Below are positions 1 through 64,000 of a stretch of DNA of 64,000 nt, piece after piece. Location of the stretch: assembly GCA_008933995.1 (NCBI GenBank), contig WARS01000047.1, positions 1,550,001 to 1,614,000 on the forward strand, read 5' to 3'. The notes under the pieces are model-generated. The model did not search any database. It had not been told where the DNA came from and saw only the letters and a list, made by a program, of their open reading frames with translations. Position 1 is the first letter of the stretch. Every line of letters starts with the position of its first letter. The position numbers and the translations under genes are program-made. This stretch comes from Datnioides undecimradiatus. Lineage: Eukaryota; Chordata; Actinopteri; Lobotiformes; Datnioididae.

Positions 1-2824
1 GCAGCCATGCATACATGACCTCGCTTCAGAAGGTAGTCAGTAAATTCCAGTCACTGCAAAGGCACATAGCATACTTTCTACTTCCTAATGTGCACAATTC
101 TCTGCATTTAACTTGGAGACATTTAAAAGAAAGAATTAATGCATAAAACAGGATTTCACAGTCAACTTGTTTGTCCATTGTTCTGATCTTCGCCCTCTAG
201 ATATCTGTTGACTCAGAGCAGATGAATTAGTCAACACAGATCAAAGAACATTTCTGTGCATCTGTTTATACAATCTATTAATCCTGGAAATACAGTAAGT
301 ATGTAAGAATGTTGTAATGTGGTGATGTTATGCAGGCCATATGACTGAACGAGCAAATGAGGTCAATAATGGTAAAAGCTGTAGCCTTGATACGGTTTAC
401 TGCAAATTACTCTCGCTGATTACTGCATACCAGTCTAAAGTGTGCAGGCTTACACTAAAATTTGTTCAGTAGTGTAGATACACGAGTTTGAAAGAAAAGC
501 TTTTTGCATTGTTCTATAATGTTTTTGTATAATATCTAATAGAAGTGTCATCTGGAGCTGTTGTGGGCGGGAGGCTTGGACCGTGTCTTCAGCTCCAACA
601 GGAACAAAATGCCAAGGTTCAAACGCAGCTTTCAGCCACAGCAATGCCATCGAGAGGCACGGTGCACCTGAGAAATGTTTAAATGTTGCTAAAGTAGTAG
701 CAGGGGACACCACACATTTTTACTGTTACTCCAAACAGCTCACTTTACTCACAGACTTAAACTGCCTCTGTAAATATCATTAATCAAAACTGCTTGTTGC
801 TGTTTTCTTTGCTTGTCCAAATGTCAAAGCACAGTGAGGTGTTTTTCTGACAGCTTGTGGTTTACTTGAAATGCAGAGGGTTAGAGTAAACAAAGGATCT
901 GAAATGGATCTGTGCTTTTCTATAGTCATTATTGATCCAGCCATTCATCGGTCCGGTGGACTGGTGCTGGACACTTCTAATTGGGACAAATTTGTATTTG
1001 GGTTGACCACCAAAATAAATTTTACATATAAATATTGTTGCTTTGCCCGAGAGCGTAAAAGTTGTGACAGTTGTCATTTCAACAGTAAAGTCGTACAATG
1101 GGTCAAAGAATGTGCACCTCTACTTTAGTTTATATAGCATTGATTGGACTTTACACTAGTGAATTGCCAATTACAGCAGAAAAGCGCACACTCTGAATTC
1201 TTGATGCACTGTTGCCACTTTGCCAGAGACTGGTGATCCATCTTTTCCCGGGATGCGAGCCCAGGTTACACTCAACTCTACGCCACACAAGCTATAAAGG
1301 TATTGTCAGCTCCTGTGGTGCAGCACAGTCTTGAGTGCTGCAAAAATGCTGCCTCATTTGCCTTTGGCCTGAAGTATAGTCCCTTCTGTTCTTAGAAAGA
1401 AAAGCACAGAAATTATGAGTCAATTCAAACTGGTTTTGATAGGTGTTTTGTTTTTTTTGTTTTTTTAGCTTTGTTGTTGTGATAACGAAACCTTGTCAAA
1501 TTGCATTAGCATGTTTAACACGCTATTGCTTTCAGTACTGTCTTCATTCATCCACTCATAAGCAACATGACCTCATTTATCACTCTCGCTTCGCTTGTTC
1601 CCGACACTGGTGATCTTTTCACTGCAAGTTACACATGACAATTATCCTTCTATAAATGTTTGGCTGATATGCCAATGTTAAGAAAATGGCAGGTGAAATT
1701 GTTTCGTTTCAAAGCTGTACCACAATTAAAAAGCTCAATTTGATGACAGGAAACAAGTCTAGCTGTTTTAGCTGGAGGAAATCCACAGTCTTTTATGAAG
1801 ACGCATGTCTGAGTCGAGCTCGGTGTAGAGCATGAAAGGTCTGTGAAGATGTGATGTGTGGGAATTCCTCAGAGCACATCAATACTTGAGCGTGGTGGCA
1901 GTGAGTGGGTGGTTCTGTCCCCGTTGCCCTAATCACACTGCAGAATCCACTGTCATCTGTCGAATCAAAGAGAAACCGTTGTCTCTCTTAGATGAAACAT
2001 GCCTCACTTGTAATATTGACAAGTAAATGAGAGAACGTCCGCAAATGACACAATTGCAGCGGTCTAAAGTGGAAACACATGATCAAGCGGCGCCTCGGTA
2101 CAAATGTCGATGCTTTCTGAAGATTCTTTTTCTGTCCGCAACAGAGCTCTACTGTCCTGTTTCACCTCAGTGCCCGAGCACACATGGGAACATGCATCCG
2201 TTTTGTATTTGAAATGCATTCCCATCCAGACGGCCCCAGTTTACAGACCACTGGAATGTATTCAGCTCACCATGATCATGTACAGTTCATTTTACTGAGC
2301 ATGGATAAAGCATGAACTAGGATCAGCTGTTTGATTCTCCAGGAGAGGGAAATGTTCTTTAGGTGTTTTGTGTTTTCAGCTGTCCAATAAAAAAAACTAG
2401 TACTGGCTGTTACAGCAAAACCCTTCTCTTTGGGTTTTTCTACTTTACACTTTGTAAGTCTTATCAGCTCCAAGAAATCCCCATTCAATCTGCCAAATTT
2501 GAACACATTAGGTAGTTTTGGCGAGTAGTTACAGGCAGTTGTATTAGGGGCCTTGAGTTCTGACAGTGTTGGTTGGGCATTTGCCTTCAGCAACCACATT
2601 TGGACCACTGTCAACCATTTTGTGTAGTCTGGTTGGTTCTTGCTTCTTACACATAGTCAAACAGGAGTGCTGCAGTTGTGTTTTGTTGGAAATGTGTTTA
2701 TGCTCATGTCAACTAAAGAACCACATCGACAAACCCAGAAGAAAGTTGCTGACACTGTTGCCAACAGAGGTAAACCCAAGCAAAAGAGGAGAAGAAACTG
2801 GAGCTGTAACAATTTGGCAATCAG

Positions 2825-3050
2825 CGGTTAGTCAGTTGGGAACTGTCATGATAATCAGTCGCTTCCAGTTTTCCAGGCAAAAATGCCAAACATTTGTTGT
2901 TTCCATTTTCTCAAATATGAGTTTCTCTATCATATGACGGTAAACTTATTTAGATTTTGGTTATTAGTCAAATAAAACAAGCAATTTGAATATATCACCC
3001 TGGCCCGTGCAAATTTATAAAAGGCATTTTTAAAGAACTTTGACAACTAT
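2825..3050 (+). repeat. Decayed copy of ATTAATCG-bounded teleost repeat (copy A)
   Basis: The segment resembles, from memory, a short non-autonomous repeat very common in percomorph fishes whose ends are rich in ATTAATCG and whose body includes CAAAAATGCCAAACATTTG, a CTTCTCAAATGTGAG-like block and a TATGATAGTAAACT-like block. All three blocks appear in order here: around 2877-2895, 2905-2920 and 2929-2946. The ends are eroded. I believe it is a hAT-type non-autonomous element but cannot name a library entry. It has the same orientation as the copy at 32.6 kb. Confidence 0.6.
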
Positions 3051-5564
3051 ATTGTAAAAATGACTCTCTTCACCCATTACAGAGAAATGGTAGCAATGGC
3101 ACTGGACAGATGACAGTATGTTGCTGCAGGCAGGGAACATTGTTTGGTTTTTCTCTGTTTTCAGAGCTGCTTGCCCTGTTGCTTCTGCATGTGATAAAAA
3201 CGTTTGCAGACTGGACATTTGTCTAAACAGTCAGAAAAGCAATCTTGTGGCTTTAACATAAGTGGATTGGACTGTCCTGACTGGTTTGGAAAAATATGGG
3301 TGGGTAACGTTACACTCAACAGCTTAAGCCAGATTTATGCCTCTGTGTTGAGATGTTGTGGTATCTGTGAATGTGCAGGGCAACGGACACAATTTGGGCT
3401 ACATGGAGACCACAAGAATCGTAATTGAATAGCTTGGTCTGCTTTGTGTTTGCTCCTGCATTTTTCCATTGCTGGTGGTATTTGTTGATAGGGGAGACAA
3501 CATGGAGCAAGTTGAAAAAAATGCTTGATAATCCTCCTTTTCAGTAATAGTAATGTTAGACAAATGTGTACTTTGTGATCCTGAAAACCCATTTCCACTG
3601 AAAGCCTTCGTCTAACCACAATCCGCTCAGTCTATAACAAAGGGAATAAATGAAGGTAAAACCAATTACTCTGGGTGTATAATGAAAGCACGACACAGCC
3701 TGATAATGTACAACTCATCCATCTAGCGAGGTAGTGGTGCCATGACAATCAACGGGTTAAATCCTACGGCGAACTATAAATCAGCTCCCATGCCGAAGGC
3801 ATTCACAGCGGGAGCAGTGAAACAACTCAACGGAGAATCATAAATTCAGTTTTAGTGTTATTAGTATTAAAGTGAAATATTGGGATCCTCCAAGCTGTGA
3901 ATATATCAGACTTAAATATGAATATGTAGTATGGCACTGCTGAATAAGAGCACTTGTGCCATTGTCTAGCTGTGAGTATGGTTTTACTCTCACTGTTCTG
4001 TAATCTGACAAAGAAAATGCATTGAATGCTGGCATAAAAGGGAGAGTATGATGTCTGACAGTCTACCTGTTTGCTTTGCATTTTAATTTGGCAGGCGTTA
4101 TGAAAGAAGATTGACGATGTTGGAGGAAAGGGAGACAGACAGGCATGTAGAATCGGAGATGCAGATGGATAACCCAAGGAGGGGAATTTACACTGTTTAC
4201 AACCAGAGGAGGAAAACAAGCAAACCTCTGCTCTTTCAGCTTTCAGGGTGACAGCGTTCGAGTGCTGACCTAGCTGACTTGCATTTTTGCAGGTCCTTTC
4301 ACATGTAACCTTGTTGTTTCCTTAAATGGATGACCACACAGTCATAGCTAATGGCAAAACGTATGTTTAAAAAAAGAAAAAGCACTTAGACCCCTGAATA
4401 AGGCAACATCTTACTAACATCAGACCTACATATTGCTGTTTTGCAAAATGGAAACTCTGGTTGCTTGTAACAACAGTGTAATTCCAGGAGCATAAAGCCT
4501 TATGAAACAGAAAACAGAGCTGAGTTTATGCTTAGTCTAAAAATTGTGGATGAGGGATAATGTGAGTTGAAAAGCGGGAGTGAACCTTGGCTGAAAGGTT
4601 AAGCAAACATCCAGCTCAAACAAGCAATTATACAGTTTTGGAGTCGGGGAAAAAATATGAACGCATCGCTCAGCGTAAGTGTAGTTTTATCACATTATAC
4701 AGGGTGTAACCGAATGGGGAGATTTTACTTTCAGTGAACTGCAGCGTGCTTATCCTCCCCCAGCCTTCCATACATTTTCCAGCAGGGATTGAGTGTGTAC
4801 ATAAGTGTTAGCACTCACTGTCGGATGTCACTGCTGTAGGTTGAAAGAAGAAGCTGCCTGAGGTGGAAGGAAAAAGGCCTTTTCTATGTGATGTGATATG
4901 CAGAAAAAAAGCTATAGTAAAGATAATTGATCCTGCGCTGTCTCTAAATTGCTCCTGATACCCATCAGTTTCTGAATGTGACACTTGTGCCTCTCAGGAG
5001 CAGATCACTGTTGCATTGATTCTGGAAAGCTACCATGTGAGAGTGACAACGCTATTTGAAGCTCTGCTTGTTGACTCGGCCTCTGTTAAACAGCTGCTGG
5101 AGGAGAGGCAGGCAGTTATTTGAGGTTAATGGTTGTCCATGCCCTCTCTCTAGTTAGACATTCACATGGCAACACCTCAGCTGCTCATGGAACAAACAGT
5201 AGTGCAGTATATTAAGTCACTCAGTGGTGGCCTGTTGTCTCTTCATCATTAGACTCATGACTCCACAGGAGCTGTTAGACCTGAGCTCTCTGTGGCGCTT
5301 TTGTCCCTGTATCACAGATTTCTTCAGTCACCTGTAATTTGGTGGGTAGGTAGAACATTCCGTGTGGATTAAATGCTGTCGGTTATCATATGTAGATCAT
5401 ATGTAGGTATTATTAGCTCAACTGAGTGCATTGTGGGCAGATGGGTAATACAGATTTGAGTAAGAATTCGTTGGAATCCTGGCTGGCAGGCTGCCCGTGC
5501 AGGAATGTATGTAATAAACACTACACAAAAGACTGCTGTGAAAAATTGTCTTTATCTTATTTTA

Positions 5565-5640
5565 TTTCCACACACACAGGCCCGTAAAGACACACACACA
5601 CACACACACTCACATACACACCCACACCCACACCCAGACC
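5565..5640. repeat. CA-rich microsatellite
   Basis: An interrupted CA/CCA dinucleotide-like tract, with a clean run of CA units near 5590-5608 followed by CACACC variants. It is deep in intron 1 and has no visible relation to a coding feature. Length polymorphism between individuals would be expected. Confidence 0.85.
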
Positions 5641-8600
5641 CAGCAGTGTTAGACGAGGGACTGTCTGCTCTTTAGCCTCAGGCCTTGTCCTTTCACAGCT
5701 CTTCCTTCTCTCTTGTTCCCTCTCATTTGTCAGTCAGTATTTAAATAGAGAAACAGGCTCACTTTAGCCAACATATTTATTTAACTCCTTTTCCGTTTAC
5801 ATTCTGGATTGAGGCGAAAGACCTTTTTATATAACACTGATTGATGGGGAAAATATTCCACGCAGACATTCAAGATTATAACAACACAGTTGGAGCAGCT
5901 TTTAGCACTGTCTGTCACCAGTATGTGCATGCTGTGCCTGAGTTTAGCTGCTGTTTTTTGAAACGGTCATATCCACATTGCATTAAGAACTAAAAAGTTG
6001 AGTTTTAGTTTCCTTTGTTTTCTTTTGATTTGTTTTCTCTCTTGTGCTGTCTTGACCCCAAGTTTCAAAGCGAAAGCAAATAGGCAAATACTTGATATAT
6101 GTCTTAGAGGAGGAGAGGAAAACTGAAACATCAAGCCTGAATGAAAATATGTGTCATTTATGATTAAGTATGTCCTCACAAGGAAACTGCATTTTCTATT
6201 CAGCTCATGTGAATCTCGGTTTGCAAATAGCAGTTCTGTTTTGGAGTCAAGGTGTAAATTGAGTTCAGCATATGGGACATAGCTTCGGGCAAAAAGTCTT
6301 TACAGTGGGCGTTTGGCACATGGCTGCAAAGTACTGCACTGTAATTTTTCTTGTTGTGGCTCTGCGTTATATATCTTTAAGCTGGCCTGTGCATCTTAAA
6401 TGGAAAATATGGCACAATGTCCACAGCCAACGTGTTCCTGGCAAAAGCTGTAAGAATCTTACAGCAACTGTTTCTCTTTTTCCTCGGATGGGCTGCTTGT
6501 CACGTAAGTGCCTTATTCTTAAAATGAAAACCCTTTAATAAACTGTTTGTGGTGGCTGTGGCAAAGTCTGACATACAGGTTAGAGACTGGCTCATTTATC
6601 AGTTGGGTGACATTATCAACCAATATTTGCTTATTATAGACATATTGGTATCATAGCAGTGTCTATGTTAGTGATATGTGCTATTAAAGGTATTTTATTG
6701 CAGCACAAAAATGTTTTATATTGGCAGCCACATCAACAATCAGACATCAATAATCAATATTCAGTGGACTTTGCCACTAAAATCAGCATCAGTCTGTAAA
6801 GACACATATTGCTTATGGTATTATACAGTGAGTGAAAAGGGAAACCTTCATTTTAATTTAGCTTAGTGGTGTCTCCACATTAGTTAATAACTCTGACTTG
6901 AAGCCTAACTGAACCTAGGCTAACTGGAGGACATCAGGCCTGACAGTCACAGTCATTATCCTGTAATGAGAAAGAGACCAAGCCCACTAAGTTTACTGAC
7001 CACCCCAGCCTCATCGCCACCGATTCCTGAGTCTGATGAAGCTCAGTCTGGGTTGTTTACTTTGTGCAGTGTGAGACCATCCCAGGAGAAAGCCAATGAG
7101 GTGCTGAAGAGGAAATGCCCATTAAACAGAAATGATCATAATCCTATCAACTTGGGTTGTCTGAGTATGAGAGAAAATGAAAAACAAGTCCTTTTTACCA
7201 CTTGCCTGATCATCTTGCCTCCTACTCATAACTGTAGAGAGGGGTTAGATTTAACATGACAGTTAACTTAAGCCATATTGTTATTTGATAACCGCTAGTA
7301 AATACAACTTCAATCTTTCCCAGTTGGGCAGGAGGATCAAAAATCCTTGTATCTGAAATCAATTTTTACATGCCCTCCAAAAAATTTTGGCAGCCTGCAC
7401 CAGTAAAAAAAAAAAAAATACCTGACAAGCATTTGAGCTCTGCCACTTAATGTTTTATTTATTTACTACTGACTTTGCTTTGGTTACTCACGCATATACT
7501 TTTGAACCCAAATGTCATTTTGACACCAGAGCTTTTGTGGTATTTTGTGACAAGATTTCAAAATCTTGACCATTGGTCCCCCTGTGTGAACCTCTGGTAA
7601 TCACACATGAAAGCTATTTTGATGGCAAAGTTTCATCAGCACCAATTCTGAAGTTCACCTTAGCAGCAATCCACTGTGGGCAGACAGCCCGTGGATTTAT
7701 TTATACCATCTCTGGCAGTGGAGGGGGTGAAGTTGTCAACAGTAAAGTCAACACAAAGCACTTCAAGTGTTCCCTCATCTCTATTGCTACTTTCCTTGCT
7801 GTTGAATAATTCATTTTCTTGGTAATGGCAAAGTTCCCCTTCTTTGTTTTTTAGCACTACATTAGACTTTCAGACTATAAATTCATAAATTTGACCCTTT
7901 TCATGGAAGTAAAAATTACTAGTTAGTTCACCTGCTTCGCTGACATCTGCCAACCATTTTTTTTCTTTTTCTTGTCCTGTGATTTAGCCCTTAAACGTTG
8001 GCCTTGTCTTCATATTGATATAGATAATTCAGTTTCATATACTATACTAACATTATCACACGTTATTACTTGATCATGCTTTTCTCAGTGCTGCTGCATT
8101 GTTATGCAGATGTCTTTTTTTGGGGGGGTTTTAGTTTCATATTATTTTCTTTTATTTGTTTTTAGGACATTCACAGATGTCATGTCAAAATCAACAAGTT
8201 AATGGTGAACCGTTCACTGCTACCAAATTTACCAATAAATAAATAAATGGCCTTTAATTCTGGTTCTGCTGTTAACTCACCACAAAAGTAGCTCATTAGC
8301 GGGCCATGGCGCGTTTAGGAACAGCAGAAACATGCTGGAATTTTTTGACTGAACCTTTTGTAAGTGCTCATTAAAATTTATTAGAGATTTCAAGTCTTTC
8401 CACTGTGAGATTAAGCATTCACTCAGCAAGCCTACTTTAGGAATGACCACCAACACAGACGAGTGTGCTGCTGCAGATGCTGCCGTTAGTAAATCGACTT
8501 GCATTGAGACAGAATGTCTCAATTATAGAATGAAGTGAGCAGAGATAATGAGAAGTGTTTTGAGAATCTCAGTGACTGGCTTTTGTAATTCAGAAATCAT

Positions 8601-11600
8601 GGCAGAGTGGAATGGCTGAGCATGTTAATGGAGCTGCTCTTGTTTCTCCTCTTTGAGTGCAGCAGAAATCAATCCAGCACCTTGTAAGGGTTTTAAGACT
8701 GGGGTCTCCTTTCAATGGCCAGTGTGTGAGTGTACTTTCCTTCCCCTGCATGAGCTGTTGCCACAGACAAGCCACAATTTGATTGTTTATTTGTTCTCAT
8801 GGGTGGGTCCCATTCCCAGTTTAGACTGGTCACCGCTATTTAGACTTGACAAAATTGTGATTGTCTTTGTGTCATTTATTTTCCCCTGTTGTCTTTTCTC
8901 CAAATATTGTTGGATGTTGTTGAGGCTACGCTGAAAAGGAAGTTATTTCTTACAGCATTTCACTGAGAATGTGGATTCGGTAACAACCACTTGCGCGTGT
9001 GTCCGTGCATGTGCTTTTAGTTTTTCTGAATGAGAAAGTCATTTACCGAGGCAAGCACTTCCCCTGTCAAACGACAGTAAATGCACTTCATTAAGCTTTG
9101 ATTCATGCAAATGTTTGTTTACTTCTAATAATTCAACTGTGATTACATTACAATTCACACAGATTGACTTTATCTATCAGCTGCTGAAACCCTCATCACA
9201 GGTCTTTGTTCTTTCACTGAATCTAGTAATGTCACTATCAAAGTGGGTGTGAGCTATCTTGGTCAAAACACTGATGAATAAATCAAGATTAATGTTGGTT
9301 TAAAAGCTGTTTACCTCACCAAAGAGATGCAATTAATCATTAGTTAGCCCGCAAATCTCTAAGTGCTCAGTAGCATCCTCATATTTAAAAATGGGGGCTT
9401 TTCTAGTGCTGAGTGATTGTTTCTGAAACACCTTTTGATATACATAGAATGTAATTGCAGTGCATTTCAGCGGCTCTTTATGTGTTAAGTCTTTACTTAA
9501 ATATGTTAGGAGTTATGTCCACTGCCCCGTATGACACTTTAAGATGTCAGCTAGCTCTATCCCCACATTTTCCTTTCATCTGAATTTAGTAATAAATTGT
9601 TCTAATGAGATTTGTTTTTCATTTGTCTCTTTTAACACTGTGCCCAAATGAAGTCCCGCAACGCTTTTGGCATGCTTTGCATAGCAAACATTTTTGCTTT
9701 TTTTTAGTTTTTATAATGAGCAGACACTGAGCCATGCAGATATTTATTTGAGCCTAACGTGTAACGTGTAGTAGTCAAGGTTAGACAAGACAGTTTGTAG
9801 TTTAGTTTATTCAAGATGTTTTCTACTTCAACTGCGCCTGAAGCAGTATGTAACATAAATAATACCAGTTATATAAAATGTTTGTACTGATACCTTGGAA
9901 CCACTTTCAGTGTGAAAACTGAGTAACGTGTATTGAAACTGTTGAAATAGGTCTATGGTTACATCATTGCATGTAGAATATACAGGATTTATGTGTCCAA
10001 TCAGTCCACAGTTGCTGTTATCTCTTATCCAGTATCTTGGTGATACACATGTTATTTTTTCATAATGTATGGAAAAGCATACAGTTATCATTATTTAATT
10101 CAACAAGTGTTAGGTGTCATAAAAGAGGTCCCAGAGGCAGGTACCATGAAATTCTTTTGAGATTGCACGTTTACTACTTATGGTCAGCTGGGATTTTAAC
10201 CATATCCACAATAACGCTGCTTTCTCTCTCTCTGTTTTGCCCTTTAATCCACAGTGAGTCTTTGTTTTGCACATCAAAAACTGAGCGATTGAAACACACT
10301 CTGTAGTTTTCACAAATCAGAAAATGCTGTAAATTATGTAACAGGCCTGCTCAGACATGATGAGAAACTCTGTGGCAGGAATGTTAAGAAGTCCGTTTTC
10401 AGATGCCTCTTAACTTTATCTGTGATTGCTCGTTTTGAATATCAGTGTAACTGATCACATGACACTGCTGCTGTAATTAACCTGCACTGCAAACATAAAA
10501 TAGTGGTTTATTCTGTCAAGCTGCGCAGGGACTACTCTTTGTCTTGTGAACAGGTATCATTTACGAACAGCAGTGCAGACACAAGTTGTTTTAATGTGTA
10601 CTTACTTACTGATTTATCTGCCTTAGTGTGGATTTTCTTTTGATGTCAGAGTGAACGAAGCATGAAACATGCTAATAATTTATCGAGATCAGACACCGTT
10701 TTTGTCAGAAGAAAAAAAGACAAATTGCTGTATTTCTGTTTCTCCACTTAACCCTCTTCATTGGAAAACTACCACAGAGAATGGTGATGGTGTAGAGTGA
10801 GGGCTTATTTTTTGCAGCATCACGTCAGAGCCTGGACATTAGGACAAGACCGTCTAATCAGCCATAGAGCAATCTGCATTTTTCACACTTCTGTGGTTAC
10901 TGTCGATTTGAGTCATACAGCTGCCAGTCCAAGAGATGCAGAAAGCTGCTGCAGTCAGGGAGCAAAAACACCCGTTGGCAATAATGGGAACATTAAGCTA
11001 CTGTGTGTTTAAGGACTATCAACCAAAAGTGACCTCATTTAGCTTGTAATTTAGGTTCAGAACAATTTATTGATTTGATCTAGAGTTAAAAATACATTAA
11101 CAAAACCATGTTTGTGCTGCATGCAAGACACTTATATGAGCTCCAGTGAGGTCGCACTTTGCTGGGGATCTTTGCGTTCCTGTCGTTGACATATTTACTG
11201 ATAAGGGATGCTGGCTGACCCACAGACTCCTGATTCCCATCACCTGGCCTGGCTGGGTGCAGTTCTATTTTGGTAATCAGCTCAAGCACACAATCCAATT
11301 ACATGGAGGTTACTGTGGGGCTCTGCGGATGGGAACATGCCTTAAAATGACCTGCAGTGAAAATGATGTGCATCGTCGTATTCAGCACAGTCAATTAGTT
11401 TTTGCCTGCTTATGTCGGTGCCACGGCTGCTTTTTTTTACCTGCTAACCTTGTGCTCTGTCCAAGATGGCATTCATAACCACTGACCTTTGAGTGTTTTA
11501 TGTTGACAGGCGTGTACAGCTCTTGTCCTTACACACATTTTTGTCAACCACCTGATTATGGACAGTTTGGGTATTTTTACTTAAATCTAATCTATTACTC

Positions 11601-14000
11601 AACAAAAACAAATGTCAGACTAACTTAGATCAACTGTGTATCTTAGAAGTGCTTATTTAGTCTGACCATAGTCAACAAACCCAAACATTAAAAAAAAAAA
11701 AGCACATGAAATTGACGGAAAATAAACAAACAAACCATCTCTTTGCTTTCGCTGTTCAGTTTATTGTTTTAGTTGTGTGTGGGGCTGTTGGCCCGTCCTC
11801 TGTGCTCCTGGGTATCCCCCATGGTTCAACCAGTCAGCGCTTGTTTGATACACAGAGCCACAGCTATGCAGGGCATGTAGTTGAGAATTTGGAGGTGTTA
11901 AAATCTCCTCTGTGAGCTACAGCGAACCAGACTCCCTCCCTGCATCTCTGCATGGCAATTTAAAGTAACTTTGGCATCTTTCAGCCCTTAATGAGAGCTG
12001 AGAGCAGAGATGAGACAATAATCATCATGACCACATACATACCTCAATAAAAAACAATAAATTAACAGTAAAGACACAATTCTCATTAGCCAACTTAAAT
12101 ACCTATTTATCATGGCAAATGCGTGACTGAATCCAAAGCATTTCCTGAGTTTTAACTGTGTTTTTTAAAATGGAACAAAACAGTCGTTTGTCATTCAGGT
12201 AGCTGGGTTTTAACACTATTTGAAGATTTTCATCTTACTTCAGTAATTATTGAGATAATATCATGTACTCAGATTGTTCTGGCCCAGATAATCACGCTGT
12301 GAAATGTTCATGTCGACACACGCCTAATTTGAGGGCATATCTCATTTGTGCCTGAGTAGAATGGCTGTTTTTTTTTGGGGTTTTTTCTGCAACTCAAACT
12401 ATAATTACCTGTTCTGCTTTCTGACATACGGGACTTGAAACATGTGTTATCCATCACATGCTGTTGTTTTTGCTGCAGAAAAAAAAGAATGTGTATTTCC
12501 ATGTGTTTTGGAGAATTGCCGGGATTCGTGTTGCTAAAAAGGGAACAGGGATGGTTTAGCATTTTTAAAGGTTAAAATACAATCACAGTTAGTCACTTAC
12601 CTTTGCGCTTCCTCAGGAACATGGACAATGTTATACTTTAATTTCTATTTTATGCACAGACGGTGTTTGTAACAGACATGCAGAAAACGTCATTACACCA
12701 GCCCTGATTCAGCTGTGTTCTACAGCAAATCGACTAGAAATCTCCTTCCCCTATCTGTTTCTGCACGTCGAATGCAGCTTATGTGGCCTCTGTGATAGAT
12801 TGCTCAATGAAACTGGATCTGTGAAAAAAAAGGACAAGCACTCTGGGAGTTGCACAGCCTGCATGCCTTTCGCTCAACGGGGCACTCGCTGGGACATTTC
12901 CTCAGCGGGGCTTTTTCAAAAGGGCTTGCGCTGCAGTTCCAGCTAAGGGCAGTACAGTAGGTCAACTGCCGATAGAGTTACAACCTCTCTTTTGTGGAGG
13001 TGTTGGACAAATTAGACCTCACAACTGTTTACCCAGTCAAACAGGGACAGCTGCATCTCTCCACCCTCCAAAACCTGCCACTGACTGTTGTTCCTTTGGC
13101 GAGCCATCTGTGAGGAATAAGCAGGCACGGCGATCAAATGATTGTTCGACAGTTTTACCTCTGTCACTGCTGGAGGTGTTATGATCGGCCCCTTAAGTGA
13201 ATCAACATGGGCTCTGTGCGTTTTGTGATGCAGCTGCCATTTTGGACTGTTGTAGTAATGAGGACTGAGTAATGGTAGATAGTGCAGAATGACTGCTCTT
13301 CTGTCTGTAAGTGGGTACAATCCAGTTTCAAAGACTGGAGCATTAGTATGTTTATTTTAGTATCATATCTCTTTCTCAGGTAAACTGGACTAGTGAACAG
13401 CCTGGTATGCAGCATCCAAGTATATATACTATTTCTTTGGGCTCTTCCATTACAGTGATATTAATTTAAATGTACTACCAACAGTAATTAAACAGGAAAT
13501 AAGCTGATATCCCCATACAGCCTCTTTGGATGGTGTCATAGTTATTGGAGAAGCTTCAGGATTTGACTTGATAAGCCTGTCAGGATGAGCTGTATTTACA
13601 CAAGGCTAATAATGTGGGGCTGTGAAGTGAATTTGTAATAATTTCAGACTTTGCGGTTTAAATGGTGGGTATTTCTGCTGTGTTTGTAATTTCACAAGTC
13701 TAACAAAGAAAATACGATTTGAATATTGAACACCTTCTAGCAAGCGGTTAGTTTGTCTCAATCACTACAAAAATTGAGCTCAGTTGATTAATGAATTGTC
13801 TTTTTGGAAATTTAATTTTCATTTCATTTGAAAACATCTCAAAATCTCAAACAATTGTAAACAATAATGCATTTTGATTTCAGATTTTTAGTTGATGCAG
13901 CTTTGACATAAGTAAAATGGTTGATTTACATTTACATTTGTAACATTGGTTACATTTATCAGTAGACTCCAACACTGATTTCAGAGAGAAACAGGTCGTG

Positions 14001-14034
14001 TAAATATATATAAATATATATATATACATATAAC
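14001..14034. repeat. AT dinucleotide tract
   Basis: A short run of alternating TA units interrupted by AAA, in the distal part of intron 1. It is simple sequence with no other visible feature. Confidence 0.75.
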
Positions 14035-15462
14035 ACTGACTTGACAATGCAGGATTTATTACTTAAGCTGCAAAACATAAAACAAGCAGACAATGGTCAG
14101 TAATCTGATATAGAGCCATATGTGCATAATTTCATTAAGATCTTTCAAGGGCTCCACTGCCTGTAGCCGGGCTGTACACTGTCAGTCGGGTCTCTGCAGC
14201 ACAAAGAGAATCATCAGAATTCATGCCTGTTTGAGGCGGTATTGATCTCATCACCCTTACCACCACTCCAGAGTCTTTTGTGCTCAGGCTGCCTTATCCT
14301 TCACGTCTTTATCGCATGGGGAGATGAGAGCTACAGATGTGTTAATTATTTACCTACATGTAGTGAGCTCTCGGGGGACTGCAGGCACAATCTTTTCAGA
14401 AAATGTACTCTTCCTGGTACCGATTCATCCTTGTTTTCAATGCACTTTATTTACAGCTTCTGAGGGGTGAATTTGAGCCACTGGTGTGCTCATTGAGATG
14501 AAGTAGTTACATGAATATACATGTCAGTCATGCAGTTTAATTGCATTCTTCATTTGCATCATTCATCAATATATATTTTAATACTCTCTCACAGTTTTTC
14601 TCATACAAGATTTTTATTACTCCTAACACCATTTGTTATGTTTTTTAAAACTGACAGACTAATTGGCAGATGCTGACGGCGAAGACTAAAGAGCAGTCGT
14701 GGTACTTATGCAGCTGCCAAGGGAAACTGTATTTATATAGCATGTGTTATTCACAAGAGAAATGCAATGTGCTTTACATTTAAAATTCCTCAGCGTGGTT
14801 TCAGTGTAGCGTATAACTGAAAAAACACATTGAATATGTTAACGAGACCTCTATTCACAGCCACTCAGTCCTGACAAACACACAAACAGCAAGCAAGTTG
14901 ATGTTCATGTTGATGCTCGCATTTCTGCCGATACTCATTCATTTGCTGGCATATTTTTACGAAGAAAGCTTGACAAACATTAGATGTATAAAATAAAGCA
15001 AAAGGACATTGAGTCTTATTGAACCCACATAATCCAAGAAAAGATTTCACCTGAGTTGTGGAAATTAAGCAGGTAACATTGTACTTTGAAGACCTAAGAT
15101 CTGTTACATTTGCGTTAATGTGCACTTCGTCCAAACTTTCAGCCGTGGTATAATTTTGAGCTCATTTGCTCAACGATAGAAAACACGGTGACCTTTCTGG
15201 CTACACTGTGTAAGCGAATCCACCAAACTCATGTTCTCCTGAGGCATACACTGGTTCATTCATGTTGTAAAGCTCCTCTGTTAATGCAAGATTACCATTG
15301 TGTTCTTGAGTTGAAAAGGCACAGCTCCGTAAACCGTGTGGGGGTGTGTGAGGCCAGCTACTCCTTATTTATCAGCAGTGACACTATCAGCCGTGCCTTG
15401 TGAAAAGAGAGCCAGTCATTCAGAACAGTGGGGCCACCTTGGTTGTCAAAGCAGGATTTAAG

Positions 15463-15498
15463 CTACATTTCCCATGGTTGCCATGACGACTGTGGGAA
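15463..15498 (+). promoter_or_regulatory. Cluster of ZNF143-like, RFX X-box-like and RBPJ-like motifs before exon 2
   Basis: Three overlapping or abutting matches to known factor motifs lie within 36 bp. The stretch CTACATTTCCCATGGTTGCC (15463-15482) resembles the ZNF143/STAF site. GTTGCCATGACGAC (15477-15490) resembles an RFX X-box with an eroded right half. TGTGGGAA (15491-15498) fits the RBPJ/CSL core. The cluster lies 225 bp upstream of the exon 2 acceptor. Motif matching was done by eye; an enhancer or internal promoter is an inference. Confidence 0.35.
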
Positions 15499-15728
15499 GT
15501 GATTATGAAGAGAGGGTTTTCGGAGCAGTGCTGTCACACCAGTGGGTATTACCATAGTGGTTTGCGCAGTGATCACCAGAGAATTACTGGCTCATGATCA
15601 AACGTTTTGGTTTTTTTTTGTTTCGTACCCAATAAAATACTCTATTCTGTGATTGCAGAGCTACTACTGCTTATGTGTCAGAATTATTTGACTAAATATT
15701 ACTGTTTTTTTCTTCTTTCTAGGGGAAA

Positions 15729-15764
15729 ATGTGGATAAATGGGACAGGAACGAGTAGACCGTGA
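15729..15764 (+). promoter_or_regulatory. Upstream ORF 1 in the znf609 5'UTR (11 codons)
   Basis: ATG at 15729, six bases into exon 2, opens an 11-codon frame, MWINGTGTSRP, ending with TGA at 15762. It is out of frame with the main ORF in the linear mRNA. The same codons, in the same frame, would be the C-terminal tail of the ORF of a circularised exon 2. It has A at -3 and T at +4, a reasonable initiation context. Translation is not demonstrated. Confidence 0.5.
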
Positions 15765-15849
15765 GGATTCTCTAACCCTTGCCCCTGAGTCCCAACCGTC
15801 TGAGAGGGTGTCGGACCTCACTGAGGCAAACCTGGGCCGTTGGCACTAA
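15739..15849 (+). promoter_or_regulatory. Upstream ORF 2 in the znf609 5'UTR (36 codons)
   Basis: ATG at 15739 opens 36 codons ending at TAA 15847-15849; one A separates this stop from the main ATG at 15851. The start has G at +4 but T at -3, so it is of moderate strength. A uORF ending this close to the main start could limit or couple initiation at the main ORF; that is inference from geometry. Confidence 0.5.
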
Positions 15850-15850
15850 A

Positions 15851-16609
15851 ATGTCCCTAAGTGGTGGCACTGCAGGCGGGAAAGGTGTGGACTCTAATGC
15901 GGTGGACACTTACGACAGCGGGGATGAGTGGGATATCGGTGTTGGAAATCTGATTATTGACCTTGACGCTGACTTAGAAAAGGACAAACTTGAGATGTCT
16001 GGCACCAAGGACGGCATGGCGGCACCACCAAGTGCAGTGGCAGCATTGCCTGACAACATCAGGTTTGTTAGTCCAGTGTCTGGCTCTCAAGGCAAAGAAA
16101 GCAAATCCAAATACAAGCGCAGTAAGAACTCTAAAGACAATAGTAGCAAAGCTTCAGTAGGAGATGGGGGCAAAAAAGAAACAACAGGACGGACTCAAGG
16201 GGAGCCGACAGGCACAGCAGCGAGTGCAGGAGCTGCTGGCAACAATTCCACCTCTGGGAAGAACATGGAAAAAGGGGGCAAAGCCTCCAGAGGTGTTTTA
16301 AGTGGTAAAAAAGAGAAAGAGGGGGCTAGTGGGAAAAATAAGAAGGACAAAACAGATGGAGCCCCAGTCGTGGCAATAGCTGCTGCGGAGAAGGATCTTG
16401 TGTCTCAAGCCCAAGTTTCTTTGGGGAATAGTCGTAATACGTCCTTTGAGAACACACAATCAACAGACTTGGCAGAAGCCAATCAAATGGGGAATATTGC
16501 ACTTGAATCTGTTGGGATAGTACCAGCATTGACCACAAAAACTGAACCAGAGGAGGTGGAAAATGGTAATGGTGAATGCAAGACGTTAAAGAAGGTGAAG
16601 AATGAAAAG
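15851..16609 (+). CDS. znf609: znf609 exon 2, coding part (residues 1-253)
   Basis: The exon begins at 15723 after a TTTCTTCTTTCTAG acceptor, and 128 nt of 5'UTR precede the ATG at 15851, which has A at -3. An upstream in-frame extension is open but has no ATG, and the protein from 15851 begins [20 protein letters not shown] like human ZNF609, which fixes the start. The donor is AAG|GTACGT at 16610, phase 0. The first 45 residues are acidic and near-identical to the human protein, while residues 50-240 are low-complexity Ser/Lys/Gly-rich and diverged. The exon ends with LKKVKNEK, matching the human exon junction. The coding part is 759 nt. Confidence 0.95.
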
Positions 16610-19600
16610 GTACGTTTGTCAGTTTACTCTCTTTTGATGCTACATGTATTTCTTTGGTGTCATTGTCCGTTATCTTACTGAGTATTCTTAATTATATTTG
16701 TTTACTCAAATTCAGTCATTAACTTCTGGTTTTCTGTGGGAGTTACAGTTGTCAGTCGGTGGGGTATTTGTTTCAGAATGACCCTAATGTTTGTGAAGTT
16801 TCTGTCAATTATTTCTATATTTGGTTGGTGAATGTAACATGGCAAAAGTATTAATTATTAATAGTGTCTTTTGGCACATGTATTCAGAAACACAGTACGT
16901 GAAGCAATGGTAAGTAGCCTTTAATTGTATTTTGAAGGTTCCTCTTCAGTGCCGTAACAGTTTGCTTGTGCTCTGAACTCACTTGTTGTGAACAAGCAGA
17001 GTTGTTGAAATGTGTTAGCAACCACTCAGTTATCACTTTCTTATCAAGAAGCTGGCAACAATTACCAACTGTGGAGGTGCATTTGTCTGTGAAAAGTATC
17101 TTGAAACAACACAGACTGTCATCAGTTTGGTTTTCATGGTATGAATTAATACACTGCAGGGTTCTTGAAGTTGTGCTGGGAGATTGACTGTCGCTTACAG
17201 CAGGATTGGAGATGGACTCTATTCCCTCAGGCTGCCTGACATGTGATGCATAAAAAGACCCACTGCTGTTTTCTCTTTTATTACCACGACAAATATGATG
17301 CCGAGACCAGCTACAGGAAATAGCCCACACAGTGGTGGTGTTTTTCCCCGTTCTTGACAGTGGAGGCTGGATTCATTTTAAAAGGATGCATTAGTGCCAT
17401 CATATTTTAAAAATGTCTTGTGCCGTTATTCAAGGGAGCACCAGCTAACACCGGCTGCAAATAACTGTGCAAGTCTTATGTGTTGTAAATGAGCCAGTAA
17501 AACCAAGTACTAATATCAAACAAGAATACAATAGACACTGTCAGCCATATACATCACGCTTGTTAAGTTAAGTAAATGTCACATCGTGTTCCACGTTTTT
17601 TTCCCTTCCCAATTTCAACGCTGACATTATCTTACAAGAACAATATAAAGATTCGTGTATGTATTCACCCACTTATCTTGTTCACTCATAGAGTTGATCT
17701 ATCACTGTGTCTATTGTATGCCTCATAGCAGCCTTTTCATGCTCTGGCAGTATAAAAGACAGCAGAGCAGGGAGGTGCTGAGGACTGTTTTTGTCTGTCA
17801 TCGTGTTCCATTCTTAATCCCACAAGCCCCAGCAATGCCTGGTGGAGCAGAGTGTGGGGGAGGGAGCTGGTGCAAAGCACGCCTTCGTCGTTTTTCCTGC
17901 TGCTCTGAAAGTGGCATGGGGGATGGGCTGTGAGGAAGCCTGTTTGATTCCTTAAATCCAGGACACCCAGTCATGAACACAAGCTGTAGAGTCTCCTTGG
18001 GCTGACTGCTATGAAAGGAAATTTCTGGGAAGTCTTTGTAATCATAATGTATTTAGAGTGAAAAGGCTTTAGAAGGAGAGCCACATGAATTGGTTGACTG
18101 CAGTAAAAAAAAAAGGAGTGAGGTCACAACTGCTTTCAAATGGATAGCTGGTGAAAGGTATCCTTGAATGCGTGATGGGGGGAAAAAAGGACTGATTATA
18201 TTGCAGCACACATCAACTTTTGTTTGAGGTAAAGGTTTTAGGTCGCAAAACCCATTAAATGCATGAGGTAAAATGTGTTATAAAGTGCATTTATCCTACC
18301 CAACCAAATAAAATCTCAATACAAACATTTTGTATCAATTGGATATTGCTAGTCATATTGCCATGTTCCCTCAACATGGAAAAACTGGAACATTTGATCT
18401 TTATAAGGAAGAAGGGCAGAACAAGGTCAAGCATAGCAATAGTAAGGATGGATCCACACCTGGTGTTCACATTACTGAGGTCAGTAATAACACATTTGAA
18501 TAAGAACACCCTGATAATTTTTGTAGCTGGAAAAGCCAATGTTATGGAGGAAATAGATCTTGTAAGAAACAGAGGTGTGACGTACAGAGAACATCGTGAA
18601 CCCCATATTTTAGGAAGATCATTCAATCGAAAGTTGTTCATCACAGTTTGGTTTGTTGCTAAGTAGGTTTGCACTCACTTTGGTGTTGGGATGCAAAACG
18701 GTCAAAAACGAGGAAAAGGGGAGCAAAGTCATGCAAACACTAGGTGCTTTCCACCAGAAATGGTCCTAAAGCTAATATGGCTGCTTGTTGCTTTCACGTG
18801 AGTATAACACTATTTGTTGTTTTACAGCCATTTCCTTTGTAATGCTTGTGAAAGGAGGAAAGGTCTTTTGGCCCCAAGCATGTCAACAACCCACAGTTCA
18901 AGCTATGGCCAAGATGCTATCCCAGCGCTGTCACTGGGGTCGTCTGAGACCCCGTTTGACAGGTTTCTAAGTTAGCAAATAATTGTTAGCTAATACTTCA
19001 TAAAAGTGCATTAGTTTACAGTTAGCTAGCATGCATAAAGTATTTCATGTGGCTATAAACTGAAGCCATGCTGGCTGTGTAAACTCATGCCAAGGAAGGA
19101 CATTTTATTAGACAAGGGGTGTAACGGTGTGTGTAGATCCTGGACTAGTGTAGGATGTTTTGTTTGGTATCGGACTTCATAGTTCATGCTTCATAGTTCA
19201 TGCTTGTCAGATTAGCTCCGTTACTCAAGCAGCAATATTGTTTCCTTGTTAGTAACAGTGAAACTGACTGATTATTGTCAAACTGTTTGCAGACGATGTT
19301 CACCTGAAGTTGGTTTGTCTTTACAAACAGTGTACACATCTTTATTTTTTGACGACCTGCTTAAACTTGATACTGATTTTGATGAGTCTGGACAAACCCT
19401 ACACACCCACCAGCCATCTTGCCCCTCCATGGTAGAGGTGTAATAGCATGGCTACATTGTGTTGTGCCCTAAGTTAAAGCTCCCCAAAGCATTGGCTCTC
19501 AGATGCTGAATAAATCATCTCTACTTCCTTCTTACAAGTGCTAACCACCTCTGAGTGTGTCTCACTCTCCCACCTCTCATTATACAAATCTAGAGGAGTA

Positions 19601-22600
19601 AGGCATTCGTCAGCTGCCTCAATGTGCCACTGGCCTTGATAAATGGAGCAGCTCTCATGGAAAATTACATTGGCAGTGTTACTCTGAAAAGACGGGAGAG
19701 AAAGGAAAGGCTGCACTTGAATAAAAGAGCTCAGCCACCGCTCTGCGTTGCTGCTGATGTCCGGTTCGGGGAGTGGAGGGATTTCATCAGAGCTAGCTTG
19801 AGTTCTTTCTCTTTGCCGGTGCCTGACTGACTGTTGCTATTGTGTTACAGCTCATGCCTTTTAAGTACTGCCAGGGCTTTTAAAGGCACTGGAATAAAAG
19901 AGTGGCTGTGACTTATTTTAAGAAGGGGAGTAAATTACATCAAGAAACGCACTACAAAGTGAAGCTGTTGGCTTACCTGTCCATGTTCTGGTGAAGTTAT
20001 TTCTGTGGGGATAAGTACAACTGTTTAATAGCTTTAATAACGGAAATAATAAAAAATATTATTTACATTCCTCAAACCCTCCTATTTGTTTGAAGTGTAC
20101 CCAAGTGCTTATATGATTGCACCAATATGTTCTATAGTCTTGCACATGTTTCTTGTGCATTTAGATCTATGCATTCTTTGCATTCATTATGTATTAAGCT
20201 GCAAGAAACAGAGCTGCTTTTCCAACAGTCGAACAGCTTTAGGAAAAAAAACCCCCACAGCATCTTTCTGATGTCGGACTAGAGTGGTAAGTTTCTGAAA
20301 TGACAATCTGACGTGTACACCTTCACAGCACAGCTATTTTCTTGTGAACAGACCAGTGCAACCCTTGATTTCTGCAGACGACACATCTTAGAACCTATTT
20401 CTGTTCAAGAGTATTGAAACGCTTGCACATATCAAAATGCCATAAAACAGCTAAATTGATGTTCAATGCAATAATGACAGAGTATCTTTGTATTTACAGC
20501 CTTAGTGGAATCACAATCAGGAACCAGCGTTTTAAACAAACAACACTTATTCATATGCTCAGTGTCGGATTCCGCAGAACATTGATAAATCAGCTCGCAG
20601 CCATAGCTTATCACTGTGGTGATCTCTGCGCTGTTGCCTCTGCCTGTTTGAAGCGTTTTGCCCTCAGGGAGTCCCTCACTACTACAGGAAGAAAACATTT
20701 GACACTAATTGTTTTCCACAGCTGCCATTAGCTGCTGCCCTCATAATAATGTGAACTGGTAGGCAAAACAAAGCACGAGATGACATGAGGTATAAAAAGG
20801 ATGAGAAATAAGAGAATATTGGACCGTTGAGTTGTTTTTAATCACTGAACATCTGTTAGAAGGGATATAAAAATGTCATTGTAGTAGCATTAACATTGGT
20901 TGGGTCTTTTAATGCAAATGTCCATGTCCCAGAGAAGCTTCTTTTTTCAGCAGACCAAGACACATACCATGCATACCACACATGTTCAAGGTCTACAATG
21001 TCCTCACTGACATGCCATAACAATTCAAAACAGCCAGTAGAATCAAAAATCATAGTGTAAATTCACAAGATGGGCAGTTTCAAATGTCACAGTATAATGG
21101 TAGTTGCTTTTAAAGTGATCAAGTGCCTGTGAATTGTCAGAGGAAAAAAAAAATCATTTCATATGTTTCTCTAAACCAAATATTTTAACCTTTAAACCTT
21201 CCACAAATATTTAGTCTGAGACGTGTCAATTTAAAAATATATACATAAACATCAGAACATATTTGTGACACGCCACACCTTTCGTGTGTTCTCAGTCTTG
21301 CTTACAGATGATAATGTAGATAGGCGGTGTCTGATGAACACAGCATCACAGTATTTAAGAGGATTTAATCAGGGATGGGAGTAATATCTCAATACTTCAA
21401 TCTCACTCACACACCGCTTCCAAGATCAGTTGGCTTTATCTTGTCATTTGGTACACATCCAAAAGATGCTGCCAAATTAAGGCAATTTCACTGTTTTTAG
21501 CATCCAGTTCGTTTGCCGTCTATTTCCCTTTTATTGGAGAAAGACCAGTCGATGACAATCAAGAAAATGTAACATATTGTTCAACATCCCAGTACGACAT
21601 CTTTCTATTGCTATGCCACCCAGCCCCGTAAGACATTTTGCCCATTACTGGACCTAAAAAGGTACAAAAATATATAATTGATGTCAGTTTTTGAGTATTG
21701 TAATAATATACATTAGTTTCGTGAACCTCCTTTGTAGTTACTTCATTAGCTTATTTCCGTCACGAGCAGCGTAGTCTAGTGTTTCTGTACTGGCATTTCA
21801 CACAGTTACAGTCAAGAACCTTCTACTTTTACAAACACAATCTGTTTCACACTGCTGTATAGACTAGTTATACTGCATACAGCAGGGTTATGGACCTTAA
21901 CCCAAGAAATCCATATTAGAGAATCGTTACAGCATAGGCCACCATTATAGCAGATTCCCCAGCCCACACAGCACACCACAGATTCAGATATTGAATTAGA
22001 AGAAGAATGGCATGGCTCACAAAGTTTAAAGTCATGTTACTCAGGAAATCCTTGTGGAGAGGCTTTTTGTTTGGAAATATTTAGTACTGTGGCCAGGTTT
22101 TTCCAGTCATGAACGCAGCATGTAGTCACCTTGAACCCCGAGTGAATGTTTAGCTTGATTTGTGTCCCATCTCTCCACTTCCTGAAGGCTTTTGGGATTT
22201 GTTGTCACTTTTGATATTGAGGATAAAGTAAGCTTGCTTTTACCACAAGTGCAGCAGAGGTTGGAGAGTTGTGGTTGGAGTGAGCACAACTGGTCTTAGC
22301 AGTGAAAAGATCAAATTCTGCCGTCAGTCTTATTGGCAGTCTCTCATTAACCCTTGTTGATGGTTTCAAGTTTTACTTTTGTATTTTTTTCCCCCTGTCA
22401 GTTGTCATCATTTACCACTAGCTTGTTTTGAAGCATGTTTCATCCATATAGTTGATCCATGAATTTAAAAAAAAAAAATTGTTTCCCTCAACAGGCAGTG
22501 TTAATTAACAGAATCATGTCTTTGAATCATAGCTGACATTTTTCCCAAAGCTAATCAAGGTGCATGTAAACCTCGACACTCCATGCTGGGAGTGTGAATG

Positions 22601-25600
22601 CCATATTGTTGCTCCTTTATTAGAATAGCTAGGTGATTCAGTGAGTAACAGCGCCCTGTGACTCCCACTTTCAAACATTTGATTTTTCATGAGTTTTTCA
22701 TGGTCACAATTTGGGAACTGGCCCTGTTGTAAATGTTTTAACATAAATATGTTAAATATCTTTAATCTGTATAATTGTATTAATTTGCATTTTAATACCT
22801 TTTTATCTCCAAAAAGCCATTTTTGATTTTTGGTATAGTTCTTTTAATTTGGACATTATTGTTGTAATGTAAGCTTGTGGGATGTACTAGTGACTCCTGT
22901 TTTAAAATGTATTACAACACAAAACGAGACCACAGATATGATATTTAAATGTATTTCTTTTTATAATCAAAAAAACAAAACAAAAACAAACATAAGCTTT
23001 CAAGTACAAGCAGCTCTCATATATGGCATCTGTTAAAGCATTCAGCCTCTGGCTCTTAATAATAGTTAGACACCAGTATTGTTTCAGAGAGTCCATTCTT
23101 ACCTAATGTTTTAAACAAAAACAACATAATAAAACACAAAGAATTGATGTGATGGTTTTCCACAGGGACACAAAACATGTTGGGCTACTTTTGCAAAAAG
23201 CAATCACAGATCTGTCAAACAAAGCCCCTGTCATGCTTTGTCTCTCCCTCCCCGTCTTTCCCTCCGCTAAGCTTTCCACGAGGTGTGTTGCTGTGTCTGG
23301 ATCAGCTTGCTATGAGGGAGGCATGCGTGGGGGGAAGGGAGCAAAAGGCTTGTACAACTAATTCAGCTCATGAAAGACTTATGCAGCAAGAGCAGCTGTC
23401 TTCCATTGTCAGCCTGCAAATTTCCAGTGTGCCTCATTTCGCCTCTCAATGCGTGAGTAGCAAGAGAGCCGGGGAGGGGAGAACAGAGAGGAAACAAACC
23501 AAAATAAGAAGGAAAAAACAAGCGAGGGAAAAGGAGAAAGCCAAATATCAGGACTTTGATTGCAGTAACTCGATGTAGGCTTAGTTCTGTTTCTTCTATT
23601 TAAAACTGTGGTGGGTGTGTGGTTGGACCATGGTCTAATAATAAACCATGAGCCTATTCAAGCCCAGTGTGCAGTATGCAGATAGATAAAAAGGACTCTG
23701 CTGTGGTGAGAGGGGAGAGAGAGGGCATATGAGGGGTAAGAGGAGGTTGGGGGGGGGTGTAAAGAACTGCCTGAGATTAGGAGAGGAGGGGAGGGAGCGC
23801 CGAACAGTGTTATGAATGGATAGAGTCTTTAACCCCCCAACACACTGAATAGTTTGTCACAGGCTGCTGCGGCTGTATGTGGAATGAGAGGAGCTGGCTG
23901 AGAGCTCTTGGATTCCTGAATCCTTGAGGCATGTGGTCTGATTAGCAGAACAAAACCCACACAGTGGGGAGGAGCAGACGTGGCTTTTTTCCCCCCTCAA
24001 CTGGAATTTTCTACCAGCGAGGGAAGAGGTGGCTCGAAGTTTGTACTGACTTGCTACGCTTGTAAAAAAGGGTTTGCGCACTCTGTTTGGGGATTTCTCA
24101 GTTTTTGCTAAGGGCTTTGTTTCTGCACAGTCTCTATTGTTTTGGCCACGTAAAAAGGAACCCCCACCCCCCCCTCGAAATTCTTTGCTCATGGTTGTTT
24201 GACCCTTTAAAATTACATTGGGATGTTTTCTGCTGCGCATGTTAAAATAATTATCAATATCGAACCAGGTTTGACCCTGAAACGCTTGATGAGAAAACAT
24301 TTGTAGTCCAGGAGCTTAGCTGCTTGGGAAAGGTTTTTAGTTTAACAAAGAGGAAGTTAACAGCAAGGCAGTGTTTGAGCAAGGAGTGATTATTGAGAGG
24401 ATTACGTGCCTTGCCCTCCCCCCTAATACTTTTCCAAGGGGATTGTTTGCAGCCAGTTTGATGTTAAATGGAACAAGTTCGTAAAATCCCAAATGTTTCT
24501 GCTGTTAAATTCCTTACATTGTTGCACAATTGCCTGTTATCAGAAACTATTTTTCTTGGAGTGCCTTGGTTGCCGAATGGTCACTGCCGCGTTGCTGACT
24601 TTCCGCTGTTTTATAAAGGCTAAAAAAAAAAACCCTAAAAAATCTTTAGGAAAAAAAGGATTTTTTCCCTCTGACGTTAATGTTCCTAAAATACTGTTCA
24701 TTGTCCGACGTCATCCCCGCAAGAGTCTAATCAGAAGGTTAGCATCCTGCAGTTTTCAAACTAGACACCCTTCTTGTGACTAATATAGTAATCATCTCAT
24801 TGTTGTGGCTCTAAATTAAAAACCCAACTCTACAGCAGTTTAAGTTAAGTAGCAGGTGGACAAATGCTTACTGTACTTGTGTTTGGGTAAGGTGGAAAAT
24901 AAAGAACGGATGAATTTAGGCGATCACCATCAATTAACAGCTGGTTGCTGCAGTATGTAAAGTCTAACAAGAGTACCTCTGGATACCAGAAACATTTGGA
25001 GAGACACTTTGAATGATACAGCGTGCTCAAGCTTGCTGTATAGACGGGGCAGATTCTGAGCACAGTTTTACACTCCAGCTCCCACTGTGTGATTATCTAT
25101 AATTGACTTAATAATACCGGTACCATTTGACTGGTTGTATAGCCTTTTGGGAAAACGAAGCATTTGTCTGGAGTCTGTTTGGTTTCAGTTTTGGATGCTT
25201 GTGGTGTAGTTTCATTGGAGTGTCTCTTCTGAGCAGTGTTTTTGAATAAAGACTTGTGTTAGATCTGGAGTAACCAGGAGGATTTGGACAATAAAACTAT
25301 TCAACAGTAAATGAATAAATCACTAGTAACACAAAGGTTGTCAATAGTTTTACAAACACCATTGTTTAACGTCATTAGAATAAGCCAAGTTGTTGTTTTT
25401 GGGGGTTTTTTAACTTTCAAATAAAACCAAAACAGTGTTTATCTTGTAGGTACATGAGATATTTATGTCATAACAGGCACTCTGTCTTCTCAGTGCTGAT
25501 TCTGTCACACAGAGCTCGTCATTTTACTCTCAGTTAAACCCTGACAGAGGTAGACAACTGAGCAAACACACAATGGCTAATCCATTTTCTTATCTGTCAG

Positions 25601-28600
25601 GTGGTGTTGTTTGGGGGTGTTTGTCGGCCGCTTTCTGACTGAAGAGGTCCTTGTGGCTTATTCCTCCTGTTAAATTTTGCTGTATGTCAAAAGGCTGCCT
25701 GCCAAAAATAGAACAGCAGTCCCACATTTCAGCATGAGAAATTGGAGAAGATCATGCGCTCTTTCTTGCCTAAGAGCCAAACTGAGAGGTCAGCCTCGAG
25801 AGCAAAGCTTTTATACGAGCTTTTCTCTAATCCAGTGACTACTGTCCCCATTTACAGCATAATTGAATATCATCTGTTATAACTATTTATACATTTAAAC
25901 AACTGCCTCTTGTATGTTAGAATAAATTAAACAACTTGATTTTTGTGGGAACGGTGCATTTGAGGTTTAGTGTGTTGTGTCTGCGCTTGAGTGTGCTTGC
26001 ATGCTTCCAAGCTTGGAAGTACAGATCTGAGATGAAAGGATTTTCTTTCCCATTCTAATCCACACAGACAGCTAGGCCCTTGTGATTATTCCCGCCCCCT
26101 TCTCTCCACTCATCTCTTTGAATGCAGGCCTTTCTAATTCACCCTAAAAAGGGTTTCAAAAGGGGATTATACCGCTGATAGAAATTAAAGAGAGAACACG
26201 TCCGTCCTTTGGGACCAATGTCAAACATTCATGAGTCGATGGATGCTTGCTCCATGCACAGTGTAGGACTGAATTTGGACCTGGCATGTATTTCGCAGTT
26301 CTCATTGCCTAACTTTGGAAATAATTGTTCATTAATGATTTTCTGGAGACGTCATTAATATAAATGTTTTCTAGCTGTTACTAAAAAATGTCACAAACAT
26401 GCGTTGTGAAATGCAGGCAGCAGCAATAGAGCATACACTTAAATGCAATTTATTGGTCTACAGGCTCTCACTCCTACATACAGAAATAAATGGTATGGTC
26501 CATAAATCCATAGATGTTCTATTATTCAAATTGCAATTTTTAACAAGGAAATTTAATCACTGTTTAAATATGAAAAGACTTTCTTCTTGACGTCCTTTTA
26601 AGAGTATCATTAAAGTTGACAAGAAAAGTTGAGAAATTATGTTCCAGTCAATTTAAGAATGATTTCAGATTACCATAAATTAAGATGTCATTATGGTATA
26701 AAAGCAAGACATTACCACTCCATTATTTTGATGGAATAAATATAGGCAGAGTGCTTTATTCAGGCTTGTTCCTTCCTGAAAGCAGTATTTGCGTTGATTT
26801 ACTTATTCTGCAAAGCATGATTCTCATGAGAGCATTACACTGAAGCCCTTCATGTTGAACATGTTGGGGAAAGAGGGTGTTTGAGAATGAGGTAATGCAT
26901 TTTGTGGCTCACTGACCTGGGCCTCTGTCCAACAACTTAACGCTTCATCACCACTGAATCCCTTAAATCCTCACCCCAATCTAATGCTCTTCAAGAGAAA
27001 TAAATAGATAAACTATATATGCATTAAGCACACAGACACTATTGGATTGTACTCTTCTGCTGCCTTGGCTGAAGATTTGCTCCGCTGCCAAGTCCTTTCA
27101 AACTCGATGACATGAAACTATTTGACTTTGGCATGGAGGAGTCGGTCACTGTTTACACGACATTTTAAATTTATGCATCTGGCAGAGGTTCTTTGACCAG
27201 GGCCAGACTTGGCCCATGATGGGGCGGTGAGAACATTAAAATAACAATACATAAAGAGTTATGATGAAGTTATTATCAGCTGAACGACCACATAAACCAG
27301 CTTTACACTGCAGATGACTCAACCAAACATTAACTTCAAACTGCGTGTTAAGTTTGGGAAACATTTAATGCCAAACTAGTTATAATAGACAGAGCCTTGC
27401 TTGTCCACCATTTTCACAGATATGTACAGAGCAAATGTTTAAAAAAATACTGGAGCTTATGATTTATACTGGATTCATTTTCTGCTGTTTTTTTTTTTTT
27501 TTTTCCATTTGTCCTCTTTGTCCAGGAAATCCAGTCTTTGTAATCCTGCAGACTCTCATTCCAGACTTTTGATCCCTGTGTCTTATAGATTATCTGTATT
27601 TGCATGATTTACTACATTGAAAGCTTTAAATGCCCTAAGTGATAAATGTAGGTTGTCCTCTACTTGTACCTTGCCTCCAAAATTGGTTGTTTGCCAATGA
27701 CTTTTATAGTCTCCAGTGTGTGAGGGTTTGATTTTCTCTTGCTGTTTCTTTTCCTTAAACAAGAGGACCACATGCATCAAAGTCACCCCTGCCACCGCAG
27801 TCCTCTTATGAATGCTGATACGCTCAATGGAGACTGCAGAATGCATCAGTGTCCTTGAATACAGAAGCGTTGCATTATCTGTTGCGGGCAGAGAAAGAGT
27901 CCCCTGTCAAAACAGTGTTCATCCCGTTTGTTTTTTTTTTTTCTTCTCTCTTCCCCGTTCCAGACCCATTTGGTCAGCAGTCTTGTCAGTTGTTTTTTTA
28001 TTTATTGCAGTTATGGATGAGGCTGTGATGTGGCTTGCACTGCTTGATTTAATTAAGTAGCCATGATCATGCAAAGAGGAAAAACATTTAAAAACCCAGG
28101 TGTATCTTACTTTTTATTATAATCCCTGTTGGTCAACACCTTAGCAACTATTATTCTTCCTTGCATAAACACTCACATTCACTCCAAAAGTCATGTCTGT
28201 TTTCCCCCTATACACCCCAAATTAATGTCTTTTGGACTGAGAGAAAACCAGAACCACCTGGAGGAAATGCATGAAAACATAGGGAGAACATGCACAGTCC
28301 AAACTCAAAGTGTCAGTCAACAAGCCTGAGGGCTGTAAGCCCACATTCATTTTAGTGGGAGCAGTGGAGCGATACAATAGGGGTAGCAATGTAGAGGGCT
28401 CTGGCAAACAAAAAACCATGAACCTGGCTCAGCTTTTGCCCAAACACAATGCCACTTTATTTGGCAAGGCACACAGTTGGCCCATTAAATATGGATATGT
28501 ACACATTTCTTGGAGATTACTTTGTAACATGAATGTTTTACTGTGTATTCTTCAATCACCTAGTTGGCGGATAAAGGGATAGTTGTGTGTTATCTTTGTG

Positions 28601-31600
28601 GAGCTGTAAGATCCTGCTTCATAGTATTATTAACCTTTTTGCACAGTGCTGGCAGCTGATAAGCCTACAAACTCTTGGAAACATGACTCAAATTGGCCTC
28701 GAGATCAGTGTGTTGGTGTGGCTAGTTGAAATACACCTACTCAACCACTGAGCTAAAGCACTAAAGCAAGTGATGACTCTATATCTTCTACAGTCTTTAT
28801 TTTTCTTCTTCTTTGTCTTAATTTTTAAATGATCTATCTAGCTATCTATATCTATAGATAGACAAACATGCATCTGTGAGCGCAAACACCCACTGAAGTA
28901 TAGGCAAAATAGAGCAGAAGATGCATAATGTATCTACACCTTTGGATCTCCATGTTGCAAATCATTTGGAAACGTAAATAAATCAAGTGGACAGGCTTGT
29001 CTTTAGTTAGGTTACTGTTTTTGTACTTCAGTGGTGCACAGCTGGGCTGGGGGGTTGATGGCTTGGCATGTTAAGAATGGATATTATTTCCCTCCAGCTT
29101 GATATGCAGGCCAGGCTTCCTGAATTAGTGGGCCATGTAGTTGTTGTTTTGCTGAGATGACAGTTCACCCCTCCCCCAAAGAACGCACAATTACCCAAGT
29201 ATGCACTGTTTTTCTTATGATAGTTCAGTAGTCCTGAGTGCATTTCATCCCCTATACCGTACTATTCCCAAAATATCCCACAAAGATTTTAGGTGTTTTT
29301 GTAGCAGCAAGAAGAGAGGATGTGTGTGCGGATCAATAAAGGTGAAGTTAATATGGAAATGAGCTTCTCGCTGTAGTGGAGGCAGGGGAGTTGTTTAGTC
29401 CTTGGCGATGAGCTGAGCTCGCACATTCAATTATGTTTCGTAAGTGGGGCCTCTCTGTCCATCTGGAAAACTAAATTATATTTAATCATATCCATTAGGT
29501 TTATGTATCCCTTGAAGAGTGAGACATTTTGCTGTTAAATCCATTCACTTAAGTCATATGTCACGCTTATTATAGTATTTTTTATTGTTTATAATATAGC
29601 TGACAATATTATTTTAAAGGTCTCTGCAATTTGGATATTGCTAAATAATGGGACATTTTAAAATACCTAAAAAATATGAATACGATGCAAGAACTCGCAT
29701 GCTTTGTTTCTGTGCTCCACGACCTTCAGACTGTACTTCCCCTATATTATGATCTGGGGTTGTGTCCTGATCTAGTTAAGATGAATGTCAAATCAGTTCC
29801 TCGGTGTATCCACTTGATTTTGCAGACCGGATTCGTACACCGTACATTGTATTAGATACGCTGCTCTTATTAGCATGGCTTGATTGTTCCTAGCGTAAGT
29901 CAAAGAAAGGAGGAAAAGGCATAATTGATTTGTCAGCTTGAGGTTTTTGAATCATTTCTAATAAATACTTGGGAGTTTAATTATTTATTCTGATCTCATC
30001 TCAAATCTTGTATCAGGTATGAATTATTAAGCTGTGAAGAGGCACAGTGTTGGGAATAAATTTACTTGAAAAACCTGAATATTAAAGCCAAATATAGTGT
30101 GAATCATTGTTTTTTGCCTGTATGTGGGTAGCTAATTGTGAAAATAAGGCGCATACACAGCCTTGGGATTTTTTTTCTGAATTAAACGTCAACTCCTTCA
30201 TAATAACATCTTGAATATTATAACTACAAATGGACATTTGAAAATCCTGAAGTCACACTGTCTTAAAAGGCATTTATCTTGAACTAACAATACATAATTC
30301 TGACCCCCTGGCTCTTAAGATCCCCAGGATAAATAAAGATGGAGGTATCATCTGTGTTTATGGATAGCAGCTGCAGTCAGGGAGGAGGGGGAGGCCACAA
30401 TGACTGCACTGACTGTTTATTTTTATCAGGGCATTAGCAGATTAGGCACTCAAACTAACAAGGTCATCAAACTCTGATGGCTGAGAGCAGCAGACCTCTG
30501 CTAAGCGGCTGGCAGATAGAAGGGAGATTTGGTGTGTTATAGTGGGTTTCACTTTACTCCTACTCCCTCAACATCACCACAGCCTGACCTATTAGTGCTT
30601 TTAATGATGTGAAGGGCACGGAGATATAATTTGTGTAGAGATCCCCTACTGGCGGCTGCGGTGTGTGTATGTGATGGCTTACTGTATTGTGCTGACACGT
30701 TGCCACATGTCTTTTGATTAAGCAAGCGTCTTGTGACATTTGAGGGCTCAATCTCCCTTTGTTGCTCTGCCAGAGTGCTGCTACTCCGTAGTTTCACACA
30801 GCTTTTCGATTGATTTTACACTTGCTAAAGTAGATTTGTGTCCTGGTCGGCCTGCTTTGGCATGTTTTTCACTCCAGAAAAGGCTTCTCACATAACTCCC
30901 TGGATTATTCTCAAGTCAGCTCCGGACTATAATTATCAAAACAAGTCCTAGACGTGCTGTGTGGATCAGAAAATAAACTGCGGTGTAACTTACCCTTCTA
31001 CGCTCTTCTAGTGACCTGCCTCTACAACTATTTTTCCTTCTCACCAGCAAGTGTTGAAATGTCATGCGGTGCGAGCTACAGCATTCATTGCCCCAAGGTG
31101 TGTTAAGGTGTTAAAGTCTATAGGGCTTTGAGGCCGTAGTGTAGGAACTGCTAGCACTCAGTAATGGTGCACATCACCGTCCATTAAGATAGACATGGTT
31201 CAATAGGAGCTCTGTGAGACAGCCAGCAGTAGAGGTCAATCAGAGTAGCAAGCTCTAGTTAAAGTAGCAGCATGAGGGACAGCACAGTGAGTGTAGCTAG
31301 AGCACTATCTGCAGAACTGAGCACTGAGCACTCCTCCACATTCACAAACACAGTCATGGCCTTAACCCCAGCACCTTTATCATCTGCTTTTCTATCTAAA
31401 CAGCTGAAACCTGTTGACAGGCCTAGAATAGATTTTGGGAGCCAGTTAAGTGTTTCCCAGCGAGCTTTTGACTGCCAAGTAGGTTTATTTAGCATTTAAT
31501 AGTGCTTAATTATCTACAGTTTGTCTTAGGGCCAAATTCAAGTTAATATATCAAGTAGTCTGGCTATCTGGAAGCCAAAGTGAAAGTGACAAGTCTACAT

Positions 31601-34600
31601 TGAGCTAAATATAATATTCATAGTTTTTGCTGTTTTTTTCTTTGTCCCAGTGAAACAAAACAGTAGAAAATAATTTGGCATAATTCTGATTTTAAGGAAA
31701 AAAAAAAAAAAAGTGTGCTCATTGATGTGTGGCTTAGGATTGTCTTTCTAATGTTTGGAGAAGGCACCACCCACAGAAGAGCGTCAACACAAGGGAAACA
31801 GACTAACAGAGAACATCTATAAATAGTTTGAGGTTAGGGGCTCTGGGGGAATCTCACAGCCTGCATAACAACTTGTTTTCCTTGTATAATATGTGAGACT
31901 AGTAAAACGTCTTTTGTTGCTTAGCTGATAAGGTTTCTGGGTAGTATGTCTAGGAGCGTTTTGTTTATGCTCGACTGCTTCTGTCCTTTGAATTCAGGAA
32001 CTTGGGTACCTGAAACTGGAGTTTTGGTCACGGCTGTTGACATTATGGTGAACTGTAAACTTAAAGTACACGAGGAGCTACATTTCTCGATCTCAAAGCC
32101 TCAGTCAAAGCCTCAGACCTGTAAGACGACAAAGTGAATCTTTGGTATTTGGGTGGGAATCTAGGTGGCTGAGCTGTTTATGACAACCTCTCAGTTTGTT
32201 GTCAGGTTTTCTTTGCTGCGAGATAAGATTTATGACTATGAAGAGGGCTGGCGAGAGAGAAATCCTCATAGGCTCAGCTTAGTTTATCTGGATTTCTGCT
32301 TTCAGCACAGACTCCCTCCCTGTCGGACGCAAGTGGGTGACCTTGGCAAGAATGTGGCTTATTGTTGTAATAGATACTGTTGTTGTCAACTGACCTATGG
32401 TCAGAGTGGGAGGATGAGAAATGGGAGAAAAGGAAAAGCCAGGAGAATCCTCAACCGACCACGTTGGAACCAGCTTGTAGATTTTCTGTGATGACAATAT
32501 GAATGTTTCCTTAGTTATAATGGATTGACAATTATTTATGTGTGAATTTAACAAAAATTCAAATGTTCCTGAGAACATCCAGCCACTATCACCAGTGGAC
32601 CACAGACTGAAGCTGCAACGGTTAGTACATTAATCCGTTCATCAAACCGCAGACAGTTAATCACCTTTTTGTCAATAGCAAAAATGACTAAATTTGTTGG
32701 TTACAGCTTCTCAAATGTCTGGAATTGAATGCTTTTATTTGTCATACTTGTTGGTAAACAAAATGTTTTGGAGCTGTTGGTCACACAAAATGAGACAAGT
32801 AAAAATATTATGTAGGGCATTTTTCATTTTAGACAAAATGAAAAAGCGTTGCTAAGAACATACAGCTACTACCCACAAGCTGTGAAACCACCAAGTACAA
32901 TCCTGTAAACCAGCCAGGCAATAAGAAAAGTTTTCTCCTGTTAACTGCAGCTGCAGTATGTGCAAGCAGTTCCTCTTGTATTCAACGTGTTTAATCAGCA
33001 GTAAACACAAAGAGATGTTCAGGTTACCCTGCTTCTGTTAGTCCTCATGATACCCAACGGCCCACCCCAGTGCACTTCGAACCCAACCCCCACCCTGTCA
33101 TCTAACAAACAATAGCAGGCGTAGGCTCAAGGGAGCCGGCTGAGCCAGGGAGAGGAAAGGAAGGAATTAGGTTGACAAGGTCAAGCTGAACCAAGACAAG
33201 AGAAAAGTGTACCAAACCACCTGCTGTGTGTAAGCCAGCCAACCAGCCAGGCATCCAGCTTGCCTGCCAGATCTCTGAGCTAAGCAGGTACAAGTGATGT
33301 CTACTTTTCTTAGAATGAAATGTAGGTAATCTCATTTGTTTTGAGCACTGCCATGTAGCATAGAGAAAACACGACTCCCTCTCTCAGGGGATCATTTACT
33401 TTTGTCTTCCCATCTGTTTGTTAGCCTAACTCAGAGCGTCCTCAGATCCTAGCCTGAGGTAACTGAGGAGAGGAAAGGTTTAGTTAGGCTAACACAATGT
33501 ACTGCGGAGTTGACTTGTTTTTAGCTTTTCACCTGCTTTATCAGATTAGCACACAGTTAAGAAAGTTGGGTTTTTAGTTTAGTTTCATGAGCTTATGACT
33601 GCAGAGCATGACAATAATAATTTGTATTAATAGGCTAAATGCATTGTAGCACTATTTGTCTTATCTATAGAAAAGGTTGGTCTGGGGGTTCAAAAGCAGT
33701 TTTAGCCACACTAGTGTCATGACTCTAGGGATGTAGTGTCTGTCAGAAGGCTGGACTATCACTTTGGCCTAGACTGATGTATCTCAGCAGCTATTACTTG
33801 CTTTGAATGGTTACAGTCACCCTTGGTTCCCAGAGGATTCATCCTAATGTATTTAGCTTGTCAAATACTTTGCTTTATGATAATACAGTTACATCATTTC
33901 TTCTCAGTCTCAGCTACACTTTGTGTTTCATGCTAATTAGCAAATGTTAGCATTCCAACATGCTAAACTAGTTTAATGGTAATTCCCAGCTAAACAACAG
34001 GATGTTAGCTTTTTTATTGTTACAAGTTAGCATGCAGACGTAGCATTTAGCAAAAAGCACTGTTGTGCTTAGGTACACCTACCAGTGCTATTGTTGCCTC
34101 AGGCGCAAAGTCTGTGTGTGAAGCTCTAAAGGAATGCTGAGTTGCTCTTAAACACTCAATAATTTTTAGAAAGCACACACAACAAACATTGAAATCTAAT
34201 AGAATTGTGTTTTTAACTACTTGGTTTTTGTTTTCTCAGTTTTTCCTATTTCACTCACCAAATTAAGAGCTAAAACTGAGGGACATGGCGACTTTGCCAA
34301 CAGCACCAGGAATACGAGCATTCAGTCAAACATATATTGGTCTGGTTTGCCTTCTGCAGTTTGATAGTAGCAGTAAAAGGAGAGGATTTTTTTCCCTCTG
34401 TGTGACTTTGCTTTACTGAGCAAATTAGGCCAGTGCTTCATAAGTGAGCAAATTGGTAAGCTCCACTTATCTTGGCTCAGTCCTCTACCCCGCGGTCCCT
34501 TGTGCCTTCTGTCTTTTTATATCACTTTTACTTCCCATCATGCTGCTGGTAGCTGTAGGAGCAGTCTCTTGACTAATGTATGTTGTCCTTTCATCAGTGA

Positions 34601-37600
34601 GTGCACACGCTACGTCTCCACAGGTAAAGCCTCTCTTGCTCTCAGAAGAGGTTTCTCTTTGACAAAGCTTTGTGTACTTCTTGCCTTCAGTACAATCAAA
34701 GGCCTTGATAAAATCATAGCTCTGAATGTGAATGAATGTGTCACACTTAGGAGATATTACATTTGATTACTACCCCAATTTACAGCAAATGTGAAAGCAT
34801 TATTGTCTTTCTAACAGTTAAGCTGTGAATCACAGCTGTTGTTAAGAGCTGGGAGATGAAAGTTTACTCCCTGCTGCATGTGAAGGTCTTGCTCTTCCAG
34901 ACAGTTTTTCATGTTTATAGCTTCGTCTTTCACTGTTCTGTTTCCGAACTTGGAGGTTGTGTTGCATCATAAAAATGGGCTGTAATGTTAAGTGTATAAA
35001 TGTAGGCTGACACTAATCTGTATTTCCTGGAGGCATCTGAAAAAATGCGTCTTCTGTAGACGGTGTGCATTTTAATGGTAAAACAACATTAGTCTTGACT
35101 TAGTCCCATAGTCTGTTATATGAAAAATAAATAATTTACATGCATGGCACGGGCCTGTGATGTCAAAGAGTCATATGGCAAATGGCTTCTTTGTCAGACA
35201 GTAACCGTTTCCAGTGAGATCCTGGCTAAGTCATTATGGCTCCAAAGAGATTGTAGGTCGTGGGTGACCAACTTCATCACAGCTTTGTTTCCTCACTGCA
35301 TTATTTATGTGTGGTTATGCTTTCCTGAAAGCACAATTAGCTGCTAAAACTGAGAAGAGTTGCCTAGAAACTGAGTGCCTTTTGCCAGCTGGTGGTCTAC
35401 AATAGATGTCAGGTGTTCCTGTTTGTGTTTTTCTCTGTCTCCTTTTCTGTGATTTACTGTGAGCTTCAAAGAGAACGACGGTGTGGTTTTAGTGAAGGAA
35501 TTAGGCCAGTGTGTAGTGTTTGAAAACAATCGGCTAAGCTTTCACAACTTGAAAGGGAATCCAGTCATTTTAAGTCTTTTCTGTCCGCCGGCTGATTTGA
35601 ACATTTCGGTAATCAAATCAGACGAGGCTCGTCCATTTGTTTTCAACTGTAGCTTAATGCTAATAACCGTGTTACTTTAGTGCCCTCAATAATACGGCTC
35701 ACTTTAAAAGCCACCAAATGATGTGATTGCATGCTGATAATCAGACTCTGCATTGCATTTGTCTTCACTGAGTTAGAATTGAATTGCTGCTGTTCTGAAA
35801 TTCATTGTGTGGATTTAACAATGTAGCACAGATTACAAGTCCCCACAATGTTTGTATGACAGCCAAATAAAAGAGGACCGGACTCGTTTTTTGTTTTTTG
35901 TTGCTTTTTTTTTAACTGAGTGTCAGCGGTGCAGATAGAGGCACTGGCCAGAGCCAGCAAGAAGTGTAATCTCCACTGGCCTTTGACCTCAGTAACTCAC
36001 CAAAGATGTTCACAGGATTTGCCCCCGGTGTCAAAAAGAATTACATAATTGAAGGAGAAACACTGAACTCGGCCAGCTAATAGCACTTCAGCAAGGACTC
36101 CTTTTTACTTAATAATGGCCCCTTGTGTCGGGCAGAATTACATTTTCTTCTTTTCAAGACAGACGTTTCCTTTCTTTTGATGTGGAGAATGGTGTTGAAT
36201 TTCCCATGCTTTATCAGGCCGGCACATCTATACTGATCAATGGTTGAACCATTTGGATCAGATATAGTCTTTTCTTTCAAGAGCTGGGTAACACATTTTC
36301 ATTGGATTTTAAATCAGGTTGCTGCGATTCAATTGTCAAACAATTCTTAATGCATCCAGATGTGCCACAGCTTTTGATTTCCACTTTGTTTCTGTTTGAC
36401 AACATTCATAAGAGCGTAGTAATTCATGTCAGTCATGAATAATGTCAGATAAGTGAGAACCATTTTATTATAAACCCCCCTATTCAGAATTTATTGGCAG
36501 CTCGTGGCAAAACATTTAATAACTGGTTTATGACAAACATAATGTAATTGTAAGCAAATCAGTGTTAATAATGTATGTATCAATAACTTTGACATGTATT
36601 GTGGACACAACTCATTGGTAACTGTTAGATAAAGAGTTAGTAACTGACAAAAAAAATGCAAAACACTCTCTAAAAGGTTAATGTACTGATGACTCTCCTT
36701 TCATTATTATGTCTCAACACAACAAAAATATGCTAACAAGCAGGTTGTGTTGCTCCATTGCCCTCAAGGTACTTGCATACGTTAGCTTAGTGCTACATTC
36801 TTATGTATGTTATCATTGTTGAGAATTATTGGCTTTTCTCAGTCTTGTTGGATTAATCTTAATTTTTTCTTGGATATTTAATTCTGCTGCTACTCTTTCA
36901 TACAATGCAAAATTGTCCCCCAGGTGCTATAGTAAGACAGTAAGGAGCTTTAATTAGTTTTACCACCCCTATTTCCTGCAATATGAGAGGTGTAGATGAT
37001 AAACCCTTATCTGTAGTCAATCTAAACGACCCAGTTATCATTGTCTGACCTGTTTTCAAGACCCTACCTACAGCTCGGGTAAAATGCGGGTCCCGACTGC
37101 CAAATGAAAGTTGAAAAACCACAAGTGTTTTCCTCCTAATGTAACTTGAATTTAATCAAAATCGTAACCGAAAATCAGAATGGAGATGTTCAGGTTACCC
37201 TTTATAAGAGGAAAATGAAGAAAGGAAACATTAGTGTGCACGAAAAATCAGCCTGTGAGAAAGAGAATGTGCCCATGGTGCTTATTGTAGGTACCTACTG
37301 GTAAAAGCATCAGAAGAAAATGCAATTCTCTGGTTTAGCAGCGATGTGCGAGCTGCTGCTGCAGACATGATTCTCTGTGACCTGTAACAGCAGTCTCAAA
37401 TGAAACCATGACCAGAACCTGCTTTCATTATCCTGTGTCAAACATGAGGTTTAAGTATGAAAGTGATTTTAGCTCGGTGGTCTGTTGTGAAGAATGAATG
37501 TTGGCTTTCTACCCTGAAGCGATTTGAGAAACAATAATGTCTGCATTACACATCGCAAAGTCAAATGATTTTGAATGCAGTGAACAGATATTTTTATCTA

Positions 37601-40600
37601 TTTAAACCTAACTGCTCTGACAATTTACTGTGGGTTTATTACTGTCTAATGACCCATGATAACAACAATCAGCCTTTGGCTCCTGTAGATTTGCTTTGTT
37701 TTCATTGTTTTTCACTGCTCGGTGTTTGTGATGCATGATTAACAAGCTATGGAAACACAGCGTAAGTCTATTTGCAAATTAAATTGCAGTACAAATCATC
37801 CAGGTCATTGTTAGTGACATTAATAGTCATTTCTAAATATTTCCACATCTCCATTTTACAAGTTTAATCGTAAGTAGACTAATAGCTGTTGAAGCATTTC
37901 AGTGCCTATCACGGTCATGTTAGGGTACTTGTATTGTTGAATTAAATGTAGCATACAATGAAAGACTGGAGGCATCATTTGGTAAACTATATTCCAGCTC
38001 CACGTTGCCCACTTGAGTACAGCCCAGACAGGTGTCTCCGTATGACACTGCAGTGTAATCCTTTCATAATCCTCGCCCGAGCTCAGTGCTCAGTTTCTTA
38101 ATCCCAACTCTAATAAACAAGTTAAAGCTGAAGTTAATGTGTCCAGTAAAAAGTGCAGCATGTGTCTGTCTGCCACGGGCAAGTTATTGTGTACCGTTCC
38201 CCCCCTGTCAGCACTGTGAGGTATACGCAACACCAGTCCAAGATTCATAGGATTTTTGTCAGTCAGTTAAACATTATTCTTGCCAGTGTGGCTTTCTCAA
38301 GGAGTTGGCATGGGGTTTCAGTTAAGAGAAAGTTTGCGTGACACTCAGGCATTGTGGTTTTGGGGGAGATTTTTCAAATCCGTTTGTAAAGTCTTGCTAG
38401 GAGGGAAGAAAATCATGGAATTTGGCATCGGCTGAACATCGGGTAGAGCCTTGTGTAATCTGACAAGTTGTGTAGTTCCAGTCGCATGTGGTTTTTCAAA
38501 AACCCGGACAAGACGTCAGACATTTCACTGTGTGGGTTTACATTCTGCAGTCCCACAGTGAAAGTCCTTTTGTTCACTCATCCATTGATAGAACTGGGGA
38601 ATAGAGCACCACTGTTCATGCACATTGTGTGCCGGTCCCATTTCCATTGTGATTCTGTTCTAATTATTTTGTACCATTACATAGCAAATGGTTCTTTCAT
38701 TGTGCTGTGGCATTAGACTGGATTGTTCATTTTTATTTGTGACAAAAGAAATGGAATCTTTCCCCGGTTTGCTTAACTAGCTTGGTAACAGGATGCAAGT
38801 GGGGAAAAAAATGAAGTCAAAAGACAAACAGGCAAGGTTATACTCAAGCTGAAAAGGTAATAAAGGATGGCGAAACTCATTTAGATGGTTTGAATCACAG
38901 AGATTATTAACCACTGCAAAATAGGGGTTGAATTGTTATGAGAATGGTTGGTTTTTAAAGCAAACGATTGGGGAGTTAAGATGAGCAAAAGGCCACACTC
39001 TGCCTTAACCTCTTGTTAACCTTCATTTGTCCAGATGTTTAACCCGACCCTTAGATTGACTGTTACGCAGAATCAGCCATTTTTTTCCTGAGTTTGGAAA
39101 GGGCACTTTCAAAACTTGCGTGGCAGGTGATTGGATAAACCATCCGTCTATAACTGTCCACATGTCTTGAACCAGTAAGAACCCTTTGTGAAGACAGTTG
39201 GGAAAATAAAGAAAACAGCATTTCCATTATAGTCTTCAGTCTTATTTCTTTCTTTTCCCTAACTGAAGAAATACTCTTCAGTTCTGATGTAACTGAGCAT
39301 CTACGCTAACCTGTGTATGAGTCGCCGTGGTTGTTTTTGAATGAACAGTTGCTTTTTGCTGTCGGCACATCTAAACTTGCAACTGCCAATCATTCTTCAT
39401 GGACACTGATTGGTCCAAACCACTGTGGTTTGGCCACAGTCGCATCACTTAAACCCTGGCATGGATTCTTGGCTCATGTGATCTCTGCCCGCTGCTAGCT
39501 AGCCAAGAAGAGAAAAATTGATCATTAGAATCTAATGACATGAGCCTACTACTGTACATATGTATTTTTTTCATCAAAGACAGGACAGGATTTCCTTGCC
39601 ATTGTTATGTCACCTCACCTTGGTCATAAATATTCGCAAAACTTCAGGTCCCGGCACAAACAATTTGAATTTGAAGAGTTGAGTCAATTTAGACGGGGCT
39701 CTGCATGAACCTGTTTGCACCTTTCACTGTTTGCCGTCACTCTGAAGGAGAGTTTGATGTGTGGTCTTGTCTGCGGCTCACTGTGTCTCCATAAGGACCT
39801 GGAACAGTGTGTGGTGACAGCTCGGGTGATTACCTGTCCTGTCTCATTCACTCAGCCGGTCTGCAGCTTGGCCCTATCATGCATCAGAAACTGACACACA
39901 GTGATTACGATGTCGTTAGGCCTGACTCTCTGTCGCTCTCTGCACACATTAATTTGCTCTTCCTCGGAACACCGGGAGAAATGTGCTATCCACGCTCATT
40001 TCTGTAAACCATGAAATATGATGCTTCTGTGATGACAAGTCTAGAGCTAATATTAAATTTCATCAGGGACTAATGTTTGGTTTTTCAAAGCAATCAGTTC
40101 ATCACCGATTCACATTTCTTCTTCAGTGATAGATCTGAAATGCCTTGGACAGCACAAATTCATAGAGATATTCCCCTTGAATAATTAGATCAACCACTGC
40201 AGTTTTTTAAAATAAATCTCAGAAAAAAATAGGAATTAAAATTCCATCAAAATAAAGGTTAGAAAAGATAAACCAATAAATGAATCCAGTGTACAATGTA
40301 AACAAGTGTTTACCAACATAGTAGTGGCCCCACTTTAGTGCAGTGTTGCTTTGATCTGAATGTTAACCCGCGCATAGCATCATGCTCACCATGACAATGG
40401 TAAGATGCTGATGTTTAGCACTTGTAATGTTTAGCGTGTTCACCATTTTAAATTTGCATGATAGCATTTGCTAATTAGCTCTAAATTCAGCCAAGCTATG
40501 ATCAGACAGCCAATGGGAATGTTGTTGATTTCCAGTTATTTAGTCAAAACCCAGATTCATCCCCTGGACCTTGGACTCTCTAAGGGACATGCTCCACCAG

Positions 40601-43600
40601 GTGTAAATTTTGTATATTTTAAAGTTAAATCTGATGCACTTAAAGAGAAAATTTAAGAAACTATGTTGAAGAAAACGTTTTGCTCTTGTAAACATTTTAA
40701 TCATTAACACATCAGCTGTTTCGATATTAATGATCAACTAAAAAGTCACACTTTATTAGTCGAATGTTATACGATGATCCAGTTTGCTCCTCCGATGCTA
40801 AAAACAGTTACACTGTCACTAACATTAGATCACAAGCTAATGTTAGCTAGCTGCATATAACGTTATATATGTTTATCAAGGTTTTTCACAACAGGCAGTC
40901 CGATATGTCAGTCGACAAAAGAGAAATGCTTTTTAGTTCATTATGAGACTGCGCAGGGACACTGGACTGTGGCAGGTCGCCAAAGTGGAGGTAATTAATG
41001 GGAAACAGCAATAATTAGGATGTTTGACTCTGGACCAAATTGGTAGACCAACCAATGGACAGGCAGACATTCCCATGAATAAGCACTAAGTTTGGTATGC
41101 AGTGATAAGTCAGTTCTCCACAATATACTCTGTGTGGAACAGTAAGTAGATTAGAACAATTATTTAAAGGGTGCACAGGCTCATAATCCAGAGTGTCAGT
41201 TGTGATTTTGTCTTCTAAGTCTAATCAGATCCAGCATTGGCAGCATATTCCCCAGCACTGAGTGGTTTATGCCCAATTAATAAATGTGTGTTGTTGGCTG
41301 CAGCATAGCATTCCTCCCGCAGTTCATCACTAATGATTTGGAGCGCTTTAATGTCGGCTGCCTTGAAAGAAGAGTACTAAGCCCGGTGTCACTGTGGCCC
41401 CTTAAATCACCATCAGTCTTCCTCTCTCTCTGTCTCTTTTCCGCCTACACACTTCTCTACCTACAGTTGTCTCTTTCGCACACGCTTCCCCTCGGTTGCT
41501 CTCGTCGTCTCCCTCCCATCCTGTTCTTTTCATTTTCATTTTCCATGTAGGCCCACTGTCTCTTCATTGCTGTCACAGTGTGTCAGAACAGGTGGAATCA
41601 ATTACTGACCCTCAGCAGCCCGCTCCCCTACCACAACTACCCTTTTAATTGAGGGAATTAATGAGTGATCAGCCTGTGAGATGATTTGGTGTCACGGATC
41701 TCTCTCGGCTGTGTGCGAGGGAGGAGAGCTGGGGGAGGGATTGTTTGACCAATCCTGCATAACTAATTCTGTCCTTCCACAGAGGCAGTCAAAGTAGTTC
41801 ACATGTCCCTCCCTGCCTTTGCTGCCTGCTAATCACCTCTAAGGTTGAGCAAAGACACAGTACTGTATTACAACACTAAGTGCTTCATCACTCTTTTACT
41901 GATTAAGATGGCTTTCAAGGGCCACTGGCATACCAGGATGACTTCCATGTGCTCAGCACTTTGGGAATTTCCCCCCATTGAGGCATCCATTGGCTGTATC
42001 TTAACATCTGCTCTGTATGTGTTTACGCAGTGGTTTTGAAGTGTCTCATGTGTTTCTCTCCCTCTCTCTCTTTCTCTCAACCCCCCACTTCTTTCTTTAC
42101 AGATGGAATCTCCTGTCTCCACGCCGGCACCTCCTCCCCTCCATCTCCTGGCCACAGTAGGCAACAGTGAGATTGCCTCGCCGTGTGAGCAGATAATGGT
42201 GCGCACACGCTCAGTGGCGGTGAACACATCCGATGTGGCCCTGGCTACTGAACCTGAGTGCTTGGGGCCCTGCGAGCCTGGTACCAGTGTCAATCTTGAA
42301 GGCATCGTGTGGCAGGAAACTGAAGACGGTAAGTGAAGAGGTTTAACTTGCTGTTGAGGAGAGGTGGGAATATTTGGGGATCTCATGACTCAAGTTTGTC
42401 AGCAATCAATTCAGAATAATTTACAACTGAATCAGTACATGAAATTAAAAAGGTACTCCATGCTCATGCCAGGGTATTTTGTGTAAAATCATTCGCTTGT
42501 GTTAAACAGGAAGTGATCTCTATGACTATCTTCTGACCAAATAAATAAAACGGGAACAACTCAGCTCTTTTATTTTAAACTGGTTTGACATTTCATACAA
42601 ATACAAGAAGCGTTTTACACTCAGCTGCCAAAATATAATGACTGCAATTTTGACTGGGGTGAACTGGTCCTGGCTTCTTATGTAGAAGAGATTGGTGCAG
42701 TTGGTTTGCTCAAGCCTGAGTCTGGTCCTCTGCTGCAGTAACATTAGCCTCTGGGTGATGTTGTACAATGTAAGCCCTTAATTTGTAATATTCCTCAAAT
42801 CATTTCAACTTCTTTTTGCAAAAGTTTGTCAATTTAATTCCCTGCCTCCCTGGGAGAAATACCCCCCCCAGATGCTTGTGATCTTTGGGGTCTGGGTTGT
42901 TCCCCCTCGAGGTTCTCGCGTGGTCTCGCAATCTTGCAAAGCCAGCTCCCTCGCGAGGAAATGTGATTTGAGCAGCAGGACAGCTCTCCACTTTCTCACA
43001 TGATGTGACAGTGACATTTGGTGGTGGTAGTGCATCTCTAAGCTGGTTTGCTAGCCACAGAAGAAGAATGACAGGACAACACGGAGGGGTAGAGTGAAGT
43101 TATTGTTTGCAGAAGTTCCGAATGAAAGAAGAGAATCATCACATGTGATAAACTATGGTAAGGTATGGTGCTTTCAAACCAACTGAATTTACAGAACAAT
43201 CACAGTGTATGCCTATATGTGTGGTTACAGTGATGTTAACTTGAATCAACTCAACTGCGAGCTGGCAGCAGAAGCTACGTGACTCCGACATGTGCTCATT
43301 TGACCTTCTTTCTCCCAGAGCTGTAGCGCTATCAACAGCATGAAAGAATCTGCGAATGTGTGGAAAAGAAAATAAGCTACTAACACGTGATGGTTTGTTT
43401 TGTGCTTTGATTTACGTAGCCAACGTGGTTGCATTAGTACATCAAAGACGCATTGGTTTGTCAAGTTTATAAAAGGATCTTCTTGCTGTCATTGCCATAC
43501 ATTTTTTGCCTGCTAAAATGTAATTGGATATGCCCTGACTGCCTCGGGAGCTGGTGGCGCTACTAATGTGTGCTTTAACAGCACACATGCTGCATAATAT

Positions 43601-46600
43601 TGCCAACACGAATAGTAGTTGGCAGGCAGTTCTTAGGTGGCCTTGATTTGTTTTTTTGCTCGGGAGTATGCAGACAGGAGTTTGCTGCACAGAGATATCT
43701 CAACAACAACAACAACAACATGGCTTTTAACACAAAGCCGTTTTTTGCAAGCGTGCCATTTGGGAATAGAGTTGGCTTCTCTCCTGCAGTGCAGTCCGAG
43801 TGAAATCTTAGACTCTCTCAGTTTTCCTCCCTTTGATCGAAACCGCATTCAGCTTATTTAATTTTAAGATGTATCACTAGCACTATCAGGTTCTGCTGGG
43901 TCTGAAAAACTGCCCTCTTTTTCTGCCGTGCATGTGAAATAACGCAAACACCTAATCTTCAAAGCAGCTCGCGCTCAGTTGCTCTGCGGGCATGCTGAGT
44001 ACAAATCGCCCACACATCCACAGTGCCGCTTGTTCGGTTCACTTGGAGGAACCGAACAGAAGAAGGGTCCGTGCCTCATCAACATTCCCAAAGCACAGTC
44101 CCTGCTATTGAGTGGCTTTTCCCCCCTCTCTCCCTTTTTTTGATTTTTGCTCCAGCCCTGGGCTGCGTCTGATTCACCCCTGTTCTCCTCTATTGCGACT
44201 CTTTTCTGTTACCAAGCATCCAGCCAGTCACCCCTTGACTCTGTTTCCAAGCAAACTGGGAGAGAGCGAGTGCAAGGCAGGGGGTTTGGAGAAGGAGGGG
44301 TGGGGGTAGACAAGGCTACTTCTGTTAGTGACACAAATATGGCTCAGAGCCAACACCAGTACTATGTTTGTGCTCCCTCATTCTCTGCCTCCCACAGAGT
44401 GATTGACCCTCCCCCTCGCCCTGCCCCCTTCCCTATCCCCGTCCAAGTCTGTCCTTTGCCTGCACTCACTCTCTCAAAGCTGCTATTTTGGCTGAAAAGG
44501 TAGTGGTTTGGCCTGATGGGGCTGTGTTTTCTTCTGATCCCACTCTATCTGGCTCAGTGGGGAGGGGGTTGGTGGGAGCCTTTGAGTGCTTTTAGAAGTG
44601 GCATGGTGGAGCTAGGACGTAAGGAGAGTATGGGTTTTTTGGGGGGTGGCGGGGGAGGCATTCTGCAGGTGTAGCACACAGGTTGTTATGGCCATTGGAA
44701 CTGTGAGGCCACGAGAAGGGTTTCCTGTTCCAGCACATTTCGCTCACTTTGAAGCCTTTTCTTAAAAATCTCAAACCTCAAATCTCAAAAATCTCTTATC
44801 AGGTAGACAGTCAGGGTAGAACATTGTGTGATAAAGGATGAAGAAAGATCTTCGATAAGTACAACTATGAAGTAGCACTCTGTTGTCTGACACCACTCCT
44901 TACCAGATCTGCAACTGTTATAAACAGCCACCAGTATAGCTGGTCTTATAATCTGAGACTGAAACTCTGCTGTCTTTCTAAGGACACGTTTCTCTCCAGC
45001 CTCCGCCGTATGACATTTTGCACACTACATTAAGCAACACAAAGATGTGTATTCCTCCTGCATCATTTTAATGATACGAGCCCCTAACAACCCACTGGCT
45101 AGTTTTAAAATGAAAGAGACCCAGATGCTGCCTCCTTCAAACTGCGCTGCCATTCTGCTGTTTTTCCCCTCAGAGACCTATGAAAGCAGACTCCTCTCAT
45201 TGTGGGGCGACTGAGCAAATGAGAACCAAATGAGGAAATCAAGCAAATCCAGGCAGAGTACCAGGGAAGGGCAACAAACAGAGGCCCCAAAGACATAGCC
45301 GAGGCATCCTGATTAGCAGTGAAGTTGAGCAGTCCCCCCCACTTCTCTGCATGACAAGTCTCATACAGAGCTGTTTAGGCATGCACTGTGTGTGTGCGCG
45401 TTTCATTTAGCATGCCAACCAACAGCTGCTTCATCACCTCCGCCTTTCGGCCTTGTGGGAGTAAATGAACAACAGGCTCTCGGTAATTGTCTGCGCCTCA
45501 CCCGACTCGCCGAGTGCCAGAGAAAGAAACAGATGAGGAGGAAGCAAGCGACACCGAACAAAACACGATCACAGTAGCTGCACCTTTGGTCAGGGCTGAC
45601 AAGAATCTTGTCTGATGAGGCTGAATAAATGTTTCATCCTGTGTAATTTGAGCACAGATGTAGCAGCCCATTCAGCCGAGGCTGGATAATGGCAAGATTA
45701 AAATAGCAGCCTGAATGTATACGTGGAATGTTGAACAAAATAGCCCATAAAGCTAAAATTAAAAACCCGGTTTGATGCATTTAGTCCAGTGTAGGAGAAA
45801 AAAATGGATAATATGAGGTGAGGGAAAGTGAGTCTGTGTCATTCAGTCTGTCTGGGGGCGAGTGAAGTGTAGACAGGAGGAAGGGAGGGGGCGAGGGCAG
45901 AGCCGTGGTATTTTAAGGCCCGGTGCTGTCACAAATCCCCTCAGCGTAGACGAGGCAGTGGCAGCTCCCAGGGTCGTGTCAGCAGAGCGATGGGCCAACC
46001 CCTCCCAGGCTTAGCATGCTGATACCTCCAAATGTCATCTCTAAAATGCTGGAGAAGTTTATTGCTCTTGAAACGCAGCCCAGAATGCCTTGGCTCCTGC
46101 TCCAGGGTAGAGGGAACACAGAGGGGGCCCCTCTGGCCAAACACTGCAGCTCCATGCCAGTGCACTCCCCCCACCACCACCCCCAGAGCCTCACACACAC
46201 CGACCCTCCAGTACACAACAGGCTACTCCCCGAGCAGGTCCCACAGCTTCTTAAGCTCCCTAATAGATAAATAATACAGACTGTTTGCGATAAAATGTTT
46301 GTCTCATGGATTATTTATGCAACACACATTACAACATTGTAGCATTGGCTTTAGCACGGGAGTTAAAAGCTGTTTGGCATCTGAATAGAAGAGGGGTCAG
46401 TGTGAAACCAATATTCCTGTATAAACATTAGAGAGATGTCTTTTTTTGCACTGTTTCTCCACCCCTGTCAGTGAGCTGAGAAGGGGAATATTGTATGAAA
46501 GGAGCACTTGGCTCTGTAGCTCACTTGCCAGCTATGCTTCCTTGCTCTTTTGAAGACCACCTGTCAGTGGCCTCATTGAAAGGTTTTTTTTTTCTACAAA

Positions 46601-49600
46601 GGCGAGCAGTGGCTGCTCTCTCTGAACTCGCCGTAGAGACTGTCCTTGAAACGAGAGTGAGCATTCTCAGGAGGCCTGAAGCCCTCTGCCAGACCAACGA
46701 GCGAAAAGAAGGAGTGCGAAATCAATCACACAACACCGACTTCTGTTAACAGTAGAGCACCAATTGAGACGGAAAGAACAAAAGTGATGTGCGTTCCTCT
46801 TTCTCCTGCCTGCGCTCACTTGCCAGTTCCTAAACCATGTTTACTTTCCAGCCTACCCAGCCAATCTTTACCCTCATCACTGCTCTCTGTGCTAGAGTGG
46901 AAGTGACCAATTTCCAGGGAAAAACTTGAACTCTCCCACGTAAAGAATTCACCACTGTTCCTAAATATGTGGTTGAAACAAGACCTTGAAAGGATATTAA
47001 GATATAGATGACTAACCATTCTTTGAGGGTGGAGGCTTGTCTTGTTAGTAGCAAATTTAGGCCCTGGGTGGTGTTACCAAGATGGCGCCTGAGCGAACCC
47101 AAATCTCTTAAGAGAGACTGGGTTCCTATTCATATTGGCCGACAACTGCATTTTTTCAAGCACTTAAACGGTCTTGCGATGTAAATCATATGCCTTGAGG
47201 AATTGTAGGCTTTGCCAGTGGTTGTCATAAGATATCATGTTTGCTATATACACGTCAACGAGAGCTTGAGTAATGCGCCTTTGGCAGATCTGTGTCTTAA
47301 TCTCAGCGCCATCTCCTTTAAGGAAAAACACCAGAGGGTTTGTTTTAACAGAGAGAGATTGTAGATTTACCCAGATGACATTTAAGGAACCAGCTCCTTG
47401 CCTCCTGACAAATTATTTACAGTAATACATGCATGCAAAGTTGGTAGAGATGTCAATTATTAATTTTTTGGCTGTTACATTTGTTCCACACGTTTTGTGA
47501 TCCGCTCCTGCTGTCGGAGTAAACATGTACTGATTTTTTTTTCATTTTATTTTATTTTTTTGTGGTGGGAGAAACTGCTGCATGGTACTGATAATGCTGC
47601 GGCGATGTGGAAAGCATACTAATGCTCCTTTCCTTTGCCTCTCAGTGGTATGAGAGAATTGACCTTCTCACAGGCTGTTATTCTTGTCAGTGAGAGTGAC
47701 TTCGCACTTTTACCTCTTATGAGCAGAAATGCAGCCTGAACTTTTTAGATAGTGCTCATTTTAATGCAAACGAGATCAACCAGTTAATTGGTCAACGCGT
47801 GCTGGTCATCGGTAATCCTTTGCTTTATTTCTTGGGTGTCCAAATTTTTAAATGCCTGTGTGTTGTTTGATTTTGTTTGGTTGCTTCTTTGTAACACAAT
47901 CTACAGTGTTGCTTTTTGAAAATTAAATAAAAAAACCCCACAATTTTATATGTTTTAACAAGGTTATCTAGTTGTTTGTCACAAAATATCAGAAAATGGT
48001 AAAAACAGCACACACTGTTTCTCATTTCTGGCTTCCCTCTTTGTGTAGGTGTACAGCTATGCAGCAAGCTAAACATATTTCCAATTCTGAAGACACAGAG
48101 ATGGCCTTTGAATTTATTCTGGGAGCAGCTTCAACAATTCATGATAACGATTAGAAAGCAGAAAAAAAAGATGCCTTAAATGGGGGAAAAAAACTCATTA
48201 AATAACATGGAAATGGATTTACTGCCAAATTAGTTGCGTTCTTCCTCATGCCAGGATCGGCGTTAAGTCACCATCAGGAGTACACAGTAATTAATCTAGT
48301 AAACATAGAGTTCATAACAGCCAGAGCAAAGATACAAACAGTGAAATACATAACGGTCAGCCAGCTTTAATGAACAGTTGTTTACAGTGTTGATTGGCAA
48401 CATCATATTAGCCACAGGTTGCTAATGTAATGACAAGCTTTTCTAGCTGGGAAATGATCTTAGAAAGACTAAAACTAAAGCAGCACACAGCAGCTATTGG
48501 AGTGTCAGTATGTGCTTGATCACAGATCTGACAAAATGGTGGACATAACTTTGACAGTTAAAGTGCTACGGAACTGTGTCAGTGGTGGCTGCCATGGCAA
48601 CGGAATATTCGGCTGGTGGCAGGATAGCCAAAGTGACGACGTGAGATGTGTTTGAGTCCAAAGTCCAAAAAAGATATTCGCTTTTACTATTGTGAAAAGC
48701 ACCAGTTCTTACATTTCAGAAGTCATTTCAGATTTTTGGCATTGAAAAAATTATATCAATTGTTATTAAATCAAAGTAGTTTCTGATGAAGGCTGTTGAC
48801 CAATTTTAACTGATCTACAATGTAACTTTCACTCTTACTTCCTAAATACCAAAATTAAAATACTACATCTATCACAGTCCACATGTAACCAGCTTCTCCA
48901 CTGCTGGAAGTCAGTCATACAATTCCCCCTAAATTCCTGTTCCCTGCCCGGGATTTAAGAAAAGGTCAGACTTAGGACTCTGCTTTCTGACACTGACATA
49001 ACTGGACAAGCTCGGCTTCATTTTATGCACCACGAGTGCAGAAACCCTTTTAAAATGGACTGTTGGAAACATGCTCAGACACTTGAATGCTCAAACGCTT
49101 CATTTATCAATGTTACAGTTATTGCTCATGGCAGCACCCGGCTATCTTTTATCTTCTCTCCGTAATGAATACTGACACTATTTTTCTCATTGTTCTCACT
49201 TTCTTGTCTACATGCAACCTTGATGAGTGGTGCCTTTAGTGCCGAGAAAATGGAGACATGGAACGAGCTGTTTTCTGGCAGGATACAAAGAGGGCTGTAA
49301 AATCCGTCAATAAGTGCTTTAATATCTGACTGTGTGCAGGAAGTGATAATCGCAAGAACTGGTAATTGTTCTCACAAGCATTGTTATTTTTTTCATCATG
49401 ATGTGTTTTAATCTGAATTAGAAACTTTGCATTTGTTACAACGCGAGGGCAGTCTTATAGTGTCGCGTCCAATCATTACACAGGAGTGATCCCCCGCTTT
49501 CAAAGATAACAAAGACATTTTGACAAGGTCACTCAGTGAAAATGCCATTAACCCCACTGAATTCCTGTTGAGTTGAGGCAGAGCAGAGGTCAGCCAATGA

Positions 49601-52600
49601 ACCCACAGCCCTCACGAGCAACAGAGGACCTGATATTTTGGCCCCACTGCACCTAATGAAAAGTGTTAAGGACGGAGGAGGAGTGGGGGGTTCGTTTAGG
49701 GCCAGAGGGGGCAGTCACCCATGCGGCAGGCAACCTACTCCTGACTTAATTTGTCCCCTTACATTACCCTCTTGTTCAAGTAATCCCGTACAAGTACGAG
49801 GTGGAGTTTGGCGCATAAGGAGGGCTGCCATTTGGTGTTCGGCAGCGTTGAAAGGAAATGAGTGGTAAAATTGCAGGCCAATTCCTCTCAGTAATGTGGG
49901 CTTCACTCAGCTGTCATGAGTGACCCTAATAAGGCTGACACAAAGGGGGAGGGTGGGAACTGAGTTTGCTCCAAATCACTCAAATCGTTCTTTTTCTTCC
50001 CGAGAAACAAATCTAGTCAGTGAAGACCGAGATCATGGCTCGCACAAACACTGATATGTAACTCCCTGTGTGTAAACAAATGATCATGCATGGTGGGAAA
50101 TTTGTTTGGGTTGTTTTGTCAAGGGCTTTTCATGTTTGGACAGACTTGGCGTTGACATCTTTGCCCCGACAGCTTGAGAATTAGTCCTAGGATGAAAATA
50201 CATAGATGAATTCAAGGCTTTCAGCACTGAAGCTTAATCTTTCAGCATACCCTTGAACATATTTTTGATATTGGCAAGAAATTTTGTAAATTCATATCCC
50301 TCCCCATCAGGAGACGTTATTAAGTGGTCCAGTCAAAACACTGTGTTGTAAATTGTGTCAAATGTAGGCTGTACGGAGAAACAATGAGTAGCAAGCTTTA
50401 GGCAAACCAGAATTGTTATTAATAATTATTCTTGACTGAAACCATCCTGTCATTATGAATCACAACTCCTTGTCTTTTTTAATGTGCAGTCAACAAACCG
50501 CATCAAGCCGTTGTTTAATAAGTCCGTATCGCCACGCAATAATGATTGTTAAAATGATTAATGAAGAGAAACTGTCATCTGACAAGGTACATTTTTGATA
50601 AGAAATTAAGCCTAATGTTGTATGCAGAGGGGCTGAGCTGATTGTTACACTTCACTTTACTTTAATCAGCTTTATTATCTCCAGAAAATAATAAGAATGA
50701 TTTAAAGAGAGAGTCGAGCTCAAACTGCTGCATTGCAATAATGATGTAAATGGTATATCTGTCACTATTACTGCTAATTTAGAGTAATCCAGGCTGTCTA
50801 CCTCAGACTTTTCAGAGTTAAATGATCTGGCTCCCAAATTGAATTTCAGAGCTCTGATGCAGCCTCTTAAGTGTCAGCGATGAAAACCCTCTTCACTTGT
50901 GCACGGGATGAGGAATATGATATGATAACTTGGTCTGTCACTCTCAGTTTCTGTTCAGCTTATACACCCCAAAAGCCTCAAACAGCATCAATTCTGCTTG
51001 CCTTTTTAAAACAAATTAATCCAATGTCAGTTCGAAGTTGAAGCCACAACATTTTGAGCTTTATTCCCATTTGAGTTGAAATGCATCTAGATTTCTTTGA
51101 ATGTCCTTGAGCTGTCCCGAATATCGCTCAGGGAGCTGGTTTATTAAAATTCACTGAAAGCATTGCCCAGGCAGAGAGATCTGAGGTGACCCAGAAGCCA
51201 AGGACCACCCTTACTGGATTACAGTTCCTTGGCTTCAATGTGGGAGTGTGGCCCCTCCGAGGAAAGAAACACAAGATGCATAGCTTTGAGTCTACAAAGA
51301 TATGTCAAAGATTCAGGTCTTGAAGTAAAGCATTGCAGTGAGAGATGAGATATTGGCTCATAATCTTAAATTTTACATGCTTTCCTGTCACATATATTGG
51401 TGATATATGTCCATTAGCAGTAGTACCAGTTAAATACATTTTTCCTGTAGCTGCATGATATTTCCTTATGCTGACCTGCCCATGTGTTACTGTGCAGTAT
51501 TTATAGAGTGCTTAATGGTTGAGGTGTTTACTCACCTTTTGACTCTGACAGCACATTAAGTATTTCCGCCCAATCAATCAGCAACGTATTTAGAATGTAA
51601 ATGTTCAATATGACTGATCGATTTGTCACCTGTGCTACACTTTTTAATGGAGCACCGTGCTGTGGGCTGCTTTCCTCTGGTGGACACCTGAGAGCTGCAG
51701 CTGAGGGGAAATGCAGAGAAATTCAGATTGTGGCCAAGATTAATTTTCCAACAGGACAGTGATCTGTAAAGCAATGCCAAATAAACCATGGAATGTGTCC
51801 AAAACAAGATTGTGAAAGTCCTTGATAACTGAGCCAGCTGTCTTAAAGAAAACATTTCCAGTGGCTTGAAGATCATTTCTGAGATACCCCTCATACAGCT
51901 TGACTGAGTTTGAGTAAATCCATGGGAAGAAATACTGGAAATTCAAAAATGTCAGTGTGCTAAGTCAACAACTATATATCGAAAAAGATCAAAATCTGTA
52001 AACTCATCTGTAGATGTCGGTAGATCCAGTATATTTTTTTTAAAAGTGCTGTCAAAAACACTTCACCCCCAGTGTTCACGAGAACTGAATTCTGAAATAA
52101 AGCATTTTTGCTTTATTTTGCAATCTACGCTTTGAGAAGTACATTACCTATGATGTGCACAGACCCTTAGAGGATTTGTTATACATTTTGGCAGGTATGT
52201 TCAGCACCTTCTTGCAAACACTTTACCTCACCTGTCTCTTAAATACGCAGTATTTATAGCAGTCATCTTAGCGTAGCACAAAAACTGGAAACAAGGCTTA
52301 GAAGTTGCCTAAGTCTGTGCAATTTAAAATATGTATATGAGCATTGTATAAATATTTTCACTTGGCAAAAAACTAGCAAATTAAACTAAATAATTAAAGA
52401 AAATAATGATTATTACAGGAGAGATTAGCTCTAAAGGTCCCCATCCTTTGTCGCAGCTTCTCTAGTAAAGAGACAGTCATGAAGTCTTCAATATGAAGAC
52501 CGAATGCTAATTTAAAATGATTAAAGACTTCTAACAACTCATGGTATAATTTCTTAACCCCGCATTGGAGAAAGCAGGGAAGACTATATCCTGCACATCA

Positions 52601-55600
52601 TGAAAGGCTACTCATTCATTTGCCCTGCCTTGATTTACATCCTGCCACAACCAGCTGCCAGAGCCATTTTGTGTTGGAGTGTTTGGAGAGCTTACGGGGC
52701 GGGCTGTTGAAGGCGTTTTAGAAAAGGTCTGTGTTCTTTTAATGTGACAGAAATCTGAACTCGAGAACCTCTCCACGGCCCTGCGCACACATAGACGACA
52801 TTTGCAGTTGGATCTCGTCTTGACCAAGCACCCATGTTTTCGGGCCATAGGGCGAAGGAAGAGACTTGTGGCCAAGTGTCAGCAGGTTCCTGTAAACATA
52901 TATAAATGCCTTATACACTCGCTGCTTTATGCCAGAGGCTGCAAAAGAAAAATGAGGTCTGAACTGTGACTTGAGTGTGGGAGGGAAAAAGATTGTAAGC
53001 CGGGGATGGTTATACCATTGAAAAGAGGAAATGAGGGTGAGGGTGAAGGAGAGAGGGAAAATGGGGTGAGCAAGAGAGGTTTCCTAAGCTAATAAAATGC
53101 TCGGAGGGACGGAAGCTGCCAGCCAGCATTCCTGTGCCATTAGATAAGTTAGCTCGCTGCAGCCTCCAGTTTCTCTGCAGTGCTGAAGTGGCAAGCTGAG
53201 GTCACCACCGGGGAGTGAGGGGGATGGTGGGGGCAATAAATTCAGAATGTTTTTGTGCACAGTGGTTGTTCCTAATCCTCCGAAGCTGTTTGGTTGATGA
53301 TTTACTTTTGAATTAAAGGGCAAAAGCTGCAAATTATCATTTGTCTTCCTCTACCATGCTGTCAATTTAAAATAGGCTTCAGCAGAAATCACTCTGTTAT
53401 GTTTTTCACATTAACATGAATTGTTTTTACTGTAGTTAAATGTGCAAAGTGCAGGCGTTTGGTTTAGTAATTTTGGACAAATATGCATATTTGGTTGTTT
53501 CATTTTGACAACATGCCAGCTGTTGCCAGATGAACAATATTCAGTTTCTTACGGGGAAACATACACAGAAAGTCATGTGATCCTCTGGAACTAATTTTAG
53601 ATTTTAAATGCGAGGTCAGGTATCACACTCGACACAAGTCGGATTGCGTAGCTCACACTGACTGCTACCAACTTTACACTAGCCCAAATGGCAACACAGA
53701 AGCCTCTAAGTGTGACAGATTGCTGCAATACCAGTGAAGTCAAGGAGCTTCTCTTGCACAGTCTGTTACAGTCAGTGAAACTGAACCGATCACATTGAAT
53801 TGGTTTCATCCAATGGCTTGTTGCTTGTTTTTCAGAAACTGGAGTAGACCAATATTTTCCCAAAGGTAGTAAATTTCTGGGCTGCAAAGTGAGATAGACG
53901 AGTGCAAATAATATTGGCCTCCAAATAATTCTCCTTCAGGGAAATCGCCTGTACTGCGAGATGGCTTATTTAAATGGAAAGGGTGTTCAGTTAGTATTCC
54001 GTGCTAACCTCAGTTTGATCATTCTCCTGCCAGTATCTTATGCAGGTTCTACAACAGAGACTCCAGTTGAATCTGTTCCAAGCCATTTAGAAGCTATCAC
54101 TTAGGCCCTCTGGATTTACTGTGTGAAGGAGATTTTAAAAAAAGGTTTTTTGACTTAAAAATGTCCCGTATATGACACCCTATAGCAAAGACATGCACTG
54201 CTGCAGTAGCCACAATAGACTTCTTTCTTACATAGTAGTGACAGTTGTATAGGAATCTCAGTGTCTCACACCCTTTGTATTTTTAGTTCTATGTAATTTG
54301 CATTGTCATTGTCAACACCAAAACAATGACCTCTTTGATTCTTTGTTTCATAGGTATGCTGGTGGTCAATGTTACCTGGAGAAACAAGACATATGTGGGC
54401 ACCCTGTTGGACTGTACACGGCACGACTGGGCTCCCCCCAGGTAAGGAGCGATGTTTATTTCAACTTGAGCGAGCAGGAGGGCACAAAGATATTTGAATA
54501 TGCATCATCTAACCTGCACTTGTTCATTTAATGGCTCATTACATGTTTGGTGGTGTTAGAACTAAGGTTACATGTACTGATTTTACATAGTATCTGCACT
54601 TGACCAAGACTTTACTGTTACACATGGTAGCTGTAAATGTCAAGGTAGAAAAGAATTCATGACTGCCATGAATCATTGATGCATTCGCTCTATCCAAGCA
54701 CCACTTGGTCCCTTAACCTTTTCATATTCTGTGTGATATGAAGCTGCTGTAGTAGCATCAGCTCAAGGATATATTGCCCAATGCACCAACTTGCCTCTGT
54801 GAGGCTGGACCTTCCAAGTCCATGTTAGTCTTTATCTCTAGTCTGGGGAAACAGGATTCATTGGCAAACGGCTGATGTCCCAGGAGGTAGTTGTGGAAAT
54901 AGAAACAAGCCAGATTGCAGAATCCAATTATTGGACTAATAGCTTTTCCTCAACACTGTATAACATTCTCTATCACAAAGGCTGCAATTTCTTAGATCAG
55001 TGTTATGTGGGCGGTAGCTTAAGGTGTTTGTAATTTCTGAGTACTTGCCTTTGTTATGCAAAATACACAGGTTGTGTAAAATATATCTACCGGCACTTGC
55101 TTTGATTTAGGACACCTGCACTGTATCTAAATGTAAATATAAATCTATATTTGAAATGCATGGTTAAATGCAATAGAAAAAAAAAATCAAGATTAAAGCT
55201 GTGCTAATGGAAAACAAGGAGAGGCTGTATCACACTAATGTATCACAGTGTATCACAATAATGTTCAGTAAGTGAGGTTTGCTGGGCTGTATTTGCACCA
55301 AGATAGGCTTACAGTTTGCAGCACGACTACATTAAGGACACACCATGAATAATTCAGAAAGCTTTCAACGGACTGAATATAAACTTGGGCTTGTAATGAG
55401 TCTAAATTCCTCTACCACTGTCAGACTACGGATGTATTCACATCCCCTGCTGGGGCTGAAATTGTTTGGAGAGACTTGTAGAGGAAGCTGTGAGTCATAC
55501 CAGCCCGGTGTCTCTCTTTGTCACAGATTGCTAACCTTCACTGCTGTGCAGAAAGATAATTACATTACTGTTATGGAGAGATAAGGCCAAACTGCTATTT

Positions 55601-58216
55601 TAAGAATTTGAATGACTGTATGTTTTGATTACAAAGCAGCCAGACTGTTCAGTGCTGTCCTTTCAAATGATGTTTACATGTCCTTCATTTGCAAAGTCAT
55701 GTGGCTTTGTTTAAACTACTTACTTATAGTGCACCAAATATCAGATTGGTGTGTTATGAGAGGACAGGGGCAGAACAATAGTGTACATATTTTGATATCA
55801 TTGCCATTGTTTATTATGAGTTTGGGACTCGAAAAGACTTAAAGCCCGTCATAATATCAACACTGGGATTTTTGTTATGACTTGCTTTCTGTTTTCTAAA
55901 TTTCCTTTGAGACAGTATATCATTGTAGCAAGTGTTTTGGCATACTGATACAGTAAGTAACTATATATATGTGATTCCCATTGAACATATTAGTATACAC
56001 AGAAATAGTCTGGCCAAGCACAAATGTAGTCTAAATTCTTCATTTGTGAGCTCAATCATCTCATCTCTACAAAGTAATCACCAAAATATTTTTTTGTTTT
56101 ACATTGACAATCAAATGTTTTGGTCTGTGTAGGTACCCAGCAGATAACAGGGCAACTGAAGTTTACACAGTAGATACAAAACACCAGACCTTCTAGACAA
56201 GTGTTCTGAACACAGTATCACCTGTCTCTACTTTATTACACTGAAAACAGTTGTGTGTTAAGGCGCATTTAGGTTTATATTTAGATCAGTTAGTCTTACT
56301 GGCATTGTATTTTTCTGTCCTGTAGCAATGTTAAAAATGAAAAGATATTCAGTTTTTACTGTATCATTTAATAATCTAAACTAAAACAGTACGGTTCTTC
56401 ATATTGTGATAATGTTTATTTTTATACATGATTTTTGCCACTACTACAGGTTTTGTGAATCTCCTACCAGTGATCTGGAAATGAGGAATGGCCGTGGTCG
56501 AGGTAAACGAATGAGACCGAATAGCAACACACCTATCAACGAGAACAGCAACTCTTCAGACAACAAAGGCACCACCAACAACAAGACACGTGCTGCCTCA
56601 AACAGCAAGGGCCGGAGGGGCAGTCAGACACCATCAGAGCGCCGCACCCCTCCTAATAGCAACACGGAGGACATCAAGGCCAGTCCTTCCTCAGCTGGAA
56701 AACGTAAGACCAAACCAGCCTCGGACATGGAACCCAATTCCAGCTCAGAGGACACCAAAGGCAACAAACGTATGCGGACAAACTCCAACAGTGGTGGAAT
56801 GGGACCAACAGGTCTCGCTATCCCTTCTATTAAGACTGAGCCACTTCCACCTCCCCTGGATCGCAGCTGCCCCTCTCCAGTTCTTATTGACTGCCCACAC
56901 CCGAACTGCAACAAGAAGTACAAGCACATCAATGGTCTAAAGTATCACCAAGCCCGTGCCCACAATGATGATGACATAAAGTTGGACTTAGATGGAGACA
57001 GTGAGTATGGAGAGGACTCATCTCTTCACCCTGAACCAGGGAACTGTAATGGAGCCTCTATCTCTCAGAAAGGAAGCTTGTCTCCAGCACGTTCAGTGAC
57101 TCCAAAAGGAAGGAACTTTGATGCTCAAAGTCCCTCCCCATCTCCTGGTAAGTTTGCTTCAAAGCAGAGTAAAAAGAAAATAGCTGAGACTGATCCAGAA
57201 ATGGGAGGTACACCAACAGATGGGTGCGAAGACGGGCTATGCCTCACTGATGAGACCAGTAACGATGGAATAGATGATAAGCGAGGATCGGACAAGTCCA
57301 AAAAGGGTAGTTCTGGCACAAAGGCTGATAAAATGTCCCAGAAAAACATGAAGTCACCACGGCCTGTTGGTCCAGGCACTGCATCCCAGCAGATGTATTC
57401 TTTTCCTCCCGGAAACCCAAATTCTTCCCCGGCGCTTGCCCCAATGATACAAGGAATCCCCAAGAGTCCCCAAATGAAAGGCACACAGCCTAAACCTCCT
57501 GCCATTGGAGATCCTGCCTCAAGTAGCTCTAAAGACAAGAAGAAAAAAGACAAAAAGAAAAAAGATGGCGGAAAAGAGGCTGACAGCCCCAAGCCCCCAG
57601 GAAAGGGAGGCAAACTAGAGGAAGTAAAGCTTCCATACTCTGAACCTTCTGACCAAGGAAATAAAGGGGAAGGACTTCTCAATGGTTCCTCAGATCCACA
57701 TCAGAGTCGCTTGGCCAGTATAAAGGCTGAGGCTGACAAGATTTACAGCTTTTCTGACAACGCTCCTAGCCCATCCATTGGTGTAGCCAGTCGGATAGAC
57801 GGTACTGGAATGCCGCAGCCTCTCACACCACTTCACGTGGTCAATCAGAATGGTGCTGACAACTCTTCTGTCAAAACCAATAGCCCAGCATATTCAGACA
57901 TTTCAGATGCTGGTGAGGATGGTGAAGGGAAACTAGAAGGTGTCAAAGTCAGGACAGAGGACCAAGCCATCAGGGAAAGTGTCAAAAAAGCACTTTTTCC
58001 TAACCAGACCCCAAGCAAAGATTCCCCATACTATCACGGCTATGAGACTTACTACTCACCAAATTACGTCAATCCCAGTCCTGGTGGTCCAAACCCAGGC
58101 ACACCAGTGGCTGAAGGTCAGGTTAAGATCAAAAAGGATGATGACCCGGACCAAAGTGAGGAAAAGGTCAAGGTTGAGGTTCATGAAGACCGCAAACCTG
58201 ACAGCAATGCTCCTGG

Positions 58217-58282
<66 letters not shown>

Positions 58283-61142
58283 GCAACAACAGCAGCAGCA
58301 ACCATCAGTCATACAACAGAGATCCAACATGTACATGCAACCTCTTTACTACAACCAGTATGCTTATGTCCCACCATATGCATACCATCCTGATCAAGCC
58401 TACCATAACCACTTGATGAACACCAACCCAGCCTATCGGCAACAGTACGAGGAGCGACAGCGACAGATGGCTGAACAGCATCGTGCTGCTGAGAAAAAGT
58501 CAGATGGCGCCATTAAAGAACGAGAGGCCTCCATGAAGGAGGAGTGGAAACAAAAGAGTTCAATGCCACCAAGCCTCTCCAAAGCCCCAAGTCAGTCAGA
58601 CCTTGGAAAGACATCGCAGCCCCCAAGCAAATCCAGGGACTCTCCATCTGAGCCCTCCTCCAAATCCATGGGAAGCATAAAGGGGGAGGACCTGAAGTCC
58701 CAGCAAGCTGAGGGGCTAAAAATGAAGTTGACTGAAGGGGGTCATCATGGAAAGGAGGACTCCAAGCAGGTGCTGGAGTCCAGAGCTCAGGCAGGGATGG
58801 AGCAGGCCATGTGGTACAGACAGGTAAATATCAAACTGTTATAATGCTTTTGAACCTGCTGTGAGAATGTTTTAGACTTATTTTACTTTTAGAGGGTGGT
58901 TTGTGCTGACTTAGACCTTCTTGCTTGCCTTCAGCAGTACCCTGAGAGCCAGAAACCCCAAGCAGAAGATGAACACCAGCAACAACAACCTCGATGGAAA
59001 GATGAAAGGGACAGGGAACGGGAACGAGATCGTAAATTAAAAGATGACAGGCCCAGGCCCAAGGACAGTCAGAGTGGGCCCAAGGAGGATGGCAAAGAGG
59101 GTAGTGATCCCAGAATTACTTCTGAGGACCACAGGGTCATGAGCAAAGACTCTCGCTCTAATCCCCACATGCAGTTCTCATCACCACTAGCACAGCACCA
59201 AGGCTACATGCCCTACATGCATGGTTACCCCTATGGACAAGGCTATGACCCCAACCACCCTGGATATAGGGGCATGCCCTCAGTCATGATGCAGAACTAC
59301 CCAGGTATGACTTAAGATTACTCAAAATATAAGTAAATATTCACGTTGTCTGATACACTCATGAAAAAAACTATGCAGTATGAAAAATACAGATGGAAAA
59401 GCAACATAGTCAACATGGCATAAAGAATTTAATTTTTTACATGCATTGCCTTTAGCATGTAAAAAGGCTTTCTTATTGCAGCTTTAGATTGTCTGTCAAA
59501 GCTGTATATACCAGTCTCAGCAGGATCTCAGGTAGTTTCATTCAGATCTGAATGAATTTTTTGCCTGAAATCAATTTTTGTAATTTGCAACATTTTTTGT
59601 GTTGTCTTGCTAGAAATTGCAGTAATATTTAAAAATTGTAAAGCAGCATGGAATGATGATGGTGGAGCTTATTGGGGGCAAAACACAGCATGGGAGTAAT
59701 CTGTCAGTAAGTTAGGTCAAGCAAGTCCAGGACTGATTTTGTTCAACCATGTCTGTGTAAAATGGCATATGTAAGAAAAAATGCTTGCATTTTCTATTTA
59801 CTAGTTGCTTTTTTTGCTCAGAAATATTGAAGAGTTAGCAAAATTACAAACACTTGTAAATACTGTAGCGAGTAGTTGATATTGTGCTTATTTTAACTAG
59901 TTTATGATAGGTCTGATATATGTATCCTAAAGGTTAGAGCATATGTGTATAGTAAATAGGTGATAAACACATATCACACCAACATAAGTAATTTGCCACC
60001 AGATATGGCAACAATACTATTGATAGCTCACATGCCACATCCATGAGACCACAGTGAAGAAAAATGCTGGTCTTGAGCCACTGTCCTTTGTAAATGAAAT
60101 GAAAACACCACATTTTACAGTTGGGGCCCAATGTGGTCAACCACACTGCAGTATTTACAGTGAGTGTTTCCATTTTCAAGATCAAAATCCCATGTAGAGA
60201 AAATATGCTTGTACCAGGCTGTTTTACTTTTGCTACCTGCTAAACAGTCATTGGACATTTTGTCCAGAAATCAAAATGACCTTGTTGGTGACCTAAAATC
60301 AATTGTGTTGACTATTAAGCTTGATTGATGTAAACATTAATGAGAACCATCAATCATCGCTTGTCTAGTTTGTATTCCATGTAAGCCCAAATTTGACCGA
60401 TCAATATTCTTCCTCCCTTTTAGGTTCGTATCTACCTGGAGGCTATCCATTTTCTCCATATGGCAGTAAAATAGCCGGAGGTGATGAGGGCAGCGACAAG
60501 TCTCGCGCTAGCCCTACTGTCACCAAAACAGCAACGGACTCCAAAGCCCTGGATATCCTGCATCAGCATGCCAGCCAATACAAGAGCAAATCCCCCACAG
60601 TAGGTGACAAGCCACCCCATGACAGGGAGAGGGAGCAGGACAGAGGAGCTGCTGGAGACAGAGATCGGGAAAGGGAGCGTGAGAGAGAAAGGGAAAGAGA
60701 CGTGGATCGACCACGATCCTCACCCTCCCAGCGCATCATGCCCTCTCACCACCACCTGGGATACCCTCTGCTCTCAGGGCAATATGACCTGTCCTACGCC
60801 ACAGGTCAGTCAGTCTTCAGTTATCCTATCTCTGCTGTTTGACTGCAGATTCACTACACTAAATGTTATACTGTTTTTGCATACTTAATGAGGTGCTATA
60901 CATGCAAAGTAGTTTAATGCCAGTTACTTAAACTGAAAAGAGCCCCACAGTCCAGAGTACTTACTGTAAGTAGATGCAGACTGTTAAATAATGGCAGATC
61001 AGCGATCTCAGTTCAGAACCTAAGTAGGAAAAATCACTGATAGCCATACATTTTCCAACTCGTCATAGGTCTCTCCTCATCAGCTATTGTTGCCAGCCAA
61101 CAAGCAGCAACCCCCTCCCTCTACCCACCACCACGGAGGTGA
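15851..61142 (+). CDS. znf609: Zinc finger protein 609 (complete coding sequence, 7 coding exons)
   Basis: Join 15851-16609, 42103-42328, 54354-54441, 56450-58823, 58935-59304, 60424-60813, 61069-61142; 4281 nt, 1426 residues (human ZNF609, recalled, is about 1411). It is the vertebrate relative of Drosophila scribbler/brakeless, a nuclear regulator that in mammals is reported to associate with NIPBL and the Integrator complex and to act in neural progenitors and thymocytes. Visible parts: an N-terminal block with [20 protein letters not shown] (residues 22-41), a conserved linker across exons 3-4, an AT-hook-like GRGRGKR (372-378), one C2H2 finger (C506, C511, H524, H529), SUMO-type sites IKTE (485-488) and VKVE (931-934), a lysine-rich stretch (719-733), polyQ (948-975) and the conserved C-terminal end [11 protein letters not shown]608, the paralogue, is excluded by the exon 3 start MESPVSTP and the C-terminus. 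Whether this is the a or b teleost copy cannot be told. Confidence 0.95.
28165..28310 (+). repeat. Decayed piece of a widespread teleost interspersed repeat
   Basis: The segment aligns from memory with a repeat found throughout fish genomes that reads CACACTCACATTCA, then TGTCTTTGGACTG, then GGAGGAAACC blocks, then GGGGAGAACATGCAAACTCC. Here the matching landmarks are ACACTCACATTCACTCC (from about 28169), ATGTCTTTTGGACTGAGAG (from about 28225), CCTGGAGGAAATGC and AGGGAGAACATGCACAGTCC (ending near 28299). I cannot assign a family name with certainty. The divergence suggests an old insertion. Confidence 0.6.
28680..28760 (-). repeat. tRNA-like (SINE-type) Pol III promoter remnant
   Basis: On the minus strand TAGCTCAGTGG (plus 28745-28755) is an exact match to the tRNA A-box consensus TRGCNNAGYNGG. 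About 60 bases further, CAATTTGAGTC (plus 28685-28695) is a degenerate B box. No cloverleaf can be closed and no acceptor stem is visible, so this is a decayed tRNA-derived SINE head rather than a working tRNA gene. It lies about 370 bp from the teleost repeat piece and may or may not belong to it. Confidence 0.4.
32605..32855 (+). repeat. Decayed copy of ATTAATCG-bounded teleost repeat (copy B)
   Basis: It starts with CTGAAGCTGCAACGGTTAG, a worn form of the repeat end. The landmarks GCAAAAATGACTAAATTTG, TTACAGCTTCTCAAATGTC, CTTTTATTTGTCATA, TTTTGGAGCTGTTGGTC and GGGCATTTTTCATTTT follow in the order known for this percomorph repeat. It is the best-preserved copy in the window and lies in the same orientation as the copy at 2.9 kb. 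Confidence 0.7.
33419..33494. repeat. Perfect 13-bp inverted repeat around a 50-bp loop
   Basis: TGTTAGCCTAACT at 33419-33431 is the exact reverse complement of AGTTAGGCTAACA at 33482-33494. The loop contains a second, shorter inverted pair (CTCAG and CTGAG in its left half). The whole could fold into a two-tier hairpin. It may be a tiny foldback element or chance; no target-site duplication is evident. Confidence 0.5.
33778..34110 (+). repeat. GCTAAC-rich percomorph repeat, copy 1
   Basis: The order of landmarks matches a repeat I recall as very abundant in percomorph fishes: ATCTCAGCAGCTATT, GGTTCCCAGAGGATTCATCC, ACTTTGCTTTATGA, CTCAGCTACACTTTGTGTTT, TGCTAATTAGCAAATGTTAG, CATGCTAAACTAG, TAGCATTTAGC and AAAAGCACTGTTGTGCTTAG, ending ACCTACCAGTGCT. 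It encodes no protein. It is diverged by an estimated 20-30 percent from the remembered consensus, so it is an old copy. It faces the copy at 40.3 kb in inverted orientation. Confidence 0.7.
40330..40610 (-). repeat. GCTAAC-rich percomorph repeat, copy 2 (inverted)
   Basis: Read on the plus strand the landmarks occur in reverse order relative to copy 1: TGCAGTGTTGCTTTGATCTG, CATGCTCACCATGACAATGG, GCTGATGTTTAGCA, TAATGTTTAGCGTGTTCACC, AGCATTTGCTAATTAGC and CCAATGGGAATGTTGTTGAT. It is the same repeat on the opposite strand, about 6.2 kb downstream within the same intron, so the two could pair in the pre-mRNA. Confidence 0.7.
42053..42102 (+). repeat. CT-rich tract forming the exon 3 polypyrimidine tract
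   Basis: A nearly pure pyrimidine tract with CTCTCTCTCT units runs to the TTCTTTCTTTACAG acceptor of exon 3. It serves as an unusually long polypyrimidine tract for a 25-kb intron. The microsatellite character means its length may vary between individuals. Confidence 0.8.
42103..42328 (+). CDS. znf609: znf609 exon 3 (residues 254-329, phase 0 to 1)
   Basis: Starts directly with the ATG of [16 protein letters not shown], as the human exon does, and ends GAAGACG|GTAAGT. It encodes a highly conserved segment with [17 protein letters not shown] and [20 protein letters not shown]. The MESPVSTP start distinguishes ZNF609 from ZNF608, which reads VDPLFTVP there as I recall. 226 nt, one base of Gly329 at its 3' end. 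The opposite strand carries an open frame of 172 codons through this exon that is only a shadow. Confidence 0.95.
43701..43720. repeat. CAA microsatellite
   Basis: Six to seven uninterrupted CAA units within intron 3. It is simple sequence and unrelated to the coding CAG/CAA tract of exon 5. Confidence 0.85.
47955..48060 (-). repeat. Part of ATTAATCG-bounded teleost repeat (piece C)
   Basis: On the plus strand TTTGTCACAAAATATCAGAA and AATGGTAAAAACAGCACACA match the repeat block recalled as TATAAAATGTCAGAAAATAGTGAAAAATG, in the opposite orientation to copies A and B. Only one half of the element is recognisable here. The complementary half may be the piece at 48.65 kb. Confidence 0.45.
48588..48601 (+). 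promoter_or_regulatory. RFX X-box-like palindrome
   Basis: GCTGCCATGGCAAC fits the RFX consensus GTNRCC-NN-RGYAAC at all positions but the second. It lies between two pieces of a repeat in intron 3. A function is not shown by the sequence. Confidence 0.3.
48654..48815 (-). repeat. Part of ATTAATCG-bounded teleost repeat (piece D)
   Basis: On the plus strand GTCCAAAAAAGATATTCGCT, TTACATTTCAGAAGTCATTT, TTTTTGGCATTGAAAAAATT and AAATCAAAGTAGTTTCTGATG follow the reverse-orientation order of the repeat. With piece C it could represent one element split by about 590 bp of other sequence, or two independent fragments. Confidence 0.5.
51735..52005 (+). mobile_element. Tc1/mariner DNA transposon fragment (3' part of transposase, decayed)
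   Basis: TTCCAACAGGACAGTGATCTG near 51748 translates to FQQDSDL, the Tc1 transposase signature FQQDNDPKHT in worn form. Downstream the DNA follows the Tc1-family order: GCCAAA, TGGAATG and CCAAAACAA blocks, GTGAAAGTCCTTGA, GGCTTGAAGATC, CAGCTTGACTGAGTTTGAG, then GGAAGAAATACTGG and a GTGTGCTAAG-like end of the transposase. Frameshifts and stops are scattered throughout, terminal inverted repeats were not found, and the fragment is clearly dead. Tc1-like elements of this type are abundant in teleost introns. Confidence 0.65.
54354..54441 (+). CDS. znf609: znf609 exon 4 (residues 329-358)
   Basis: 88-nt exon between CATAG and GTAAGG. It encodes [20 protein letters not shown] followed by TRHDWAPPR, identical or nearly so to human ZNF609 and ZNF608, and contributes two bases of Gly329 and two of Arg358. 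The segment has the look of a small beta-rich fold but I know of no named domain. Its open frame continues into the intron only to a stop near 54530. Confidence 0.95.
54442..56449 (+). other. znf609: znf609 intron 4 (2.0 kb)
   Basis: Bounded by GTAAGG and CTACTACAG. It is AT-rich, with short open frames on the plus strand at 55345-55584 and 55612-55842 that lack domains and splice context. No repeat or RNA gene was recognised. Confidence 0.85.
56450..58823 (+). CDS. znf609: znf609 exon 5, large central exon (residues 358-1149)
   Basis: This 2374-nt exon begins [20 protein letters not shown] and ends AMWYRQ|GTAAAT, phase 0. It holds the only zinc finger, CPHPNC and, after 12 residues, H-x4-H (residues 506-529), embedded in the family hallmark [20 protein letters not shown]. 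Before the finger lie AT-hook-like and Ser/Lys-rich stretches; after it come [12 protein letters not shown] (719-730, a likely nuclear localisation signal), a conserved [16 protein letters not shown] block with [28 protein letters not shown], a polyQ tract (948-975) and the Tyr-rich [18 protein letters not shown]. Most of the protein is predicted to be disordered. The antisense strand carries long open frames that are shadows of its biased composition. Confidence 0.96.
58218..58301 (+). repeat. znf609: CAG/CAA trinucleotide repeat encoding 28 glutamines
   Basis: The tract reads (CAG)11 (CAA)10 CAG (CAA)2 (CAG)3 CAA in frame, residues 948-975. The human protein, as I recall, has only two glutamines here ([13 protein letters not shown]). 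The long pure CAG and CAA blocks suggest recent slippage in this lineage. Flanks are conserved (APG before, [13 protein letters not shown] after), so this is a true insertion and not a frame error. Confidence 0.95.
58824..58934 (+). other. znf609: znf609 intron 5 (111 bp) with competing acceptors
   Basis: Very short intron from GTAAAT to CTTCAG. The 3' end is CTTCAGCAG, a tandem NAGNAG acceptor allowing exon 6 to start at 58935 or 58938. A further acceptor candidate, TTATTTTACTTTTAG ending at 58892, would add 14 in-frame codons but leave only a 69-nt intron. Retention would add VNIKLL and a stop. Confidence 0.8.
58935..59304 (+). CDS. znf609: znf609 exon 6 (residues 1150-1273)
   Basis: Encodes [20 protein letters not shown], then a charged run [19 protein letters not shown], and the conserved Tyr/Pro-rich block [20 protein letters not shown] ending MMQNYPG. 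The donor is CCAG|GTATGA, phase 1. The first codons differ from human, where I recall EAEPRMWTYVYPAKYSD at this point; the conserved part resumes at RWKDERDR. The start is set by the phase-0 junction and a good polypyrimidine tract, with one-codon uncertainty because of the NAGNAG. Confidence 0.9.
59305..60423 (+). other. znf609: znf609 intron 6 (1.1 kb)
   Basis: Bounded by GTATGA and CTCCCTTTTAG. AT-rich, without recognised repeats or RNA genes. An 83-codon antisense open frame at 59934-60185 has no features. Confidence 0.9.
60424..60813 (+). CDS. znf609: znf609 exon 7 (residues 1273-1403)
   Basis: Encodes [15 protein letters not shown], the conserved [20 protein letters not shown] block, an Arg/Glu/Asp repeat ([20 protein letters not shown]) and [20 protein letters not shown] followed by [10 protein letters not shown]. 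The human protein has a Gly/Ser-rich stretch where the fish has the RE repeat, and a longer histidine run. The donor is CAG|GTCAGT, phase 1; intron 7 (60814-61068, 255 bp) follows and contains nothing notable. Confidence 0.95.
61069..61142 (+). CDS. znf609: znf609 exon 8, C-terminal coding exon (residues 1403-1426)
   Basis: Starts after CGTCATAG and encodes [20 protein letters not shown] followed by PRR and TGA at 61140. Human ZNF609 ends with LSSTAIVASQQGSTPSLYPP and PRR, so the C-terminus is certain. Only five bases of 3'UTR follow before a GGTAAGA donor at 61148. Confidence 0.96.
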
Positions 61143-61147
61143 GAACG

Positions 61148-62229
61148 GTAAGACCCCTTAGTTGGAGAGACACTGGAAAGACTGACAGTGAAACAAAAGC
61201 CTAATGAGAAACAGAGATAAACTGAGAGCAGTGTTTGCAAACCTGACAAATGCAAGTGGCAGATGTTGCGTCTCACATAAACATGTAACTCTAAAAATAC
61301 ATAGGTGATGAGTACTGGCACGGATGCGGATTATCCTGTAATGAATGTTTCTTTGTCTCGAAGAAATTTGATTAGAAATGAAAAAAAAAAAAACCCCTGC
61401 TTCTCTTTGTTTGCACATTTATAATGCAGACTGAGTGGCAGCAACCTGTAAAGAACAAACAAAGCCCTGACTGCTCTGCTGCAATCTAGTATAATATGCA
61501 GTGCAGCATTTAGCTCCTCAGCTCATCCGTCCTAAGTAGGTCCTCTGAGGACAAGTGGATCACAGTGTTGATAATAGAGATGTGGAAGGAGCCCGCCAAG
61601 ACTGAAGCCAGAGCAGCCTGCACTGACATCTAGTGGCAGCTCTTTCAAATTGCAACTAAGATCTTCAATTAATCTACTCTCAGCTGCTGCAGTCCTGTTA
61701 TAGATTGCATCTTTGTGAAGGCTATGAAGACAAACACTGATGAATATATAGAGAAATTACTGTTTGGCTGCATTGCTTTTAACTGGGTAACTGGTAAATT
61801 AGTATAGTCAGTTACATACCACTAGCAGTTCAGTTTTCAAATCCTGTATTACAGAATACCACAGAAATCAAACCACAATGTGTGTAAATGTTCAAATGTT
61901 TTTCAGGTAATAGTACAAAATCAGAAAATCTGCTTGTGATGCAGAATAGCCCGATCCAATATCATTGCTTGAACAATTTCAATATTCCTGTTGGTCAAAG
62001 TCAAAGCCTATATTTTGCATGTATAATCTCTAAAAAGTCAAAAATTATTAATCAAGTAGAAATGCCCCTGAATTACACTTCAGTACATCTTTAGAGTAGA
62101 CGTACTTAGATTCCAGCACTACCTACCTCCGTCAGAGAAGAGTCGCAGAAGTGTGTAAAGCATTTATTCATCAGCGTCTTTCTAATGTTCCGTTAATCAA
62201 CGAGTGTTTTCTTTGTCTCTGTCCCACAG
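61148..62229 (+). other. znf609: Predicted 3'UTR intron 8 of znf609 (1.1 kb)
   Basis: GTAAGA at 61148 and TTTGTCTCTGTCCCACAG ending at 62229 form a strong splice pair immediately after the stop codon. The interval looks intronic: an A run near 61380, AT-rich sequence, and a CTCF-like motif at 61623-61636. If the intron is not removed, it would simply be 3'UTR. The protein is unaffected either way. Confidence 0.65.
61623..61636 (-). promoter_or_regulatory. CTCF-like motif
   Basis: On the minus strand CCACTAGATGTCAG matches the CTCF core CCASYAGRKGGCRS at all but one position (T for G). It lies in the predicted 3'UTR intron. Single-motif matches of this kind occur often by chance or within repeats. 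Confidence 0.3.
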
Positions 62230-63004
62230 GGAAACCTGACCGTCACACCTCAACCCTGCAAAGATTCATGTGACTGGCTCACATGAGAGGAAAATCTCCC
62301 GGGTGTTACCTTTTAGACATCAGTTGAATGGTGTTTCTATCTATATTTTTTAGTTCTTCTGCCCCAGGGCTAGGCAGATTGTCGTTTTTGTTTTTGTTTT
62401 TTCCCCCTCCCCTCGTAAATGACCCCAAATTTTTCCAGACCTTGGACTGTAACAGGACTGATAACCCAGGTTCAAAGCCATCACTCTGCCTCATCACGCA
62501 GAGGAAACACCAACCCGCTGATTATCTAGTCTTTGCACTGTCAACAAATACAATGCAAAAAGAGACTATTGGACTGCCAGAACAGCTTTTTTCTTGTTGT
62601 TTTTTTTTTTTTTTTTCTTTGACTGCATTGTTTTTTTGTCACACGCAGAAAGAAATTGGCAGGGGATGTTGGGTGGCTGATGGGAAAGGGGAGTCAAACT
62701 AAATTAAAGACTGAAAAAAGGTGAATCATATTGAAATGATTTCAACTCTTATGTCTTTGGCTTATTGTATGCCGTGAAACAACAGTATATCCTTAACTTG
62801 ACAAATGTTTGGCTATATTTCGTGGGGAGAGGGAATATGGCAACAGCTGCTTTCTTCAGAGACTTGAGAGCCTGAGACTGAAGTTTTTTTTGTTTTTAAT
62901 TTTCCATCGTCATTGTTGATTCCCATCCTCTTTGAACCCTCAGTTCTTGTTTCAGGGATGATGTCGTCATGTTTTGCGAAGGGACCGCACACACCTCAAC
63001 GGAG

Positions 63005-63010
63005 AATAAA
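63005..63010 (+). terminator. Candidate proximal polyadenylation signal AATAAA
   Basis: Canonical hexamer about 780 bp into the terminal exon. Downstream sequence is T-rich (TATTCATATTTTTCTC), compatible with a cleavage region. Use is unproven. Confidence 0.4.
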
Positions 63011-63667
63011 CGCTATATTCATATTTTTCTCTCAGTAATACTATACTCCATATCATTGTGTTCATCCTTGAATTTGTCTGACGTCGGTATTAGTCCTGTC
63101 TTCCGTCGCAATGATGACATGGTCGCATCTGTCTTTGACACCCGGTCACACGGTGAAGCCACATTAGCAAGCGATGCATTCCCAGGGCATTGTCTTCACT
63201 GCATCAGGCCACTTGTGCAGGTTTTAGTGTTTTTACTGTAAGGTTGTGCTTCATTCAAGTTTGATCATTTTCTGTAAACAATGTGAAACTTCACTTATGT
63301 ATTTTTCTGCTGTAATATAGACTTTTAGCCGACTTTTATGCGCATAAATGTTTATATTTATCCTACCACACAACTGTTTAAAAGCCGTCACTGTTAAATA
63401 GCTTTTAGCCTTTGCGGAGTTTTAACATCATGTGCTCATTAATGTTGCTTCAACGTCCCGCTCTGCTTCTCCTTTGTCCCAGCTCTGGTTATCTCGCAGC
63501 AGCTTGTTTTTATTTTATTCAGATGACTGCTGCTTTGTCAACACATCAAGTTTGCTTCATCCATCCCAACATGCAATGTGCCGTAAAGACTGGTTCCAGA
63601 CCTCTGAATCGCTGACCACATCTCAGATCTTTGTCAGAGATTCGGTGTCAAATTCGATCGGATTAAC

Positions 63668-63675
63668 TGTAAATA
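63668..63675 (+). promoter_or_regulatory. Pumilio recognition element in the 3'UTR
   Basis: TGTAAATA is a perfect match to UGUANAUA, bound by Pumilio proteins that repress or destabilise mRNAs. It is followed by AGACAGTGAATC. An eight-base motif can occur by chance. Confidence 0.4.
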
Positions 63676-63976
63676 AGACAGTGAATCAGTCTGATTTTTA
63701 GGCAAAAAGGTCAAAGTATCCCCGGGTGCTTCGCTTGCTTGTGTGGCTTCACCACAGCACACATTCACCTCACACGGTAGTTTGCATGGTTTTCTTTCTG
63801 TGCGGCAAGCTTTTGGATCAATCCCTAACTGGGCCAATGAGGCTGATACCTCAGACGCCAGTTTGCTTTGGTCATTTGCTGCCTGTGCTCTAAACTCAAC
63901 TGCTGGCACATTAAACATAAGTGCATGAAATGGCCCCAAAATATCTTTCAGCAAACAGATGCAGACAATGAGCTCA

Positions 63977-63982
63977 AATAAA
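63977..63982 (+). terminator. Candidate distal polyadenylation signal AATAAA
   Basis: Canonical hexamer in CAAATAAAAAGG near the window end. The downstream GU-rich element would lie outside the window, so it cannot be judged. Confidence 0.35.
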
Positions 63983-64000
63983 AAGGAACAGTTGAACCAG

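Follow-up and report, generated by a model that had tools for sequence, protein, structure and literature searches.

Human circ-ZNF609 is an 874-nt circular RNA with a 753-nt coding region that starts at position 128 of the circle and stops at position 6 (PMC9353708). By arithmetic on these figures, 249 codons lie in exon 2, a single junction codon follows, and the stop occupies 4–6. The 753-nt ORF has been reported to be translated, and a product of roughly 30 kDa is repeated in PMC8740365. Circles from ZNF609 are known in human and in mouse (circZfp609); for the exon content of the ZNF609 circle, the table of PMC7063684 gives 'multiple exons' and its text gives the second exon. A preference of circRNAs for second exons is described in PMC6376117. 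Among fishes, a znf609a circle from a zebrafish heart dataset was one of the candidates chosen for validation in PMC6401160.

The wider class of 'AUG circRNAs', which contain the start codon of their host gene, was characterized in human and mouse by Stagsted et al. 2019 (PMC6487579). In the part of that study on which we draw, the median tail read beyond the junction was 10 aa, near the geometric expectation, predicted stops were not selectively conserved, and wobble positions carried no coding signal; conservation was higher in the leaders of AUG circRNAs than in control leaders. Ribosome reads across the junctions were not phased, with circUBXN7 alone displaying an in-frame excess, not significant on unique reads. 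No circRNA peptides were recovered from 35 million spectra at a relaxed FDR of 0.2, and the same part of the study found translated circRNAs reported in the literature to be unsupported; its authors concede that a product could matter even without conservation of its tail. Translation of circRNAs is described as pervasive and low-level in PMC9242994, with enrichment of IRES-like hexamers.

We analyzed the corresponding locus in a 64,000-nt stretch of the genome of the fish Datnioides undecimradiatus, referred to here as the window, and the features of the locus are listed in Table 1. The product of the coding part of exon 2 matched 221 database proteins (E≤0.001), several of which are named Zinc finger protein 609; the Takifugu flavidus 'Zinc finger protein 609' is 91% identical to it over its full length (100%). 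Judged from this translation, the host gene is teleost ZNF609. Exon 2 is the orthologue of the exon that forms human circ-ZNF609, and carries the start codon together with the last part of the leader. Its borders are AG and GT, splice sites predicted from sequence and homology, and its ATG divides it into a 128-nt leader and a coding part of 759 nt. The 20-nt tract upstream of the predicted acceptor is 0.90 pyrimidines, the highest value among the 15 AGs found between 15561 and 15850. The linear join of exon 2 to exon 3 is present in at least 4 of the 120 listed database proteins, the counts on exon 2 relatives here and below covering 120 listed proteins of the 221 that match. Two translated stretches matched no Pfam family, and no Rfam match was found at gathering thresholds. 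A single PDB match to a later ZNF609 exon (E 0.15) was taken as chance. In a search of viral contigs for relatives present as stray vertebrate DNA, 21 stretches fit a pattern and none of these encodes a relative. A long polyglutamine run is found at about 58215–58330 of the window, in a large downstream ZNF609 exon (within ORF 56385–58844).

Table 1. Features of the znf609 exon 2 locus, in window coordinates.
Feature	Position	Strand	Basis
Exon 2 acceptor AG, predicted back-splice acceptor	15721..15722	+	Pyrimidine fraction; sequence only
znf609 exon 2, 887 nt, predicted to circularize as a single exon	15723..16609	+	Splice borders and protein homology
Junction-frame tail GKMWINGTGTSRP and TGA (15762-15764), read only after back-splicing	15723..15764	+	Translation
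uORF1 of the linear mRNA, 11 codons, ATG at 15729, ends at the junction-frame TGA	15729..15764	+	Translation
uORF2 of the linear mRNA, 36 codons, TAA one base upstream of the main ATG	15739..15849	+	Translation
Exon 2 coding part, ZNF609 N-terminus, 253 codons, ATG at 15851	15851..16609	+	Translation and database proteins
Splice donor GTACGT, predicted back-splice donor	16610..16615	+	Sequence
Intron 2, 25,493 nt	16610..42102	+	Sequence; inverted matches with the upstream flank no better than at control positions
Exon 3, linear partner of the donor at 16610; 3' end is a candidate	42103..42328	+	Sequence

Joining 16609 to 15723 produces an ORF of 266 residues that runs ...KKVKNEK-GKMWINGTGTSRP and then meets TGA; the post-junction tail supplies the last 13 residues, and the predicted circle has a length of 2 modulo 3. 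One example of a junction-spanning peptide predicted for this fish is K-GKMWINGTGTSR. The sequence-only reading had given these same exon coordinates, coding length, ORF and stop, and the sequence agrees with it on each. It had also assigned the exon the same geometry as the human circle, a description that fits only roughly. The exons are orthologous, each circle would consist of a leader, an AUG and about 250 codons, each ORF crosses the junction and closes at a stop in the leader, and the leaders are close in length (127 nt in human, 128 nt in the fish). The likeness does not extend to the place of the stop: with the leaders compared by position only, the human stop lies at 4–6 after one junction codon, whereas that of the fish lies at 40–42 after thirteen, so that the ORFs end at 6 and 42, respectively, and not at homologous places. 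The human circle is furthermore known as an RNA, whereas the fish circle is predicted from DNA sequence.

We compared the stop in the junction frame with what chance would supply. When the 128-nt leader was dinucleotide-shuffled 20,000 times, the probability of a stop anywhere in the junction frame was 0.88, and that of the first stop falling no later than the observed one, within 13 codons, was 0.48. Among 1727 overlapping 128-nt segments taken from the window, 1513 (0.88) likewise contain a stop in their first frame, and the geometric expectation for the composition of the leader is 0.464 for the observed place and 0.846 for any stop, with a median of 15 codons. The leader contains stops in all three frames. 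Use of an alternative acceptor for exon 2 would leave the picture unchanged, all 15 AGs in the interval, the predicted acceptor included, yielding a stop and a closed circular ORF. A junction-frame stop beyond chance expectation was not borne out by these data. The frame and its TGA are the chance yield of a start-codon exon, and therefore give no hint of an ancient circular protein.

The length of the coding part had been read as 'frame-keeping' and as a sign of an old circular ORF, but it is explained by the linear gene. The 759 nt are divisible by 3 because intron 2 is of phase 0, as the linear protein requires, and another phase would still permit closure of a circular ORF because all frames of the leader hold stops. 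The exon end could be placed with an unbiased motif in 72 of the 120 listed fish proteins but not in the other 48. Among the 72, 57 run on with V, because GT read in phase 0 encodes V, 4 continue into exon 3, 10 have other residues and 1 ends; the 10 proteins with other residues (annotated ncbi/uniref records) are probably gene models. An earlier motif count of 97 of 120 was biased, as two of its three motifs required V after the exon end. Motifs marked both ends of the exon 2 coding part in 99 of 120 proteins, and in these its length runs from 228 to 264 codons, over both teleost ZNF609 groups. The second of these groups comprises many of the proteins P0070–P0120, which begin with MSLSSGPAGG and differ at the exon end (e.g. 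KKVVSVK or KKVVGGEK before V), and is probably the other znf609 paralogue. We consider, with a probability of about 0.82, that chance in an ordinary start-codon exon accounts for both the circular ORF and its stop. The 266-codon ORF would then follow passively once a coding exon that ends in phase 0 is joined to a leader of 128 nt.

The linear mRNA offers its own context for the TGA, which also ends uORF1 (Table 1), and we examined the leaders of related proteins for conservation of this region. A leader of at least 5 residues, read in the ATG frame, is present in 16 of the 120 listed proteins. Over a region made up of 25 residues of leader and 15 of coding sequence, four of these fish proteins are 90–92% identical to the Datnioides sequence. 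Four further leaders match weakly (E 0.001–0.005), and no relationship is apparent for those of the other ZNF609 group. Conservation of the stop was read indirectly, from three proteins only: in P0016, one of the four leader matches, TGA is forced at the aligned place (start codon NTG, then AAR), and in P0037 and P0043 the codons are compatible with TGA at that place without forcing it. The triplet is therefore common to at least one other fish. The similarity of P0016 extends to the leader in general, with 90% identity across the 40-residue leader/coding region. By these comparisons, some close fishes conserve the entire leader, TGA included, without the stop being singled out, and uORF1 is an equally good reason for a kept TGA as the circular ORF. 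Read in the ATG frame, the residues immediately ahead of the ATG recur among several relatives, as WAVGTK or, for the other group, as PTK. In the goby Mugilogobius chulae (P0043), the ATG-frame leader SLTLESQASERV resembles the uORF2 frame of this fish, and an indel has apparently shifted the leader frame of P0043 relative to it.

It is possible, although we hold it rather doubtful, that control of linear-mRNA translation is what preserves the TGA, should it be preserved at all, in which case the leader uORFs may tune initiation of ZNF609. The position of both uORFs within exon 2 of the linear mRNA is consistent with such control, as are the four closely matching leaders and the TGA kept in P0016. 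The scarcity of leaders of this length among the listed proteins and the unrelated look of those in the other znf609 group argue against it, however, the leader similarity may be general, and uORFs are common in mRNAs. Linear control would in any case be compatible with a circular ORF that arises passively. In the explanation that we favor, the TGA would be a leader stop that also ends linear uORF1, and would not have been retained for translation of a circle.

We also considered whether the circle is likely to form. The fish locus shares with the AUG circRNAs of PMC6487579 a start-codon exon, a long downstream intron, a lack of close inverted repeats and a short, chance-like junction tail. 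Splice sites are found on both sides of the start-codon exon, as judged from sequence and homology. Human AUG circRNAs have flanking introns of over about 6,500 nt and form a class without flanking inverted repeats in the account of PMC6487579; here exon 2 is flanked by the 25,493 nt of intron 2 and by 15,722 nt of upstream window, which was covered by a CpG profile. With low-complexity sequence masked, there were no inverted matches between the flanks at E≤1e-3, and one direct match. Without masking, no inverted match stood above control positions of the same window, the controls being equal or better in 19 of 40 cases with 2 kb flanks, 26 of 36 with 5 kb and 14 of 29 with 10 kb, some of these controls overlapping the site. 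The flanks of exon 2 thus show no close inverted repeats above control positions. Zebrafish circ-znf609a (PMC6401160) likewise comes from a teleost ZNF609-family gene with a back-splice candidate, although the gene in the window may be the other paralogue. We infer that exon 2 is likely to yield some AUG circRNA. Back-splicing beside a long intron, without repeat pairing, would make this circle.

Products of such a circle were sought among known proteins, and no sign of its translation was seen at the sequence level. The exact junction peptide of this fish occurs in none of the 120 listed proteins, a comparison that a diverged tail in another fish would escape. A junction-centred search of 5.8 billion proteins, which detects close relatives only, returned 32 candidates and 31 hits, none with the tail, and all 31 hits fall among the 120 listed exon 2 relatives. 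The absence of the peptide from the listed proteins and the flanks without inverted repeats above controls both fit an exon 2 that is linear only, with no circle of consequence in this fish. We regard this as unlikely, because AUG circRNAs as a class have long introns and lack flanking inverted repeats in the account of PMC6487579, and because the zebrafish znf609a circle was chosen for validation (PMC6401160). A linear-only exon would again be compatible with the core of our explanation, the chance origin of the circular ORF.

A very different possibility is that the fish circle forms and that its cap-independent translation begins at the ZNF609 AUG, with a junction stop that is old, selected and common to mammals. 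The orthology of the exon to the human one, whose 753-nt ORF is reported translated, could be taken to point this way, as could the leader lengths, the zebrafish heart candidate of PMC6401160 and the TGA common to this fish and P0016. The place of the stop is nevertheless unlike that in human, chance alone suffices for frame and stop, and the junction peptide is absent from the proteins examined. The class-wide results cited above (PMC6487579) give no selective stop conservation, phased footprints or peptides. For ZNF609 itself, PMC9353708, citing Ho-Xuan et al. 2020, states that the product ascribed to circ-ZNF609 may derive from trans-spliced by-products of overexpression, and circ-ZNF609 went undetected in the translation screen of PMC6376117. 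We therefore consider an old, selected junction stop highly improbable. We attach just as little credence to the proposal that a teleost exon-2 circle is made and translated and that its leader stop is under selection for two roles, closing a uORF and terminating a circular N-terminal isoform of ZNF609.

The gene, the exon, the frame and the stop described in the sequence-only reading all stand; the old, preserved circular ORF that it drew from them is neither supported nor refuted, chance and a phase-0 intron being sufficient to explain them. Because the stop places of human and fish differ, the stop is of a kind that chance supplies and uORF1 shares the TGA, an old circular ORF in fish ZNF609 is not supported. 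If the exon 2 circle is active at all, it would most likely act as an RNA. These results indicate that circular ORFs are easily 'found', since most start-codon exons would yield one. A fair test of a circular ORF is the conservation of its stop and frame relative to chance, and on present evidence the locus does not pass it. A ZNF609 circle in fish, if shown, would help to date a well-known vertebrate circRNA.
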